Assembly: GCF_017815135.1 (NCBI RefSeq)
Contig: NZ_JAGJCF010000001.1
Location: forward strand, 434,001-498,000
Source: Jiella mangrovi
GTDB lineage: Bacteria; Pseudomonadota; Alphaproteobacteria; Rhizobiales; Rhizobiaceae
DNA length: 64,000 nucleotides
Reading direction: 5' to 3'
The stretch's first letter is position 1, and each line of letters begins with the position of its first letter. Under the pieces are notes generated by a model, which was given only the letters and a program-made list of their open reading frames with translations, was not told the DNA's origin and ran no database searches. Of the stretch, positions 1-64,000 are shown one piece after another. The position numbers and the translations under genes are program-made.

Positions 1-93
1 GGCGACGAGGCGCTCGAAGGAATCTTCCGCAAGGGTCCAGTCGAAGTCGAAGGCAAGCAGGATGTGCGCGGTGAACGGATGGGTCGCCGTCAT
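1..93 (-). CDS. HAD-superfamily hydrolase, N-terminal part only
   Basis: Only the first 31 codons are in the window; the gene continues past base 1 on the minus strand. The start is an ATG at 93-91. Residues 15-19 read DFDWT, the DxDxT catalytic motif I of haloacid-dehalogenase phosphatases, preceded by a short hydrophobic beta strand (ILLAF) as is usual in this fold. The first Asp would be the nucleophile. It is on the same strand as the dipeptide-binding protein upstream of it but is separated from that gene by a strong terminator, so it is probably transcribed independently. The substrate cannot be inferred. Confidence 0.7.
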   Translation of the reverse strand, partial: MTATHPFTAHILLAFDFDWTLAEDSFERLVA

Positions 94-104
94 CGGTGTT
101 GGTG

Positions 105-144
105 CCTTTCAAAATCGGGAAGGGGCGGCCGACGCCGCCCCTTC
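105..144 (-). terminator. Rho-independent terminator of the dipeptide-binding protein gene
   Basis: An 11-bp perfect GC-rich stem (119-129 with 134-144, loop CGAC) lies 25 bases past the stop codon of the gene ending at 170. It is followed on the minus strand by a short T-rich stretch (CCCGATTTT). Confidence 0.8.
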
Positions 145-169
145 TCTGCATGACAATGGACCGGACAGC

Positions 170-1765
170 TTACTGCTCGATATCGACGTCGTCGAAGCGG
201 TGATAGCCGAGCGGATCCTGGACGAAGCCCTTGACCGACTTCTGCATCGGCATGAACACCTTGGAATGGTCGATGGTCAGCCACGGCGCCTTTTCCTTGA
301 ACACGACCTGCGCCTGTTCGTAGAGCTTGGTGCGCTCGGCCTGATCGTCGGTCGCCTTGGCCTTCTTGACCAGATCGTCGAACTCCTTGTCGCACCACTG
401 GGCGCGGTTGTTGCCACCAACGGCATCACAGCCGAGCAGCGTATCGAGGAAGTTGTCCGGATCGCCGTTATCGCCAGTCCAGCCGAGCATCGCGGCACCG
501 TCGCGATCCTTGGCCTTGGACTTTTCGAGATACTCGCCCCACTCGTAAGAGACGATCTCTGCCTTGACGCCGACCTTGGCGAGATCCGCCTGCATCAGCT
601 CCGCCGCGCGGCGGGCGTTGAGCATGTAGGGGCGCGACACCGGCATCGCCCAGATCTTCATCGACAGATCGGTGACGCCGGCGTCCTTCAGCATCTGTTT
701 GGACTTTTCCGGATCGTAGGGATCGTCCTTGATCTCATTGTTGTAGGACCACATCGTCGGCGGGATCGGGTTCTTGGCCGGCACGGCCGCGCCCTGGAAC
801 ACCGCGTCGATGATCGCCTGCTTGTTGATCGCCATGTTGAGGGCCTTGCGGACCTCGACCTTGTCGAACGGCGCCTGGGTCGTGTTGTAGGCCATGTAAG
901 CGACGTTCAGGCCTTCCTGCTCCATCACCTCGAGGTTCGAATCACTCTTCAGCGATTCGACGTCAGCGGCGTTTGGATAGGGGAAGATCTGGCACTCGTT
1001 CGCCTTCAGCTTCTGCACGCGAACCGAGGCGTCGGTGGTGATGGCGAAGATCAGGTCGTCGATGGGCTGTTTGCCCTTGTAGTAATCCGGATTGGCCTTG
1101 TAGCGAATGACGGCGTCCGGCTGATAGGCGACGAACTGGAACGGGCCGGTGCCGAGCGGCTGCTGGTTGAGCATCGCCTCCTGGCCGTCCGCCTTCAGCT
1201 TGTCGGCATATTCCTTCGACATGATCGAGGCGAAATCCATCGCCAGATCGGCAAGGAACGGGGCCTCGGGCCGCGCGAGGACGAACTTCACCGTCATGTC
1301 GTCGACCTTCTCGATCGACGTGATCAGATCAGGGAATCCCATGCCGCTGGCATATTCCCAGGACGTGCCGGGGACATACTGGTTCCAGGGATTGTCGCTC
1401 TTGAGCTGCCGCTCGAAGGAATAGATCACGTCGTCGGCATTGAGCGTGCGGGTCGGCGTGAAGAAATCGGTGGTCTGGAATTTCACGTCCGGCCGCAGCT
1501 TGAAGGTATATTCCTTGCCGTCGTCCGAAATTTCCCAGGACTCGGCAAGGCCCGGCTCGGTTTCCGTCGATCCGTGCTTGAACTCGACAAGCCGGTTATA
1601 GACCGTGCGCGAGGCCGCATCGAAGGTGGTGCCGGCTGTATAGAGCGCCGGATCGAAACCCTCCGGCGAAGCCTCGGAGCAATAGACGAGCGTCTTGGCC
1701 GACGCCGCCGAACCGAGGGCCAGGGTCAGGGCCGTCGCGGCGAAAAGCCGGGTCAGGGAATTCAT
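170..1765 (-). CDS. ABC transporter substrate-binding protein, dipeptide type (DppA/family 5)
   Basis: A periplasmic solute-binding protein of family 5 that would deliver a peptide or similar ligand to an ABC importer. The 531-residue length is normal. It opens with a Sec signal peptide (MNSLTRLFAATALTLALGSAASA, cleavage near residue 23). Family signatures are visible: EPGLAESWEISDDGKEYTF near residue 70, a PLGTGPFQF stretch near 205, and the C-terminal LGWTGDNGDPDNFL and APWLTIDHS segments of DppA proteins. The ATG at 1765 has an AGGAGG box about 7 bases upstream. No permease or ATPase gene adjoins it in the window, so it is an orphan binding protein or its partners lie elsewhere; the terminator right behind it argues against a downstream operon. 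Confidence 0.92.
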   Translation of the reverse strand: MNSLTRLFAATALTLALGSAASAKTLVYCSEASPEGFDPALYTAGTTFDAASRTVYNRLVEFKHGSTETEPGLAESWEISDDGKEYTFKLRPDVKFQTTDFFTPTRTLNADDVIYSFERQLKSDNPWNQYVPGTSWEYASGMGFPDLITSIEKVDDMTVKFVLARPEAPFLADLAMDFASIMSKEYADKLKADGQEAMLNQQPLGTGPFQFVAYQPDAVIRYKANPDYYKGKQPIDDLIFAITTDASVRVQKLKANECQIFPYPNAADVESLKSDSNLEVMEQEGLNVAYMAYNTTQAPFDKVEVRKALNMAINKQAIIDAVFQGAAVPAKNPIPPTMWSYNNEIKDDPYDPEKSKQMLKDAGVTDLSMKIWAMPVSRPYMLNARRAAELMQADLAKVGVKAEIVSYEWGEYLEKSKAKDRDGAAMLGWTGDNGDPDNFLDTLLGCDAVGGNNRAQWCDKEFDDLVKKAKATDDQAERTKLYEQAQVVFKEKAPWLTIDHSKVFMPMQKSVKGFVQDPLGYHRFDDVDIEQ

Positions 1766-1865
1766 ACAGCATGCCTCCTGTCAGGATCGGGTGGATCTTT
1801 TGTCCACTCACTATCGTTCACTCGACAGCTTTTGATTGTCGAAGGCAAGCACGTTTTTTGACCAT

Positions 1866-3041
1866 TCATTCAAAAACAATGGTTGGTGCACGAGACTTTG
1901 GTCTCGATTCCTCGAGTTGCGCGAGGACCTTCGCCGCGATGTCGCGATAAGCGGCAGCATGCGGCCCGTCGGGATCCGTCGCGACCACCGGTCGTCCCGC
2001 ATCGGAACTCTCGCGGATCGCCATCTCGATCGGCACTTCGCCCAGAAACGGAACGCCGAGCCGTTCCGCCTCGTCCCTCGCGCCGCCATGACCGAAGATG
2101 TCGTAGCGATTTCCCGTGTCAGGCGCTATGAAATAGCTCATGTTCTCGACAATACCGAGCAAAGGCACCTCGACCTTCTGGAACATCGCCAGGCCCTTGC
2201 GCGCATCGATGAGCGCCAGATCCTGCGGCGTCGAGACGATGACCGCGCCGGCGAGCGGCACCTGCTGGGCCATGGTCAGCTGGGCGTCGCCGGTGCCGGG
2301 CGGCATGTCGACGATCAGAACGTCGAGTTCCCCCCACTCGACCTCACGCATCATCTGCGTCAGCGCCGACATCACCATCGGCCCGCGCCAGATCATCGGG
2401 GTTTCCTCGTCGACCATCAGCCCCATGGACATCGCCTTCAGGCCGAATGCCTCAAGCGGGATGATGGTCCGCCCGCCCGCACTTTTCGGTTTTTCCTTCA
2501 GCCCGAGCAGCCTGGGGATGGAGGGGCCATAGACGTCGGCATCGAGGATGCCGACGGCCAGCCCCAACGCTGACAGACCAAGAGCGAGATTGACGGCTGT
2601 CGTCGATTTGCCGACGCCGCCCTTACCCGACGCGACCGCGACGATCTTGTCGATGCCCGGAATGCCGGGCTTGGCGCCAGCCGGCCGGCGTGCGGGCGCG
2701 GCCGACGGCGATGCCGGCCCCCTGGCAGGCTGCGGCCGAGACGGCGCAGCCTGCGGAGCGCCCGAACTGCCGGCCGCCTTTTCCGCCGTCAAAGCGACCA
2801 TCGCTTTGCCAATTCCTTCGAGTTTTGCCACCTCCGTCTCGATCTGGCGGCAGAACGGCTCGAAACGTTCGGCCTCGGCCGCCGGGACGGAGAGCGAGAA
2901 AAAGGCCTTGCCGTCGGCAATGAAGATGTCTGACACGATCGATCGCGAGACGACGTCAGCCCCGTTGTCGGGCGGCGTCATCTGGCGAAGGATGTCGAGA
3001 ATGCGTGTCTTCAGGTCGTCGGCCAAGATGTCGAACTCCAC
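1866..3041 (-). CDS. Mrp/ApbC-family P-loop ATPase (iron-sulfur carrier type)
   Basis: A 391-residue Mrp/NBP35 family ATPase, a family that loads or carries Fe-S clusters in the cytoplasm. Residues 1-85 form a MIP18/DUF59-like domain, a Pro/Ala-rich linker spans about 88-125, and the deviant Walker A GKGGVGKST is at 139-147. It is followed by DADVYGPSIP, VDMPPGTGD and an ENMSYF segment. In many Mrp proteins that segment continues into a CxxC cluster-binding motif. Here both cysteines are replaced (IAPDTG), a pattern I recall in alphaproteobacterial members. The GTG at 3041 is chosen because homology begins there; the open frame extends to 3152 but that part looks non-coding. A standalone gene, with HugZ divergent. 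Confidence 0.88.
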   Translation of the reverse strand: MEFDILADDLKTRILDILRQMTPPDNGADVVSRSIVSDIFIADGKAFFSLSVPAAEAERFEPFCRQIETEVAKLEGIGKAMVALTAEKAAGSSGAPQAAPSRPQPARGPASPSAAPARRPAGAKPGIPGIDKIVAVASGKGGVGKSTTAVNLALGLSALGLAVGILDADVYGPSIPRLLGLKEKPKSAGGRTIIPLEAFGLKAMSMGLMVDEETPMIWRGPMVMSALTQMMREVEWGELDVLIVDMPPGTGDAQLTMAQQVPLAGAVIVSTPQDLALIDARKGLAMFQKVEVPLLGIVENMSYFIAPDTGNRYDIFGHGGARDEAERLGVPFLGEVPIEMAIRESSDAGRPVVATDPDGPHAAAYRDIAAKVLAQLEESRPKSRAPTIVFE

Positions 3042-3427
3042 AAATGCATTGCCCGTTTTGCGCGCAGATATCGCGCCGGTGCCATGACGTCCAAGAAAAA
3101 CGCTCCGGCGCCTCGCCGGGCAAGCCCGTTTTCTCACTCGCCACGGCGCCATCGCTCAAGCTGGTCAGCGACGCGCTGACGCTCGGCTGCCTGTCGCCAG
3201 CCATACCATCGACGATGACTGGACGGCCCCATCAAGCGGCCGTTCGCCCCGGCGGCTGTCTGCCGGGATTTGGCCTTTTAAACGGTCTGCGCCAGGGCCC
3301 GGTTTGTTTTCCGGACTGTTTACGCCATTTTGTTCGGTCAATGGTTTCCGGTGATCTGCAGAAAAGCGCTTGAACAGACCTCGTTGGGGCAGAATCAACA
3401 GCCGGTTCGGCCGGCGCAGGGCCACCC
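3042..3427. other. Intergenic region between mrp and the HugZ-like gene
   Basis: A 386-base divergent intergenic stretch that should hold both promoters. The part nearest the HugZ gene (about 3270-3385) is visibly more AT-rich than its surroundings. I looked for a clear palindromic iron-responsive operator and an Irr/ICE-type box and did not find one. No convincing small gene or RNA is visible. Confidence 0.5.
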
Positions 3428-4267
3428 ATGATCAACGACGACACGGCATCGCATGACAGACCGGCGCCACCCCTCTCCGATCCGGCGAAGCCCCGCGACG
3501 CCGGCATGTCGCCGCGCGTCACGTTGGAGGTCGGTGACGCGGCACGTCGTCTGGCACGGATCCTCCTACGATCAGCAAGGGATGGTGCGCTCGGCGTTGT
3601 CCGGCCGAAGGACGGCATACCGGCAGTGAGCCGCGTTCTCGTGGCAACGGATTTCGCCGGCCGCCCGGTTCTCCTCGTCTCCGATCTTTCCCTGCACAGC
3701 CGCGCGATCGCCACTGATCCGCGCTGTTCGCTGCTCGTCGGACAGCGCGGAAAAGGCGATCCCCTCGCCCATCCGCGCATGACCGTCTTTTCGACGGCGA
3801 TTCCGATTTCGCGAGAGAGCGATGAAGGACAGGCAATCCGCGAGCGTTTCCTGTCCCGTCATCCGACAGCGGCTCTTTACGTCGACTTCCCGGATTTCCG
3901 GTTCCTGCGCCTCGAGCCTCAAGACGCGGCGCTGAATGGTGGTTTCGCCCGTGCCTACGATCTGAGCGTCGACGATTTCATCGACGAATTCGATGATGCA
4001 TTGCCGGCTCTCGGCATCCGGGCCCGCGACCACATGAACGAGGATCATGCCGATTCCATCGACACGCTTGCCGGGATGCATGGCGAGAGCGGCAGCGGCT
4101 GGCGCATCGCCACCGTCGATCGCAGAGGCTTCGAAATCCGGCGTGGTGACCGGCTGTCACGGATCGAATTCAACATCGACCCGAAGAGTGAGGGTGGCTA
4201 CCGCGCGGCCTTCGTCGATGCCATCCGAAATCCGCCGGCTGATAACGCGGAGACCTCGCGTCAGTGA
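3428..4267 (+). CDS. HugZ-like pyridoxamine-phosphate-oxidase-fold protein with DUF2470 domain
   Basis: A 279-residue cytoplasmic protein with an N-terminal FMN-binding split-barrel of the pyridoxamine 5'-phosphate oxidase superfamily (about residues 35-170) and a C-terminal DUF2470 domain. The DUF2470 domain is marked by DHMNEDHADS at 201-210. This two-domain form is the HugZ type, whose characterised members bind or degrade heme for iron acquisition. The first about 25 residues are a variable Asp/Pro-rich tail. It stands alone, divergent from mrp, with no heme transport genes nearby, so a heme role is family inference only; a flavin-dependent reductase role is possible. Confidence 0.85.
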   Translation: MINDDTASHDRPAPPLSDPAKPRDAGMSPRVTLEVGDAARRLARILLRSARDGALGVVRPKDGIPAVSRVLVATDFAGRPVLLVSDLSLHSRAIATDPRCSLLVGQRGKGDPLAHPRMTVFSTAIPISRESDEGQAIRERFLSRHPTAALYVDFPDFRFLRLEPQDAALNGGFARAYDLSVDDFIDEFDDALPALGIRARDHMNEDHADSIDTLAGMHGESGSGWRIATVDRRGFEIRRGDRLSRIEFNIDPKSEGGYRAAFVDAIRNPPADNAETSRQ

Positions 4268-4303
4268 AAACCGACGCTCGAGCCAGACGCCACCTGGCGG
4301 CGA

Positions 4304-4663
4304 TCAGACGTCGTAGCCGTCCGGACAGTTGGCGATGAAACGCGTGCGCCCGCCCCCGCGCAGATAGACGCACTGGCCGGGCGAATTGGCGGCAAGGCCG
4401 AGAACACGATCCTGCGGCCCGACGACGGGTTCGTCGATCTTGCCGGAGCGAAACGGCACGGCTTCGGCATTCTCAAGTCCGAATACGGCTCCGAACACCT
4501 GGGGCGGCCGATCGCCCGTACACCCGCCGAAAACGGGAAGAAGCGCGGTCGCCAGAGCAAGCGACAGACAGGGGCCACGTCGAGCCCAGGAACCGCCCCT
4601 CGTCCGGCCGCCGCTAAGCCCCTGTTCCCCACGGGGCGAGCACTGCAAACTGTCTCGGCTCAT
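4304..4663 (-). CDS. Small exported protein, possibly a lipoprotein, of unknown function
   Basis: I do not recognise the family. The 119-residue reading has a hydrophobic segment (CLSLALATALLPVFGGC) that resembles a signal peptide ending in an imperfect lipobox, FGGC. The region after it is polar and ends with paired cysteines (QCVYLRGGGRTRFIANCPDGYDV). The same type of Cys-containing tail closes the glycine-zipper lipoprotein at 4794-5078. The 35 residues before the hydrophobic core are unusually long for a signal n-region, so the true start may lie downstream. A competing frame on the other strand lacks recognisable features. Confidence 0.5.
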   Translation of the reverse strand: MSRDSLQCSPRGEQGLSGGRTRGGSWARRGPCLSLALATALLPVFGGCTGDRPPQVFGAVFGLENAEAVPFRSGKIDEPVVGPQDRVLGLAANSPGQCVYLRGGGRTRFIANCPDGYDV

Positions 4664-4704
4664 CGCTTCTGCCTCACGAATACCGGTTCATACAACCAAA
4701 ACAA

Positions 4705-4728
4705 AAACCCCGCCAAACGGCGGGGTTT
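4705..4728 (-). terminator. Bidirectional-looking terminator downstream of the glycine-zipper lipoprotein
   Basis: A perfect 10-bp stem (4705-4714 with 4719-4728, loop AAAC) with A-rich sequence on the left, giving a T-rich tail on the minus strand (TTTGTTTTGG). It lies about 65 bases beyond the stop of the gene ending at 4794. The plus-strand side has a shorter T run. Confidence 0.8.
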
Positions 4729-4793
4729 CGTCAACTCAAGTCCGCAGGCCATGGGCTTTTCACAAATACCAATGACACAGAGCGGCGCGTGGG

Positions 4794-5078
4794 TCAGTAG
4801 CCTTGCGGGCACCGATAGACGTTTCCGTCTGAATAGCGGCAGTAACCCGGATTTTCCTTCGACCGGCCGATGACGTTGCCCGCCACTGCGCCGACGCCCG
4901 CACCGATTGCCGCGCCAGCGAGAGTGGACGTCGTGTCGCGGCCGATCGCCTGACCGGCGAGCGCACCGACGGCACCACCCGCCACGGCACCACCAGCTGT
5001 GTATCTGTCTTCAGTCGTGCAACCTGCTGCCAGCATCGTGACCGCCGCAACCACTGCAATCGTAAGCTTACGTTTCAT
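4794..5078 (-). CDS. Glycine-zipper lipoprotein (17 kDa surface antigen/YMGG-like)
   Basis: A 94-residue envelope protein. The start MKRKLTIAVV... gives a short lipoprotein signal with lipobox LAAGC at residues 16-20, so the mature protein would begin with Cys20 and be lipid-anchored. The centre (about residues 28-68) is a glycine zipper: repeated GGAVAGGAVGALAG and GAAIGAGVGAVAG segments able to form packed transmembrane hairpins, as in the 17 kDa surface antigen and OmpA-associated families. The C-terminus carries two cysteines (YCRYSDGNVYRC). It is a single gene with its own terminator. Its exact role in envelope integrity is not known. Confidence 0.85.
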   Translation of the reverse strand: MKRKLTIAVVAAVTMLAAGCTTEDRYTAGGAVAGGAVGALAGQAIGRDTTSTLAGAAIGAGVGAVAGNVIGRSKENPGYCRYSDGNVYRCPQGY

Positions 5079-5351
5079 ATTATTCTTCTCACTCTCAACC
5101 AGGACGTCCCCGTCGATCAAGGTTATAGGCCAAACCCGCTCGGCGTCATCATCTGGCTTCAGATACTGGCGAATTTTTATTTCGGGGATGTTCCACGACG
5201 CCCAGCGGCAACACAGCTGTATCGACCTGGTGCACGCGAGGGCCGAAATGCATGTTTCTGACCTGCAAATGTGAACAGTTGATCGGATGCGACGCGAACC
5301 CCAACTTCTGTCGCGCGCCTTGCAAGCTTTCGTTCGTCCACATCGCCGAAA

Positions 5352-5642
5352 TCAGCGCGACGCGACGAGGCTCGGCTCGGCATCGAAGGTGATCGACAGC
5401 TGCCCGTTGCGGGAAACGGCCCAGTCCACCGTTGCCGACTGCTCGAAAACGTCTTCCGACACTTCCTTGCATGCACCGAATACGCGCTTGTCGGCAGTCC
5501 CGCTCAGGCGGATCTGCAGAGGCAGCTCTTTGCGACATTCGGAAACATTTTCATAAGCAGCGACTGGCACGGGGATTTCTTTGCAAACCGAAATATCGCC
5601 CGAGCAGCCGACCAGCAGCATGAATGCAGCGACGTGTTCCAT
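5352..5642 (-). CDS. Small exported protein of unknown function, candidate EcfG target
   Basis: No family recognised. The 96-residue protein has a very short hydrophobic N-terminus (MEHVAAFMLLVGCSG) compatible with a lipoprotein signal with its Cys near residue 13. Four further Cys follow in the polar body, so disulfides are likely. Translation is supported by a strong AAAGGAGAG box about 7 bases before the ATG. A GGAAC-N16-TGTT element sits 24 bases upstream of the start codon (5666-5690, same strand), matching the promoter type used by the EcfG stress sigma factor encoded about 3 kb away. A periplasmic stress protein is the simplest guess. Confidence 0.65.
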   Translation of the reverse strand: MEHVAAFMLLVGCSGDISVCKEIPVPVAAYENVSECRKELPLQIRLSGTADKRVFGACKEVSEDVFEQSATVDWAVSRNGQLSITFDAEPSLVASR

Positions 5643-5665
5643 CTCCAGCTCTCCTTTGGGAAGGA

Positions 5666-5690
5666 AACACGGGAGAGTGATTTCAGTTCC
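5666..5690 (-). promoter_or_regulatory. Candidate EcfG-dependent promoter
   Basis: Minus strand GGAAC at 5690-5686 and TGTT at 5669-5666 with a 16-base spacer. The EcfG consensus in Alphaproteobacteria is GGAAC-N16/17-cGTT. It places transcription just before the ribosome-binding site of the small gene at 5352-5642. Confidence 0.5.
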
Positions 5691-5935
5691 GCAGGCAAGC
5701 GAACAGCCGTTTCACGATCGCGTGAAAACCTTGCCTTTGCGAACGAATTCTTTCCGGTTTGGATGGCTGGCGGAGGTCTTACGTCGCCGAGCCGGTCGCA
5801 GGCCGCGAAGAGACGCGCCCCTCGCCTCGGCATCGGATGCCGGGGCGGCGCAGATGCCCGCTCACGGCGACGGTCGGAAGCAACGGGTCATATGTTCGTG
5901 AAAATCGCCGCGATGCGCCTGGAGCCGGCGGTCCG

Positions 5936-6943
5936 TTATTCGCCGCCGCGCGCGTGCATGACCTCGAACTGGGCTTCCGGCACCACCAGCGTGTAACGGA
6001 TACCCTCTGCGAGATATTCGAGGCGTGCTTCCCCTCCCACGGCATTCGGAACGATACGCTCGAGCGTCGAGGTCCCGAAGCGGGGGTCACGCTCAGCCCT
6101 GACGCGGGGGCCGCCACGCTCCTGCCAGACGATGATCAGAACGCGCTCTGCACCCTCGTCCTCGAGCCGCGCATCGATGAGGACTTTCCCACCCGGCACC
6201 GACAGCGAACCGTAGGACGCAGCATTGACCGCAAGTTCGTGCAGCGCGAGGCCGACATGCAGCGAAGCCGTCGGCGAGAGATAGACATCCGTCGGCCGAA
6301 ACTCGATCTGGTCCATGCCGTCGGGTGCATAGCGCTCGACCTGGGTCGTCACCAGACTCTCGAGATCGGCTCCGCGCCAGTCCGCGTCGGTGACGATGTC
6401 CTGGGAGTACGATAGGGACTGGATGCGGCCGCGGAAGCGCACCAGAAATTCGGGAACCGTCAGGGAGTGCCGCGCTGTCTGGCTCGCCAGGCTCTGGATG
6501 ATCGCAAGCAGGTTCTTCGAACGATGCGACAACTCGCGCAGCAACGTCTTCAGCGTCTCTTCGCGGCGCTTCTGGTCGGTGATGTCGAACGACGTGCCGA
6601 TGATCCCGCAAGGCTCGCCATTCTCGTCGCGATCGACATCCACGCAGATGTCGTACCACCGGGTCTGGTTACCCTGACTGATGGCCATCTCGTATCGCAT
6701 GGCGCGACCCGCAGAGAGAACCTCGTTCTTCATCTCGGTCGATCGCTTGGCCGAGGCCTCCGCGAGAATGTCAGCGTCGCTCGCGCCCTCGCTCGCGTCT
6801 GCGAGCCAGGAATGGCCGGCGTTCGAAACCCATGAGTAGCGCAGATTCAAATCTTGGGCGAAAACGGCCATCTCCGTATTCTCGATCGCCCGTAAGATTT
6901 TCTTTGCCAACATCAACCGACACTCACGACCATCCGGCTTCAC
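5936..6943 (-). CDS. PAS-domain sensor histidine kinase, HWE/HisKA_2 type (PhyK-like)
   Basis: A 335-residue cytoplasmic sensor kinase with no membrane segment. A PAS domain covers about residues 15-125 (AVFAQDLNLRYSWVSN, ending in the IIGTSFDITDQK PAC segment). The dimerisation/phosphoacceptor box is LLRELSHRSKNLLAIIQS with His140. The ATPase part shows LHELAVNAASYGSLS (N box) and WQERGGP, typical of the HWE family. Such kinases phosphorylate PhyR in the alphaproteobacterial stress response, and phyR lies just upstream on the same strand. The GTG start at 6943 is supported by GGAGG 8 bases upstream; an in-frame ATG at 6913 is the alternative. The sensed signal is unknown. Confidence 0.9.
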   Translation of the reverse strand: MKPDGRECRLMLAKKILRAIENTEMAVFAQDLNLRYSWVSNAGHSWLADASEGASDADILAEASAKRSTEMKNEVLSAGRAMRYEMAISQGNQTRWYDICVDVDRDENGEPCGIIGTSFDITDQKRREETLKTLLRELSHRSKNLLAIIQSLASQTARHSLTVPEFLVRFRGRIQSLSYSQDIVTDADWRGADLESLVTTQVERYAPDGMDQIEFRPTDVYLSPTASLHVGLALHELAVNAASYGSLSVPGGKVLIDARLEDEGAERVLIIVWQERGGPRVRAERDPRFGTSTLERIVPNAVGGEARLEYLAEGIRYTLVVPEAQFEVMHARGGE

Positions 6944-7206
6944 GCGACCCGCCTCCAGACCGGACGATCACACGGAATCGATATGTTTCTCAATGTCTTC
7001 CGTCACTCGACGAACGGTCAACACGGTCCCGCCGGTCGCGGAGCCACGGTAGATCCGTAGCCGCGACCAGACAATGCCCGTAGGCCCCTTGTTAAACCCT
7101 CACTCGCGATTGAGTTCCGTAGCTGCGGCAGCTTTTTACGGTCAGCAGGGTACCGCTCCCTGCCAAACCGATCCCGGCAGACGTCGCCGGTCGACAAAAA
7201 TTGGCC

Positions 7207-8001
7207 TCAGGCGGCCGCGCGGTTGTCGTTTTCGAAGAAAAGCGCCTGACTGATCAACGCCTTCACCATATCCGGATTGAACGGCTTGGTGACGAGGAAG
7301 GTCGGCTCGGGGCGCTCGCCCGTCAAAAGCCGCTCGGGAAAGGCCGTGATGAAGATGACCGGAACCGACACCTTCGCCAGGATGTCGTTCACGGCATCGA
7401 TGCCGGAACTGCCATCGGCGAGCTGAATGTCGGCCAGAACCATTCCGGGGTTCTGCTTCTCGAACAGCGACATCGCCTCCTTGTGCGTGCGGGCGATCCC
7501 CGTCACCCGATGCCCGAGGCTCTCGACCATCTGCTCGATGTCCATCGCGATCAGCGGCTCGTCCTCGATGATCATGATCTCGGTCGAAACCTGGCGTCCG
7601 ATATCGGACCCCGCCTGATCGATCATCTCCGAGAACCGGGTCTGGTCGACGCCGAGGATCAGCCCCGCCTCTTCGCTCGTGAACCCCTCGACGGCGACCA
7701 GCAGAAAGGCCTGCCGCGGCAGCGGCGCGATCGCCTTGAGGTTTTTCGCCGCACGCTCTTCCCAGGCCGACGTCGGCGCGTCCTCCCGGACATTCACGTC
7801 GAGCGACTGCCAAAGGGAGGAGAACAGGCGATAGAGCGAAATTCTCGGCGACTGGTCTTCGGGAAACAGCGACGGGTCTGCGATCAGTGCCTCTAGCACG
7901 GCCGCGACATAAGCGTCTCCGCTCGCTTGCGAACCGGTGAGCGCCCGGGAATAGCGTCGCAGGTATGGAATGTGCGGCGCTATGCGGGATGACATCGACA
8001 T
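7207..8001 (-). CDS. phyR: PhyR, anti-anti-sigma response regulator of the general stress response
   Basis: A 264-residue protein of the PhyR type: an N-terminal EcfG-sigma-like domain (about residues 1-135, beginning SRIAPHIPYLRRYSRALTGSQ) fused to a C-terminal receiver domain. In the receiver the acidic pocket is E146-D147-E148, the phosphoacceptor is Asp191 (ADIQLADGSSG) and the conserved Lys is in TKPF. Once phosphorylated, PhyR binds NepR and thereby frees EcfG. The gene is divergent from nepR-ecfG and is followed on its own strand by the HWE kinase, the canonical arrangement. The first ATG (8001) or the one two codons later could be the start. Confidence 0.96.
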   Translation of the reverse strand: MSMSSRIAPHIPYLRRYSRALTGSQASGDAYVAAVLEALIADPSLFPEDQSPRISLYRLFSSLWQSLDVNVREDAPTSAWEERAAKNLKAIAPLPRQAFLLVAVEGFTSEEAGLILGVDQTRFSEMIDQAGSDIGRQVSTEIMIIEDEPLIAMDIEQMVESLGHRVTGIARTHKEAMSLFEKQNPGMVLADIQLADGSSGIDAVNDILAKVSVPVIFITAFPERLLTGERPEPTFLVTKPFNPDMVKALISQALFFENDNRAAA

Positions 8002-8297
8002 TTAGGCTTTCCTCGTATCCAACAGGCGAGACGTTCGAACTATTTTTAATTAAGGCAACGTTACCGAACCCATGGCGGGAACAAGGCTGCGTGCCGCGAG
8101 TTCACGGTAAATGGGACACCGGCCCTCCGGTGTGAAGAGCCCGTTTGAAATTGGTTCTGTTTCTGGTTCATGGCTTGCGGGATGGCGCTGTCGTTTTATC
8201 TGTCTTGCAATGTTCGAGATGAATGCAGGGAATCCATGACGTCTTTCAGCCCCAATTTTAGCCGCAACGGCGAAACACGCAGATATCGAGATTGTTG
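8002..8297. other. Divergent phyR / nepR-ecfG promoter region
   Basis: A 296-base intergenic region, AT-rich near phyR (TATTTTTAATTAAGG around 8041-8055). It holds one good EcfG-type site on the plus strand (8078-8102) directed at nepR-ecfG, about 195 bases before nepR. I found no matching GGAAC element directed at phyR. Confidence 0.6.
8078..8102 (+). promoter_or_regulatory. Candidate EcfG-dependent promoter of nepR-ecfG
   Basis: GGAAC at 8078-8082 and AGTT at 8099-8102 with a 16-base spacer, resembling the GGAAC-N16/17-cGTT consensus of EcfG sigma factors. Autoregulation of nepR-ecfG through such a site is common in related bacteria. Confidence 0.5.
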
Positions 8298-8510
8298 ATG
8301 AGCGATCACGAGAGCGAGGACGAGAAAGTGCAGACGGGACAGGATCAGAGGTCGCAGCCGTCCGAACTTGGCATCAACGCCGCCATCGGAAAGCAGCTGA
8401 AAGCCTATTATGAGGACGTCGCGAGCGAGCCGGTTCCGGATCGGTTCTTGAGTTTGCTCGACGCGCTGGACAAGGCTGAATCGGCTTCGAAGACGACAAA
8501 TCGGGAGTGA
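8298..8510 (+). CDS. nepR: NepR anti-sigma factor
   Basis: A 70-residue anti-sigma factor that sequesters EcfG until phosphorylated PhyR takes its place. The conserved NepR core is visible: IGKQLKAYYEDV followed by SEPVPDRFLSLLDALD (helices alpha1 and alpha2). The N-terminal about 25 residues are acidic and polar as usual. The ATG at 8298 is preferred to two preceding in-frame TTG codons. The stop overlaps the ecfG start region (TGATG at 8508-8512), so the two genes are translationally coupled. Confidence 0.95.
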   Translation: MSDHESEDEKVQTGQDQRSQPSELGINAAIGKQLKAYYEDVASEPVPDRFLSLLDALDKAESASKTTNRE

Positions 8511-8518
8511 TGCCGTCC

Positions 8519-9070
8519 ATGAGTGTGCAGTTCGATTTCCGCAAAGAACTCATTACGATCATTCCCAACCTCCGGGCGTTCGCGACGTCGCTGGCCGGAT
8601 CGTTCGACCGCGCCGACGACCTCGTCCAGGAGACCCTCGTGAAGGCGTGGGACAAGCAGCACACCTTTCAGCCCGGAACCAACATGAAGGCCTGGCTATT
8701 CACGATCCTGCGCAACGAGTTCTACACCCAGATGCGCAAGAAGGGCCGCGAGGTCCAGGACGTGGACGGAATCCATGCCATGCAGCTGGCGGGCCATCCC
8801 GAGCAGCAGGGCCATCTTGATCTGCAGGATTTCCGCAAGGCCCTCGAACTTCTGCCCGACGACCAGCGCGAGGCCCTGATCCTGATCGGCGCTTCGGGCT
8901 TCTCCTATGAGGAAGCCGCCGAGATCTGCAAATGCGCCGTTGGCACGATCAAGAGCCGCGTTTCGCGCGCTCGTACGCGCATCGCGGAGATTCTCGGGGT
9001 GGAAGGCGACGGTGATTACGGGCCGGATTCGATCTCCAGCCAGATCATCGGGGTCGCGCCCGCCGCTTGA
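8519..9070 (+). CDS. ecfG: EcfG, ECF sigma factor of the general stress response
   Basis: A 183-residue extracytoplasmic-function sigma factor of the EcfG (ECF15) group. Region 2 is at about residues 10-75 (FDRADDLVQETLVKAWDKQ, then PGTNMKAWLFTILRNEFY). Region 4 is at about 110-165 (LPDDQREALILIGASGFSYEEAA, then GTIKSRVSRARTRIAEIL). No sigma region 3 is present. It directs RNA polymerase to GGAAC-N16/17-nGTT promoters. The start at 8519 (MSVQFDFRKEL) fits the GGGAG box at 8503-8507; an ATG at 8510 overlapping the nepR stop is the alternative. Activity is controlled by NepR and PhyR, both encoded next to it. Confidence 0.96.
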   Translation: MSVQFDFRKELITIIPNLRAFATSLAGSFDRADDLVQETLVKAWDKQHTFQPGTNMKAWLFTILRNEFYTQMRKKGREVQDVDGIHAMQLAGHPEQQGHLDLQDFRKALELLPDDQREALILIGASGFSYEEAAEICKCAVGTIKSRVSRARTRIAEILGVEGDGDYGPDSISSQIIGVAPAA

Positions 9071-9087
9071 AACAGGCCCTCGCCCAA

Positions 9088-9112
9088 GGAACCGCTAAGC
9101 GTCGACGGGGTT
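9088..9112 (+). promoter_or_regulatory. Candidate EcfG-dependent promoter of the DUF883/YqjE pair
   Basis: GGAAC at 9088-9092, 16-base spacer, GGTT at 9109-9112, directly after the ecfG stop and about 80 bases before the next gene. It would make the membrane pair a stress-induced unit separable from nepR-ecfG. Confidence 0.5.
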
Positions 9113-9194
9113 ATTACCCCAAGGCGCACAGGATCAGCGTCGCCCGTCGCAATTCCTGGCATCGCTCGCCCCCGATCAATCGCAACGACGACGA

Positions 9195-9572
9195 ATGGAC
9201 AGACCCATGAACGATACAATCGCCGGCAAACCCAATATCCCCACTGGCGCCCCCCGCACTCCGGGGCAGGATCCCAAGACCCAGGCCGAGCAGGCGAATG
9301 TCGAGGAGCAGCTGGGCCGGCTGCGCGAGGACGTTTCGGCCCTGTCGGAGGCCGTGCGATCGCTTGCCACCCATGGGGCGGAAGACGTCAAGCGGCAGGC
9401 CTCCGCCCTGCGCGATGACGTTCGCCAGCGCGGCGAGGCCTATCTGCAGCAGGCGCAGGACGCAGCCTCCGATCTCGAAGAGGAAATGAGCGAGCGTATC
9501 CGGTCCGAGCCGATCAAGAGCGTCTTGATCGCGGCCGGTATCGGCTATCTCTACGCCCGCATCTTCCGGTAG
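9195..9572 (+). CDS. DUF883 (YqjD/ElaB-like) membrane-anchored protein
   Basis: A 125-residue protein with a long heptad-rich amphipathic region (about residues 30-100: VEEQLGRLREDVSALSEAV, ALRDDVRQRGEAYLQQAQDA). It ends in the family C-terminus, a short hydrophobic anchor IKSVLIAAGIGYLYARIFR. E. coli relatives YqjD and ElaB are inner-membrane, stationary-phase proteins associated with ribosomes. The 6-base gap to the following YqjE-like gene and the candidate EcfG promoter upstream point to a two-gene stress operon. An ATG at 9207 is an equally possible start. Confidence 0.82.
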   Translation: MDRPMNDTIAGKPNIPTGAPRTPGQDPKTQAEQANVEEQLGRLREDVSALSEAVRSLATHGAEDVKRQASALRDDVRQRGEAYLQQAQDAASDLEEEMSERIRSEPIKSVLIAAGIGYLYARIFR

Positions 9573-9578
9573 TATCAG

Positions 9579-10031
9579 ATGGTCTGGCAACTCGTCGCCA
9601 AGCTGGTGACCGGCGAAGCGGGCGTCTACATCGCCCGCCTGCGCAAGCTCGTCATCCTCTACATCGTCATGGCCGTCTTCGCCTTGTTGATGGTCACGTA
9701 CCTGATCAGTGCGCTCTACATCTGGGTCGCCTCGATCTATGGTCCCTTGGCGACGTCGTTGTTCTTCGCCGGCGGCTTTCTGGTGCTCATCATTCTGACC
9801 TGGATCGCCACGATCATCGTCAGGCGGCCGGCGCGAAAGCGTGCCGACGATCGGCTGCAGCGCGATATCGCGTCGATCGCAGGCGTTGCGGCGCTGTCGA
9901 ATGCGCCGCTCCTGTTCCAGTCGGCGCGGCGAAACAAGAAGCTGCTCTTCGTGCCAGTTGCAGGAGCCGTCGGCTGGGCCGTCTGGCGGGCCGTCAGCGC
10001 GTTCCAGACACGCGATGGCCGCGACATCTAG
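9579..10031 (+). CDS. YqjE-like integral membrane protein (phage holin III_6/DUF1469 type)
   Basis: A 150-residue inner-membrane protein with two adjacent transmembrane helices at about residues 24-48 and 55-81 (LVILYIVMAVFALLMVTYL; SLFFAGGFLVLIILTWIA), then a basic stretch RRPARKRADDR, a weakly hydrophobic third segment near 120-135 and a polar tail. This matches the YqjE family, which sits next to YqjD in many proteobacteria, as here. Function is unknown; the stress-linked location suggests envelope adaptation. The holin label is only the name of the fold family; nothing else suggests phage. Confidence 0.75.
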   Translation: MVWQLVAKLVTGEAGVYIARLRKLVILYIVMAVFALLMVTYLISALYIWVASIYGPLATSLFFAGGFLVLIILTWIATIIVRRPARKRADDRLQRDIASIAGVAALSNAPLLFQSARRNKKLLFVPVAGAVGWAVWRAVSAFQTRDGRDI

Positions 10032-10064
10032 CCTCGATTGCAGCAAGCAAAGCATTACGAACGT

Positions 10065-10104
10065 AAAAGGGCGCACCGCTCGTCTCTGAACGGTGCGCCC
10101 TTTT
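10065..10104. terminator. Strong bidirectional terminator between YqjE-like gene and mmsA
   Basis: A 14-bp perfect stem (10065-10078 with 10091-10104) whose ends are AAAA and TTTT, so both strands get a U tract. The loop is 12 bases. It serves the convergent genes ending at 10031 (+) and 10154 (-). Confidence 0.9.
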
Positions 10105-10153
10105 GCATGTCGCGGAGACCGGCGCAGAGAGCGCCGGCCCGGAACGCATGGCT

Positions 10154-11653
10154 TTATTTCATCGTCGGGATCGAGAACTCGGCACCGTCCTTGATGCCCG
10201 ACGGCCAGCGGCTCGTGACGGTCTTCGTGCGCGTATAGAAGCGGAAGCCGTCGGCGCCGTGCTGGTTGAGATCGCCGAAGCCCGACGCCTTCCAGCCGCC
10301 GAAGGTGTAGTAGGACAGCGGCACCGGGATCGGCACGTTGATCCCGACCATGCCGATGTTGATGCGGCTGGCAAAGTCCCGCGCCGCGTCGCCGTCCCGC
10401 GTGAAGATCGCGACGCCATTGCCGTATTCGTGGCTCATCGGCAGATCGAGGGCGTCCTCGTAATCCTTGGCGCGGGCAACGGAGAGGACAGGACCGAAGA
10501 TTTCGGTCTTGTAGATGTCCATGTCCTTCTTGACGTTGTCGAAGAGACAGGCGCCGACGAAGAAGCCGTCCTCATAGCCCTGCATCTTGAAGTTCCGCCC
10601 ATCGACGACGAGCTTGGCGCCCTCTTCCACGCCGCGATCGACGAGGCCGAGCACACGCTTCTGCGCCTCGCGGGTCACCAGCGGGCCGAAGTCGACGTCG
10701 TCGCTGGCGGTGTAGGGTCCGATCTTCAGCGACTCGACCTTGGGGATCAGCTTCTCGACCAGCCGGTCGGCGGTCTCCTCGCCGACGGGAACCGCCACCG
10801 ACACCGCCATGCAGCGCTCGCCGGCCGCGCCATAGCCGGCGCCGATCAACGCATCGACGGCCTTGTCCATGTCGGCGTCGGGCATGATGATCATGTGATT
10901 CTTGGCGCCGCCGAAACACTGGACGCGCTTGCCGTTCGACGAGCCGCGGCCGTAGATATATTTGGCGATCGCCGTCGAGCCGACGAAGCCGATGGCGGCA
11001 ATGTCCGGATCGTCGAGGATCGCGTCCACCGCGCCCTTGTCGCCATTGACGACGTTGAGGATGCCGGCCGGCAGGCCCGCTTCCATCATCAGCTCGGCCA
11101 GCATCATCGGCACCGCCGGGTCGCGCTCGGAGGGCTTGAGGATGAAGGCGTTGCCGGCGGCGATCGCCGGACAGAACTTCCACATCGGGATCATCGCCGG
11201 AAAGTTGAACGGCGTGATGCCGGCGACGACGCCCAAAGGCTGCCGGATCGAATAGATGTCGATGCCCGGCCCGGCGCCTTCGGAGAACTCGCCCTTCATC
11301 ATCTGCGGCGCGGCCATGCAGAACTCGGCGACCTCGAGGCCGCGCTGCACGTCGCCCTTGGCGTCCGGGAAGGTCTTGCCGTGCTCCTTCGACAGGGCCT
11401 CGGCCAGCTTGTCCATGTCGCGATTGAGAAGCTCGACGAACTTCATCATCACCCGCGCCCGGCGCTGCGGATTGGTCGCCGCCCAGGCCGGCTGCGCCGC
11501 CTTGGCGTTCTCGACGGCGGCGCGCAGCTCTTCGTTCGAAGCGAGCGCCACCTGCCCCTGAACCTCGCCGGTCGCCGGGTTGAAGATCTCGGCCGTGCGG
11601 CCGCTCTGGCCGGCGACCCGTTCACCGCCGATGAAATGACCGATCTCGTACAT
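10154..11653 (-). CDS. mmsA: CoA-acylating methylmalonate-semialdehyde dehydrogenase
   Basis: A 499-residue aldehyde dehydrogenase that converts (methyl)malonate semialdehyde to propionyl- or acetyl-CoA in valine, beta-alanine and inositol catabolism. The catalytic Cys281 lies in GAAGERCMAVS, the MmsA-type signature with Arg before Cys. The NAD-binding GSTAIA loop is at 225-230, preceded by PFNFPAMIPMW at 148-158. MmsA proteins lack the general-base Glu of other ALDHs and use CoA. The ATG at 11653 follows a GGGAGG box; the open frame extends further upstream but without homology. The divergent LysR gene and the inverted repeat between them indicate local control. Confidence 0.95.
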   Translation of the reverse strand: MYEIGHFIGGERVAGQSGRTAEIFNPATGEVQGQVALASNEELRAAVENAKAAQPAWAATNPQRRARVMMKFVELLNRDMDKLAEALSKEHGKTFPDAKGDVQRGLEVAEFCMAAPQMMKGEFSEGAGPGIDIYSIRQPLGVVAGITPFNFPAMIPMWKFCPAIAAGNAFILKPSERDPAVPMMLAELMMEAGLPAGILNVVNGDKGAVDAILDDPDIAAIGFVGSTAIAKYIYGRGSSNGKRVQCFGGAKNHMIIMPDADMDKAVDALIGAGYGAAGERCMAVSVAVPVGEETADRLVEKLIPKVESLKIGPYTASDDVDFGPLVTREAQKRVLGLVDRGVEEGAKLVVDGRNFKMQGYEDGFFVGACLFDNVKKDMDIYKTEIFGPVLSVARAKDYEDALDLPMSHEYGNGVAIFTRDGDAARDFASRINIGMVGINVPIPVPLSYYTFGGWKASGFGDLNQHGADGFRFYTRTKTVTSRWPSGIKDGAEFSIPTMK

Positions 11654-11700
11654 GAATGGGACCTCCCCTGATTGGCTTGTCGTGTGTGTATCTGTTCTGG

Positions 11701-11749
11701 CGCACAATGATGCGGGTATAAAGTCCATGCAGCGCCAATTCATTGTGCG
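11701..11749. promoter_or_regulatory. Inverted-repeat operator between mmsA and the LysR gene
   Basis: Two perfect 10-base arms, CGCACAATGA at 11701-11710 and its reverse complement at 11740-11749, are 29 bases apart, so their centres are 39 bases (nearly four helical turns) apart on the same face. They lie in the 135-base divergent region and are natural binding sites for the adjacent LysR regulator. Confidence 0.6.
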
Positions 11750-11788
11750 AATTTTATAGCGCTGAACGAAGCGATCGAGGTTCATCGG

Positions 11789-12670
11789 ATGAATTGGGAC
11801 GACGTCCGCATCTTTCTATCCGTCGCCAGGGCCGGCCAGATTCTCGGCGCAGCGCGGCGGCTCGCCCTCAACCACGCGACGGTCGGCCGGCGGCTCTCGG
11901 CACTGGAAGAAGCGATCGGCACGAAACTTTTCGAGCGTTCGCCCGGCGGCTGCGAGATGACCGAGGCGGGGCGCGTGTTTCGCAGCCACGCCGAGGCGAT
12001 GGAGGCGGCGATGGTGTCGGGCCGCGCGGAGGTCGGCGGCAGCGACGTGCAGCTTTCCGGCACGGTCCGCGTCGGCGCGCCGGACGGCTTCGGCACGGCG
12101 TTTCTGGCGCCGCGCCTGTGGCGGCTCACCCAGCAGCATCAGGATCTGACGGTGCAGCTCGTGCCTGTCCCTCGCACCTTTTCGCTGTCGCGGCACGAAG
12201 TCGACATGGCCATTACCGTCGAGCGGCCGACGGCCGGTCGCCTGATCGCTGCCAGGCTCTGCGACTATCGTCTCGGCTTTTACGCCAGTCCGGCCTATCT
12301 CGAAAACGCCGATGTGCCGGAAACGCTTGCCGCGCTAACCGCGCACCGGCTGGTCGGCGCGGTGGAGGACCTGCTCTATTCGCCGCAGCTTGCCTATCAC
12401 ACCGATCTCGTCGCGGCATGGCCGTCGCGTTTCGAGGTGTCGAGCGCACTCGGCCAGACGGAAGCCGTGGCGGCCGGCGCCGGCATCGGCATTCTGCACC
12501 GCTTCATCGCCAAGGGCCGGGGCGACCTCGTCGAGCTCCTGCCGGACGACACGATCGAGCGAAGCTACTGGCTGGTCTACCCGGAAAGCGCCCGCGATAT
12601 TCGACGGGTCTCGGCCGTGGTGGATTTCATCCGCTCGGCCGTCGAAGCCGAGCGGGGGCTGTTTGCCTGA
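11789..12670 (+). CDS. LysR-family transcriptional regulator, probable mmsA regulator
   Basis: A 293-residue LysR protein. The N-terminal winged helix-turn-helix covers residues 1-60 (DDVRIFLSVARAGQILGAAR, then VGRRLSALEEAIGTKLFER). The C-terminal effector domain covers about 85-290 and contains AAGAGIGILHRF, usual for this fold. It is transcribed divergently from mmsA, the classic LysR arrangement, and the inverted repeat at 11701-11749 is a likely operator. The inducer is presumably a metabolite of the mmsA pathway, but nothing in the sequence shows which. Confidence 0.9.
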   Translation: MNWDDVRIFLSVARAGQILGAARRLALNHATVGRRLSALEEAIGTKLFERSPGGCEMTEAGRVFRSHAEAMEAAMVSGRAEVGGSDVQLSGTVRVGAPDGFGTAFLAPRLWRLTQQHQDLTVQLVPVPRTFSLSRHEVDMAITVERPTAGRLIAARLCDYRLGFYASPAYLENADVPETLAALTAHRLVGAVEDLLYSPQLAYHTDLVAAWPSRFEVSSALGQTEAVAAGAGIGILHRFIAKGRGDLVELLPDDTIERSYWLVYPESARDIRRVSAVVDFIRSAVEAERGLFA

Positions 12671-12772
12671 ACGCGCCAACCGGAGAGGCGCCTGCCGCCG
12701 CAAAAATCTTGGGACAATCCCAAATTCAAATTGCGAGACGCTGACGGCCCTTCGCCGTTTATTGGCAGGCGA

Positions 12773-13258
12773 TCAACCGCCGAAAGCAGGCAGTTTCTCG
12801 ATCTGCTCCTTGGTCAGCTTGGTCTGGATCCGGCCCATATCGAGGGAAACGTCCGAGAGCATCAAGACGACGGTCTTCTCACCGATCCCGAGAAATCCGC
12901 CGACTTCGACGGTGATCGCCATGGCGTTGCCATTGGCATCGCCGAGGACGCTGTCGACTTCGCCGACTTCCTGGCCATCCGCGCCGATCAGCTTCATCTC
13001 GTCGACCTGCCCGACCATCAGGTTGAGCTGTGGCACCGGCGCGTCTTCCTTCGAGATCGGCGCGAGGACGCCGCTCGCATCCGCCGGCGAAACTGCCGCC
13101 GCATCCGGCGTGGAGCCAGAGTCTGCCTGCCCGGCCGCGCCGGCATCCGTCGCCCCGCTCTCTTCGCCCGTCGCCTGGGCGAAAGAGCCATCCGCGGCGC
13201 CGAGGGCGAGGCAAAGGGTGAGGGCTGCGGTCGTCACGATCTTCAAGGCATTCTCCAT
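12773..13258 (-). CDS. Exported PRC-barrel-domain protein, candidate EcfG target
   Basis: A 161-residue periplasmic protein. The signal peptide is ENALKIVTTAALTLCLALGAADGSFA, followed by a low-complexity Ala/Gly/Ser/Asp segment (about residues 30-70). A C-terminal PRC-barrel-like domain (about 85-150) contains LIGADGQEVGEVDSVLGDANG and GFLGIGEKTVVL. Such exported PRC-barrel proteins recur in Hyphomicrobiales; some are stress-induced. The start at 13258 is chosen because the signal peptide begins there. A GGAAC-N16-GGTT site (13350-13326, same strand) lies 68 bases upstream, suggesting control by EcfG. It is convergent with the LysR gene. Confidence 0.8.
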   Translation of the reverse strand: MENALKIVTTAALTLCLALGAADGSFAQATGEESGATDAGAAGQADSGSTPDAAAVSPADASGVLAPISKEDAPVPQLNLMVGQVDEMKLIGADGQEVGEVDSVLGDANGNAMAITVEVGGFLGIGEKTVVLMLSDVSLDMGRIQTKLTKEQIEKLPAFGG

Positions 13259-13325
13259 CTCGGCTTTTGCCCGCCCTTGCGGCCTGCGATTCACGTGATG
13301 GTCAGCCATTCACGTCGTGCAGTAA

Positions 13326-13350
13326 AACCGCGAGAGACGATCGCGGTTCC
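13326..13350 (-). promoter_or_regulatory. Candidate EcfG-dependent promoter of the PRC-barrel gene
   Basis: Read on the minus strand: GGAAC (13350-13346), 16-base spacer, GGTT (13329-13326) followed by TT. It has the same -35, spacer and -10 form as the site upstream of the DUF883 gene. Confidence 0.55.
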
Positions 13351-13523
13351 CACGATGACGGAGCATTTCGCCGATCTCGCACGCCACAAGTCCGCCCCCG
13401 CTCGACCGGCACGCGAGCATCATCCGGAGAAGTGGCAACCGGCTCTCCGAAGCGACCATGCGCAAACGACAAAACTGGCACGATAGCCATCGCATTTGAT
13501 GGCATCCCGCCTGCTGCGATCGG

Positions 13524-14423
13524 TCATACGAGGCGGAGCGGCGTCGCCTCGATGGCTCCGACGAGCGCCAGGATGGCGCGGTTGAGGGGCGTCGGCACGC
13601 CGTGGCGCTCGCCGGCGCGCACCACGGCGCCGGTGAGGTATTCATGCTCCAGCGGCCGGCCAGCGAGACGGTCGTAGAGCATCGAAGAGCCGCTGCTCGA
13701 ATTCACCCGGTCATAGAGCTTCAGCGTCGCCTCGACTTCGTCGTCTTCGAATTTCGCGCCGGCAGCCCGGCCCGCGGCCACCGCCTCGCGAAGCAGGCCG
13801 ATGCCGAGTTGCTGGACCGCTTCGTCCTGAAAGACGTCCATCCGGCGCATCGTCAGCGCCGTCACCGGATTTGCGACGACGTTGGAGAGAAGCTTGCGCC
13901 AGGAGGCGGTGAGAAAATCCGGCTGGAGCTCGAGGTTGAGCTTCGTGCCGGAGAAGAACCGGGCGATCTCATCACCCGCATCGCCGGCCGGAACGATCAG
14001 ACGACTGTTCGAATGATGGACGATGCGTCCCGGAGAGACCCGTTCCGCCGCGACATAGACGATCGACGGCACGATCCTGCCCTCGACGCCGAAGCCGTCC
14101 AGGCGCTCGGCGTGGTCGACGCCGTTCTGGGCGATGAGGACCAGCGTGGCGGGCCCGACGAGGGCTTCGAGCCAGGGCCTTGCGCTTTCCGTATCCTGCG
14201 CCTTGGTCGCCACGACGACGAGATCGGCCGGCACGTGCGGTTTCGGCAGATCGCTCGGAGCGGCGGCGATCGTGGCCTCCACCACCCGCGTCTCTCCCGC
14301 TTCCTCCAGCCTCAGTTCGTCGAAGGGCGTACGAACGCAAAGCACGACCTCGTGCCCGGCCTCCGCCAGGATCGCCGCCAGATATCCGCCGATCGCGCCG
14401 GCACCGATCACCGCTGCCTTCAT
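13524..14423 (-). CDS. 2-dehydropantoate 2-reductase family protein (ApbA/PanE type)
   Basis: A 299-residue NADPH-dependent reductase of the ketopantoate reductase fold. The N-terminal Rossmann domain starts with KAAVIGAGAIGG (GxGxxG at residues 7-12). The family segments VVATKAQDT and LIAQNGVDH follow, and the C-terminal helical domain contains the Lys of WRKLLSNVVANPVTAL. True PanE makes pantoate for coenzyme A, but Hyphomicrobiales carry several paralogues acting on other 2-oxo acids, and no other pantothenate gene is nearby, so the substrate is left open. Single gene on the minus strand. Confidence 0.88.
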   Translation of the reverse strand: MKAAVIGAGAIGGYLAAILAEAGHEVVLCVRTPFDELRLEEAGETRVVEATIAAAPSDLPKPHVPADLVVVATKAQDTESARPWLEALVGPATLVLIAQNGVDHAERLDGFGVEGRIVPSIVYVAAERVSPGRIVHHSNSRLIVPAGDAGDEIARFFSGTKLNLELQPDFLTASWRKLLSNVVANPVTALTMRRMDVFQDEAVQQLGIGLLREAVAAGRAAGAKFEDDEVEATLKLYDRVNSSSGSSMLYDRLAGRPLEHEYLTGAVVRAGERHGVPTPLNRAILALVGAIEATPLRLV

Positions 14424-14534
14424 GGTCTCACCTCATCGCTTCGCCCGGCCGACTCACGGCCTTTGCACTGCAACATAATCGCCCGACGAGCGGCGGCGAG
14501 CCACCCGGAATCTCGCGACGCGCCGAAACGGGCC

Positions 14535-15551
14535 TCAGTCGCGGTTGGCCACGGCCGCCTCGGCGAAGGTCGCCATGTCGCGGTGGCAGCGGGCGGCGGC
14601 CTTGACGATGCCGGCGGCGAGCGCCGCCCCGGTGCCCTCGCCGAGCCGCATGCCGAGGGCCAGAAGCGGCACCTTGCCCATGGCTTCGAGCGCCTTCATG
14701 TGGCCGCGCTCGGCCGAGACGTGACCGAACAGGCAGTGATCCAGCGCGCGGGGATCCAGCTTGTAGAGGACGGCGGCCGCAGAGGTCGCGACGAAACCGT
14801 CGACGATCACAGGCACGTTCTGATGCCGCGCGCCGAGGATCGCCCCGGCCATTGCGGCGATCTCGCGGCCGCCGAGCCGGCGCAGGACCTCCAGCGGGTC
14901 GGACAAATGGCCCTTGTGGAAGGCGAGCCCCTGATCGATCACCGCCGCCTTGCGGGCCAGCGCCTCCCCGGCCAGCCCCGTGCCGGCCCCAGCCCAGTCG
15001 GAGCCACTGCCACCGAAGAGCCCGGCATAGATCGCCGCGGCGACGGCGGTGTTGCCGATGCCCATCTCGCCGATGCAGAGAAGATCGGGCTTGTCCATCA
15101 GGACTTCCATGCCGAAGGCCATGGTTGCCGCGCAGGTCTTTTCGTCCATCGCGGCGGCTTCGGTGAAATCGTCCGTCGGGATTTCCAGGGCGAGATCATA
15201 GACCTTGAGAGAAAGATCGTAACTCGCGCAGATCTGGTTGATCGCCGCGCCGCCGGCCGCGAAGTTCGACACCATCTGCGCCGTCACCTCGGGCGGAAAA
15301 GCTGAGACGCCCTTGGCCGTCACGCCGTGATTTCCGGCAAACACGGCGACCAGCGGCCGGTCGACATGGGGCACGCCGCCCTGCCAGGAGGCGAGCCACT
15401 CGGAAATTTCCTCCAGCCGGCCGAGGGAGCCCGCAGGTTTCGTCAGCTCCTGCTCGCGATGGCGAGCGGCATGAGCCGACGGAATGTCCGCCCCGGGCAT
15501 GGATCTCACGAGGTCGCGAATGTCGTCGAAGGGAAGTCCGGTGGTGGACAT
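14535..15551 (-). CDS. cobT: Nicotinate-nucleotide--dimethylbenzimidazole phosphoribosyltransferase
   Basis: A 338-residue CobT enzyme that activates 5,6-dimethylbenzimidazole to alpha-ribazole phosphate for the lower ligand of cobalamin. Visible signatures are TKPAGSLGRLEEIS near residue 35, FAGNHGVTAKGVSAFP near 72, GEMGIGNTAVAAA near 165, and the catalytic-Glu segment MRLGEGTGAALA near the C-terminus. The ATG at 15551 has AAGGAG 7 bases upstream. The gene is divergent from cobS, a frequent pairing in this order; together they do the last nucleotide-loop steps. No cobalamin riboswitch is recognisable in the 95-base region between them. Confidence 0.96.
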   Translation of the reverse strand: MSTTGLPFDDIRDLVRSMPGADIPSAHAARHREQELTKPAGSLGRLEEISEWLASWQGGVPHVDRPLVAVFAGNHGVTAKGVSAFPPEVTAQMVSNFAAGGAAINQICASYDLSLKVYDLALEIPTDDFTEAAAMDEKTCAATMAFGMEVLMDKPDLLCIGEMGIGNTAVAAAIYAGLFGGSGSDWAGAGTGLAGEALARKAAVIDQGLAFHKGHLSDPLEVLRRLGGREIAAMAGAILGARHQNVPVIVDGFVATSAAAVLYKLDPRALDHCLFGHVSAERGHMKALEAMGKVPLLALGMRLGEGTGAALAAGIVKAAARCHRDMATFAEAAVANRD

Positions 15552-15646
15552 CGCATGCTCCTTGGTGTTTTCCCCTCTGCGATCAGGCCGCGCCTTCATC
15601 GCAACGGGGCGGGCCGGCTTCGCCTGGCCAGGAATCGGGGACGTCC

Positions 15647-16561
15647 TTGCAGACGATCATGACGCTTTATGGCGCGACACTTCGGGCCGCCGCCTTTCTC
15701 ACCCGCCTTAGCATTTCCGCCAGGCACTTTGAGAGCCAGGGCCAGGCGGCCGCGCCGAAATCCCCCGAAAACCGCTCGCGCGATGCCTCGCGGCAGAACG
15801 ATCCGGCCGTCGAGGCTCCCGCCGGGCGCGATGCCGAAGGCGCTGCAGCGGGAAATCCCGCTGGCGCCGATCGCGCACCCTACCGGCTCGGCGACGACGC
15901 CCATGCCTTTCCGATCGTCGGTCTGATCGCCGCGGCGCCGGCAGCGATCCTCCTCCTGGTTCTGCCGGAGCTCGGCCTGTCGCCGCTCGTTGCCGGCATC
16001 GTAGCCCTCGCCGCCCTCGCCGCGATGACCGGGGCGCTGCACGAGGACGGGCTCGCCGACGTCGCCGACGGGTTGTTCGGCCATCAGCCGCGCGAGCGGG
16101 CGCTCGAAATCATGCATGACAGCCGTGTCGGCAGCTATGGGGCGATCGCGCTCGCCCTCTCGCTCGGGCTGCGAGCCGCGCTCCTCGCCGAGCTTTGCGC
16201 GTCACGCCCGCTCACCGCCGCCTTCGCCGTTCTTGCCGCTTCGGCCTTCAGTCGCGGCGCGATGGCAGCCTTTTGGGCGCTCACGCCCTCGGCCCTCGAT
16301 ACCGGCCTTGCCGCCCGCGTCGGCCAGCCGAGCAACGGCAAGGGCCTTGCCGCGATCGGCCTCGGCGCTGCGATCGGGATCGTCCTCACCGTGCCTCTGG
16401 TCGGGCCCATCTCGGTGCTGGCGGCGGCCATCGCGGCCGTCGCTCTCACCTTATTTCGCCGCTTCATTCTACGCCGCATCGGCGGTCAGACCGGCGACTG
16501 CCTCGGCGCGGCCCAGCAGCTTTGCGAGATCGCGGTGCTGATGGGCCTTGCCATGGGCTGA
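15647..16561 (+). CDS. cobS: Adenosylcobinamide-GDP ribazoletransferase (cobalamin synthase)
   Basis: A 304-residue inner-membrane enzyme joining adenosylcobinamide-GDP to alpha-ribazole. The N-terminus (LRAAAFLTRLSI) and the active-site segment LHEDGLADVADGLFG are typical, as are IMHDSRVGSYG and GGQTGDCLGAAQQ near the C-terminus. At least five hydrophobic helices follow residue 85. Unusually, about 55 hydrophilic, Pro/Ala/Asp-rich residues (about 25-80) are inserted between the first helix and the HAFPIVGLIAA helix, where other CobS proteins have a short loop. This accounts for the protein being longer than the usual 250-260 residues. An ATG at 15659 is an alternative start. Confidence 0.95.
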   Translation: MQTIMTLYGATLRAAAFLTRLSISARHFESQGQAAAPKSPENRSRDASRQNDPAVEAPAGRDAEGAAAGNPAGADRAPYRLGDDAHAFPIVGLIAAAPAAILLLVLPELGLSPLVAGIVALAALAAMTGALHEDGLADVADGLFGHQPRERALEIMHDSRVGSYGAIALALSLGLRAALLAELCASRPLTAAFAVLAASAFSRGAMAAFWALTPSALDTGLAARVGQPSNGKGLAAIGLGAAIGIVLTVPLVGPISVLAAAIAAVALTLFRRFILRRIGGQTGDCLGAAQQLCEIAVLMGLAMG

Positions 16562-16563
16562 CG

Positions 16564-16590
16564 CTGGCTCGGCGCTTTCCGCCGAGCCAG
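16564..16590. terminator. Stem-loop between convergent cobS and eno
   Basis: An 11-bp perfect stem (16564-16574 with 16580-16590, loop CTTTC) directly after the cobS stop and 8 bases before the eno stop. No clear T tract on either side, so it may act as an attenuating or Rho-aided terminator. Confidence 0.55.
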
Positions 16591-16598
16591 AGAAGGCC

Positions 16599-19049
<2,451 letters not shown>

Positions 19050-19874
19050 CTAGCCCTTCGCCAGCTGATCCAGCGCCTTCAACCGCTTCAGCATCTCCGC
19101 CATCTGGTCGAGCGGCACCATGTTCGGCCCGTCGGACGGGGCGTTGTCCGGGTCCTCGTGGGTCTCGACGAAGAGCCCCGCGACTCCGACGGCCACCGCT
19201 GCCCGCGCCAGGGTCTCGACGAAGCGGCGCTCGCCTCCGCTAGAGCCGCCCTGGCCGCCTGGCTGCTGGACGGAATGGGTGGCGTCGAAGACCACCGGCA
19301 GGCCGGTCTCGGCCATGATCGGCAAGGCGCGGAAATCCGAGACCAAAGTGTTGTAGCCGAAGGAGACGCCGCGCTCGGTGAGGAGGACGTTGGGATTGCC
19401 GCTTTCGGTGACCTTGGCCGCGACGTTCTTCATGTCCCAGGGTGCGAGGAACTGGCCCTTCTTGATGTTGATCACCCGTCCGGTCTTCGCGGCGGCGATC
19501 AGGAGGTCGGTCTGGCGGCAGAGGAAGGCCGGGATCTGCAGGATGTCGCAGACGGCGCCGACTTCGCGGCACTGCTCCTCGGTGTGGACGTCCGTCAGCA
19601 CCGGCAGGTCGAAGGTCTCGGCGACCTCCTGAAAGACCGGGAGCGCGTCGGCGAGGCCGATGCCGCGCTTGCCGTTGAGGCTGGTGCGGTTGGCCTTGTC
19701 GAAGCTCGCCTTGAAGACATAGGGGATGCCGAGGTCGTCGGTGATCCGCTTCATCTTTTCGGCGATCATCATCGCATGGTCGCGGCTCTCCATCTGGCAG
19801 GGGCCGGCAATCAGCGCGAAGGGCGCGGTGTTGGAGAAGCTGGCCGACTTGGCGGAAACGGTGGTGGCGGTCAT
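19050..19874 (-). CDS. kdsA: 3-deoxy-8-phosphooctulonate (KDO-8-P) synthase
   Basis: A 274-residue cytoplasmic enzyme condensing arabinose 5-phosphate and PEP, the first committed step to KDO for lipopolysaccharide. Signatures: [15 protein letters not shown] near residue 22, [11 protein letters not shown] near 55, [24 protein letters not shown] and [13 protein letters not shown] Cys (AGPC) rather than Asn at the metal site marks the metal-dependent class. The start overlaps the stop of the upstream VOC gene by four bases (ATGA at 19871-19874), so the two are translationally coupled. Confidence 0.97.
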
Positions 19875-20707
19875 GATCTCTCCTCGATGAAGCGGATGGC
19901 GCCCAGGCCATTGGGGCAGGCGATGGCGACGCCGTCGGCGCTCTCAGAATAGGCCACGCCCTGCCCTTCCCAGAACTTCTTCGCGAAAGCGAGGTCGGCA
20001 ACCGTGACGGTCAGGCTGGCGATCGCCAGCGGGGTCGAGCCACCGGCAACGACGTCCAGACGCCCGCCGTCGAGCGGGATCGTCCAGTCATCATCGCCGT
20101 TCTCCTGGACCCGACTGTCCGCGACGCTCGCGAGATAATCGCGGAACATCTCGGGGTCCTCCACCTTGATCGTGACGCCGGCCATGCCGGTCGCGCCGTT
20201 CGGATGGGTGGTCAAGGAAGAGCGGTCCGGCTTCGCCGTTTGCCGCGCCTCGCAGTAAAAGAAGCTCGGCGCGTCGGCGGCATGGATCGCGGCAAAGGCC
20301 AGGCGGAAGGAAAGCTCGGCCGAGCCGCCGTCCGGCAGGCGCATCGTGCGGCCGAACTCGACGAGACCCTCCTCGCCGGCCTCTTCGTCCAGAAGTTGCT
20401 CGCGGTCGGCCAGGGCATCGTCCGAGCGGAAGGCAATGCCGGAGATCGCCGGCCTGTCCGGCAAATTGCGCAGGGCCGCGTCGCGCTCGATAAAGAGATG
20501 CCCTTCGTCCTTCGCCGCGTCATAGGCGGCCGGATCGACGATCGAAAGAGGCTCGATATAGCGCCCGTCCGCCAGGAACACGCAGGCATTGCCCGTCCCG
20601 AAGGGATGGGCGGCCTCGGGCGCGACGACAAAGCCGAGGCCGAGGAACCATTGCCGTGCGGCGCCGAGCGCATCGAACGGCATCACCAGATGATCGATCG
20701 AACGCAT
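19871..20707 (-). CDS. VOC (glyoxalase-fold) family protein
   Basis: A 278-residue protein of the vicinal-oxygen-chelate superfamily in the glyoxalase-like form. The N-terminal half opens with [23 protein letters not shown] and contains [16 protein letters not shown], with the conserved Thr/Asn/Leu pattern of the family. A second half (about residues 160-278) repeats the fold ([38 protein letters not shown]). Reaction unknown. It lies between pyrG and kdsA and overlaps the kdsA start, a conserved position in this order. The ATG at 20707 is chosen over an upstream in-frame start because homology begins there. Confidence 0.85.
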
Positions 20708-20756
20708 CGGCGTCTCCTTACTGCCCGCCAAGGGTCATCCCGTTTGCGGCGACCGG

Positions 20757-22502
<1,746 letters not shown>

Positions 22503-22550
22503 TCAAGCCTGCCTGCAGGCGAACGGCCGTAGCCAGACTTTCAAAAAAAC

Positions 22551-22593
22551 GATGGACTAAAAAATATGGCGGGGCGCCGATCGGCACCCCGCC
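22551..22593 (-). terminator. Terminator of secG
   Basis: An 11-bp stem with one G-U pair (22568-22578 with 22583-22593, loop GATC) just past the secG stop, followed on the minus strand by ATATTTTTTAG, a clear U tract. Confidence 0.9.
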
Positions 22594-22619
22594 CCTTCGA
22601 TGCCATCCGGTGACGGCGC

Positions 22620-23480
22620 TTACTGCGTGGTCGACGAACCGGCTTCGGGTTGAACCTCAGGCGAGGTGTTTGTCGTCTCGTCACCCTGGGACGGCTCCGG
22701 CGTCACCGGCGTCACCGGCTCACCTGTCGGCGAGGAGGCGGACGGCGCTGCAGATGATTCGGATGTGCTGTCGCTCGCGGGAGCCGAGGTCTCGCCCGTC
22801 GGAGAAGCGTCATCCTGCTGCCGCGTCGTGCCGGCTGGCGGGGCCTCGACCGGCGGTACGGTCGTCTCGTCCGCCCCCTGCGGCGTATCGCCGGCCGGGT
22901 TGGCGGGAATCGTCTCGACAGCCGGCGCCTGCGGCGACGTCGCAGCGTCGCCCGAAGGCGCCGCAGTGCCTGAACTTGCGGGCGCTGCCGTGTTTCCGCC
23001 GGCCGGCGCGGCGGGCTGAGCCGGCTCGGCCGGCGCGGTCTCGCTGGACGGCTGTGACGACTGGTCGATCAGCGAGGGGCTCGATGCCGGCTCGCCAGAG
23101 GCGGACGGAGCAGCCGCACCGTTCTGGCCGGCCGCGCCCTCACCCGAAGCGCCGCTCTGCGAATCTGGCATGCCGCCAAGCTGGTCGAGCAGGCTGCGGT
23201 CTTCGCCGCTGGTCTGTCCGGACTGCGCCGGCAGCGTGTCGAGGATGTCCGTCGGGCTGGAGCCATAGCGCGCCAGAAGACCGAGCGACAGCGAGGTGAT
23301 GAAGAACCCCGCTGCGAGGATCGCCGTCGTGCGAGTAAGCGCGTTGGCCGCGCCGCGGGCCGACATCAGGCCGCCACCGCCGCCGATACCGAGTGCTCCA
23401 CCTTCAGATCGCTGCAGAAGCACCACGATGACGAGCGCGACGACGATAATCAAATGGATGATGATGAGAATGGTTTCCAT
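22620..23480 (-). CDS. secG: Preprotein translocase subunit SecG with a long low-complexity tail
   Basis: The first about 75 residues are a normal SecG: METILIIIHLIIVVALVIVVLLQ (first helix), the conserved cytosolic loop RSEGGALGIGGGGGLMSARGAANALTR-type segment, and the second helix TTAILAAGFFITSLSLGLLA. It assists SecYE in protein export. From about residue 78 to 286 the protein continues as a Pro/Ala/Ser/Thr/Glu-rich tail with no hydrophobic segment, about three times the length of the functional core. Short tails are common in this order; this one is extreme. The ATG at 23480 is the family start. A terminator follows. Confidence 0.95.
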   Translation of the reverse strand: METILIIIHLIIVVALVIVVLLQRSEGGALGIGGGGGLMSARGAANALTRTTAILAAGFFITSLSLGLLARYGSSPTDILDTLPAQSGQTSGEDRSLLDQLGGMPDSQSGASGEGAAGQNGAAAPSASGEPASSPSLIDQSSQPSSETAPAEPAQPAAPAGGNTAAPASSGTAAPSGDAATSPQAPAVETIPANPAGDTPQGADETTVPPVEAPPAGTTRQQDDASPTGETSAPASDSTSESSAAPSASSPTGEPVTPVTPEPSQGDETTNTSPEVQPEAGSSTTQ

Positions 23481-23560
23481 CGAACTTTCGTTGAGGGTCA
23501 TTTCACGGGAATTTCGCGCCTTCTACAGAAGGAAGCGCGGTATTCCAACCAGATTCCGCG

Positions 23561-24322
23561 TCAGGCCTCCAACGTCGGGCACGCTCGGCATATCGCGATG
23601 AAGTCTTCCGCCTTCAAGCTCGCGCCTCCAATCAGCGCCCCGTCGACGTTGTCGACGGCCAGAAGCTCGGTTGCATTGGATGGTTTCACCGACCCGCCGT
23701 AAAGCAGCCGAATGCCGCCGGCAACGTCGGCGCCGAAGCGATCGGAGAGTTGCGCCCTCAGAAAATCATGCACTTCCTTCACATCGTCGAGCGTCGGAGT
23801 TCGGCCGGTGCCGATCGCCCAGACCGGTTCATAGGCGACGACGGTGTTCTTCTCCGTCACGTCGTCCGGCAGAGAACCCGCCAGCTGGCCGCCGAGAATA
23901 TCGAGGGTCTTTCCGGCCTGGCGCTCTGCCTCCGTTTCACCGATGCAGACGATCGCGGTCAGGCCGGCGCGCCAGGCCGCCGTCGCCTTCGCGCTCACAT
24001 CCGCGTCGCTCTCGTCGTGATCGGCCCGGCGCTCGGAGTGCCCGACGATCACATATGTCGCACCGACATCGGCCAGCATTTCGGCGGCGATGTCGCCGGT
24101 ATGGGCACCGGAGGCCTCGGCGTGACAGTCCTGGCCGCCGATCGCGACCTTGCCGAACAGGGCGCCGCCGCTGGCCGACAGCATCGTCGCCGGCGGGCAG
24201 ATCAGGAGATCCTTCCCCTCGCCCGCCTCGAGCGCCTCCGCAGCGATCTTTTCGAGTTCGGACAATTGGCGCAACAGGCCGTTCATCTTCCAGTTGCCGG
24301 CGATGAGGGGTCTTGGCTTCAT
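23561..24322 (-). CDS. tpiA: Triose-phosphate isomerase
   Basis: A 253-residue TIM-barrel enzyme interconverting dihydroxyacetone phosphate and glyceraldehyde 3-phosphate. Catalytic residues are visible: Lys in AGNWKMNG near the N-terminus, His in [10 protein letters not shown], and Glu in [15 protein letters not shown]. The phosphate-binding loops [11 protein letters not shown] and GALIGGASL are also present. The ATG at 24322 begins [14 protein letters not shown]; upstream in-frame codons are not conserved. It is divergent from ppiD across 247 bases. Confidence 0.97.
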
Positions 24323-24569
24323 CGTGTCTTCATGTCCTCCCTGGGCGTCCTGCAGCGATTTTCGCCCGGCCCGCCGGTCTTGTCGGCGCGACATTCGGCG
24401 ATCGATCTTCGAAAATCAATCGCAAGCCATCGCTTGCGCCCCTTGCCGCCTGTTCACTAATAAGGCGTTGCGCGGCGTGGCCCGCATACACGGGACCCGG
24501 ATAAACGGGACACGGCAGACCAGGCGAATCGGCAAGGACCGGCTTTACCGCCAAAGGAGGAAGACGACG

Positions 24570-26456
24570 ATGCTCGAGACGATGCGCAACAGCGTTTCCG
24601 GCTGGACGGCGAAGATCCTCCTCGGACTGCTGATTCTGAGTTTCGCCGTCTGGGGCATCGGAACATCGCTCACCGGGGGGCTGACGCGGACGGTGATTTC
24701 CGCCGGCGAGACGGAAGTGACCCCGTCGGAATACGCCTTCGCCTATTCCCAGGCGGTGAACCGGATCTCGCGCCAGATCGGCCGCCAGCTCAGCGCGCAG
24801 GAGGCGGCGACCTTCGGGGTCGAGCAGGGCGTCACCAGCCAGCTGATCGCCGGCGCCGTCCTCGACGAGCAGAGCCGCAAGCTCGGTCTCGGCGTCTCGG
24901 ACGAGAGGCTGGCGCAGGTGATCGCCGACGATCCGACCTTTCAGGATGCCAACGGCCAGTTCTCACGCGCGACGTTCCAGTCGATCCTCGCCAATGCCGG
25001 CATCCGGGAAAGCGACTACATCGCCCGCCAGATGAACGTCGCCCGGCGCTCGCAGCTCGTCGACGCGGTGGTCGAGGATGTTGAAACGCCGAAGGTCTTC
25101 CTGACCGCTCTCGGCCTTTACAACGGCGAGCGCAGAACCGTCGATTACGTCAGCTTGTCAGCCCCCGAGGCTTCGACGATCGCCGATCCGACGACCGAAC
25201 AGCTTTCCACCTATTTCGACCAGAACAAGGCCCGCTACGCCGCGCCGGAATATCGCTCGATCTCCTATGCCGAGGTAACGCCCCAGTCGCTCGCCGATCC
25301 CAAGGCAATCACCGACGCCGAAGTGAAGGCCGACTACGAGGCGCGCAAGGCGAGCTACACGACGCCCGAGCGCCGCCGCATCCAGCAGATCGTCTTTGCC
25401 GACAAGGCCGCCGCCGAAGCCGCCAAGGCCAAGCTCGATGGCGGGGCAAGCTTCGAGGAGGTGGCGAAGGAAGCCGGGCGGTCGCCCGCCGATATCGACC
25501 TTGGCACCGTCACCAAAGCCTCGATCCCGGCCCAGAAGATCGCCGACGCCGCTTTCGCTCTTCGGCAGGGCGAGGTCTCGAACGTCGTCGAAGGCGTGTT
25601 CGGCCCGGTGCTGTTGCGCGTGACCAAAATCGAACCCGAGGGCGTCGAACCGCTGGCGAAGGTCCAGGATCAGATCCGCAAGGATCTCGCCCTGTCCAAG
25701 GCCGCCGATGCCGTCGATGCCGCCTACACGGCCTATGAGGATGCCAGGGGCGGCGGCGCGACCTTCGAGGAAGCCGCCAACCAGGCCGCCCTCACGGTCA
25801 AGACCGTCAAGGCCATCGATCGCAACGGCAACGGCCCGGACGGCAAGCCCATCGACCTGCCGCAAAAGTCCGACCTCCTCGCCGCCGCCTTCGACAGCGA
25901 GCCGGGCGTCGATGCGCTGCCGGTCAATGTCGATCCGAGCGGCTACGTCTTCTATGACGTCGTCAACATCGATCCGGCACATGATCGGAAACTAGAGGAC
26001 GTGCGTGACAAGGTCGTTGCCGACTGGAAGCGCGAGCGGGCAGGCGAACAGCTCGAAGAGCGCGCGAAAAGCCTCGCCAAAGAGGTCGAGGGCGGCAAGA
26101 GCATTGCCGACGTCGCCAAGGAAGCCGGCGTCCAGCCCATGGCGGCAAACGCCGTCACCCGCCAGTCCGGGGCCTCCGAACTCGGCCAGGCCGGTGTCGA
26201 GGCTGCCTTTTCCGGCCCCGACGGCTCTGTGCAGACGGCGCCGGGCAAGAGCCCCGATACACGGCTCGTCATGAAGGTCACCGAGGTCGCGCCGCCGGCG
26301 GACCCGATGGCGAACGTCAGCGCCGGCGAACGCCAGCAGATGGCGGGGATGCTCGAGAGCGATCTCTATCAGAGCTACGTGACGCTCCTGCAGAACGAAT
26401 ATCCGGTCCGGATCAATCCCGGCGCCCTCGAACAGGCAAAGGCGCTGGTGCGATGA
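24570..26456 (+). CDS. ppiD: PpiD-like membrane-anchored peptidyl-prolyl isomerase/foldase
   Basis: A 628-residue inner-membrane chaperone of the SurA/PpiD type, assisting folding of exported proteins in the periplasm. A single N-terminal anchor ([20 protein letters not shown], about residues 11-30) is followed by the SurA_N-like region ([18 protein letters not shown]). A parvulin domain starts near residue 245 (IRRIQQIVF-type strand) with [10 protein letters not shown] and [23 protein letters not shown]. The ATG at 24570 has a strong AAAGGAGG box. The stop overlaps the trpD start (ATGA at 26453-26456), and this is the first gene of the coupled block to moeA. Confidence 0.92.
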
Positions 26457-27484
26457 GCCGTACGCTGAAACCGTTTCTGGCCAAGGCCGCCGACGGTCTC
26501 GCGCTGACCCGCGAGGAGGCGACCGAGGCCTTCCAGGTGATGATGAGCGGCGAGGCGACGCCCTCCCAGATCGGCGGCCTGTTGATGGCGCTGAGGGTGC
26601 GCGGCGAGAGCGTCGACGAGATCACCGGCGCGGTCGCTGTGATGCGGGCCAACATGGCGCGGGTTGCGGCGCCGGAGGGCGCCGTCGACATCGTCGGCAC
26701 CGGCGGCGACCACGCCGGCACCTACAACATCTCGACGGCCTCGGCCTTCGTCATCGCCGGCTGCGGCCTCGTCGTCGCCAAGCACGGCAACCGGGCGCTG
26801 TCCTCGAAATCGGGGGCGGCGGACGTCCTGACGTCGCTCGGCATCGACGTCGATCTGAAACCCGAGCAGATCGGCCGGGCGATCGCCGAGACCGGCCTCG
26901 GCTTCATGTTCGCGCCGACCCACCATGCGGCGATGCGCTTCGTCGGCCCGAGCCGCGTCGAGCTCGGCACGCGCACCATCTTCAACATGCTCGGCCCCCT
27001 CGCCAACCCGGCCGGGGTGAAGAAGCTGCTCGTCGGCGTCTTCTCGCCGCAATGGCTTCGCCCGATCGCCGAGACGCTTCTGGCGCTCGGCACCGAGGCA
27101 GCCTGGGTCGTCCATGGCGACGGCCTCGACGAGATGACGCCGACCGGCACGACAGAGATCGTCCAGCTGAAGGACGGCGTCATCAGCGAATTCACCGTCG
27201 ATCCGGAGGAAGTCGGCCTGAAGCGCCGGCCGCTCCATGAACTGAAGGGCGGCGACGGCGCCTACAATGCCGCGGCCTTGAAGGCGGTGCTCGACGGCGA
27301 GCCCGGCGCCTATCGCGACGCCGTTCTCCTCAACACCGCCGGCGCGCTGGTCATGGCGGGCGCCGCGCCCGACCTTGCGGCCGGCATCGCCAAGGCAGCC
27401 GAGGCGATCGAATCGGGCCGGGCCAGGGACGCGGTCCGCCGCCTCGCCGAAGCGACGCAGGCCCTCGGCAAGGAAAACCGATGA
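26453..27484 (+). CDS. trpD: Anthranilate phosphoribosyltransferase
   Basis: A 343-residue enzyme of tryptophan synthesis transferring phosphoribose from PRPP to anthranilate. Signatures: [19 protein letters not shown] (PRPP loop, about residues 80-98), the [17 protein letters not shown] segment, [10 protein letters not shown] with the anthranilate-site residues, and MLGPLANP. It begins four bases inside ppiD and ends four bases inside trpC, so it is co-translated with both. The order trpD-trpC-moaC-moeA behind ppiD is typical of Hyphomicrobiales. Confidence 0.98.
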
Positions 27485-28305
27485 CCGACATCCTCGCCAA
27501 GATCCGCGACTACAAGCTGGACGAGATCGCCGCCGCCAAGGATGCGGTGCCGCTCGGCGAACTCGAAGCGAAGATCGCCGATGCCGCCCCGCCCCGCGGC
27601 TTTCATGCGGCGATCGAAACGACACTCGCGGCCGGCGATCTGGCGCTGATCGCCGAGGTGAAGAAGGCGAGCCCCTCGAAAGGGCTCATTCGCGAGGACT
27701 TCGATCCGCCGAGCCTTGCTGCGGCCTATGAAGCTGGCGGCGCGACCTGCCTCTCCGTCCTCACCGACGCCCCCTCCTTTCAGGGCAGCCCCGAGTTTCT
27801 GACCGCGGCACGGGCGGCGACGCGGCTGCCGGCGCTTCGCAAGGATTTTCTCTACGATCCCTATCAGGTGGCGGAAGCCAGAGCCTGGGGCGCCGACGCG
27901 ATTTTGATCATCATGGCGGCGGTGAGCGACGACGTCGCCGCCTCGCTCGAAGAGGCCGCGGACCGCTACGGCCTCGACGTTCTCGTCGAGGTCCATGACG
28001 AGGACGAAACCGAGCGGGCGCTCAAGCTCGCCTCGCCGCTGATCGGCATCAACAACCGCAACCTAAAGACCTTCGAGACCAGCCTCGACACGGCGGAAAG
28101 GCTGGCGAGCCTCATTCCCGGCGACAGGATCGTCGTCGGCGAGAGCGGCATCTTCACCCATGCCGACTGCCTGGAACTGTCCGACCACGGCATCCGCACC
28201 TTCCTCGTCGGTGAAAGCCTGATGCGCCAGGCGGACGTCGCCGCGGCGACCCGCGTGCTTCTGGGCAGTCCGCGCGACCCGAATGCCGCGGGAGCGACCT
28301 CTTGA
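27481..28305 (+). CDS. trpC: Indole-3-glycerol phosphate synthase
   Basis: A 274-residue TIM-barrel enzyme that closes the indole ring in tryptophan synthesis. Visible active-site segments are [13 protein letters not shown] (Glu and Lys), [12 protein letters not shown] (Lys), [16 protein letters not shown] and VVGESGIFT. Full length, monofunctional (no TrpF fused). It starts within ATGA shared with trpD and its stop overlaps the TTG start of moaC. Confidence 0.98.
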
Positions 28306-28820
28306 GCCGGAGCGAGGAGAGCGAGGCAGGCGGCCCCCGCCTCACCCATCTCGACGCCAGCGGCAAGGCGGCGATGGTCGATGTCGGCGACAAGGCCGAG
28401 ACGGTCCGCATCGCCGAGGCCGAGGGTCTCGTGATCATGAGAGCCGAAACGCTGGCGTTGATCGAGGGCGGCGAGACGAAAAAGGGCGACGTCGTCGGCG
28501 TCGCGCGGCTCGCCGGCATCATGGCCGCCAAGCGCACCCATGAGCTGATCCCGCTCTGCCACCCGCTGATGCTGTCGAAGATCGGCGTCGAGATCGCCAC
28601 CGAGCCGTCCTTGCCGGGCCTCAGGGTCACGGCGTCGGTGAAGCTCACCGGCCGCACTGGCGTCGAGATGGAAGCGCTGACGGCCGTCTCGGTCGCCTGC
28701 CTGACGATCTACGACATGGCGAAGGCCGTCGATCGGTCTATGGAGATCACCGGCATCCGGCTCCTTGCGAAATCCGGCGGCAAGAGCGGCGACTTCTCGG
28801 CGGAGGCACGAAAGCCGTGA
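28302..28820 (+). CDS. moaC: Cyclic pyranopterin monophosphate synthase
   Basis: A 172-residue enzyme making cPMP, the first stable intermediate of molybdenum cofactor. Motifs: [36 protein letters not shown], the catalytic [17 protein letters not shown], and [25 protein letters not shown] near the C-terminus. Initiation appears to be TTG at 28302, overlapping the trpC stop (TTGA). No upstream ATG is available in frame without running deep into trpC, and the overlap mirrors the rest of the operon. Confidence 0.97.
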
Positions 28821-30028
28821 CGATGATCTCGGTCGAGGATGCCCGCGAACGGCTCGTCGTGGCGGCAGAGCCGATCCGCCGCACGGTTGCGGTTTCGCTG
28901 TGCGAGGCGGCCGGGCGTGTGCTTGCCGAAGATGTGGTCGCGAAGCGGACCCAGCCGGGCTTCGATGCCTCGGCGATGGATGGCTATGCCCTGCGGGCCG
29001 CCGATACGGCGGCGCCGTTCCACCCTCTTGCCGTGATCGGCGAATCGGCCGCCGGACGGGCCTTCTCGGGAAAAGTCGGGCCCGGCGAGGCCGTGCGAAT
29101 CTTCACCGGCGCCCCGGTGCCCGAAGGCGCCGACGCGATCCTCATCCAGGAAGACGCCGAGCGCACGGCGGACGGCGCCCTCCTGCCGAAGGAAGCCGTC
29201 TCGCCCAGCCAGCATATCCGTCCGGCCGGCGTCGACTTTTCCGCCGGCGGGATCTTGGTGAAGGCGGGTACGCTGCTTTCCCCCGGCGCCGTCGCCTTGG
29301 CTGCGAGCGGCGGCCATCCGCGTCTCACCGTGCTCGATCGGCCGAAGGTCGCGGTGCTCGCCACCGGCGACGAACTCGTCTCGCCCGGCGAGGCCGTCGG
29401 CCCCTCGCAGATCGTCGCCTCCAACAGCTACGGCGTCGCGGCGCTCGTCGAGGCCTCGGGCGGCGTGGTCGTCGACTGCGGCATTGCGAAAGACGACGAG
29501 GACGAGATTGCCGGCCATCTCGACCGGGCCCTTTCCGAGGGCTGCGACTGCTTCGTCACCATCGGCGGCGCCTCGGTCGGCGACCATGATCTCATCGGCA
29601 AGGTGTTTTCGGCCAGAAAGGTCGAGATGGCGTTTCTGAAAGTCGCCATGCGTCCCGGCAAGCCGCTGATGGCCGGCCGCATCGGCGCCATGCGCCTCGT
29701 CGGACTGCCCGGCAATCCCGCCTCCTCGATGGTCGCCGCGACGCTCTTTCTCGCCCCCCTCGTGGCGCGGCTCGCCGGCCGGCCGGACCGCCCGATGGCG
29801 CGGCGCGCGATCCTCGGAGCGGATATTCCCGAAAACGGCCCGCGCACCGATTTCATGCGTTCGCAAACGGCGCTCGGAGAGGACGGCAGCCTCGTCGTCA
29901 CCCCCCTGTCACGCCAGGACTCTTCGCTGCTTTCGATCTATGCCGCCGCGCAGGTTCTCCTGATGCGGCCGCCGCATGCGCCGGCGGCCCGGGCAGGAGA
30001 GCCCTGCCAGGTCGTCGATCTCGGCTGA
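28817..30028 (+). CDS. moeA: Molybdopterin molybdenumtransferase MoeA
   Basis: A 403-residue enzyme inserting molybdate into adenylylated molybdopterin. Signatures: [14 protein letters not shown] near residue 55, [31 protein letters not shown], a [16 protein letters not shown] loop, [11 protein letters not shown] and [11 protein letters not shown]. It starts with GTG in GTGA shared with the moaC stop. It is the last gene of the coupled block; a stem-loop follows about 26 bases after its stop. In many relatives lexA comes next; here it does not. Confidence 0.97.
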
Positions 30029-30053
30029 CCTTGCCCAACGGCCGACGAAACGA

Positions 30054-30083
30054 AGCGGGCGGACACCTCAGTGCCCGCCCGCT
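30054..30083. terminator. Stem-loop after moeA
   Basis: A 9-bp perfect stem (30054-30062 with 30075-30083), extended by an inner CAC/GTG pair after one mismatch. Very stable, but no long T tract follows. It lies between convergent moeA and the alkene reductase gene. Confidence 0.65.
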
Positions 30084-30131
30084 AGAACTTGAAAGCTGGA
30101 GGCAGGATCTCTCCTGCCCTCATTTCGCCTG

Positions 30132-31244
30132 TCAGGCAGCGCTGGCGTAGCGGGCCCTTTCCTCGGGGTTCAGCGCCGGATAGTCGGTATAGCCGGTCTC
30201 GTCACCGCCATAGAACGTCTTCTCGTCCCATTCGGCCAGCGGCGCGCCGAGCTTGATGCGCGTCACCAGATCGGGGTTGGAGATGAACGGCCGGCCGAAG
30301 CAGGCGAGATCGATCTCGCCCTTGGCGAGCCGCTCTTCGGCGAGATCCGGGGTGTAGTTGTTGTTGCCCATATAGGCGCCGGCGAAATGCTGGCGCAGCG
30401 ACCAGGCCTTGAACTCGTGCGGATCCCGGTCGCCGCGAGTCGCGCCCTCGATGACATGGAGATAGGCCAGCTTGCGGGCCGACAGTTCCTTCACATAGGC
30501 GGTGAAGACGGCCTCGGGATCGCTGTCGGCAAGGTCGTTGGCCGGCGAGACCGGCGAGATGCGGATGCCGGTGCGCTCCGGCCCGAACACCTTCGTCACC
30601 GCATCGACCACCATCAGCGGAAAGCGCATCCGGTTCTCGATCGAGCCGCCGAATTCGTCGTCGCGCTGGTTGGCGCCGTCGCGCAGAAACTGGTCGAGCA
30701 GATAGCCGTTGGCCGAATGGATCTCGACGCCGTCGAAGCCGGCCGCTTTGCAGTTCTCCGTCGCCTTCACGTAGTCGTCGACGACACGCTGCAATTCGCT
30801 GGCCGCAAGAGCGCGAGGCGCGACGGCGTCCTTCATCCCGTCTTCCGTGAAGGCCTGCATCTTCGGCGCGATCGCCGAGGGTGCGACGGGCAGCGCCCCG
30901 CCCGGCTGGAGATCGGGATGCGACACCCGGCCGACATGCCACAGCTGCAGGACGATCTTGCCGTCCTCCGCGTGAACGGCGTCGGTCACCTTCTTCCAGG
31001 CCGCGACCTGCTCGTCGTTGAAGATGCCCGGCGTCCAGGCATAGCCACGTCCCTCGGGCGAGATGTTCGTCGCCTCGGTGATGATGAGGCCCGCTCCGGC
31101 GCGCTGGCGGTAGTATTCGACATGCATGTCCTTCGGCACGCCGTCGCTGGTCGCACGGCTGCGGGTCAGCGGCGCCATGACGACGCGGTTCGCAAGGCTT
31201 ACCGGGCCGAGATCATAGGGCTGTAGGAGATGGTCGTGGTTCAT
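30132..31244 (-). CDS. Old-yellow-enzyme family alkene reductase (NemA-like)
   Basis: A 370-residue FMN- and NADPH-dependent flavoenzyme reducing activated C=C bonds or nitroesters. The start LLQPYDLGPVSLANRVVMAPLTRSR is the classic OYE barrel entry. Further marks are LIITEATNISPEGRGYAWTPG, LQLWHVGRVSHP (His near residue 100), FDGVEIHSANGYLLDQFLRDG with the His-Asn substrate pair, and FGRPFISNPDL near the C-terminus. This is the single-domain NemA/XenB class rather than the Fe-S-containing class. It is divergent from the GT90 gene; no regulator gene adjoins it. Confidence 0.95.
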   Translation of the reverse strand: MNHDHLLQPYDLGPVSLANRVVMAPLTRSRATSDGVPKDMHVEYYRQRAGAGLIITEATNISPEGRGYAWTPGIFNDEQVAAWKKVTDAVHAEDGKIVLQLWHVGRVSHPDLQPGGALPVAPSAIAPKMQAFTEDGMKDAVAPRALAASELQRVVDDYVKATENCKAAGFDGVEIHSANGYLLDQFLRDGANQRDDEFGGSIENRMRFPLMVVDAVTKVFGPERTGIRISPVSPANDLADSDPEAVFTAYVKELSARKLAYLHVIEGATRGDRDPHEFKAWSLRQHFAGAYMGNNNYTPDLAEERLAKGEIDLACFGRPFISNPDLVTRIKLGAPLAEWDEKTFYGGDETGYTDYPALNPEERARYASAA

Positions 31245-31406
31245 GATAGCCGATGTCCTTTGATGGGCGCCGCCGCCATTCAACGCGGTATCGGCGCCTG
31301 TTCACGCCCTGATGTGGTGCGCCGCAGCAAAGCGGAAAGCGCAATGAACGTTGTGTTCTCGCCTGGAAGACGGTTCGAGAACACACAGGACGACGAATCG
31401 AGGAGG

Positions 31407-32501
31407 ATGCCTTCCGTGTTGAACCGCCCGAAAGACAGGGCTCTCGATACGATCGCCGAATGGGCCGATCGGGAACTCGCCTTCTGGCTCCACTGCATGG
31501 CGGGCCCGCGCGACTTTTCGGCCGAGCATGCCCGGCTGAACGAAACGCGGCGCTCGATCTTCCTGTTCGACATCGCGGCGGGCCACGCCGCCATGCGACC
31601 GAAGCCAGACTTCTTCACGGCCGAAGAGATCGAAGCGCGCGGCTGCATCGACACCCGCCGCGCCGGCCTCTACCGCGATTTCCTGGCGGACTGCGTGAAG
31701 GGCGCCGCCATGCCGGCGAAGCCGGCGACGATCGCCATCGACGTCTCCGACTTTCCGCTCATGTCCCGGCAGGCGCCGATCTTCTGCTTCCACAAGCCGC
31801 GCGGCGCCGCCAATCCGCTCGTTCCCGACGTCCACTTCTTCACCCACGACTGGTATGCGGGCGACCGCGATACGACAAGATTTGCGCAGAAGCGCTCGGC
31901 CGCGGTGTTCGCCGGCGCCTCGACCGGCGGCTCGGTCACCGCCGACGTCCTCAGGAACGCCGCCCTTCCCCGCCTACGCCTCGCACAGGAGCTGCACGGC
32001 CATCCCGACATCGATTTCAGGATCACCGCCGCCGTCCAGTGCGAAAGTCCGGCCGTCCGCGAAGCTCTGGAGGCGCAACCCTATTTCGGCTCGCATCTCT
32101 CCTGGGCCGAGCAATATGGCCATCGCTTCATCATTTCCGTGGACGGCAATGCGGCAGCCTGGTCCCGCGTCGTCCGGGTTCTGATGAGCGGCAGCGTCCT
32201 GATGAAATTTCCCTCAGACAGCGTCCTTTATTATTATCACGGGCTCGCGCCCAACCGCCATTTCCTCCCCGCCCAAAGCCGCGAGGACATCGAGGCCTTC
32301 ATCGCGCTCGATCGCGCGGGCGCGCTCGATCTTCCGGCGATCGCCAAGCGCGCCAACGGCTTTGCGCGCGACTATCTCGCCAGGGACCGCGTCGTCGCCT
32401 ATGCGCAGGCGATCTTCGGGGCCTATGCCCGATGGCAGACCGGCGAACCGGCTCCGACCCGGAGCCGCTGGCGCTCGTTCCTGCCCGGGACGAAGGCATG
32501 A
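31407..32501 (+). CDS. Glycosyltransferase family 90-like (CAP10/LpsA-type) protein
   Basis: A protein of about 364 residues related to the CAP10/GT90 glycosyltransferases, which in bacteria are linked to lipopolysaccharide core modification. Recognisable segments are FPLMSRQAPIFCFHKPR, KRSAAVFAGASTGG, LSWAEQYGHRFIISVDGNAAAWS and LMSGSVLMKFPSDSVLYYYHGL, the sugar-nucleotide end of the fold. The start is uncertain: an AGGAGG box touches the ATG at 31407 and is ideally spaced (9 bases) from an in-frame GTG at 31416, and an ATG at 31344 is also open. It is followed after 25 bases by rlmJ. Confidence 0.82.
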   Translation: MPSVLNRPKDRALDTIAEWADRELAFWLHCMAGPRDFSAEHARLNETRRSIFLFDIAAGHAAMRPKPDFFTAEEIEARGCIDTRRAGLYRDFLADCVKGAAMPAKPATIAIDVSDFPLMSRQAPIFCFHKPRGAANPLVPDVHFFTHDWYAGDRDTTRFAQKRSAAVFAGASTGGSVTADVLRNAALPRLRLAQELHGHPDIDFRITAAVQCESPAVREALEAQPYFGSHLSWAEQYGHRFIISVDGNAAAWSRVVRVLMSGSVLMKFPSDSVLYYYHGLAPNRHFLPAQSREDIEAFIALDRAGALDLPAIAKRANGFARDYLARDRVVAYAQAIFGAYARWQTGEPAPTRSRWRSFLPGTKA

Positions 32502-32526
32502 GCAAGCCGATTAGCCAAGCCACACC

Positions 32527-33396
32527 ATGAACTATCGCCACGCCTTTCACGCCGGAAACTTCGCCGACGTCGTCAAGCACGCGCTTTTCTGCCGGCTGGT
32601 GCGCTATCTGCAGCGCAAGGACGGCGCGATCCGGATCTACGACACCCATGCCGGGCCGGGCCTCTACGACCTTTTCGGCGAGGCGGCGACGCGCACGCTG
32701 GAGCACGAAGAAGGCATCGCGGCGCTTGCCGCAGCCGATCCGTCGGTCCGGACCCATCCCCTCCTGGCCGACTACTGGGCGATCGTCGAACCCGACATGG
32801 CGCAGGGCCGCTATCCCGGCTCGCCGCTGATCGCCCGCCGGCTGCTCCGTCCGCAGGACCGGCTGTCGGCCTATGAACTCCATCTGGAGGACGGCGCGGC
32901 GCTCAAGGGGCTGTTTGCCGGCGATCCGGCGGTGAAGGCGATCGCCCTCGACGGCTGGCTGGCGCTCGGTGCCCATGTGCCGCCGAAGGAAAAGCGCGGC
33001 CTGGTTCTCATCGATCCGCCCTTCGAGAAGCTCTCCGAGGTCGACGACATCGCCTCGGCCCTGAAGAAAGCCCTCGCCCGCTGGCGCGGCGGCACCTATG
33101 CCGTGTGGTATCCGATCAAGCGACCGGCCATGGTGGAAAGGCTTGAGGACGCCCTCGTCGCCGTCGCACCGAACGAGATCGTCTTCGCCGAGTTCCTGCG
33201 CGAGCCCCACACGTCCGACGAGCGCCTCGTCGGCACCGGCCTTGCGGTGATCAACCCGCCCTTCGTCTTCACCGAGGAGGCCGAGACGCTTCTCGCCATG
33301 CTCCTGCCGGTGCTTCAACGCGGCAGCAAGGCAACATTCGCGATCAAAGATGCGCGTGGGGCCGGTTCGTCGCGGGCGGCGCCGGCCAATCGGTGA
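32527..33396 (+). CDS. rlmJ: 23S rRNA (adenine(2030)-N6)-methyltransferase
   Basis: A 289-residue SAM-dependent methyltransferase modifying A2030 of 23S rRNA. The N-terminus NYRHAFHAGNFADVVKH is the RlmJ hallmark (SAM-binding start), with YDTHAGPGLYDL next and the catalytic DPPFE motif in GLVLIDPPFEKLSEV near residue 162. Only about 25 bases separate it from the GT90 gene, so co-transcription is likely though a functional link is not evident. Confidence 0.96.
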   Translation: MNYRHAFHAGNFADVVKHALFCRLVRYLQRKDGAIRIYDTHAGPGLYDLFGEAATRTLEHEEGIAALAAADPSVRTHPLLADYWAIVEPDMAQGRYPGSPLIARRLLRPQDRLSAYELHLEDGAALKGLFAGDPAVKAIALDGWLALGAHVPPKEKRGLVLIDPPFEKLSEVDDIASALKKALARWRGGTYAVWYPIKRPAMVERLEDALVAVAPNEIVFAEFLREPHTSDERLVGTGLAVINPPFVFTEEAETLLAMLLPVLQRGSKATFAIKDARGAGSSRAAPANR

Positions 33397-33450
33397 TAGG
33401 CTTTGCCGCAAATCGATGTTCGCTCACATGTCGTGCGGGAGTTTGCCACG

Positions 33451-34005
33451 ATGACCAGGCTTGGTGCCATTCTTCTGACGCTCGGCGTTCTTCCGGCCAC
33501 GCTGGCTGCGCCGGCGATGCCCGCGGCCGCCGCCGACATGCAGGTCTACCGGGCCGAACCCCTGCCCTCCAACGTTCCGGCCTGCGACGATGCCGCCGTG
33601 CTCGGCGAGGTCGAGGACCAGTTCGAATACGGCGCGCCGCGCATGCTGGAGACGAAGCTCGAGATCGTCGAATTCAAGGGCATGTTCGAAAAGGCCTATC
33701 AGCCGCAGATCAAGGACGATCCCTACCCGGCGCCGAACCCGATCGAGCGGCGCTATTGCCAGGCCAAGGCGCTGATCTCCGATCACCAGTGGCGAACTGT
33801 CTATTACGTCATCGAATACCCCATGGGATATGCGGCGGCGGGAGACTATCTCGGATTGTTCTCGCCGGTTCGCGGATGGCGGGCCGAGGGCTGCGTTCTC
33901 GGTCTCGACGTCTGGCACGTCTATGGCGCCAACTGCCAGTCGCTGCGCCGGGTGCCTGCCGGGACCGCCACATACGCCAATCCAGGCTACGTCTCGAAAT
34001 ACTGA
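33451..34005 (+). CDS. Exported protein of unknown function
   Basis: I do not recognise the family. The 184-residue protein has a Sec signal peptide (TRLGAILLTLGVLPATLAAP, cleavage near residue 28). The mature part is rich in Tyr and Trp with four cysteines (PACDD, RRYCQ, AEGCVL, GANCQS), and its C-terminus YGANCQSLRR is in the style of small periplasmic proteins of this order. The frame continues upstream to 33403 but the signal peptide fixes the start at 33451. It lies 54 bases behind rlmJ on the same strand. Confidence 0.8.
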   Translation: MTRLGAILLTLGVLPATLAAPAMPAAAADMQVYRAEPLPSNVPACDDAAVLGEVEDQFEYGAPRMLETKLEIVEFKGMFEKAYQPQIKDDPYPAPNPIERRYCQAKALISDHQWRTVYYVIEYPMGYAAAGDYLGLFSPVRGWRAEGCVLGLDVWHVYGANCQSLRRVPAGTATYANPGYVSKY

Positions 34006-34149
34006 GGCCTATGAGGCTCGCGACGCAGGCCCGTCCCTGCGCGCCGGACGCTTCATGCCCTGATTTGCCGCCCCATCCCCTTGCCGGAGGCCGGCTCGTC
34101 GCCGATGATCGGGCAACGGCCGCTGCCGTCATGCTTCAGGAACCAGCCA

Positions 34150-34749
34150 ATGCGCGTTTTCTATTCCTCCGCCTCCCCATTCGCCGCCAAGGTGAGAATG
34201 GCGGCAAGCCATTGCGACCTGCCATTTGAAAGCGTTGCGACGGATACGATGGCCGAGCCGGCGGAGCTGCTTTTTGCCAATCCGCTCGGCAAGATTCCGG
34301 TCGTCGTCCTCGATGACGGCATGGCGCTCTATGACAGCCGGGTGATCTGCGACTATTTCGACAAGCTCACCGGTGGCCAGCTCCTGCCCCAGGGCCTTGA
34401 AGCCTTCACCAGGGTCAAGGTGATCGAGGCGTGTGCCGACGGCATCTGCGACGCTCTGATCCTCGCTCTCTACGAGGAGCGCTACCGTCCCGAGGACAAG
34501 CGCCATCAGCCCTGGGTCGACAAGCAGATGGCCAGGGCCGATCGCGGCCTTGCGGCGCTCGAAAAGATGCTTCCCGACCTGCCGGAGAAACTTTCGACTG
34601 CGCATTTCGCCATGGCCAGCGTGCTCGGCTGGATGAGCTTCCGGTTCAAGGGCAAGCTGGAGGCCGAACGGCCCGCCCTCGCCGCATGGATCAAGGCTTT
34701 TCCGGAAAAATTCCCGGCCTTTTCGCAAGTCGGGCCACGCCCGGCCTGA
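34150..34749 (+). CDS. Glutathione S-transferase family protein
   Basis: A 199-residue GST-fold protein. The N-terminal thioredoxin domain begins MRVFYSSASPFAAKVRMAA with the catalytic Ser in SSASPF, and shows NPLGKIPVVVLDDG (cis-Pro) and LYDSRVICDYFD (glutathione-binding Asp-Ser). An all-helical domain follows (about residues 85-199). Members detoxify electrophiles with glutathione. The ATG at 34150 is the family start; codons upstream in frame are not conserved. Single gene ahead of the tRNA. Confidence 0.93.
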   Translation: MRVFYSSASPFAAKVRMAASHCDLPFESVATDTMAEPAELLFANPLGKIPVVVLDDGMALYDSRVICDYFDKLTGGQLLPQGLEAFTRVKVIEACADGICDALILALYEERYRPEDKRHQPWVDKQMARADRGLAALEKMLPDLPEKLSTAHFAMASVLGWMSFRFKGKLEAERPALAAWIKAFPEKFPAFSQVGPRPA

Positions 34750-35043
34750 CGCTCGAACGACTGTAGCTGGGGCAAGGGCGGGCGACAGACAAGCCGTATC
34801 ACGGTGCTCGCCCCGGCCGCCGTAACCGCCCGACGCTCTCGCTGACAAAGCGTGCAGCGCCAACTCGGGCCCGGTCGGGCATATCTGGAGAGTCGTCAGC
34901 ATCCGGCCCTGCGCTGGCATCAGCCCGCCTGGCTTTGAAAAATTGGCGGACGCGAAAGTTTTGCCGCAGCAAAGAGCATAGCCAGACGCATTGCATGGAT
35001 CGCCTCGAGCCGGTAAGAGACCGGCCCTGACCCATCGCGTCAT
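34750..35043. other. Spacer between the GST gene and tRNA-Gln
   Basis: A 294-base stretch with no gene-like frame. The tRNA promoter must lie near its right end, where the sequence is more AT-rich (about 34938-34985), but no clear -35/-10 pair stands out. Confidence 0.5.
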
Positions 35044-35118
35044 TGGGGCGTCGCCAAGTGGTAAGGCAGCGGCTTTTGGTGCCGCCATTCGCAGGTTCGA
35101 ATCCTGCCGCCCCAGCCA
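35044..35118 (+). tRNA. tRNA-Gln (anticodon TTG)
   Basis: A full cloverleaf can be drawn: acceptor TGGGGCG (35044-35050) with CGCCCCA (35108-35114), D arm GCC/GGC, and anticodon stem GCGGC/GCCGC around loop TTTTGGT with anticodon TTG. The T arm is GCAGG/CCTGC with TTCGAAT, the discriminator is G, and CCA is encoded (35116-35118). It reads CAA (and possibly CAG) codons. Confidence 0.95.
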
Positions 35119-35334
35119 GACCCAGCTATGAGCTGTCAGGGCGCTGCTTTGCGCCACTTTCTGGCCGAGCGCGAGGCCTTCCTGAATACGCCAAGGCAAA
35201 CTCTGGCGCCAGGAGGCTCGAACGGGGCTCGTGATTCAGCTCCCTCGGACATCGGACAGTCGAAAGCATATTCGATCGCAGTGATGTCTGCCGGCGCCCC
35301 AACCGAGAATCGCAACGCCAAGCCGAAGCCCCTG

Positions 35335-35572
35335 CTATGAGAGGCCGCCCTCCGTAACCATCCGGCGGGTGCCGCGAGCCTGCCTGTCGCGCGCCTTCGC
35401 GGCGCGCGTCAACGACCGGATATGAAATGGGTCGCGGGTCCATTCCCAGACAGTGCCGACCATGTCGCAGAGGCCGACCTCATCTAGGGGAACGGCACCG
35501 ACGGGGCATGCGCCGAGAAATCCGTCGGCACAGGTATTGGTCGAACGCTGCTCGCCGAAACAGCCGATCGGC
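35335..35572 (-). pseudogene. Remnant of a formylglycine-generating enzyme (FGE-sulfatase domain)
   Basis: An open fragment of about 78 codons on the minus strand, bounded by stop codons at both ends. It contains NTCADGFLGACPVG, GLCDMVGTVWEWTRD and RRMVTEGGLS. These match the late part of the FGE/SUMF1 sulfatase-modifying fold (compare DGF.GTAPVG, GLYDMVGNVWEWT and RVIRGGS). An intact family member is about 270-300 residues; here the first half and the C-terminus are gone and no start codon fits. A sulfatase remnant lies 2.1 kb away on the same strand, so both are probably leftovers of one sulfatase module. Confidence 0.7.
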
Positions 35573-35679
35573 TACATCGAGGGCGTGGCGAGATAGTCAG
35601 AGGGCAACAACCGTGCGACGTCGGCGTCGCCGCCGAGGGTAGAGCGCGCGGCCCGCATCGCTGTTGGCGGCGATCTTCT

Positions 35680-37542
35680 CTACGCGGCCGGCCTTGCCCG
35701 CCGTGGTGTCTCTGTCGAGCGGCCGCGCTGGGGGCCCATCATGTCGACGCGGACCTTGTCGACCTCCTCGGCGTAGCGGCGCAGCAAATGGCTCTCGCTG
35801 AGCATTCCAAGGAGGTTCGGCTTGGCGGCGTCGGAGACGACGGCGAGCGTATCGCAGACGTTTCGTTCGAAGGCGCGCGAGGCCTGCCGCGCCGACATCT
35901 GCGGCTGCAGCCAGACGTCGCGCTGGGCGAGAACCGCATCGAGCCTTGCGTCGGGATCGGCCGCGAAGGCTGCGAAGGCATCCGAAACCGACACCATGCC
36001 TGCGTAGTTACCGAAATCGTCGACGGCGATGACGCTCTTGGACGAACCGAGCGGGAACGACCGGCAGAATTCCTTGAGGCCGGCATCGTCACGCACGGTC
36101 TTGACGTCGCGGCGCATCAAGCGCCCGACCGTGAGATTACGCACCAGCCCGACATCGTGGGCGCTGCGGATCGTTTCGCCGCGCAGGTGAAAGCGCCAGG
36201 TCGTGAAGGAGTAGCCGAAGGTCGCCCGGACGACGAGCGAGGCAAGCCCGGCGGCCGCCAGAACGACCGTCGCCACCGGCAGGCTGCCATAGAGTTCGAA
36301 AGCGAGAAACCCCATCGTCAAAGGGCCGCCGACGATCGCCGCCGCCATGCCGGCCATCCCGACCGTCGCCGCGAGGGTCGGATCGCCGAGCGTGTGCGGA
36401 AAGAAGGCATCCCCCACGAGAAAGAACAGCTGGCCGATCAGCGTGCCGAGTAGCAGGGACGCGAAGAAGAGGCCGCCGCGGAAACCGGAGCCCAGCGACA
36501 CGGCCGCTGCCAGCGCCTTGCCGCCGATCATCAGGGCGAGCACACCCATCTGGATCGGAGCCTGTTGGAGCACGAGCCCCATCGCGCCGTGGCCGGCCGA
36601 AAGCGCCTGCGGCACCTCCATGACGATCGGGATGAGCAGGAGGCCGCCGATGAGCGGCCGGTAGAGCTGGGCGACGCCGAGGCGCGAATAGGCCCGTTCG
36701 ATGGCCGAGACCAGCACCATGACCAGGATTCCGCACCCGGCCGTGACGATCGCCAGCACCATGAGGGAGACGAACTCCGAGGACGTGACGGCGTGGTCGA
36801 GCGGAACGTGCACCATGACAGTGTGGCCGCCGATCAGCGACGTCACGCCGACCGCGGCGATCGCCGCCGCCATGACCGGGGCGAGCGAGGCGATGGTGTA
36901 GGTGCCGATGATCAGCTCGAAGGCGTAGAATGCTCCGGCGAGCGGCGTGCCGAAGGCCGCCGCAATGGCGCCGGCCGCGCCGCAGCCGACGAGCAGCCGC
37001 ATGTCGCCGCGGCGCGCATGGACGTATTTGCCGAGCTTGGAGCCGAAGGCGCCGCCGAGCTGCGTATAGGCCGCCTCCAACCCGACCGACGCGCCGGCGC
37101 CGTTTGAGGCAATCGTCTGGGCGACGATCAGGAGACTGTCGCGCATCGACATCTTGCCGCCGTGCAGGGCGTTCGATTCGACCGGATCGAGAGGCGCTCG
37201 GCCCTGCCGCTTGGTCCAGACGGCGAGCCCGAGCAGTGCCAGTCCGCCGGCGAACGGCGCCAGCAGCGACAGGCCCCACGTCATCTCACCAATGGCGCTG
37301 AGCCGCTCCTGCGGACCGATGGCGAACAGGAGCATCTGGATCCCGTGGGCGGAGGTGCTGATGGCCACGACCCCGAGGCCCGAAACGCTCCCGACGCAGA
37401 ACGCCGCGAGGACCAGCCAGACCTCGCTGCGGCGGATCAGGATCGACAGCCGCTGCTGCAGCGAGACCTTGTGCGCCAGCATCCGCATCGCGGATGGCAG
37501 CGAGCGGGTCGAATTGGTTCGGAAAGTCGAGACAGAGGACAT
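35680..37542 (-). CDS. ClC-family chloride channel/transporter with C-terminal CBS domains
   Basis: A roughly 620-residue membrane protein. Ten or more hydrophobic segments cover about residues 40-450. They contain NGAGASVGLEAAYTQLGG (the ClC pore loop, with the gating Glu in GLEAA instead of the usual GREGP), GCGAAGAIAAAFGTPLAGAFYAFE and GSGFRGGLFF. The cytosolic C-terminus (about 475-600) carries two CBS-like repeats (VGRLMRRDVKTVRDD; DVWLQPQMSARQASRAF). It moves chloride, possibly with proton exchange. Start uncertain: ATG at 37542 or GTG at 37599. Its neighbours on both sides are decayed genes, so it stands isolated in a degraded region. Confidence 0.9.
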   Translation of the reverse strand: MSSVSTFRTNSTRSLPSAMRMLAHKVSLQQRLSILIRRSEVWLVLAAFCVGSVSGLGVVAISTSAHGIQMLLFAIGPQERLSAIGEMTWGLSLLAPFAGGLALLGLAVWTKRQGRAPLDPVESNALHGGKMSMRDSLLIVAQTIASNGAGASVGLEAAYTQLGGAFGSKLGKYVHARRGDMRLLVGCGAAGAIAAAFGTPLAGAFYAFELIIGTYTIASLAPVMAAAIAAVGVTSLIGGHTVMVHVPLDHAVTSSEFVSLMVLAIVTAGCGILVMVLVSAIERAYSRLGVAQLYRPLIGGLLLIPIVMEVPQALSAGHGAMGLVLQQAPIQMGVLALMIGGKALAAAVSLGSGFRGGLFFASLLLGTLIGQLFFLVGDAFFPHTLGDPTLAATVGMAGMAAAIVGGPLTMGFLAFELYGSLPVATVVLAAAGLASLVVRATFGYSFTTWRFHLRGETIRSAHDVGLVRNLTVGRLMRRDVKTVRDDAGLKEFCRSFPLGSSKSVIAVDDFGNYAGMVSVSDAFAAFAADPDARLDAVLAQRDVWLQPQMSARQASRAFERNVCDTLAVVSDAAKPNLLGMLSESHLLRRYAEEVDKVRVDMMGPQRGRSTETPRRARPAA

Positions 37543-37656
37543 GAGGGGACGCGGAACAGATATCTTGGGAGAACGGCCGGTCTCAGCCGGCGGGCACACA
37601 CTTCAAGGTGCGTGAAGGGTCGAGCGGCAATCGCGTTCGCTGGGGTGCTCGTCGCA

Positions 37657-37944
37657 TCACGCCGTCCCCACGAGGGCGTCGCTGAGGTCGAGCGGCGGCG
37701 GCGGGTAGTGCAGCTTGCGCTGGCCGCCCAGGCCACGCGTATCGCACATCGTCCTTGGCGGCGGCTCGAAACCGGCCACGCAGCTCTCAGCCAGCGCGTC
37801 GAGCGTCGGCGTCTCGATGACCGGATGGCCGGCGCAGTCGAGAAGACGACCCGGCGACTGATCCACCGTCACCAGAAGGACGTTAGAGCGCCGTGCGTCC
37901 CAATGGACGCACAAAGAACGCTCTAACCTATTGAATCTACGCAT
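37657..37944 (-). pseudogene. Sulfatase remnant with a palindromic element at its 5' end
   Basis: The minus-strand frame contains NVLLVTVDQSPGRLLDCAGHPVIETPTLDALAE, of which the visible pieces NVLLVTVDQ and AGHPVIETPTLDALAE are the conserved N-terminus of type I sulfatases (alkaline phosphatase fold). After about residue 55 homology stops and the frame ends after another 40 codons, whereas intact sulfatases have 450-550 residues; the catalytic Cys/Ser-x-Pro-x-Arg is absent. The first about 20 residues of the frame are encoded by a 44-bp palindromic element, not by sulfatase sequence. So this is a truncated, nonfunctional copy. Confidence 0.72.
37883..37926. repeat. 44-bp double palindromic intergenic element
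   Basis: Outer arms TTAGAGCG (37883-37890) and CGCTCTAA (37919-37926), and inner arms GTGCGTCC (37893-37900) and GGACGCAC (37905-37912) around CAAT. The form matches a short palindromic repeat that I recall as abundant in Rhizobiales genomes. It sits inside the sulfatase remnant. A diverged relative lies at 54511-54546. Confidence 0.7.
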
Positions 37945-38127
37945 CGTGCTTTCCACGAATCCATTCCGATTTTTGGGCCGATGCTGTAGGCTGGCCCACC
38001 ATCTGCAATGGCTCTCCATCGGATCATCTGCCCGCATCCGGCCCTCCCGGGCCGTTTGATCAAACGGCAATCCTCCTATACGAGGCGATAGTCAAATCAG
38101 ATAATCTTATAGACTTCATATAGCGGC

Positions 38128-38265
38128 ATGGATCGGAGACTTCTGCCGTCTTTCGCTGTGCTGTCGCAGGAGCTGAACTTCGGTCGCGCGGCCGGCGGCT
38201 CGGCATCAGTCAGCCGGCCCTGTCCCAGGAGATCCAGCGGCTGCGACAGCTCGACGATGCGGCTC
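38128..38265 (+). pseudogene. LysR-type regulator remnant with a frameshift
   Basis: The frame starts MDRRLLPSFAVLSQELNFGRAAG, a LysR helix-turn-helix N-terminus. One missing base near 38192 then shifts the frame, and in the next frame the expected continuation RRLGISQPALSQEIQRLRQLD follows. Past about 38265 no effector-domain sequence remains and the DNA runs into the oxidoreductase remnant on the other strand. It is thus a truncated, frameshifted gene. Confidence 0.75.
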
Positions 38266-38293
38266 AAACCATCGACCTACCGGATTGGCCGGC

Positions 38294-38569
38294 TCAGACG
38301 ACACAAAGCGCTGCTCGCAGGCGCTCCGGCGTACAGGGCAAGTCGTAAATCCTGATGCCCGCCGCATCGTGCTCGGCGTTGGCAAGCGCGGCCACGGCGG
38401 GCCCCTGCGAGCATTTCCCTGTGCCAAGAAACGGCTCGCCCGGCCGGTCGCTCGACTTGCCGGCCGGCAGATTCGGCGCCTCGCGCAAGTTCCGCATTCC
38501 GGCGCCAATCGACGATTGCTGGCGCCAGACCTCGTGCCTGATCGCCGCCCCCAGCATCGACAGCAGCAT
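38294..38569 (-). pseudogene. C-terminal remnant of a molybdopterin-binding xanthine dehydrogenase-type subunit
   Basis: The last about 60 residues of this minus-strand frame contain SDRPGEPFLGTGKCSQGPAVAALANA and DLPCTPERLRAAL, here named in pieces: RPGEPFLGTG, SQGPA, ALANA and LPCTPERLRAAL. They match the extreme C-terminus of the large molybdopterin subunit of xanthine dehydrogenase/aldehyde oxidase-like enzymes, which is normally 700 or more residues. Nothing upstream on that strand continues the homology convincingly. It is a decayed gene end abutting the LysR remnant. Confidence 0.65.
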
Positions 38570-38649
38570 CCCGGGTGGCCGCGCGGCCCGCGGTCACAGC
38601 GCATTCAGCACTTGCAGGATCGCCGGGTCTGCTGCCGGGACCGGAAGGA

Positions 38650-40230
38650 TCAGAAGCCGAGGGCCATGCCGTCCTTGCGGCTCTCGGTGCCGCCTTCGAG
38701 GCAGGAGGCGTGGATTAAGATCGCCTGGCTGCCGCCGATCGGGCTCGTTGCGACCGACAGGGCGTGACCTTTCTCAGCGAGTGCCGTGCGGGTCGCTTGC
38801 GCGAAGCCGGGCTCGATCTGGAGCTCGCCGCCAAAGGCGAAGCTACGCGGCTCGTCCATGGCCTCCTGCAGCGACATCCCCCGGTCGAAGGCGTTGACGA
38901 GAAGATTGGCATGGCCGGCCGCCTGATAATGGCCGCCCATGACGCCGAAGGGCATGATCACGCGGCCCTCCTTCGCCACCATACCCGGGATGATCGTATG
39001 CATCGGCCGCTTGTTCGGGGCGATCGCGTTGGGATGGCCGGGAATCAGCCGGAAGGACGCGCCGCGGCTCTGGAACAGGACGCCGGTTCGCGGGTCGAGC
39101 CGCGTCGAGCCGAAGCCGTGGAACAGCGAGTTGATCAAGGACAGGGCATTGCCCGCCTCGTCGACGACGCAGAGATAGATCGTGTCCTCATGCGCCGGCT
39201 CGTCCCAGAGGGCGGGCCGTCCGGCCCGGGCCGGATCGATCCGCGCCCGCATCGCCGCGATCGCCGCCTCGCTCAAAAGCGTGTCGGCGAGGCCGGGGCA
39301 TGAGTCGGGGTCGGCGATGAGAGCGTCGCGGTGGTGATAGGCGATCTTGGTCGCCTCGGCGTGGATATGGCAGCGCTCGGCCTCGTCCATCGCCGCCATA
39401 TCGAAGCCTTCGAGGATCTTCAGGATGATCAGGGCGGCGAGGCCTTGGCCGTTGGGTGGACATTCGTAGACGTCGATGCCCCGGTAATTGGCGGAGATCG
39501 GCGAAACCCAGTGCGCCGCGTCCTTCCCGGCGGCGAAGTCTTCCGGCGTGTGCAGGCCGCCGAGGCTCTTCAGATGGGCGGCCATGCTCTTTCCGGTCGC
39601 GCCCGCGTAAAAGCCCGCCGCGCCGCTTTCGGCGATCTCCGCCAGACGGTCGGCGAGGAGCGGCTGGGCGTGGCGGCTGCCGGGCTGCGGCGAGGAGCCA
39701 TCCGCCATGAACACCGCGCGGGCATGCTCGTCGCCCGAAATCAGGGCGGCGTTGTTCGCCCAGTCCATGGCGACGCGTGGCGTCACCACATAGCCGTCCC
39801 GGCCATAGCCGATCGCCCGTTCGAAGACCCTCGAAAGCGGCATGGAGCCGTGATCGGCCGACAGCCGGCACCAGGCCGATATGGCTCCCGGGATCGTCAC
39901 CGCATGGGGGCTCGTCTGGGGAATTTCGTCGGAATGGCCGGCGCCGCGCATCGCCTCGATCGAGGCGGCCGCCGGCGCGCGGCCCGAGCCGTTGAGCGCC
40001 TTCGGCAACTCACCCGCCGGGGCATAGAGCGCGAAACAGTCGCCGCCGATGCCGGTCATCAGGGGATCGACGACGCATTGGACGGCAAGGGCCGCCAATC
40101 CCGCATCGACGGCGTTGCCGCCGGCCTGGAGCACTTCGAGCCCCGCCGCCGTCGCCAGCGGATGGGATGTGGCGATCATCGCGCGGCCGGTATAGGTGGA
40201 CGGGCGGCGGCCGGAAAAGAAGTCGAACAT
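38650..40230 (-). CDS. Gamma-glutamyltransferase family protein
   Basis: A 526-residue Ntn-hydrolase that cleaves or transfers gamma-glutamyl groups, e.g. of glutathione. The N-terminal part shows SHPLATAAGLEVLQAGGNAVDA and MTGIGGDCFAL. The autoprocessing nucleophile is Thr350 in HEDTIYLCVVDEAGNALSLINS. The small subunit continues with GFGS, PGKRP-like NKRPMHTIIPG and VMGGHYQAAGHAN. No signal peptide is seen at the chosen start, so the enzyme may be cytoplasmic, in contrast to E. coli Ggt. The gene is on the same strand 157 bases behind the peptide ABC operon, which suggests a joint role in using gamma-glutamyl peptides. Confidence 0.92.
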   Translation of the reverse strand: MFDFFSGRRPSTYTGRAMIATSHPLATAAGLEVLQAGGNAVDAGLAALAVQCVVDPLMTGIGGDCFALYAPAGELPKALNGSGRAPAAASIEAMRGAGHSDEIPQTSPHAVTIPGAISAWCRLSADHGSMPLSRVFERAIGYGRDGYVVTPRVAMDWANNAALISGDEHARAVFMADGSSPQPGSRHAQPLLADRLAEIAESGAAGFYAGATGKSMAAHLKSLGGLHTPEDFAAGKDAAHWVSPISANYRGIDVYECPPNGQGLAALIILKILEGFDMAAMDEAERCHIHAEATKIAYHHRDALIADPDSCPGLADTLLSEAAIAAMRARIDPARAGRPALWDEPAHEDTIYLCVVDEAGNALSLINSLFHGFGSTRLDPRTGVLFQSRGASFRLIPGHPNAIAPNKRPMHTIIPGMVAKEGRVIMPFGVMGGHYQAAGHANLLVNAFDRGMSLQEAMDEPRSFAFGGELQIEPGFAQATRTALAEKGHALSVATSPIGGSQAILIHASCLEGGTESRKDGMALGF

Positions 40231-40387
40231 GGCGTCCCTGATCGTTCAGTTGCAGGAAGCCGGCGCGGTGCCGGGGAGATAGCGGTCATTCGGCGCGAAG
40301 TAAGATCGATGCCGTAGCCGCGACGGGCGGCATGGCATCAGCCCGCGCCGGTGGGGCAGCGCAACGGCCCTTCGTCGCGGCATGCGC

Positions 40388-41518
40388 TCACGCGGAGACC
40401 TCGGCGCCTTCGCCGGGCCGCGATCCGACTGCGTGGGTGACGGCCGGGGCCGGCATCTGCGGCGAGACGGGAGAATCTTCGGCGTTCAAGGGATGGCGGC
40501 AGGCGACGGTCCGGCCGCGCGCGACGGGAGCGAGGATCGGCTCGGCGCTGCGGCAGTCGTCCTCGACGAAGGGGCAGCGGGTGGCGAATCGACAGCCGGG
40601 CGGCAGATCGAGCGGGCTCGGAATCTCGCCCTCCAAGGGATCGGTGATCGGCGCGAAGAACTCCGGCGCGGCGCGTCTGAGCGCCAGGGAATAGGGATGG
40701 GCCGGCGCCGAGAGGACGGCGTCCGTCGGGCCGGTCTCGACGATGCGGCCGAGATACATGATGGCGATCTCCTCGCAGAGATAGCTCGCCACGCCGAGAT
40801 CATGGGTGATGAACAGGAGCGTCAGCCCCATCTCGCGCTTCAGGCCGCGCAACAGGTTGAGAAGCTGCGCCTGGGTGGAGACGTCGAGGCCCGACACCGC
40901 CTCGTCGGCGATCAGCACCGTCGGCTCGGCGGCGAGCGCCCTGGCGATGGCGACGCGACGCACCTGACCACCCGACAGGGCGGCGGGATAGCGCCCGGCG
41001 ATCTCCGCCGGCAGGCCGACGCGGGTGAGCAGCGCGGCGACGCGCTCGCCCACCGCCTCGCGGCCGCAAAGGCCGAAATGCAGAAGCGGCTCGGCGATCA
41101 GCGCCGACACCGTCATGCGCGGATCGAGCGAGGCGCGGGCGTCCTGATAGATCATCGCGACCGAGCGGGCGAAATCGCGGCTTTTCGCCCGCACCTCCTT
41201 CACCGGCTGGCCGAGATACAAGGCCTTGCCGTCGCTCGGCTCGGCGAGGCCCAGGAGGACGCGCAAAAGCGTCGACTTGCCCGAGCCGCTTTCGCCGACG
41301 AGTGCGATCGAGGCGCCCCGCCGGACCGTCAGACGCACGCCGTCGAGCGCGGCGAGCGAACGCTTCTCGCGCTTCAGGAAGCCCGCCGGGCGGCTGACGG
41401 TGAAGCGCTTTTCGACATCGAGGAGCTCGAAGACGGGACGATCGGACGCGCCCGTGCCGGGTGCGTTTGTCCCTTGCGCCGGGGAAGCGGCCGGAGCTGC
41501 CGTGCCAGGCTTCGTCAT
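40388..41518 (-). CDS. Peptide ABC importer ATPase (DppF/OppF type)
   Basis: A 376-residue ATPase. Walker A GESGSGKST is at 75-83, the Q loop MIYQDARASLDPR follows, then the signature LSGGQVRRVAIARAL and Walker B LIADEAVSGLD (Ala where most have Pro). The C-terminal oligopeptide/dipeptide extension includes the Cys-containing CRFATRCPFVEDDC of this family, which often binds an Fe-S cluster. An Ala/Gly/Thr-rich N-terminal tail covers about the first 25 residues. The start at 41518 overlaps the stop of the DppD-type gene (ATGA). It is the last cistron of the importer operon. Confidence 0.93.
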   Translation of the reverse strand: MTKPGTAAPAASPAQGTNAPGTGASDRPVFELLDVEKRFTVSRPAGFLKREKRSLAALDGVRLTVRRGASIALVGESGSGKSTLLRVLLGLAEPSDGKALYLGQPVKEVRAKSRDFARSVAMIYQDARASLDPRMTVSALIAEPLLHFGLCGREAVGERVAALLTRVGLPAEIAGRYPAALSGGQVRRVAIARALAAEPTVLIADEAVSGLDVSTQAQLLNLLRGLKREMGLTLLFITHDLGVASYLCEEIAIMYLGRIVETGPTDAVLSAPAHPYSLALRRAAPEFFAPITDPLEGEIPSPLDLPPGCRFATRCPFVEDDCRSAEPILAPVARGRTVACRHPLNAEDSPVSPQMPAPAVTHAVGSRPGEGAEVSA

Positions 41519-42507
41519 TGGCGCGGCTCCGGGTTGAAGCAGGCGATCAGCCTCTCCCCTTCGGCCGCAAGGACGGGGCGTTCGGCAAAGCAGCGCGGCA
41601 AAGCGTTCGGGCAGCGGGTGGCGAAACGGCAGCCGGCGGGCATGTCCCCATAGCTCGGGACACCGCCTTCGGGCGGGTCGAGCGTCTCGGTGCCGATTTC
41701 GAGGACGCAGGACTTGAGCAGCCGCGTATAGGGGTGGCGGGGATGTTCGAGAATGCCCCGCGAGGGGCCGGCCTCCATGACCTGGCCGGCATAAAGGACG
41801 ACGATCTTGTCGCAGGACTGGCTGGCGAGAGCGAGATCGTGGAGGACGAAGACGCAGCTCGCTCCCCTCGCCCGGATCTCGGTCAGGATCAGCCGGATGA
41901 TCTGGGCCTGGATGGTGACGTCGAGCGCCGAGGTCGGCTCGTCGGCAAGGAGAAGCTCGGGATTGCAGGCAAGGGCGATCGCCACCATCACGCGCTGCTG
42001 CATGCCGCCGGAGAGCTCGTGCGGATAGGCCGAAAGCCGAGCCTCGGCATCGTTGATGCCGACGCCTTCGAGCAGCTCCAGCGCCCTTTCGCGGGCTTTC
42101 GCCCGTGAAAGGCCCAGCTGGCGGCGCAAAACCGAGACGAGCTGGCCGCCGACGGTGTAGCACGGGTCGAGCGCCGCGCCGGCGTCCTGAAACACCATGG
42201 CGATGCGCCGACCGCGCAGCCGGCCCCAGCCGCGCTCGTTGAGGGAGACGAGATCCTCCACTTCGTCGAAGCGCATCCGCCCGGCGATCTTCGCCTCGCC
42301 CTTGCCGATCAGCCCCATCAGGGCGAAGGCGATGGTGGACTTGCCGGCGCCGCTCTCGCCGACCAGCGCCAGCGTCTCGCCGCGGCCGAGCGTCAGGGAG
42401 ACGCCGTCGAGAATGCGGCTCGGCCCGCGTTCGAGGGTCAGCCCCTCGACGGCAAGGAGCGGGAGGGCATCGCCGGCAGCGGCCTGATGAGCATCGGGAG
42501 CGGTCAT
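41515..42507 (-). CDS. Peptide ABC importer ATPase (DppD/OppD type)
   Basis: A 330-residue ATPase partner of the DppF-type protein. Walker A GESGAGKST at 50-58, FQDAGAALDP (Q loop), LSGGMQQRVMVAIAL (signature), LLLADEPTSALD (Walker B), and the C-terminal CRFATRCPNALPRC cysteine cluster. Its ATG overlaps the stop of the permease gene upstream by four bases and its stop overlaps the next start, so the five genes of the operon are translationally linked. Confidence 0.94.
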   Translation of the reverse strand: MTAPDAHQAAAGDALPLLAVEGLTLERGPSRILDGVSLTLGRGETLALVGESGAGKSTIAFALMGLIGKGEAKIAGRMRFDEVEDLVSLNERGWGRLRGRRIAMVFQDAGAALDPCYTVGGQLVSVLRRQLGLSRAKARERALELLEGVGINDAEARLSAYPHELSGGMQQRVMVAIALACNPELLLADEPTSALDVTIQAQIIRLILTEIRARGASCVFVLHDLALASQSCDKIVVLYAGQVMEAGPSRGILEHPRHPYTRLLKSCVLEIGTETLDPPEGGVPSYGDMPAGCRFATRCPNALPRCFAERPVLAAEGERLIACFNPEPRQ

Positions 42508-43409
42508 TGGGCACGCTTCATCTTGGGGTCGAACTCTTCCCTAACGGCGTCGCCGACGATGGCCAGCGCGACGAGGAGGATCGCGAGCGCCATGCCCGGC
42601 ATCCCCGACATCCAGGGCGCGAAGCTGACGAAGCCGCGCCCCTCGGCGATCATCAGGCCCCAATCGGGGGTCGGCGGGCTGACGCCGATGCCGAGAAAGG
42701 ACAGGGAGGAGGAAACGAGGATCGCCTCGGAGATCCTGACGGTGATCTGGACGAGCAGCGGGAAGAAGACGTTGGGCAGGATGTGCCGGCGGATGACCGT
42801 CAGCCGCGGAATGCTCATCAGATGGGCGGCCTCGATGAAGAGCTGCGCCTTCACCTGCAGGACGTCCGAGCGGACCGTGCGCGAGAACGGCCCGACGAGC
42901 GAGATGCCGACGGCGAGGATCACCTTGTCGACGCCCTGGCCGAGGATCGCGATGACGGCGATGGCGAGGATGAGGGACGGCAGCGCCAGGATGGAATCGA
43001 TGAGGCGCATCAGCGCCCATTCGAGCCAGCCGGTGGAAAGCCCGGCCGCGACACCGAGCACCAGCCCGCCGCAAGCACCGATCAGGACGGCGAAGACGCC
43101 GATGGTCAGGGCATAGCGCGCGCCGAAGATGATGCGGCTCAAGATGTCCTTGCCGAAGCTGTCCGTGCCGAGGAGATGTGCGCCGCCGGGTGGCTGCATC
43201 ATCGCCTCGATGGACTGAACGGTTGGATCGTAGGGCGCGATATAGGGCGCGAAGACGGCGCAGACGACGAAGCCGAGCGCCACGAGAAGGGCGAGACTGA
43301 AGAATGGACGGCGCAAGAAGACGCTGCGGCGCCGCGGTTTCTTCGTAGTGCCCGCGGCCTTTTCGGCCGGAACGACGGAGGGATCGAGGGAGGCTTCGCT
43401 CACGGCCAT
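42504..43409 (-). CDS. Peptide ABC importer permease (DppC/OppC type)
   Basis: A 301-residue inner-membrane permease. A hydrophilic N-terminus carries the basic KKPRRRSVFLRRP. The first helix is at about 33-53, the periplasmic OppC_N region follows (APYDPTVQS, HLLGTDSFGKDILSRI), and then about five more helices. The EAA-like loop EAAHLMSIPRLTVIRRHILPN contacts the ATPase. The start at 43409 overlaps the stop of the DppB-type gene by one base. Confidence 0.93.
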   Translation of the reverse strand: MAVSEASLDPSVVPAEKAAGTTKKPRRRSVFLRRPFFSLALLVALGFVVCAVFAPYIAPYDPTVQSIEAMMQPPGGAHLLGTDSFGKDILSRIIFGARYALTIGVFAVLIGACGGLVLGVAAGLSTGWLEWALMRLIDSILALPSLILAIAVIAILGQGVDKVILAVGISLVGPFSRTVRSDVLQVKAQLFIEAAHLMSIPRLTVIRRHILPNVFFPLLVQITVRISEAILVSSSLSFLGIGVSPPTPDWGLMIAEGRGFVSFAPWMSGMPGMALAILLVALAIVGDAVREEFDPKMKRAQ

Positions 43410-44356
43410 CAGCGCGGTCTCAGTCTCGGATCGAGCAGGGGATAGGAGAGATCGACGAGGAGATTGACGAGGATGAACATGACCGCCGTCAGCATCACGC
43501 CGGCCTGGACGAGCATGTATTCCCGCCCGAGCACGGCGTTGGTCAGCATCTGGCCGATGCCCGGCATCGAGAACACCGTCTCGGTCAGGACGGCGCCCTG
43601 CAGGATGCCGCCGAGCTGCAGGCCGATGACGGTCACGACCGGCATCATGATGTTGCGCACGCCATGCACCCAGACGACCCGCCAGCCGGGCTCGCCTCGG
43701 GCTCTCGCGGCGGTGATGTAGGGCTGGTCGAGGACCTCCACGAGGGCGGCGCGGGTCACCCGCACGATCATGCCGATGAAGAAGGTCGAGAGCGTGATCG
43801 AGGGCAGAACGAGATGGTAGAGCCCGGCCCAGAAATCCTCCCAGGGCGGCACGAAGCCCATCACCGGAAACGCGCCGAACTTCACCCCGAGGAACCAGAT
43901 CAGGAGGATGCCGAGGAAGAAGGAGGGAAAGGCCGTCCCGGTCAGCGCGAAGACCGCGGCGCCGGCGTCCCAGGCCGTATCCTTCTTGACCGCCGACAGA
44001 ACCCCGACCGGCACGCCGACGAGGATCGCGAGACCGAGCGAACAGGCGGTCAGCGTCAAGGTGACGGGCAGCGCCTCCCTGACGACGAGATTGAAGATGT
44101 CGGCGCGGGCGACATAGGAGACACCCCAGTCGCCGGTGACGAAATTGCCGAGCCATTGGGCATATTGGACGATCATCGGCTGATCGAGCCCGAGGGCATG
44201 GTTGAGCGAATCGTAGCTCGCCTGGTCGAACTCGGAGCCGAGCATCAGCAGGACGGGATCGCCCGGCGCGAGCTTCAGAAGAGAGAAGCTCGCGATCGAG
44301 ACGATCAGGAGAACGACCAGGGTCTGGGCGATCTTGCCTGCGGCCTGGGAAAGCAT
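43409..44356 (-). CDS. Peptide ABC importer permease (DppB/OppB type)
   Basis: A 315-residue inner-membrane permease with six predicted helices. The N-terminal helix (TLVVLLIVSIASFSLLKLAPGDP) ends in the family PGDP motif, followed by LGLDQPMIVQYAQWLGNFVTGDWG. The EAA loop is present as ITAARARGEPGWRVVWVHGVRN, and the last region reads SMPGIGQMLTNAVLGREY. The start at 44356 overlaps the binding-protein stop by one base. Confidence 0.94.
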   Translation of the reverse strand: MLSQAAGKIAQTLVVLLIVSIASFSLLKLAPGDPVLLMLGSEFDQASYDSLNHALGLDQPMIVQYAQWLGNFVTGDWGVSYVARADIFNLVVREALPVTLTLTACSLGLAILVGVPVGVLSAVKKDTAWDAGAAVFALTGTAFPSFFLGILLIWFLGVKFGAFPVMGFVPPWEDFWAGLYHLVLPSITLSTFFIGMIVRVTRAALVEVLDQPYITAARARGEPGWRVVWVHGVRNIMMPVVTVIGLQLGGILQGAVLTETVFSMPGIGQMLTNAVLGREYMLVQAGVMLTAVMFILVNLLVDLSYPLLDPRLRPR

Positions 44357-45984
44357 CAGGCGATGCTCACCGTATGCAGGTTGACGAGGTCGCAGGGCAC
44401 GTATTGGAAGCCTTCGACCTTCTTGGCGAAAGCCTTGTAGACCGGAATGTGCGCGAGCATGGCGACCGGCGCCTCGTCCATCAGATGATCTTCGGCCTTC
44501 CGGTAGAGTTCGGCTCGCTTCTCGGTATCGATGATCGCGCCGGCCTCGGCGCAGAGCCGGTCGAACTCCGCATTGTCCCAGCCCCAGTAGTTCCAGGATC
44601 CGCCGGACTTGAATTCCGGATAAAGCGTCTCCTCGGGGTCGAGATCGGCCCACCAGCGGAAGTCGAGCATCTCGAAGTCGCCGTCCTTCATTCGCTTTAC
44701 CCAGGCGGCCGGTTCGAGCAGTTCGAGCTTCACCTTGATGCCGATCTCGGCCAGCATGGGCGCAAGCGTCTGGGCGACGCGGGTGCCGCCCGGGCCGTCC
44801 TCGGTCATGAGATAGGTGACCTCGATGTCGCCCTGCGTCTTCGCCTTGGCGCGGAACGCCTTGGCCTTTTCGAGGTCGAACCACTGGCCACGGCCGCTGT
44901 CGGCGATGTTGGGGTCGTAGAAGCCGGTCATCGGCGGCGAGATCGGCGTGTACGCCTCCTGGGCGAGGCCGAAATAGCCCTGCTTGACCACGGCGTCGCG
45001 GTCGATGGCGAAGGCGACGGCGCGGCGCAGATTGACGTCGTCGAAGGGCGCCTTGCGGGTGTTCATGCCGACATAGGTGTAGTTGCCTTCGACCCCGCCA
45101 TAGAGATTGACCGTCGGCACCTGCTTGACCTGATTGACGAGCTGTAGGGGGCAGTCGTTCATGCCCTCGATCTGGCCGGAGACGAGGGCGGCGACGGCCG
45201 TGCTCGGCTCGTTGATCAGCATGAAGGAGGCCTTGGCGAGCTTCGGCATGCCAGCTTCGAAATAGTCCGGATTGGCTTCGAGCTCGATCGAGTCGTTGTC
45301 CTTCCAGCTGACGAATTTGAACGGGCCTGTGCCGACCGGATTGCGGCCGTAGTCCATGCCGTATTTCTCGACGGCCGCCGGGCTGACGATGGTGCCGGCT
45401 CTACCGGTGGAGCCCGTCAGCGCGACGGGCAGGAAAGCGTAGGGCTTGGAGAATTTCAGCCGCAGCGTCAAAGGATCGACGATCTCGATCTCGTCGAGCA
45501 GTTCGAGCTTCCAGGCATGGGGCGACTTCGGATCGCCCGACTTCACCCGCATCAGCGAATATTTCACCGCCTCCGCGTCGCAGGCGGTTCCGTCGTGGAA
45601 TTTCACGCCCTCATGCAGCTTGAAGAGATGGGTCGTGTCGTCTTCCATGTCCCAGCTCGCGGCGAGGTCGGGCTCGAACTTCACCGCCTCGCCGTCGAAG
45701 GTCACTTTCAACAGGCCGTTATGGATGTTGTTGATGATCTGAACGGCCGACAGGAAGAAGGTGAAATGCGGGTCGAGCGTGTCGATGTGCGACAGCGAGG
45801 CGATCCGGATGTGGCCGGCCTGATCGGCGCGGGCGAGGTCCGGGGTCAAGCCGAGGCCGGCGGAGGCCAGTGCACCCGCACCGACGCCGACCCCCTTGAG
45901 GAAGCTCCGCCTCCCGATCCGGTTTGACAGTTGCGCCGCCAGGACGGCCTTGTGATCGATCTTTTCACCGGTGTCACGGGTCAT
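44356..45984 (-). CDS. Peptide ABC importer substrate-binding protein with Tat-type signal
   Basis: A 542-residue family 5 solute-binding protein, first gene of the importer operon. The N-terminus carries a twin-arginine signal, RRSFLKGVGVGAGALASAG (about residues 25-43), with processing near ARADQ, so it is probably exported folded. The mature part shows the family pattern SHIDTLDPHFTF, LAASWDMEDDTTHLFKLHEGVKFHDG and NPVGTGPFKFVSW. Upstream lies a 166-base region with a palindromic operator and the divergent GntR gene. Together with the gamma-glutamyltransferase downstream, glutathione or a gamma-glutamyl peptide is a reasonable ligand, but this is inference from context. Confidence 0.93.
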   Translation of the reverse strand: MTRDTGEKIDHKAVLAAQLSNRIGRRSFLKGVGVGAGALASAGLGLTPDLARADQAGHIRIASLSHIDTLDPHFTFFLSAVQIINNIHNGLLKVTFDGEAVKFEPDLAASWDMEDDTTHLFKLHEGVKFHDGTACDAEAVKYSLMRVKSGDPKSPHAWKLELLDEIEIVDPLTLRLKFSKPYAFLPVALTGSTGRAGTIVSPAAVEKYGMDYGRNPVGTGPFKFVSWKDNDSIELEANPDYFEAGMPKLAKASFMLINEPSTAVAALVSGQIEGMNDCPLQLVNQVKQVPTVNLYGGVEGNYTYVGMNTRKAPFDDVNLRRAVAFAIDRDAVVKQGYFGLAQEAYTPISPPMTGFYDPNIADSGRGQWFDLEKAKAFRAKAKTQGDIEVTYLMTEDGPGGTRVAQTLAPMLAEIGIKVKLELLEPAAWVKRMKDGDFEMLDFRWWADLDPEETLYPEFKSGGSWNYWGWDNAEFDRLCAEAGAIIDTEKRAELYRKAEDHLMDEAPVAMLAHIPVYKAFAKKVEGFQYVPCDLVNLHTVSIA

Positions 45985-46114
45985 GCAAAAACTCCAGAAA
46001 TGAAGAGGTGCCGCGTGTCAAAAGGTCGGGAGACCGATGAATTCTCGTCGCCCGGATCGAGACGAGCGACGGATGGAGGTGCCGCTCGATCTTCTCTGTC
46101 GACTTTGCAGGTGT

Positions 46115-46126
46115 TATGTATACATA
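46115..46126. promoter_or_regulatory. Palindromic GntR-type operator
   Basis: TATGTATACATA, a perfect 12-bp palindrome, fits the ATGTATACAT style of FadR-subfamily (FCD) GntR operators. It lies 24 bases before the gntR start and 130 bases before the binding-protein gene, so one site could control both directions. Confidence 0.6.
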
Positions 46127-46150
46127 TGCAAGCCTAAATTTATAGCATGA

Positions 46151-46927
46151 GTGAAGATTATGCAGGCAACCGGGCGTTGGGCCGACGACATCTACGCGGC
46201 GATCATCGAGCGAATGATCGCCGGAGAACTCAGCCCGGGAGACGCGCTGAACGAGTTGCCACTTGCCGAGGAGTTCGGTGTCTCGCGCACGCCCGTCCGT
46301 GAAGCGTTGCAGCGCCTCAGCGCCGTCGGGCTGGTCGAGCGTGGCCGCCGCCGCGCCTTCGTGGTGAAGCGGCTCGATCCCATCGCCATCCAAGACCTCT
46401 TCGAGGCGGTCGGTGAATTGGCGGCACTGGTGGCGGGAATGGCGGCGCTGCGCATGAACGAGGTGGAGCGCCAAGCGCTCGCAGCCGTCACCGCCGCAGG
46501 CGAAAAGGATGGCGTCGACTATGCCGAGGCCAATGCCCGGTTCCACGAGCTGATCCAGCAGGGAGCGCACAATTGCGTTCTCGCCTCGACGATCGGCGAT
46601 CTCAGCCTGCGCACCCTGCCCTGGCGCGGCGCCCAACTCCGCGCCAAGGCCTCGCGGGTCGAAGCATCGCGGCGCGAGCACCGGGCGATCCTCGATGCCA
46701 TCCTCGCCCGCGACAGCGCCGAGGCGGCAGCCTTGATGCGGGCGCATATCGGGGCGTCCTTCGTCGGCATCGTCGACATGGTCCGGCGACGCGCCGAAAC
46801 CCTGCCGCTTCGCGGCCCGTCAACAGAGAGCCCGCAGGCAACTGGCCGACGCGCAGAACCGCAGGAAGCCCTTGAGGCGGGTGGCCCCTCGCCGCTGCGG
46901 CAGGAGCCGCAGCGCAACGTCTTCTGA
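46151..46927 (+). CDS. GntR-family (FCD subfamily) transcriptional regulator
   Basis: A roughly 258-residue regulator. The winged helix covers about residues 10-75: YAAIIERMIAGELSPGDALNELPLAEEFGVSRTPVREALQRL, in which the recognition helix SRTPVREALQRL is the GntR hallmark. An all-helical FCD ligand domain follows (about 80-220), with the family HRAILDAILARD segment. The last 35 residues are a low-complexity tail. It is divergent from the peptide importer operon and most likely represses it until a ligand binds. Start: GTG at 46151 or ATG at 46160. Confidence 0.88.
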   Translation: MKIMQATGRWADDIYAAIIERMIAGELSPGDALNELPLAEEFGVSRTPVREALQRLSAVGLVERGRRRAFVVKRLDPIAIQDLFEAVGELAALVAGMAALRMNEVERQALAAVTAAGEKDGVDYAEANARFHELIQQGAHNCVLASTIGDLSLRTLPWRGAQLRAKASRVEASRREHRAILDAILARDSAEAAALMRAHIGASFVGIVDMVRRRAETLPLRGPSTESPQATGRRAEPQEALEAGGPSPLRQEPQRNVF

Positions 46928-47187
46928 CGCAGATCGAGACCGGACGAGACGGCGGTCATCGTTGAAGCGGCCATGCGCGCGGCTCGCGCAGTTCGCGACG
47001 ATCTCTGAGCCGTCTTCGTGAAAGAGCTTCGACCCGATCGCCCAATGTTTCGATGACCGCGGCCGACGCGGCCGCCTGAGACGCCTTGACGGCGCCTCGG
47101 CTCATGGTGAAAACCGTATCTTCTTGCCAATTCCCCAAGGGATGTTGGCGTTCTGCACATATTCTCCTCAGGACAAGGCGGTCGGCT
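46928..47187. other. Spacer between gntR and the sugar dehydrogenase gene
   Basis: A 260-base stretch. No convincing coding frame, RNA gene or operator palindrome was seen. Confidence 0.4.
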
Positions 47188-48477
47188 ATGGGAATTGTCG
47201 CGAAGGCGACTGAAATCGTCGGAGGCGCCGTCGCGCGCGTCAGGCGCTTCGGTTCTCCGGCCCAGCAAGCCGTCGGGCTGACACCGCAGATTCCGGAGGC
47301 GCGGAAACAGGGCATCATGACCCTGAAGCTTCCCTCCGCGGAGGGCTGGAAGGACGGTCGCCTGCCCATCTGCGCGCCGGGCCTCAAGGTCAATGCCTTT
47401 GCATCGAACCTCGATCATCCCCGCTGGATCGAGGTCCTACCGAATGGCGACGTCCTCGTGGCGGAATCGAAGGAGCAGCCGGAGACGCCGCGCAGCCTCA
47501 TGGACCATGCGCAGCAGGCCACGATGCGCCGCGTCAAGGCGATCGGCGAGAGCGCCAATCGTGTCACCCTCTGGCGTGACGCGAATGGGGACGGCGTCGC
47601 CGAGCGCCGCGAGGTCTTCGTTCAAAACCAGAACCAACCCTTCGGCATGGCGCTGGTCGGCGACAGGTTCTACCTCGGCAACACCGATGGCATTCGGCGT
47701 TTCGACTACCGGCCGGGCGATACGAGCCTCACGGGCGACGGCGAACAGCTCGTCGACTTCAAACCGCACGGGCACTGGACCCGCAGCCTGATCGTCTCGC
47801 CGGATCGCACGAAGATCTTTGCCGGCGTCGGGTCGCTGTCCAACATCGGCGACAAGGGAATGGCGGCGGAAGAGGGCCGCGCGGCGATCTGGGAACTCGA
47901 CCTCGCCACGGATAAGGCGCGGATCTTCGCCTCCGGGCTGCGAAACCCCGTCGGCATGGCCTTCGAGCCGGTGACGGGAAAGCTCTGGACCGTCGTCAAC
48001 GAGCGCGACGGGCTCGGCGACGAAACGCCGCCTGACTACCTGACGTCCGTTCAGGAAGGTGGGTTTTACGGCTGGCCCTATTGCTACTGGAGCAGGACCG
48101 TCGACGATCGCGTCCCGCAGGATACGGACCTCGTCGCCCGTGCCATCCAGCCGGATTATGCGCTGGGCGGCCATACGGCATCGCTCGGCCTCTGCTGGAT
48201 GCCGGACGGCACCTTGCCGGGGTTCGGCGAGGGCATGGTGATCGGCCAGCACGGATCGTGGAACCGCGCGACGCTGAGCGGCTACAAGCTGATCTTCGTT
48301 CCCTTCGAGAAGGGCGCGCCGAACGGACCGCCTCGCGACATCCTCTCCGGCTTCCTGTCGAAGGACGAGAAACTGGCCTATGGGCGCCCCGTCGGCGTGG
48401 CGATCGGCGCGGACGGCCGGTCGCTGCTGATGGCCGACGATGTGGGCGACGTCATCTGGCGCGTGACCGGCGCGTGA
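47188..48477 (+). CDS. PQQ-dependent sugar dehydrogenase-like protein (beta-propeller)
   Basis: A 429-residue protein of the soluble glucose/sorbosone dehydrogenase beta-propeller family. Typical blades are NAFASNLDHPRWIEVLPNGDVLVAES, NQPFGMALVGDRFYLGNTDG, SGLRNPVGMAFEP, VQEGGFYGWPYCYW and GMVIGQHGSWNR, carrying the PQQ and calcium ligands. Homologues are usually exported, but the N-terminus here (MGIVAKATEIVGGAVARVRRF) is not a convincing signal peptide. The start might be elsewhere or the protein may be retained in the cytoplasm. No PQQ synthesis genes are nearby. Confidence 0.85.
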   Translation: MGIVAKATEIVGGAVARVRRFGSPAQQAVGLTPQIPEARKQGIMTLKLPSAEGWKDGRLPICAPGLKVNAFASNLDHPRWIEVLPNGDVLVAESKEQPETPRSLMDHAQQATMRRVKAIGESANRVTLWRDANGDGVAERREVFVQNQNQPFGMALVGDRFYLGNTDGIRRFDYRPGDTSLTGDGEQLVDFKPHGHWTRSLIVSPDRTKIFAGVGSLSNIGDKGMAAEEGRAAIWELDLATDKARIFASGLRNPVGMAFEPVTGKLWTVVNERDGLGDETPPDYLTSVQEGGFYGWPYCYWSRTVDDRVPQDTDLVARAIQPDYALGGHTASLGLCWMPDGTLPGFGEGMVIGQHGSWNRATLSGYKLIFVPFEKGAPNGPPRDILSGFLSKDEKLAYGRPVGVAIGADGRSLLMADDVGDVIWRVTGA

Positions 48478-48773
48478 TGCCGTCGGGCGCACGGTAGCGG
48501 CGATCGCGGAAGCCGGCATGAAGCCGTGGATGCGGAACGGGCGCACGACCCGATGGTCGAGCCATCCCCCGATTGCGTCGGCGAAAGAGCGTCAGCAAGG
48601 GTATCGGGAGGATCGGGCGATGCCGATGTCGCGTCCGATACTCGCGCTGAAGGGTTTCGAGGCCGATGGTCCCGGCGCCTTTATTCTCGTGGCAGCGCCC
48701 CGACAGGCGCGGCTCGTCGAGGGCGATCCGGTCTTCCTTCATTCATTGCGTCGGGTGAAGCGAGCGCGAAGGA
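48478..48773. other. Spacer between convergent sugar dehydrogenase and tetR genes
   Basis: A 296-base convergent gap. Several short frames overlap here on both strands but none has a recognisable domain, signal peptide or ribosome-binding site, and I see no clear terminator. Confidence 0.4.
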
Positions 48774-49412
48774 TCACCCCCTGGATGGCAAGTCTCCAAG
48801 CGGCCGATCACGGGCGATGCCTTGGAGGAAAATATCGACGCCCTCATTGACCAGTGCATCCAGCTCAGCCCCTCGGGGCGGCTCGGCGAGACCCAGAACC
48901 GCATCGCGGAGCCCATCGGCGACGATCATCGAGACGAGCATCATCGCAGCCCGTTCGGCCTGTTTGATGTCGATCCTGCCGTCCCTGCCGTAAGCCGCGA
49001 GCTGGTCGGCGAGCGGCCTGATCGCGAGGCGTTTGACGGTCTGGACATAAAGCTGCGAGACATGCGGAAAGCGCTGCGCCTCGCTCATGACGACGCGATA
49101 GGACGCGATCCCGTGTTCGGAGAAGGTGAGCGCGGCAAAGGCTTTCATGAAGGTCTTCAGCCACTCGGCCGGGCTAAGGCCGGGAGCGGCGGTGGTCACC
49201 GGGCCGACCGACCTCGTCACCATGGCGTGCATCACCGCTTCGAGAAGCGCCTCCTTCGACGGCACATGCCTGTAGATCGTCTTCTTCGACATTCCGGCCG
49301 CTGACGCGATACGCCCGACATTGGCGTCGGCAAAGCCGTGCTGCCGGAATTCCGCCAGCGCGCTCTCAAGCAGGGGTGGAGGCAGCTCGGTGATCGCTTT
49401 GTCGTCGCTCAT
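48774..49412 (-). CDS. TetR-family repressor, probable regulator of the adjacent P450 gene
   Basis: A 212-residue TetR protein. The DNA-binding domain covers about residues 8-55, with LAEFRQHGFADANVGRIASAAGMSKKTIYRHVPSKEALLEAV-type sequence; the recognition-helix piece is MSKKTIYRHV. An all-helical ligand domain follows. It is transcribed divergently from the CYP102 gene, and the 150-base region between them contains a perfect 20-bp palindrome. In Bacillus, CYP102 genes are repressed by the TetR protein FatR and induced by fatty acids, so an equivalent circuit is likely here. The start at 49412 fits the first conserved residues. Confidence 0.9.
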   Translation of the reverse strand: MSDDKAITELPPPLLESALAEFRQHGFADANVGRIASAAGMSKKTIYRHVPSKEALLEAVMHAMVTRSVGPVTTAAPGLSPAEWLKTFMKAFAALTFSEHGIASYRVVMSEAQRFPHVSQLYVQTVKRLAIRPLADQLAAYGRDGRIDIKQAERAAMMLVSMIVADGLRDAVLGLAEPPRGAELDALVNEGVDIFLQGIARDRPLGDLPSRG

Positions 49413-49449
49413 GGGCCGACTCTTAGACCGCGCTGCCGAAGCGGTCGAT

Positions 49450-49469
49450 TGGAAACCCATGGGTTTCCA
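49450..49469. promoter_or_regulatory. 20-bp perfect palindrome, probable TetR operator
   Basis: TGGAAACCCATGGGTTTCCA is fully self-complementary and lies 38 bases before tetR and 93 bases before the P450 gene. It is the only long palindrome in the divergent region and fits a TetR dimer site controlling both genes. Confidence 0.7.
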
Positions 49470-49562
49470 TCGGCGCACCCCGCTCCTATATCCCTCGCAA
49501 CGAACCGGCGCCCGCGAGACGCCAGGTCGAAGCTTCGACCGTCAAGCAGAGCGAGAGACGCC

Positions 49563-52500
49563 ATGAGCGATGTGATTCCGCGCCCGAAGGGCCTGCCACT
49601 GATCGGCAATCTGCCCGAGATCGATCCTGAGGCTCCCGTCCAGAGCATGATTCGATTGGCAAAGGCCAATGGCCCCCTGTTTCGCCTGGACATCCCCGGC
49701 AACAGCCTCGTCATCGTCGGCAGCCAGGCGCTCACCGACGAATTATGCGACGAAACCCGGTTTCAAAAGGCGCTGCACCGGCCCCTGGAGGAAGCGCGCA
49801 CGGTGGCCGGCGACGGTCTCTTCACCGCCTATGACGAGGAGCCGAACTGGGGCAAGGCGCACAGATTGCTGATGCCGGCCTTCGGTCCCTTGGGCCTCAG
49901 ATCGATGTTCGACCGGATGCTCGACATCGCCGAGCAGATGATGGCGCGCTGGGAGCGTTTCGGCGACGGGGCGGTGATCGACGTCGCCGACAACATGACG
50001 CGTCTCACACTCGACACGATCGCGCTCTCGGCCTTCGACTTCCGCTTCAACAGCTTCTATCAGAGCGAGCTGCATCCCTTCGTCAACGCCATGTCCCGGG
50101 CGCTGGAGGAGTCGGGCCGGCGGGCGCGCCTGCCCCATGGCGTCGGCCGTTTGAACCTGCTTCGCAACCGCCTGTTCGAATCCGACACGCGGGTCCTGCG
50201 CGAGGTCGCCGACCGCCTCATCGAAGAGCGCATCCGCGATCCGCGTCTCGGCGAACGCGGCGACCTCCTCGACCGCATGCTGACCGCCAGGGACCCCGAG
50301 ACCGGCGAGACTCTCAGCCGGGAGAATATCGGCTATCAGATGATCACCTTTCTGGTGGCCGGGCATGAAACCACCAGCGGGCTTTTGAGCTTTGCGACCT
50401 GGCTGCTCTTGAAGCATCCCGAAACTCTGGCCAAAGCCAGGGCACATGTGGACGACGTGCTCGGGGGTTCGACGCCTCGTTTCGAGGATATCGGCCGCCT
50501 CTCCTATCTCAAGCAGATCCTCGAGGAGACGCTGCGCTTGTGGCCGACTGCCCCGGCCTTTGGCGTCCATGCGCGCGAGACGACGACGATCGGTGGCCGC
50601 TACAAGGTCACGCCGGAGGATGTCCTTCTCATTCTGACGCCCGTTCTGCACCGCGACCCCGCCGTCTGGGAGGCGCCCGAGCAGTTCCGGCCGGAACGCT
50701 TCGCCCCGGATCAGGCCGCCAAACTGCCGCCGAATGCCTGGAAGCCCTTCGGCAACGGGCAAAGGGCCTGCATCGGTCGCGGCTTTGCCATGCAGGAGGC
50801 GGTGCTGGTGCTCGCCTTGATGCTGCAACGCTTCGACATCGCGCTCGCCGATTGCGACTATGCGCTGGTGGTGAGCGAGACGCTGACACTCAAGCCGAAA
50901 GGGCTGCGCATTCATGCGCGCCGCCGCGATACGGGTGACAGGGCGGTGGCGCGAACGCAAAGCCCGCGCCCTGCCGAGACCCCGGCGTCGGTCGCCTCGG
51001 CAAAACCGGCCGTGCCGCAGGCCGATCTCGGCCCCCTCACCATCCTCTACGGCAGCAATTCGGGCACCAGCGAAGCCTTCGCCCAGCGCATCGCCGGGGA
51101 GGCCGTCGCCCAAGGCTATGAGGCAACCTCCGCTCCGATGGATCAATATGCCGAGGGGCTGCCGAAGGCCGGGCCGCTCATCCTCGTCACGGCCTCCTAC
51201 GAAGGCCAGCCCCCCGCCAATGCCGGGCGCTTTCTCGCGGCGATCGAGGATCTGCCGGCGGACGCGCTCGCCACGCGCCGCTTCGCCGTCTTCGGTTGCG
51301 GCAATCGGCAATGGGCACGCACCTATCAGGCAATCCCCAAACGTGTCGAGAAAGCGCTGACGAAGGCGGGCGCAAAAGCCCTTCTGCCGCGCGGCGAAGG
51401 CGATGCCGCCGGCAATATCTTCGGCGATTTCGAAAGCTGGTCCGGCGCGCTGTGGCCAGCGCTTGCCGGCGCCGAGGGGCGCCAGGCGAGCGGCGGGGAC
51501 CTTGCGTCTCTCAAGGTCGATATTCGCTCCGGCGTCCGCGAGCGCGCGCTGAAGCTCGACGAGATGCAGCGCGCCACCGTCGTTACGAACCGTGAGCTGG
51601 TCGACATGACCAAAGACGGCGCCCGGTCGAAACGGCACATCGAAATCGCCCTGCCTCAAGGGATAAGCTATCGCGCCGGCGACTATCTGGCGGTGCTGCC
51701 CAGCAATCCGCCCCAGACGGTGCGGCGTGTCCTGGCGCGCTTTTCCCTCGCGCCCGATGCCGAGATCGTCATCAAGGGCGCGCCGGGTGTGCCGTCCTCG
51801 CTGCCGGTGGACCGGCCCGTGGCGGCCGAAACCCTGTTTGCGGACTATCTCGAACTGCAGCAGCCGGCGACCGCCGGTCAGGTCGCGGCCCTCGTCGAGG
51901 CGATCGCCTGCCCGCCGGAACGGGAAGCCGCCAGGCACCTGTCGGATCCCGAAACCTATGCGGCGGAAATTCTGGGCAAGCGCGTCACCCTGCTCGACCT
52001 CCTGGAGCGGTTTTCCTCGGCCGACTTCGCCCTCGGCGCCTTCATCGCCGCCATGCCGCCGATGCGCTCCCGGCAATATTCGATCGCCTCCTCGCCGCTC
52101 GTCGACCCGGCCCGCTGCGCTCTGAGGGTCTCGGTCCTCTCCGCGCCCGCCTTGGGCGGCGCTCATCGCCATGAGGGGGTCGCTTCGACCTTTCTGGCGC
52201 GCCTTGCCGAGGGAGACAGTTTCGGGGCCGCCGTCCGGCCAAGTCAGGTCGGATTCCATTTGCCTGAGGATCCGACACTTCCGATCATCATGGTCTGTGC
52301 CGGCAGCGGCATCGCCCCGTTCCGGGGCTTCATCGAAGAGCGCGCCGCCTTGCAGCAGGCCGGGACGGCGATCGGTCGGGCGATCCTCTTCTTCGGGGTG
52401 CGCGATCCCGAGATGGATTTTCTCTACCGGGACGAGCTGGAGCGCTGGCAGGGCGCCGGCGCCGTCGCCCTGCGAATGGCGTTTTCTGAAACACCCGGGG

Positions 52501-52739
52501 ACGGCGTCGTTTATGTGCAGGATGCGATCTGGCGCGACCGTGCCGAGATCGCCAAGCTGTTTCGCGCCGGCGGCCGCGTCTTCGTCTGCGGCGACGGCAC
52601 GCGGATGGCCGCCGCGGTGCGAGACACGTTCCTGCGCATCTATCAGGAGGCCATGAATGCAAGTCGCGAAGCCGCTGAAGCCTGGGCCGAGAAGATCGAG
52701 CGCGAGGCGACCCGCTACGTCGCGGACGTGTTCGGCTAG
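49563..52739 (+). CDS. CYP102-type self-sufficient cytochrome P450/NADPH-P450 reductase
   Basis: A 1058-residue fusion like P450 BM3: fatty-acid (sub-terminal) hydroxylase with its own reductase. Heme domain, about 1-470: GDGLF with Phe87 at the position of the substrate-gating Phe of BM3, AGHETT at 266-271 (oxygen activation), an EETLRLWP ExxR helix, and the heme ligand Cys403 in FGNGQRACIGRG. An Ala/Pro-rich linker precedes the FMN domain (ILYGSNSGTSEAFA from about 493). The FAD/NADPH part shows RQYSIASSP and MVCAGSGIAPFRGF. Colinear and full length. The start at 49563 matches the family N-terminus. It is probably under the divergent TetR repressor; a methyltransferase follows after 87 bases. 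Confidence 0.96.
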   Translation: MSDVIPRPKGLPLIGNLPEIDPEAPVQSMIRLAKANGPLFRLDIPGNSLVIVGSQALTDELCDETRFQKALHRPLEEARTVAGDGLFTAYDEEPNWGKAHRLLMPAFGPLGLRSMFDRMLDIAEQMMARWERFGDGAVIDVADNMTRLTLDTIALSAFDFRFNSFYQSELHPFVNAMSRALEESGRRARLPHGVGRLNLLRNRLFESDTRVLREVADRLIEERIRDPRLGERGDLLDRMLTARDPETGETLSRENIGYQMITFLVAGHETTSGLLSFATWLLLKHPETLAKARAHVDDVLGGSTPRFEDIGRLSYLKQILEETLRLWPTAPAFGVHARETTTIGGRYKVTPEDVLLILTPVLHRDPAVWEAPEQFRPERFAPDQAAKLPPNAWKPFGNGQRACIGRGFAMQEAVLVLALMLQRFDIALADCDYALVVSETLTLKPKGLRIHARRRDTGDRAVARTQSPRPAETPASVASAKPAVPQADLGPLTILYGSNSGTSEAFAQRIAGEAVAQGYEATSAPMDQYAEGLPKAGPLILVTASYEGQPPANAGRFLAAIEDLPADALATRRFAVFGCGNRQWARTYQAIPKRVEKALTKAGAKALLPRGEGDAAGNIFGDFESWSGALWPALAGAEGRQASGGDLASLKVDIRSGVRERALKLDEMQRATVVTNRELVDMTKDGARSKRHIEIALPQGISYRAGDYLAVLPSNPPQTVRRVLARFSLAPDAEIVIKGAPGVPSSLPVDRPVAAETLFADYLELQQPATAGQVAALVEAIACPPEREAARHLSDPETYAAEILGKRVTLLDLLERFSSADFALGAFIAAMPPMRSRQYSIASSPLVDPARCALRVSVLSAPALGGAHRHEGVASTFLARLAEGDSFGAAVRPSQVGFHLPEDPTLPIIMVCAGSGIAPFRGFIEERAALQQAGTAIGRAILFFGVRDPEMDFLYRDELERWQGAGAVALRMAFSETPGDGVVYVQDAIWRDRAEIAKLFRAGGRVFVCGDGTRMAAAVRDTFLRIYQEAMNASREAAEAWAEKIEREATRYVADVFG

Positions 52740-52826
52740 ATTCGGGGCTGCGACAGCTTGTCCGTCCCGGCGTGACCGGAGAGATTGGCTTGTCGTTAAA
52801 AAGCGGCCGTTCACCTGGGACAGCCA

Positions 52827-53636
52827 ATGTCAGGAAGCCAAAGCACATTCGCGAATGCCGACCAGACACGTGCCGAGCTGTCTGATTTGATCGACCAGCA
52901 GATGAGTCGGCTCGGCTTGGTGGCTATGGACGCGCTGGGATCCATCGAAGGCAAGAGTGTTCTCGACGTCGGCTGCGGAACCGGTCAAACGCTGATCCAG
53001 CTTGCCGATCGAGTCGGGCCGGCGGGGCGGGTGATCGGTATTGAGATCGCGCCTCGTGTTCTGTCGCTTGCCTTGGGCCGAACGCAGGATCGAGCCCACA
53101 TCTCGCTGGTGCAGGGCGACGCCTCGCAACCGCCGCTGCCCGATTGGAGCCTCGACGCGCTTTATTCCCGATTCGGCGTGATGTTCTTTGCCCATCCTGT
53201 CCGGGCATTTTCGAAGCTGCGCCGGCTGTTGCGCCCAAACGGCCGGGTCGCCTTTGTCTGCTGGCGCGCAACAGGCGAGAACGAAATCGACTTCGCCCCA
53301 CTTGAAGCAGCAGGTCTGACGTTCGAAGAGCCGCCTCATGCGAGCCTCGCGAACGCGACGGTCATCGAAAAGGTTCTGGAAGAAGCGGGGTTCCACCAGA
53401 TCACCGTCCGCCCGCTGGACGTAAATGTTTCCTGCGGCGGCGTGGAGGCGACGCTGAATGTCGTAACGAGGGTCGGAGCGCTCGGGAAGATGCTTCGCGA
53501 AGCGCCGGAACTCCGTCAAAAGGCAATACCCCGCGTTCGCGCGATGCTGGAGAGGCGGGCTGTTGCGGGGAAGGTCGACCTGACGGCTTCGACATGGATC
53601 GTCACCGCAACGAGCGAACGGGTCGAGGCATGTTAG
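52827..53636 (+). CDS. Class I SAM-dependent methyltransferase
   Basis: A 269-residue cytoplasmic methyltransferase. The SAM fold is clear: motif I SVLDVGCGTGQT at about 44-55, motif II GRVIGIEIAPRVL, then LVQGDASQPPLPDWSLDALYSRFGVMFF (motif III and post-motif) and LLRPNGRVAFVCWR. The UbiE-like pattern suggests a small-molecule substrate, but the C-terminal half, which would tell, is not recognised. It is 87 bases behind the P450 and on its strand, so co-transcription is possible. Confidence 0.85.
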   Translation: MSGSQSTFANADQTRAELSDLIDQQMSRLGLVAMDALGSIEGKSVLDVGCGTGQTLIQLADRVGPAGRVIGIEIAPRVLSLALGRTQDRAHISLVQGDASQPPLPDWSLDALYSRFGVMFFAHPVRAFSKLRRLLRPNGRVAFVCWRATGENEIDFAPLEAAGLTFEEPPHASLANATVIEKVLEEAGFHQITVRPLDVNVSCGGVEATLNVVTRVGALGKMLREAPELRQKAIPRVRAMLERRAVAGKVDLTASTWIVTATSERVEAC

Positions 53637-53693
53637 AGACGCCAGCGACACCGTGGCATCAGCCGCCAGTTCGATATGGTGAGAGAGGCCGGA

Positions 53694-54323
53694 ATGGAGC
53701 CGATGAAGCGCGAGGCGACTGCGAGGATCTGTCTTGTCGGCAACGCGCCGACACGCGAGGACCATTCTCGCGAGATCGATGCTGCAAAGGTCGTCATACG
53801 GATCAACAACACGTTCGGCCACGGTTCGGTGACCGGAAACCGGACCACTCATCTCTTCCTGATCAATTGCGGTGGTCAGATGCGCGCATGGCTGGACGAT
53901 GCCGCTTTTAGGCAGATGCCGGCACTCCTTCAGGCCGAGGAAGTCTTGCTGCCGATCCATCCGGCCAAGGATGATCTGATCGAGCCGCCGCTCACACGTG
54001 ACGAGCGGTCCGCGCCGGACGGCCGGAACTACGCGGATGAGGCTCTTGCAACGCTTACATCCATGGGCAAGCGCGCTGCTCTCGTCGATGTCGAGCATTT
54101 CCTCAAGGCCTCCGCGATCCTCGGCTACGCGCGGCCGGAACGGGAGATGAGTGCACCTTCGACTGGACTGATCGCCCTCCTATGGGCGCTCGATACCTTC
54201 GCGTCACCGATCGCAATCTATGGCTTCGGCTTCGACGGATGGTCCGGCCATCGCTGGGACCGGGAAAAAGCCTTCTTCGAAGCGATGCACGAGGCCGGCC
54301 GCATTCGGCTCGGCTCAGTCTGA
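53694..54323 (+). CDS. GT29-like (sialyltransferase-fold) protein of unknown function
   Basis: A 209-residue protein. CLVGNAPTREDHSREIDAAKVVIRINNTFGHG resembles the nucleotide-sugar start of GT29 proteins (VGN.P and ID..D.ViR.N), and RTTHLFLINCGGQM and STGLIALLWAL continue that pattern, as does GFGFDGWSGHRWDREKAFF near the end. Close bacterial homologues have been named urease-operon accessory proteins, but no urease gene is near. A true transferase role is not shown. The start at 53694 is chosen for the AGAGAGG box 5 bases upstream; ATGs at 53676 and 53703 are alternatives. Confidence 0.68.
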   Translation: MEPMKREATARICLVGNAPTREDHSREIDAAKVVIRINNTFGHGSVTGNRTTHLFLINCGGQMRAWLDDAAFRQMPALLQAEEVLLPIHPAKDDLIEPPLTRDERSAPDGRNYADEALATLTSMGKRAALVDVEHFLKASAILGYARPEREMSAPSTGLIALLWALDTFASPIAIYGFGFDGWSGHRWDREKAFFEAMHEAGRIRLGSV

Positions 54324-54636
54324 TCCGCCGCTCTGGAACACAGGCCACCGGGCCTGAGCGCTCCTGCGAGCCCTTCGACCGCTCGCAACTTATACTCGCT
54401 TAATTCGCGCAAGCCCCCAACGCGCTATCTATCCCGCCTGTAAGTGCTACGGCATCGGCCCGAAAACCGGACCCGACCTTCGGTACGCACGATACGTCGT
54501 TTCAAAGAGTCAGAGCCCCGTGCTTCCCTATGGACGCACGGGGCTCCGAGTCGCATCGGAGTTACTAGGACATGGCTGATCTTCACAAGCGGAGCGATGC
54601 CGGCACGCAACCGGTGACCGGCATTCCGGTCTGTCG
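54324..54636. other. Spacer with a palindromic element upstream of the glycan cluster
   Basis: A 313-base region. It holds the stem-loop at 54513-54546, a diverged relative of the palindromic element at 37883-37926. The part 54375-54395 is AT-rich and could carry the promoter of the following gene. No protein-like frame is visible. Confidence 0.5.
54513..54546. terminator. Strong stem-loop, related to the rhizobial palindromic element
   Basis: An 11-bp perfect stem (54513-54523 with 54536-54546) with a 12-base loop containing TCCCTATGGA. The layout AGAGC.CCGTGC.TCC...GGACGCAC matches the element at 37883-37926. It may terminate transcription from the GT29-like gene, although no T tract follows. 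Confidence 0.5.
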
Positions 54637-55770
54637 ATGAAGAAGCCCATCGCCTTTTTCGTCCACCATCAGGGACGCGGCCACGCCAATCGCACCATGG
54701 CGATGGTGGAGGCTTTCTCTCGGGACCGGCCGGTGTCGGTGCTGACGGCCGGCCCCCATCTCTTCGACGGCTTCTCCCGCGATATCGAACTGATCGCTCT
54801 GCCCAACATGATCGGCGCAGCCGTTCCGACGAAGCGGCTTTATGCCGAGCCGACGCCCTCGACCCTGCACTGCGTGCCGTTGGGGCTGAAGGAGATGCGC
54901 GCGACCATGCGCGGGATCCTCGACCATCTCGACGCAAGGGACGTCGGACTGTTCGTCGTCGATGTTTCCTCCGAGATTGCCCTCCTGTCGCGGATCGCAT
55001 CGGTTCCGGCGGTGCAGATCCGCATGCATGGCGATCGCTCCGATGCCGGCCATGTCGGCAGCTACGAATCCAGCGTCGGCATGCTGGCGCCCTTCGACGA
55101 GAGCCTCGAGCAGGAGGACTATCCGGTCAATCTCAGGGCCAAGACCTTCTACAGTGGCGGGCTCTGCACGACGCGCGATCCCGTGCCGACGCGCGATGCA
55201 GCGCGCAAGGCCCTCGGTTACGGGGATAGCCGCGAGATCGTCGTCGTTCTCACCGGCGGCGGCGGCGCGGGAACGCCCTATGCACCGCTCACGGTGGGAG
55301 CGCGGGCCTTGCCGGATGCCGAGTGGCTGGTACTCGGGCCGACGCTGAAGGAAGGCCACGAAACGAACTTCGCCAATCTGAAAGAGCTCGGATGGGTGTC
55401 GAACGTCACCGACTATCTGGCGGCGGCCGATATCGTCATTGCCTCGGCGGGCGACAATACGGTCACCGAGATCGCAAGGGTCGGGCGGCCCTTCGTGGTC
55501 GTTCCGGAATGGCGCTATTTCGGCGAACAGGCCCGCAAGGCCGAAGCCCTCGCCCGCCTTGGAGCGGCCGTTCACGCCCCGCAATGGCCGGGCGACATCG
55601 CGGGATGGCAGCAGCTGATGGCGAAGGCGCGCAAGCTCGATCCGGACCACCTGACGCCGCTCTACGACCCGCAGGCGGCGCGGAAGGCTGCCAGCTGGCT
55701 GGAAGATCTGACCGACGAACTCTGGGACTCGGAAGGGAAGCACCTCGTGACGCCGATCGCGGCCCAATAG
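54637..55770 (+). CDS. Glycosyltransferase of the GT-B fold, MurG/GT28-like
   Basis: A 377-residue protein. The N-terminus IAFFVHHQGRGHANRTMAM has the Gly-His-x-x-Arg loop of GT28 and MGT-type enzymes. The C-terminal nucleotide-sugar domain shows VVVLTGGGGAGTP and YLAAADIVIASAGDNTVTEIARVGRPFVVVPE, similar in layout to the MurG donor site. Cytoplasmic, no signal. Acceptor and donor are unknown. It is convergent with the GT2 gene and opens the dense glycosyltransferase cluster. Confidence 0.82.
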   Translation: MKKPIAFFVHHQGRGHANRTMAMVEAFSRDRPVSVLTAGPHLFDGFSRDIELIALPNMIGAAVPTKRLYAEPTPSTLHCVPLGLKEMRATMRGILDHLDARDVGLFVVDVSSEIALLSRIASVPAVQIRMHGDRSDAGHVGSYESSVGMLAPFDESLEQEDYPVNLRAKTFYSGGLCTTRDPVPTRDAARKALGYGDSREIVVVLTGGGGAGTPYAPLTVGARALPDAEWLVLGPTLKEGHETNFANLKELGWVSNVTDYLAAADIVIASAGDNTVTEIARVGRPFVVVPEWRYFGEQARKAEALARLGAAVHAPQWPGDIAGWQQLMAKARKLDPDHLTPLYDPQAARKAASWLEDLTDELWDSEGKHLVTPIAAQ

Positions 55771-55846
55771 TGCGAGCGTCGCGTCATCGGGCACCCGGCT
55801 GAGGCGCTTGCGAGGAACCGAACACCGCATGCCTGTGCCCGGATCC

Positions 55847-56710
55847 TCAGCTGAACCGGACAGTCTCGGGCTGGCGTGCGGCTACGATCTCGGCTGACGT
55901 CGGTGAGCGCAGCGCGGTGAGCGTTTCGGCTTTCGACGACCACGCAATGAGGCCGCGCTCGGCAAACTGGCCGAGCCAGTAATCCATGCACCAGCGGCCA
56001 TGCTTGGCGTGAAACCGCCGGGCATTGGCGATGATGGCGTCGAAATGCTGAAGCGGCGGCATGTGGACGACATGGTGCTGGTGATAGGCCCGGGCACCCG
56101 CCGTCCAGTAAAGCGGCACGCCGGCGGGATCGAGCCGTGCGGCAAGATCGGTCTCCTCGCCCCCATAGCCGACGAAACTTTCGTCCATGCCGCCCAGCCG
56201 ATCCCACACCAGCTTTTTCAGCGCGAAGGACAAGCCCCAGAATTCGCCCGTCTCCGGCTCGCGTCTGAGACCGCGCAACGGCATCGGCGGTTTCGAGGGA
56301 TGGGGAACGCCGAGGGCGTCGAGCGTATCGAAATCGAGCGGATCGGTGACGGCGCCGCCCGGCAGGTAAAGCACCTCGCCGAGAAAAAGCCCCTCGCGGC
56401 CCTGGCATGCCGCCTCGAACCGCTCGATCAGAGGCGGCGACGCGATGCAGTCTATGTCGAGGAAAACCAGCGTTTCGCCCTTCGCCTCCCGGGCCGCGAC
56501 GTTGCGGGCCCGCGCGAGAGGCAGGGCCTCGCCGGGAACGAGCAGCTGGCGGATCGGCACGCCGATTTCGGGCAGGTCCGGCTCCTCGACCGCCTGCATG
56601 CAGGCGATGACCAGCTCGTCCGGCTTGCGGTTCTGGGCGGCAAGGCCCTTGAGCAGGTTGAGAAGCTGGAAACGCCGGTTGCGGATCAGCGTCAGGACGC
56701 TGACCGTCAC
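55847..56710 (-). CDS. Glycosyltransferase family 2 protein
   Basis: A 287-residue GT-A enzyme. It begins MTVSVLTLIRNRRFQLLNLLKGL (nucleotide-binding strand), with ALPLARARNVAAREAKGETLVFLDIDC giving the DxD metal site (DID) near residue 92. The galactosyltransferase-like C-terminal part is EFWGLSFALKKLVWDRLGGMDESFVGYGGEETDLAARL, whose GGEETDL piece holds the catalytic acidic residues. The ATG overlaps the stop of the upstream sucrose-phosphate synthase-like gene (ATGA at 56707-56710), so the two are coupled and probably act on the same molecule. Confidence 0.88.
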   Translation of the reverse strand: MTVSVLTLIRNRRFQLLNLLKGLAAQNRKPDELVIACMQAVEEPDLPEIGVPIRQLLVPGEALPLARARNVAAREAKGETLVFLDIDCIASPPLIERFEAACQGREGLFLGEVLYLPGGAVTDPLDFDTLDALGVPHPSKPPMPLRGLRREPETGEFWGLSFALKKLVWDRLGGMDESFVGYGGEETDLAARLDPAGVPLYWTAGARAYHQHHVVHMPPLQHFDAIIANARRFHAKHGRWCMDYWLGQFAERGLIAWSSKAETLTALRSPTSAEIVAARQPETVRFS

Positions 56711-58842
56711 TGGACGGTCAGCCGGCTGGCTCGCTGGCGAAAGTGGGCGACGCCTTCGATGATCCCGAGCGCATGGCTGCGCCGCGCGACGTAGGAATGG
56801 GCAAGATCCGAGCGGCTGGCCAACGCGTCGGAAAAATTCGCCACGATGATCGACTGAGGGAAGGTTCGCAGCATCTCGATGTCATTGCCGCTGTCGCCGG
56901 CAACGAAGACGGCATTTTCCGCAAGGGAGCGAATCTTGCGCAGATAAGTGATCGCCGCGCCCTTGGAGGCGCGCGCCGGCAGGATGTCCAGATAGCGACC
57001 GTGGCTGTAGATCACCGAGGCTCCGAGACCACGTGCTTCGAGATGCGCTCTGATCCTGGCGGCCACCTTGGTGTCGCCCTCGGCGAAATAGCTCAGCTTG
57101 TAATTGCGCTGCTCGAGCGGCGCCTGCGGGACGATCGTCTCGAAATCAGCCATCGCCTCGGCGACCGCTTTGCGGTTCCACCCCCTTGCGATGATGCGGC
57201 TCCAGTCGTCGTCTCGTCGATAGGTTACGCCATTGCCGTCCAGGAGATAGATCTCGGTGCCGACCGAGGAGATGATGATCTTCGGATTGGGCGCGTTCTG
57301 CTGCTCGAGGATCGACAGGGCGCTGTGGAGCGACCGGCCCGTGGCAACCGCAAAGTCGAGGGCGGCCTCCCGTTTGTGCCAGCGTGTGAAGGCCCTGATG
57401 CAGGTCTCCGACCCCGTCAGCGTATTGTCGATATCGCAGACGAGAAGCTGTGGCATGGAAAGGCCCGCGCGGCGAGAGGCGGGCGCCGCGAGCCGCGAGG
57501 CGAGCTTGGCGAAACGGGCCGCATGACTTGTCCAGTCGTAGCTCTCGACGGCTGCCGCGCCGTTTGCCGCGTATCGGGTATGAAGTTCGCGGTCCTGCAG
57601 GATTTCGCGACAGGCCGTCGCGATCATCTCCGGGCGTTGGGGATTGACCAGGCGACCATTGTCGCAGCGCTCGATGATGTCGTTCGGGCCACCGCTGTCC
57701 GTCGCGACGATCGGCAGGCCGCTTGCGGCGGCTTCGAGAAGCGTCAGGCCGAAGGGCTCGTTCAGTGCCGGGTTGGCGAAGACACCTCCTGTCTCCCGGG
57801 CCAGAGCATAGATGGCGGGAACGTCGGACGCCTTATGATCCTTCGGAATGGCGACTTTGCCGTAAAGATCGTGGCGATCGATCGCCTCGAGGATCGCGCG
57901 CATCTCGCTTTGGCCCTCGGTATCGAGATCGGCAATGACGCTCCTTGTGCCCGCGACGATTAAAAGATTGGCGTTTGCCGACAGCCACGGATCACGCCCG
58001 AAGGCTTCGACCAGCATGGGTAGGTTCTTCTTGGCAACGGGCCGGGCGATGGCAAGGACGATGAGCTTGCGCGGATCGCGGAGGAAGGGCGCAACCATCG
58101 CTCGCACGGCCCTGGTCGAGCGCGCTCCGCGATATGCCGCGAGATCGCTGCCGGGTTCGATGATGCGGATCTTGCCCGGATCGTAGTTGCGATAGGCGGC
58201 GTACTGAACCTCGGCTTCGTCGCGTGACGAGGCGACGACGAGATCGGCTTCGGCGAAAGCCCGCTCCTCGATCGCGATACGACGATCGAGATCGGAATGG
58301 CCTTGCGTCTCCCCGCGGCTTGACGGCATCGCGGCGCGCTTGACCCGACCGAGCGAATGGGCGGTGAAGACGAAAGGAATTCCCATTCGCCGGCGGATCG
58401 TCGCGGCGATGGTCGCCGCGTCGGCATAGTGGGCGTGCAGATAGGCGGGCGGCGTTTCCTGGCTGGCGAGAAAGGTGAGGAGCCCCTCGCTCAGGCAGGC
58501 GGCCTGCTTCCAGAGGTCTTCCTTGGCGAGATAACCGGGATGGTCGTCGGCCAGTCTCAGGATTTCCACCTTGTCGTCGATACGCTCCCAGCCTGGCCGG
58601 TATTGGGGACCGTAGCCACTCTCGAAGCCGCGGGTGACGATGACCACGCGCCTCACATCCGACCGATTGGCCTGCGCGCCGACGAGTTCGAGCAGATATT
58701 TGATATGCCCGCCGGTATCCGGCGTCAGCCCGTACGGGACATCGGTCGCCTGTAGGCATCCCTGTAAGGCGACGTGTACAATGAACAAACCGCGTCTTCC
58801 TTGAACCGACCGGCGTAATGACGAACTGCCGTCTCGATCCAT
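56707..58842 (-). CDS. Sucrose-phosphate synthase-like GT4 fused to a sucrose-phosphatase-like HAD domain
   Basis: A roughly 711-residue fusion. The N-terminal GT-B part (to about residue 455) resembles sucrose-phosphate synthase: VPYGLTPDTGGHIKYLLELV near 35-55, HAHYADA, TAHSLGRVK, ARPVAKKNLPMLVEAFG and NPALNEPFGLTLLEAAASGLP (donor Glu). The C-terminal part is a Cof/S6PP-like HAD phosphatase: LLVCDIDNTLTGSE (DxDNT near 468), FAVATGRS, YKLSYF and FVAGDSGNDIEML. One protein could thus make and dephosphorylate a sucrose-like glycoside. The ATG at 58842 is only 10 bases from the divergent GT4 start; a TTG at 58788 behind an AGGA box would leave room for promoters. Confidence 0.88.
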   Translation of the reverse strand: MDRDGSSSLRRSVQGRRGLFIVHVALQGCLQATDVPYGLTPDTGGHIKYLLELVGAQANRSDVRRVVIVTRGFESGYGPQYRPGWERIDDKVEILRLADDHPGYLAKEDLWKQAACLSEGLLTFLASQETPPAYLHAHYADAATIAATIRRRMGIPFVFTAHSLGRVKRAAMPSSRGETQGHSDLDRRIAIEERAFAEADLVVASSRDEAEVQYAAYRNYDPGKIRIIEPGSDLAAYRGARSTRAVRAMVAPFLRDPRKLIVLAIARPVAKKNLPMLVEAFGRDPWLSANANLLIVAGTRSVIADLDTEGQSEMRAILEAIDRHDLYGKVAIPKDHKASDVPAIYALARETGGVFANPALNEPFGLTLLEAAASGLPIVATDSGGPNDIIERCDNGRLVNPQRPEMIATACREILQDRELHTRYAANGAAAVESYDWTSHAARFAKLASRLAAPASRRAGLSMPQLLVCDIDNTLTGSETCIRAFTRWHKREAALDFAVATGRSLHSALSILEQQNAPNPKIIISSVGTEIYLLDGNGVTYRRDDDWSRIIARGWNRKAVAEAMADFETIVPQAPLEQRNYKLSYFAEGDTKVAARIRAHLEARGLGASVIYSHGRYLDILPARASKGAAITYLRKIRSLAENAVFVAGDSGNDIEMLRTFPQSIIVANFSDALASRSDLAHSYVARRSHALGIIEGVAHFRQRASRLTVQ

Positions 58843-58852
58843 ATGGACGCGG

Positions 58853-59899
58853 ATGAATACCCTTCGAGTCGCTCAGGTCGCACCTAACATCTTTCCAACT
58901 CCACCGGGTCTTTCGGGCGGAACCGAAAGAATTGTTCACGATCTGTCCAAGGCGCTGGAATCGCTGGACGTATCGGTCACGCTCTTCGCCCCGTCCGACT
59001 CCACCAGCGAGGTTTCACGCATCGGTGACCTGGAGAGCCTGAAGGGTCTGGAGGATCGATACGGGCAGGTCCCGCCCTCGATCCCGCAAGTCCTCGAAGC
59101 GGTGCAGATGGAAGCGCTGCGGCGGCGTCTCGATGAGTTCGACATCGTCCACTGTCATGGCGAGTTCTTTCACGCCGCGCTCCTCGGCGAACGGCGCAGG
59201 CACTCCCTGACAACGATCCACTGGCGCGTCGACGAACTCGACCGGGAGCTGTTCTTCAGAGCCTTTCCGGACCTGCCGGTCGCCGGCATATCGCGCAGCC
59301 AGCTCGCTCAGATCCCGGTGTCCAACCGCGCCGGCGTCGTCCATCATGGGATCGCCGAGGAGCGCTACCGGCTCGGGTCGGGAGACGGCGGCCACGCCGC
59401 CTTCATCGGCAGGATGACGGACCAGAAGCAGCCGGACGCGGCGATCCGCATCGCGGGCGCGGCAAACGTTGCGATCCGTCTTGCCGGTGCCGTCGATGTG
59501 GGCAATCCGACCTATTTCGACGAACGCGTGCGGCCGTTGCTCGGCGATGCGGCGCAGTTCGTCGGCCCTGTCGATGATACCGGCAAACAAGAACTTCTGG
59601 GCGGCGCCAAGGCACTTCTCTTTCCCATCGACTGGCCCGAGCCCTTCGGCCTGGTGATGATCGAGGCGATGGCCTGCGGAACCCCGGTGATTGCGTTCAA
59701 TCGTGGCTCCGTTCCCGAGGTCGTCGAGGAGGGCGTGACCGGTTTCGTCGTCGAGACCGAGGATCAGGCGGCGGCAGCGCTCGCGAAGGTCGGTGACCTC
59801 GATCGCAGGACGATCAGGCAGCGCTTCGAGGAACGGTTCACCGCAAGGCGCATGGCGGAAGACTATCTGGCGCTTTATCGCAAGCTGCTTGCGGCATGA
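58853..59899 (+). CDS. Glycosyltransferase family 4 protein
   Basis: A 348-residue GT-B enzyme. The N-terminal acceptor domain has VAQVAPNIFPTPPGLSGGTERIVHDLSKALE, i.e. the GGTER loop. The C-terminal donor domain has AAFIGRMTDQKQPDAAIRIA, LLFPIDWPEPFGLVMIEAMACGTPVIAFNRGSVPEVVEEGVTGF with the EPFGLVMIEAMACGTP donor motif. Cytoplasmic. It overlaps the next GT4 gene by four bases (ATGA at 59896-59899) and is divergent from the sucrose-phosphate synthase-like gene. Substrates unknown. Confidence 0.9.
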   Translation: MNTLRVAQVAPNIFPTPPGLSGGTERIVHDLSKALESLDVSVTLFAPSDSTSEVSRIGDLESLKGLEDRYGQVPPSIPQVLEAVQMEALRRRLDEFDIVHCHGEFFHAALLGERRRHSLTTIHWRVDELDRELFFRAFPDLPVAGISRSQLAQIPVSNRAGVVHHGIAEERYRLGSGDGGHAAFIGRMTDQKQPDAAIRIAGAANVAIRLAGAVDVGNPTYFDERVRPLLGDAAQFVGPVDDTGKQELLGGAKALLFPIDWPEPFGLVMIEAMACGTPVIAFNRGSVPEVVEEGVTGFVVETEDQAAAALAKVGDLDRRTIRQRFEERFTARRMAEDYLALYRKLLAA

Positions 59900-61098
59900 C
59901 GCAGGTCAGAACGGCGCTCATCGCCTGGGACTATCCACCGAGCGCTTCCGGGCTCGCGGTCGCAGCCCGGGAGGTCGCGGAAAGCCTTGCCGAAGCCGGC
60001 GTCGATGTCAGTGTTTACACACTGGATCGGGCTGACCGTACCTCCATCAATGGCGTAGGCATCATCGGCTGCTTGCCGGACAGGGTCGGCCTGTCGAAAT
60101 GGCTTCGGCGGCGGATGGCGCTGGGCCATCTCGTGGCACCGCGCTGGTTCGCCGCACGGATCGCGGCCGATCACCGGCGGAAGGCCTATGACGTTCTGGA
60201 GGCGACGAACTGGTATGCCCCGGCCGCACTTGCCACCCGGATCCCAGGCCTTGCCTTCGTCACCCGCCATTCGACACCGGCGATCTCCACCGGCGCGGTT
60301 TCCGGCAGCCTGCGGAACCGGCTCGATGGTCGCTTCGCCTGCCGGCTGGAAGCTGCAAGTGCCAGACGCTCGAACGGGCATATCTTCAACACCGAGAGCC
60401 ACGGCGAGAAGGTGACGGCGCTTTACGGGCTCGATGCCGACACGCCGCGCTCGGTGATCGGCCTGTCGCTGCCGCCCGAACGTCTCGCTCGGGCATCGGG
60501 CGCGGCCTATCCTCCGGAAAGGGAGGCAAACGGACCGCTCGAGCTTCTCTTCGTCGGCCGGGCCGAGGCGCGAAAGGGCTTCGACTGTCTGATGGAGGCC
60601 GTCGTGATTCTGGCGGCGGAGTTTTCCGGCGAACAGCGCCCGACGTTCCATCTGTCGCTCGTCGGAGTCCCGGAAGCGGATCTGCCGGAACTGTCAGACA
60701 AGGCCCGTCGCCATGTGACCTTGCTGGGCCGTCTTGACGATGTGGCACTCGACAGGGCCTATCGGGCCGCCGACATCGTCGTTGCGCCCTCGCGCTATGA
60801 ATCCTTCGGCCTCGTCTATCAGGAGGCGCTGGCTTTCGGCCGGCCGGTGGTGGCGCTTTCGGCCGATCCATCCGCACGGCAGGTGATCGGCGAAAGCGGC
60901 GCGGGCTTCCTGGCGACGGAGGCGAGCGGTGCGTCGCTGGCTGCGGCTTTGACGAAGGCGATTGGCGATGCCGCGCTGCGCCAGACGTTGCACGAGCGCG
61001 CCCTTGCGGCCGCCGGCCGGTTCACGCGGGCGAGCCTTGCGGCCGAGACGCTCGCACTTTACGACGCGGCGCGCGCCTTCAGCCGTCAGGGCCGATAG
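59896..61098 (+). CDS. Glycosyltransferase family 4 protein
   Basis: A 400-residue GT-B enzyme. It starts TALIAWDYPPSASGLAVAAREVAESL (acceptor domain). Later come LLFVGRAEARKGFDCLMEAV and the donor motif SRYESFGLVYQEALAFGRPVVAL. The start is coupled to the preceding GT4 gene; the 3' end overlaps the convergent zinc-ribbon gene by 13 bases. Two successive GT4 genes suggest that two sugars are added in turn. Confidence 0.9.
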   Translation: MTQVRTALIAWDYPPSASGLAVAAREVAESLAEAGVDVSVYTLDRADRTSINGVGIIGCLPDRVGLSKWLRRRMALGHLVAPRWFAARIAADHRRKAYDVLEATNWYAPAALATRIPGLAFVTRHSTPAISTGAVSGSLRNRLDGRFACRLEAASARRSNGHIFNTESHGEKVTALYGLDADTPRSVIGLSLPPERLARASGAAYPPEREANGPLELLFVGRAEARKGFDCLMEAVVILAAEFSGEQRPTFHLSLVGVPEADLPELSDKARRHVTLLGRLDDVALDRAYRAADIVVAPSRYESFGLVYQEALAFGRPVVALSADPSARQVIGESGAGFLATEASGASLAAALTKAIGDAALRQTLHERALAAAGRFTRASLAAETLALYDAARAFSRQGR

Positions 61099-62042
61099 GG
61101 TGTGAGCAGCGCGTCCCGCTCGAAAACGCGGCCTTTGCCGGGCAACAGCGCGTCGTAACGGGCCGAACGCGTCTCCACGTGAGCGCGGGTCAGATGATGA
61201 TCGATGGCAAGGTTCGGCGCGATGAAGCCGTCACGCCAGCCGCGCGGCAGCGCCGGCCGCTCATGCACCTTCCCCTCGAAGCGCACGCTGCGGTGATTGA
61301 GCCGATATTGCACGTCGGGATGAAGATCGGCGAGGACGCCGTCGACGAGATTGCGACGTAACAGGCCGATCGACAGCGCGCCTGCCGTCTCCGCCAGCGC
61401 GCATACCCTGCCCAAATCGTCCATGGTGCTCTCATCGAGGCTTTCGTCGGCGTCGAGCTGAAGCCCCCAACCGCACGTCATGGCGGCCTGTCCGCCATTG
61501 CGCTGTGCCGCGAAATCGCCTTCGAGCGGTCTCGCGATCAAGCGGACATTCCCGCCCAGCGGCGGGGTCTCCGGCGCGATGGTCGCATCGAGCATCAGGA
61601 CGATGTCGTCGAAGGACCGCTCCAACGCCGGCAGCCGAGGCGCGAGGTCTTGCAGATCGACAGGCCGGCACAGGATCACCAGCGAGACCGGTAAGGGTTC
61701 GATGCGGGCGAGAGGGAAAAGCTCGGCGATGGCGGGCAGTGACCGATAGGGACGGCAGAGCGCGTCCCGTTGGGTTTCGCCAAGCGGCGAGTGAGCAAGG
61801 CTACGCGACAGGGCAAGGGTTCGCAGGGCGTAGCTTTCGACGATGATCGGATCGCCCTTTTGGCAAACGAACCTCCCCTCGACCAGTCGCTCCCTCAGGA
61901 ATGTTTCGACGACCCCGCTGGCGAGAGCGCGGAGGTCGATCAGGATGCCGCAATGGCCGCATTCCCGGTAGGCTGAAGTGGCCTCGGTCGAGCAGCGTTC
62001 GCTCAGGCGGAAATCACGCGCCCCGCAGCATGGACAACGCAT
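61086..62042 (-). CDS. Zinc-ribbon protein with a GT2-like C-terminal domain
   Basis: A 318-residue protein. Residues 1-33 form a probable zinc ribbon: Cys3 and Cys6 (RCPCCGA), Cys28 and Cys31 (RECGHCG). From about residue 110 the sequence resembles GT2 glycosyltransferases of the WaaE/KdtX type: LVILCRPVDLQDLAPRL, then CGWGLQLDADESLDESTMDDL containing the DADES metal site, and HPDVQYRLNHRSVRFEGKVHE, the acceptor-side motif. The classic N-terminal nucleotide strand of GT2 is weak. The start at 62042 is supported by the ribbon. It is the only gene of this strand between the two GT4 genes and the ACAD gene. Confidence 0.72.
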   Translation of the reverse strand: MRCPCCGARDFRLSERCSTEATSAYRECGHCGILIDLRALASGVVETFLRERLVEGRFVCQKGDPIIVESYALRTLALSRSLAHSPLGETQRDALCRPYRSLPAIAELFPLARIEPLPVSLVILCRPVDLQDLAPRLPALERSFDDIVLMLDATIAPETPPLGGNVRLIARPLEGDFAAQRNGGQAAMTCGWGLQLDADESLDESTMDDLGRVCALAETAGALSIGLLRRNLVDGVLADLHPDVQYRLNHRSVRFEGKVHERPALPRGWRDGFIAPNLAIDHHLTRAHVETRSARYDALLPGKGRVFERDALLTPYRP

Positions 62043-62162
62043 CGTGTGTGTCCTGACCCTGAATCGGTCGGCGGTCTCCAAATCTCCTGCCGCTCGCCGG
62101 TGTCGGCAGGTGGATCGGTAGGTGGGAAGCGCAAAAGACTCTGACAGGTCACGCCGTTCTTT

Positions 62163-63302
62163 ATGCCAGCGCCCTATTATTGGGCGTGGCGAGATACTCC
62201 TCCCATCGCCATCCGCGCCCTTGAAGGGTCGCCCCGCACCCGAGAGCTCGATCTGATGAACCGCAGCATCCCCAATGGTTCCATGGGCGATTATCGAAGG
62301 TTCGAAAGCGCCTTCTCCGCCGCCCGCAACAATGGGCTTTTTCGACATGTCGGCGGTCTCTACGATGAGACCGGGCTGCTTGGCGACCGCTGGCCCCGAA
62401 TGCTGGAGCAGCTCAGGGCGGCGGGCGCCACGAACCTCAATCTCGGACGCCTTCTGGAAGGCCATGCCAATGCCGTTCAGCTCGTGCGGCTTTATGGTGA
62501 TACCGGCCAGCACGCTCTTCTGGAGGAGATGCTGGAAACCGATGCCATCCTCGGCGTCTGGGGAGCCGACGGCACGCCGCCGGCCAGCGTCGAAACCGGC
62601 GACGGGTCAGACAGGCTGCAAGGCGCCAAGCGCTATGCTTCGGGTCTCGGCATGGTCGCTCATGCGGTCGTTCCGATCGCAGGCGACGGCGGCGTGCTGC
62701 AGCTTTATCTCCTGCCCGTCGACGACCCTGCCCGTCAGGATCTGTCGGCCTGGACCGTGAGCGGCATGCACGCCTCTGCCTCCGGGCGCTATTCCTTCGA
62801 GGGCATCGCCATCGAAGAGCGCATGCGTCTCGGCGAGCCGGGGGTCTACAAGACCGAACCGTTCTTCGAGGGCGGGATCTGGCGCTGCGCGGCCGTTCAT
62901 CTGGGCGGTCTCGAGACCATCCTGGCCTTGACCGCCCGCCAGCTCGAAGCGAGCGGCCGGCTCGACCATCCCCTGCAGACCGAACGGCTCGGACAGGCGA
63001 TCCTCGCCGCGCGCACCGCGCGGCTCTGGGTCGAGGATGCCGCAAGGCGGATCGAGGCGCCGAAGAGCGGAGAGACGGTGCAGCATGCCGTTGCAGCCGC
63101 GTCCTATACAAGGCTGCAGGTCGAGGCCTCCGCGCTGAAGGTCATGGAAACCGCCCGGCGCGCTGTGGGCCTCTCATCGTTCGAGACCGATCACCCGTTG
63201 GAGGCTGCGATCGCAGACCTCTCAGTCTATCTCAGACAGGCAAACCCGGATGCGCTGCTGATCCACAAATGCCGGACGATGGCGGCGGAATATCTGCGAT
63301 GA
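62163..63302 (+). CDS. Acyl-CoA dehydrogenase-like protein
   Basis: A roughly 379-residue flavoprotein-like sequence (an ATG at 62256, MNRSIPNGSMGDY, is an alternative start). The middle beta domain of acyl-CoA dehydrogenases is visible: AILGVWGADGTPP, LQGAKRYASGLGMVAHAVVPI, and WTVSGMHASASGRYSFEGIAI. A helical C-terminal domain ends in LRQANPDALLIHKCRTMAAEY. The usual C-terminal IYEGTN-like motif near the catalytic base is not seen, so it may act on an unusual substrate. It overlaps the deacetylase gene by four bases (ATGA), which suggests a shared pathway. Confidence 0.8.
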   Translation: MPAPYYWAWRDTPPIAIRALEGSPRTRELDLMNRSIPNGSMGDYRRFESAFSAARNNGLFRHVGGLYDETGLLGDRWPRMLEQLRAAGATNLNLGRLLEGHANAVQLVRLYGDTGQHALLEEMLETDAILGVWGADGTPPASVETGDGSDRLQGAKRYASGLGMVAHAVVPIAGDGGVLQLYLLPVDDPARQDLSAWTVSGMHASASGRYSFEGIAIEERMRLGEPGVYKTEPFFEGGIWRCAAVHLGGLETILALTARQLEASGRLDHPLQTERLGQAILAARTARLWVEDAARRIEAPKSGETVQHAVAAASYTRLQVEASALKVMETARRAVGLSSFETDHPLEAAIADLSVYLRQANPDALLIHKCRTMAAEYLR

Positions 63303-64000
63303 GCGAGACCTACGCGGGCTGGATCGCGCGCTCTGCCAACGCCCCCAAGGCCGAGATAAGCCGGCTGGTCGGAACCGGTGGTCTGGTCGTGCTCTCTCCA
63401 CATCCGGACGACGAGACTTTCGGCGCATCGGCGCTCCTCGTCGATGCGGGCCGTGAGGGCCGCGCCGTGGGCATCGTCGCAGTCACCGACGGCGAGGCCT
63501 CGCATCCCGGCTCCCGATCCGTTTCGAGGCCGGCGCTGGCGACCATCAGGCAGGCCGAACAGGAGGCGGCGGTCAGAGCGCTCGGGGTCGGCGAGGCCCG
63601 GTTCCTGCGCTTGCGATTACCCGACGGCGGCTCGGGCCGGGATCCGCGCTTTGCGGATGCCGCCAAGCGCGTTGCTCACTTCTGCGACGCAATCGGCGCG
63701 ACAACGCTTTCGGCGCCGCATCCCGACGATCCGCATCCCGACCATCACGCAACGGCGGCGCTCGCCGCGGCGGTGCGCGAGCTCCGCCCGCGCTTGCGGC
63801 TTCTCTACTACTTCGTATGGTCGATGCGACTTGCCGACGAAACGCCGTATCGCGGGGCCGATCTTCTGCCTTTCAGACTGACGGTCGACCGGGCGGCCAA
63901 GGCCCGTGCTACCGCCTGCCATGCCTCGCAGCTCGGCGCCGTGATCACCGATGATCCGGACGGTTTCACGCTGCCGCCATGGTTTTTGGAAGCGCAGACC
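63299..64000 (+). CDS. PIG-L (LmbE-type) deacetylase, C-terminus beyond the window
   Basis: The first 234 codons of a PIG-L family N-deacetylase, open to the last base. LVVLSPHPDDETFG at about 29-42 is the zinc-binding HPDDE motif (His35, Asp38). A second ligand set is APHPDDPHPDHHATAALAAAV, with the HPDH piece typical of the family, about 110 residues later. Members remove N-acetyl groups from GlcNAc-containing glycosides such as mycothiol and bacillithiol precursors. The start overlaps the stop of the ACAD-like gene. Some relatives carry a further methyltransferase domain; whether this one does cannot be seen. Confidence 0.9.
   Translation, partial: MSETYAGWIARSANAPKAEISRLVGTGGLVVLSPHPDDETFGASALLVDAGREGRAVGIVAVTDGEASHPGSRSVSRPALATIRQAEQEAAVRALGVGEARFLRLRLPDGGSGRDPRFADAAKRVAHFCDAIGATTLSAPHPDDPHPDHHATAALAAAVRELRPRLRLLYYFVWSMRLADETPYRGADLLPFRLTVDRAAKARATACHASQLGAVITDDPDGFTLPPWFLEAQT

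Follow-up and report, generated by a model that had tools for sequence, protein, structure and literature searches.

Gene Content of the Locus

The window, a stretch of 64,000 nucleotides of Jiella mangrovi DNA, carries at its right end a locus of two modules of linked genes. Module 1 consists of the genes for an SPS-HAD fusion (C) and for GT28-like (A), GT2 (B) and GT4 (D) glycosyltransferases, and module 2 of those for a GT2 ('I'), an ACAD-like protein (G) and a PIG-L plus NodS-like methyltransferase protein (H). The features are the following:

53676..54323, + strand: ST29, GT29 (sialyltransferase)-like protein, 215 aa (PF00777, 33.7 bits), lying outside the preliminary description
54637..55770, + strand: A, GT28/MurG-like glycosyltransferase, 377 aa, module 1 (PF04101, 39.2 bits)
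55847..56710, − strand: B, GT2, 'galactosyltransferase-related', 287 aa, module 1 (PF10111, PF02709)
56707..58788, − strand: C, SPS-like GT4 fused to a HAD (S6PP) phosphatase, module 1 (PF05116, 215.7 bits; TIGR02472, 414 bits)
58853..59899, + strand: D, GT4, 348 aa, module 1 (PF00534, 81 bits)
59896..61098, + strand: E, GT4, 400 aa, accessory (PF00534, 91 bits)
61086..62042, − strand: F, zinc-ribbon plus GT2-like (DADE) protein, 318 aa, accessory (CPCC/CGHC and DADE motifs)
62256..63302, + strand: G, predicted ACAD-fold flavoprotein, 348 aa, core of module 2 (ACAD-fold structure model and profile)
63299..64000, + strand, running past the window end: H, PIG-L domain of a PIG-L/NodS-like fusion (PF02585, 81.7 bits)
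about L002:10564-11718, − strand: I, GT2, convergent with the 3' end of H

The open reading frames and domain calls of the preliminary description were borne out by ORF, Pfam, NCBIfam and motif checks, and some starts and edges were corrected. The three four-base overlaps that it reported were found at C/B (56707-56710), D/E (59896-59899) and G/H (63299-63302, provided that H starts at ATG 63299). The divergent starts of C and D, given as 10 bases apart, were a consequence of the start codon chosen for C. The most likely start of this gene is TTG 58788, giving a protein of 693 aa (711 aa from ATG 58842) and a divergent gap of about 64 bp. A candidate Shine-Dalgarno sequence, AAGGAA, lies 8 nt upstream of this TTG, the homologs of C in loci L028 and L033 begin at the matching position, and in six non-Jiella loci compared the equivalent position is occupied by ATG. 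The start of F is probably ATG 62042, and that of G probably ATG 62256 rather than 62163, in agreement with the J. pelagia annotation.

The genes originally listed for the cluster all stood, and its edges had been missed on both sides. On the left, the GT29-like ORF is a recurrent cluster member, with homologs within or adjoining module 1 in L033, L034, L054, L071, L076, L085, L089, L211, L212 and L214. On the right, H continues beyond the window as a 452-aa ORF (L002:9300-10658) ending 657 bases past it, followed by the GT2 gene I. Gene E is an accessory member in Aurantimonadaceae, Tianweitania, Methylobacterium and G056, and F, which gave no Pfam or NCBIfam match in the profile search, is kept in L029, L033, L034, L054, L071, L211, L212 and L214. 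A flanking Mfd-like helicase gene was not counted as a member, its matches being confined to the window's flank, J. pelagia and G112. None of ten window proteins contains a clear membrane helix (19-residue hydropathy 1.02–1.75), the highest value falling within the methyltransferase domain. Ten proteins were also screened with PADLOC; the one match, to mad2 (41 bits), fell on the methyltransferase domain, and a role in anti-phage defence was rejected.

Domain Analysis of C, G, H and I

The motif scan of C found the HAD motifs DIDNT, SSVGTE, SKG and GDSGND and the GT-B motif EPFGLTLLE, together with HSLGxxK, as expected for the GT-B and phosphatase halves of an SPS fusion. The best PDB match of the glycosyltransferase half was 2r60, the SPS of H. 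orenii, and that of the HAD half the sucrose-phosphatase 1s2o. The protein scored under both curated SPS cut-offs (TIGR02472, 414.3 against 576 bits; TIGR02471, 186.2 against 209.75 bits). An SPS reaction would use UDP-glucose as donor and fructose-6-phosphate as acceptor; a mannosylfructose reaction with GDP-mannose as donor, after the mannosylfructose-phosphate synthase of Agrobacterium, is equally possible for C.

The AF2 model of G (pLDDT 94.2) has the ACAD fold. By sequence profile G appears closer to the DszC/TdsC/MsuC flavin monooxygenases (DszC, 81.9 bits) than to acyl-CoA dehydrogenases (best ACAD profile, 59.7 bits), and by fold comparison it ties between monooxygenases and true acyl-CoA dehydrogenases. 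In a hand alignment, Ala/Pro and an invariant Gly appear to occupy the positions of MCAD Glu376 and IVD Glu254, the two catalytic glutamates known in ACADs.

Protein H contains PF02585 and, at 27.1 bits, PF05401 (NodS), and the motifs HPDDE, HPDH and GCGEG were found by motif scan. The gathering cut-off of PF05401 (24) was passed by the window gene and by its Paracoccus counterpart (49.4 bits), and both stayed below the cut-off of 300 of the NCBIfam NodS equivalog (34 and 50.4 bits). The two domains form one ORF in Aurantimonadaceae/Tianweitania, Advenella and Pedobacter, and starred branches of the ACAD tree mark at least three changes in fusion state, losses possibly among them. A NodS-like methyltransferase is a conserved, often fused partner of the PIG-L gene. 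This partnership speaks for an amino sugar that loses its acetyl group and is then N-methylated, and with it for the deacetylated product suggested earlier. The suggestion that the product is possibly acylated found no such support, because the conserved genes identified include no acyltransferase; in addition, G appears nearer to flavin monooxygenases by sequence profile, and by the hand alignment it seems to lack both catalytic glutamates. The fold search with GT2 'I' returned generic GT-A GT2 matches, giving no donor specificity.

Conservation and Co-Occurrence of the Two Modules

The genes stay together in related genomes. The same arrangement returns in Fulvimarina, Aureimonas, Aurantimonas Leaf443 and Tianweitania, and is therefore not due to chance. 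Relatives of both modules recur in many bacteria, and 72 of 80 loci, spanning several phyla, contain the whole of module 2. In a sample of 340 genomes, all seven seen with module 1 also carried module 2: module 1 was present in 7/23 ACAD-positive genomes and shown in none of the 317 ACAD-negative ones (Fisher p 2.5e-9, descent uncorrected). For any SPS-HAD the figures were 7/23 and 2/317 (p 8.3e-8, descent uncorrected). One of the two ACAD-negative carriers, G024, has C alone within 18 kb, without its module-1 partners; the contig of the other, G074, is only 7.6 kb long and its partners cannot be judged. Negatives in these counts cover the best-scored candidates only, for SPS in the class sample at most the best four per genome.

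Among 48 ACAD-positive genomes without SPS in the locus, SPS-HAD was encoded elsewhere in 22, with A within about 5 kb of it on the same contig in 21. It was not found among the best-scored candidates of the other 26, and module 2 therefore does not need SPS-HAD. In Pedobacter the genes D, G, H, A, B and I form an isolated island; when its A, B and D were used as queries, their best matches in the J. mangrovi genome were the window genes of the same letter, for A in both directions. Methylobacterium WL119 likewise has A, B and D inside module 2, and neither locus contains SPS. Many cluster copies are plasmid-borne. On plasmids of Sulfitobacter, Sphingomonas and Roseomonas, stretches of 16–24 kb contain module 1 without module 2, and one plasmid of Paracoccus sediminicola carries both modules 45 kb apart. 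The co-occurrence could come from habitat or from mobile replicons and need not mean a single pathway. Some relatives have a pyruvyl transferase or sulfotransferase gene as a neighbour, and a BcsA-like GT2 gene adjoins module 2 in Paracoccus, Granulosicoccus and Advenella.

EcfG-Type Promoter Motifs

In some alphaproteobacteria both modules lie behind EcfG-type (general stress) promoter motifs. The published form has GGAAC-N17-20-GTT ahead of the operon's first gene. Over all loci it precedes 29 of 199 leaders, against a background of about 1.2%, and it precedes 27 of 1664 other ORFs. It ranks first among 90 box permutations (median 2; the next, the same box with TTG, 21). The 199 leaders take in those of the module-1 or SPS loci L054, L207 and L213, none with the motif; without them the count is 29/193, 18 module-1 loci included. 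A narrower, self-made motif in its strict form was found before 8 of 158 leaders in 80 loci (background 0.37%). By leader type, the published motif precedes C in 6/33 and D in 4/24 cases, and 19 matches lie before 'I', 11 of them from Paracoccus.

The motif precedes none of the seven leaders within and flanking the cluster of the window and none of the 81 leaders in the Jiella/Fulvimarina/Aureimonas loci L073–L091, and none of its six matches in the window falls within the cluster. On this ground the idea that EcfG controls the cluster in the window was rejected. A looser form occurs five times in the window, where 2.9 occurrences would be expected; one near G (62259-62282, − strand) lies within the coding start of that gene.

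Proposed Pathway and Alternatives

The reactions, the product and its protective role are what we infer from the observed gene content, conservation, fusions, co-occurrence and motif enrichment in relatives. The cluster may represent an uncharacterised stress-protection sugar pathway; in agreement with the preliminary description, targeted searches of an open-licence library found no paper on this gene set. Tentatively, at somewhat below an even chance, we propose that the two linked modules make one soluble modified oligosaccharide for stress survival. The putative product is best read as a sucrose-type oligosaccharide, soluble and bearing an amino sugar that has been deacetylated and N-methylated. 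C would join a hexose to fructose-6-phosphate and then remove the phosphate, yielding a non-reducing sucrose-type disaccharide that A, B and D, and here also E, F and the GT29-like protein, would lengthen. GT2 'I' would attach an N-acetyl amino sugar, the PIG-L domain of H would strip the acetyl group and its NodS-like domain would methylate the freed amine; G, acting as a flavin monooxygenase, might oxidise the product, perhaps at the methylated nitrogen. Where pyruvyl transferase or sulfotransferase genes accompany the cluster, the product is probably anionic. Of the earlier pathway reading, the staying together of the genes and the deacetylation are supported, the acylation is not, and the division into modules and the stress-promoter link in relatives had been missed.

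Alternatively, the modules may belong to two separate stress-related pathways whose genes only happen to travel together; module 1 would then make a sucrose-type oligosaccharide and module 2 an N-methyl amino-sugar compound distinct from it. The 26 ACAD-positive genomes without SPS-HAD among the best-scored candidates, the plasmid stretches with module 1 only, the 45 kb between the modules in P. sediminicola and the many plasmid copies all favour this explanation, which we regard as doubtful but a serious possibility, since A, B and D are inserted in module 2 in Pedobacter and Methylobacterium WL119 and module 1 without module 2 was not shown in the 340 genomes, one of which cannot be told.

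That the locus builds an exported glycan, whether a capsule, another surface polysaccharide or an LPS decoration, we consider unlikely. The many glycosyltransferases, the pyruvyl transferase and sulfotransferase neighbours in relatives, the BcsA-like GT2 beside module 2 and the annotation of the S. melonis gene #3509 as 'exopolysaccharide biosynthesis protein' (PMC6599016) would suit such a locus. Against it, annotations of the conserved genes revealed no recognisable flippase, polymerase, priming transferase, ligase or exporter, and the ten window proteins are without a clear membrane helix. To our knowledge, a sucrose phosphatase domain also has no place in LPS core assembly. A bacillithiol-like thiol pathway, with a glycosyltransferase, a PIG-L deacetylase and a cysteine ligase, is suggested by BshB1 and BshB2 as the best NCBIfam relatives of the PIG-L domain (49 and 48 bits) and is nevertheless highly improbable: these scores are far under the cut-offs of 182 and 195, BshC (PF10079) was found in 0/1 own genome by a search positive in 3/14 controls, and a methyltransferase and an ACAD-like protein would be out of place in such a pathway.

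The single-pathway proposal can be extended, speculatively and with little expectation that it holds in full, to a widespread, uncharacterised stress metabolite: a sucrose-headed oligosaccharide, anionic in some lineages, whose amino sugar would be deacetylated, N-methylated and N-oxidised. Bacteria of several phyla that are not symbionts would make it by reactions like those of Nod factor synthesis, and in a sizeable share of its alphaproteobacterial carriers the general stress response would induce it. According to one report, about 40% of the EcfG-dependent genes of S. melonis Fr1 could not be assigned a specific function (PMC6599016). A conserved glycosyltransferase operon tied to a deacetylase/methyltransferase/oxidase module offers a concrete candidate pathway and product class. 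The proposal predicts a new reaction for the ACAD-fold enzyme family and the reuse of Nod-factor logic outside symbiosis.

Comparison with Known Systems

Like the known SPS/phosphatase fusions, C combines a GT4 with an S6PP HAD domain and keeps their motifs, HSLGxxK included; it differs in scoring below the TIGR02472 and TIGR02471 cut-offs and in being adjoined by further glycosyltransferases in module 1. G shares the ACAD fold and its top profile matches with class D flavin monooxygenases (DszC, TdsC and MsuC, and nitrososynthases such as DnmZ); however, its identity to DszC, TdsC and MsuC by structure alignment is only 16–18%, and no flavin reductase was recognised among the conserved genes of the cluster.

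The S. melonis Fr1 operon #3505-3509 is EcfG-dependent by RNA-seq and, for the #3505 promoter, by lacZ, and is classed as a putative indirect target (PMC6599016). Its order and annotation, with overlapping genes, match those of Sphingomonas module 1 (C-A-B-D-pyruvyl transferase), the match being by annotation only. The window's clade has no EcfG motif, and the passages on the operon do not give its product (PMC6599016).

Module 2 resembles and departs from the Nod factor core (NodC-NodB-NodS). The cluster has no recognised NodA and an added ACAD-fold protein, and its NodS-like domain scores 34–50 bits against the equivalog cut-off of 300. NodB has a fold of its own and NodC has membrane features; here a PIG-L fold takes the place of the former, and a GT2 without membrane helices that of the latter. 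As in the Nod factor core, a GT2, an N-deacetylase and a NodS-family methyltransferase are encoded together, and in Nod factor synthesis NodS methylates only after deacetylation (PMC5080398).

Gene content and limits of the cluster

All eight genes that the preliminary description had placed in the cluster are present, encoding a GT28/MurG-like protein (A), a GT2 (B), a sucrose-phosphate-synthase-like GT4 fused to an S6PP HAD phosphatase (C, SPS-HAD), two GT4 proteins (D and E), a zinc-ribbon GT2-like protein (F), an ACAD-like flavoprotein (G) and a PIG-L protein (H), while its limits had been drawn too narrowly at both ends. The PIG-L ORF runs beyond the window end into a NodS-like methyltransferase domain (452 aa in total), where it meets a convergent GT2 gene (I). 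Flanking features were as follows:

53676-54323, GT29-like gene, left of the cluster as first delimited and a recurrent member of it
49338-52739 (+), P450 BM3-type gene, a fusion of cytochrome P450 with a flavodoxin/FAD reductase
48774-49478, TetR-family gene adjoining the P450 BM3-type gene
L002 (sequence reaching past the window end), 11947-15330, Mfd/TRCF-like helicase of 1127 aa, with homologs only in J. pelagia and genome G112 among the loci searched

The most likely start of C is the TTG at 58788, which is preceded by a Shine-Dalgarno sequence (AAGGAA) and coincides with the homolog starts, ATG occupying this position in the six non-Jiella loci compared; the divergent starts once put 10 bases apart are therefore probably separated by about 64 bp. 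The probable starts of F and G are likewise corrected, to 62042 and 62256, respectively. The same gene set, with an 89% identical ACAD-like protein, is found on J. pelagia plasmid NZ_CP114028. In that record (L028/L073) frameshifts interrupt every one of A, C, E, H and the Mfd-like gene; sequencing errors are the probable cause, decay a possible one.

Two modules

Comparison of 23 neighbourhoods, and then of 80 named loci (the best 80 of 381 relatives in a genome scan), divided the cluster into two modules: module 1 (C, A, B and D) and module 2 (I, G, PIG-L and methyltransferase). Module 2 was complete in 72 of the 80 loci; in L086, L117, L119, L123, L125, L127, L131 and L148, some at contig ends, one to three of its genes were unrecognised. 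Its hosts are mainly Alphaproteobacteria, together with Advenella, Granulosicoccus, Cyanaurora, Eremiobacterota, Bacteroidota (Pedobacter, Hymenobacter, Fibrivirga) and one PVC genome, where PIG-L was unrecognised. On the one Deinococcus plasmid looked at, an ACAD-like gene adjoins PIG-L. Module 2 is a constant core with varying partners. A different set (BcsA-like GT2, GT2 and GT4) adjoins it in Paracoccus, in Granulosicoccus and, to the extent checked, in Advenella:

L053, 5392-8878, beside module 2
L098, 6222-9737, beside module 2
L112, 7751-9777 and 13599-15086, beside module 2

C was present in 12 of the 80 loci. C-A-B-D forms an operon on Paracoccus, Sulfitobacter and Roseomonas plasmids, and a sulfotransferase lies inside or close to module 1 in four loci (two checked by Pfam). 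E, F and the GT29-like gene accompany module 1 in Aurantimonadaceae, Tianweitania, Methylobacterium and G056. The two modules stand side by side in the window, J. pelagia, Fulvimarina, several Aureimonas, Aurantimonas Leaf443 and Tianweitania. Both also occur in a record named 'Bacillus sp. 2B10' (L142/L216), whose ACAD-like gene groups with Sphingomonas and whose name is probably wrong. A, B and D accompany module 2 without C in the locus in Pedobacter (two loci) and Methylobacterium WL119; the Pedobacter proteins found the A, B and D of the window as best matches in its genome (31, 42 and 29% identity), and the reverse search with A returned Pedobacter A.

Co-occurrence was scored in 101 genomes of relatives and 240 of the class (340 unique genomes), only the best candidates being considered (in the class sample, up to four per genome for SPS and eight for ACAD). 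Among the relatives the ACAD-like gene was found in 21, SPS-HAD in eight and both in six; the corresponding figures for the class were three, two and two. SPS-HAD was flanked by A, B and D in seven genomes, all ACAD-positive with the four module-2 genes. Full module 1 was thus present in 7/23 ACAD-positive genomes, with none shown in 317 ACAD-negative ones (Fisher p 2.5e-9, common descent ignored), and any SPS-HAD in 7/23 versus 2/317 (Fisher p 8.3e-8, common descent ignored). The two exceptions were G024, in which an 18-kb stretch held C without its partners, and G074, whose contig is only 7.6 kb, too short to show whether they are there. When 48 ACAD-positive genomes, picked for genus spread from the 68 loci without C, were searched, SPS-HAD was found elsewhere in 22 and A in 25. 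In all but one of the 22, Granulosicoccus being the exception, A shared a contig with SPS-HAD at a distance of no more than about 5 kb (21 genomes). Module 1 therefore seems to depend on module 2, and not vice versa.

Protein features

C contains SPS-type glycosyltransferase and phosphatase motifs, with scores under the curated SPS cut-offs, and I is a GT-A GT2 by fold-level matches. The model of G (AF2, pLDDT 94.2, built from 51 sequences) gave a tie between ACADs and monooxygenases by fold alone. The profile of G scored higher with DszC (81.9 bits), TdsC (81.0) and MsuC (72.4) than with the best ACAD (59.7), DnmZ giving 54.9, and a hand alignment placed no Glu at either ACAD catalytic glutamate position. 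A clear membrane helix was seen in none of ten proteins (maximum 19-residue hydropathy 1.02-1.75), which favours a soluble, intracellular product; the value of 1.75, above the usual cut-off of 1.6, falls within the methyltransferase domain. An ACAD-like protein, AlnG, is listed as a putative N-hydroxylase in a review on N-hydroxylating flavoenzymes (PMC7347517).

The PIG-L domain has HPDDE and HPDH motifs, and the methyltransferase domain a GCGEG motif and a NodS Pfam match. At three separate places in the ACAD tree the two are encoded by a single ORF, and this repeated fusion suggests, by analogy, that they act in turn on one sugar in the order known from Nod factors, where NodS acts only once NodB has deacetylated (PMC5080398).

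EcfG motif and overall reading

The motif of EcfG, the general stress response sigma factor, in S. melonis Fr1 is GGAAC-N17-20-GTT (PMC6599016). It was sought up to 250 bp upstream of operon leaders in the 80 named loci and 21 module-1 or SPS loci, and was found before 29 of 199 leaders, against a background of 1.25% per 250-bp window and 27/1664 upstream of other ORFs. Among box permutations (n = 90, 193 leaders) it ranked first with 29, followed by the same box with TTG (21); the next had 12 and the median was 2.

EcfG motif by operon leader
I: 19/68
C: 6/33 (0/12 in the 80 loci, 6/21 in the others)
D: 4/24 (0/16 in the 80 loci, 4/8 in the others)
G: 0/35
A, F, GT29-like and remaining leaders: 0

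The matches before I are non-independent, since 11 of the 19 come from Paracoccus, although their spacer sequences differ. Stress-type genes lie near module 2 on a Paracoccus (L053) and a Komagataeibacter (L057) plasmid (catalase, DUF892; DUF4142, general stress protein, CBS proteins). General stress response regulators also occur inside the window, about 45 kb from the cluster:

7207-8001 (-), PhyR
8292-8510 (+), NepR
8507-9070 (+), EcfG-like ECF sigma factor

The locus is a modular set of glycoside genes, uncharacterised so far and in part carried on plasmids. Our best reading, held tentatively, is a single linked stress pathway, whose product and function we infer. None of the seven leaders belonging to the cluster in the window and its flank carried the motif, nor did any of the 81 in L073-L091, which come from Jiella, Fulvimarina, Aureimonas and their close relatives, and it was likewise absent from the Sphingomonas module-1 loci scanned; G056, of the same family as the window, has one upstream of C. 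This absence from the window's whole clade and the Sphingomonas loci, together with the short contig of G074, lowered our confidence in a single pathway and raised that in the main rival, two separate pathways that travel together, which we regard as possible but rather doubtful.

In S. melonis Fr1, #3505-3509 form an EcfG-dependent operon of overlapping genes annotated as glycosyltransferase, predicted glycosyl transferase, predicted glycosyltransferases, glycosyltransferase and exopolysaccharide biosynthesis protein, in which #3505 is a lacZ-confirmed, putative indirect EcfG target (PMC6599016). Module 1 of Sphingomonas consists of C-A-B-D followed by a pyruvyl transferase and a GT2. If the labels of #3505-3509 are COG0438, COG4671, COG1216, COG0438 and COG5039, the operon, matched by annotation alone, would have the gene order of Sphingomonas module 1.
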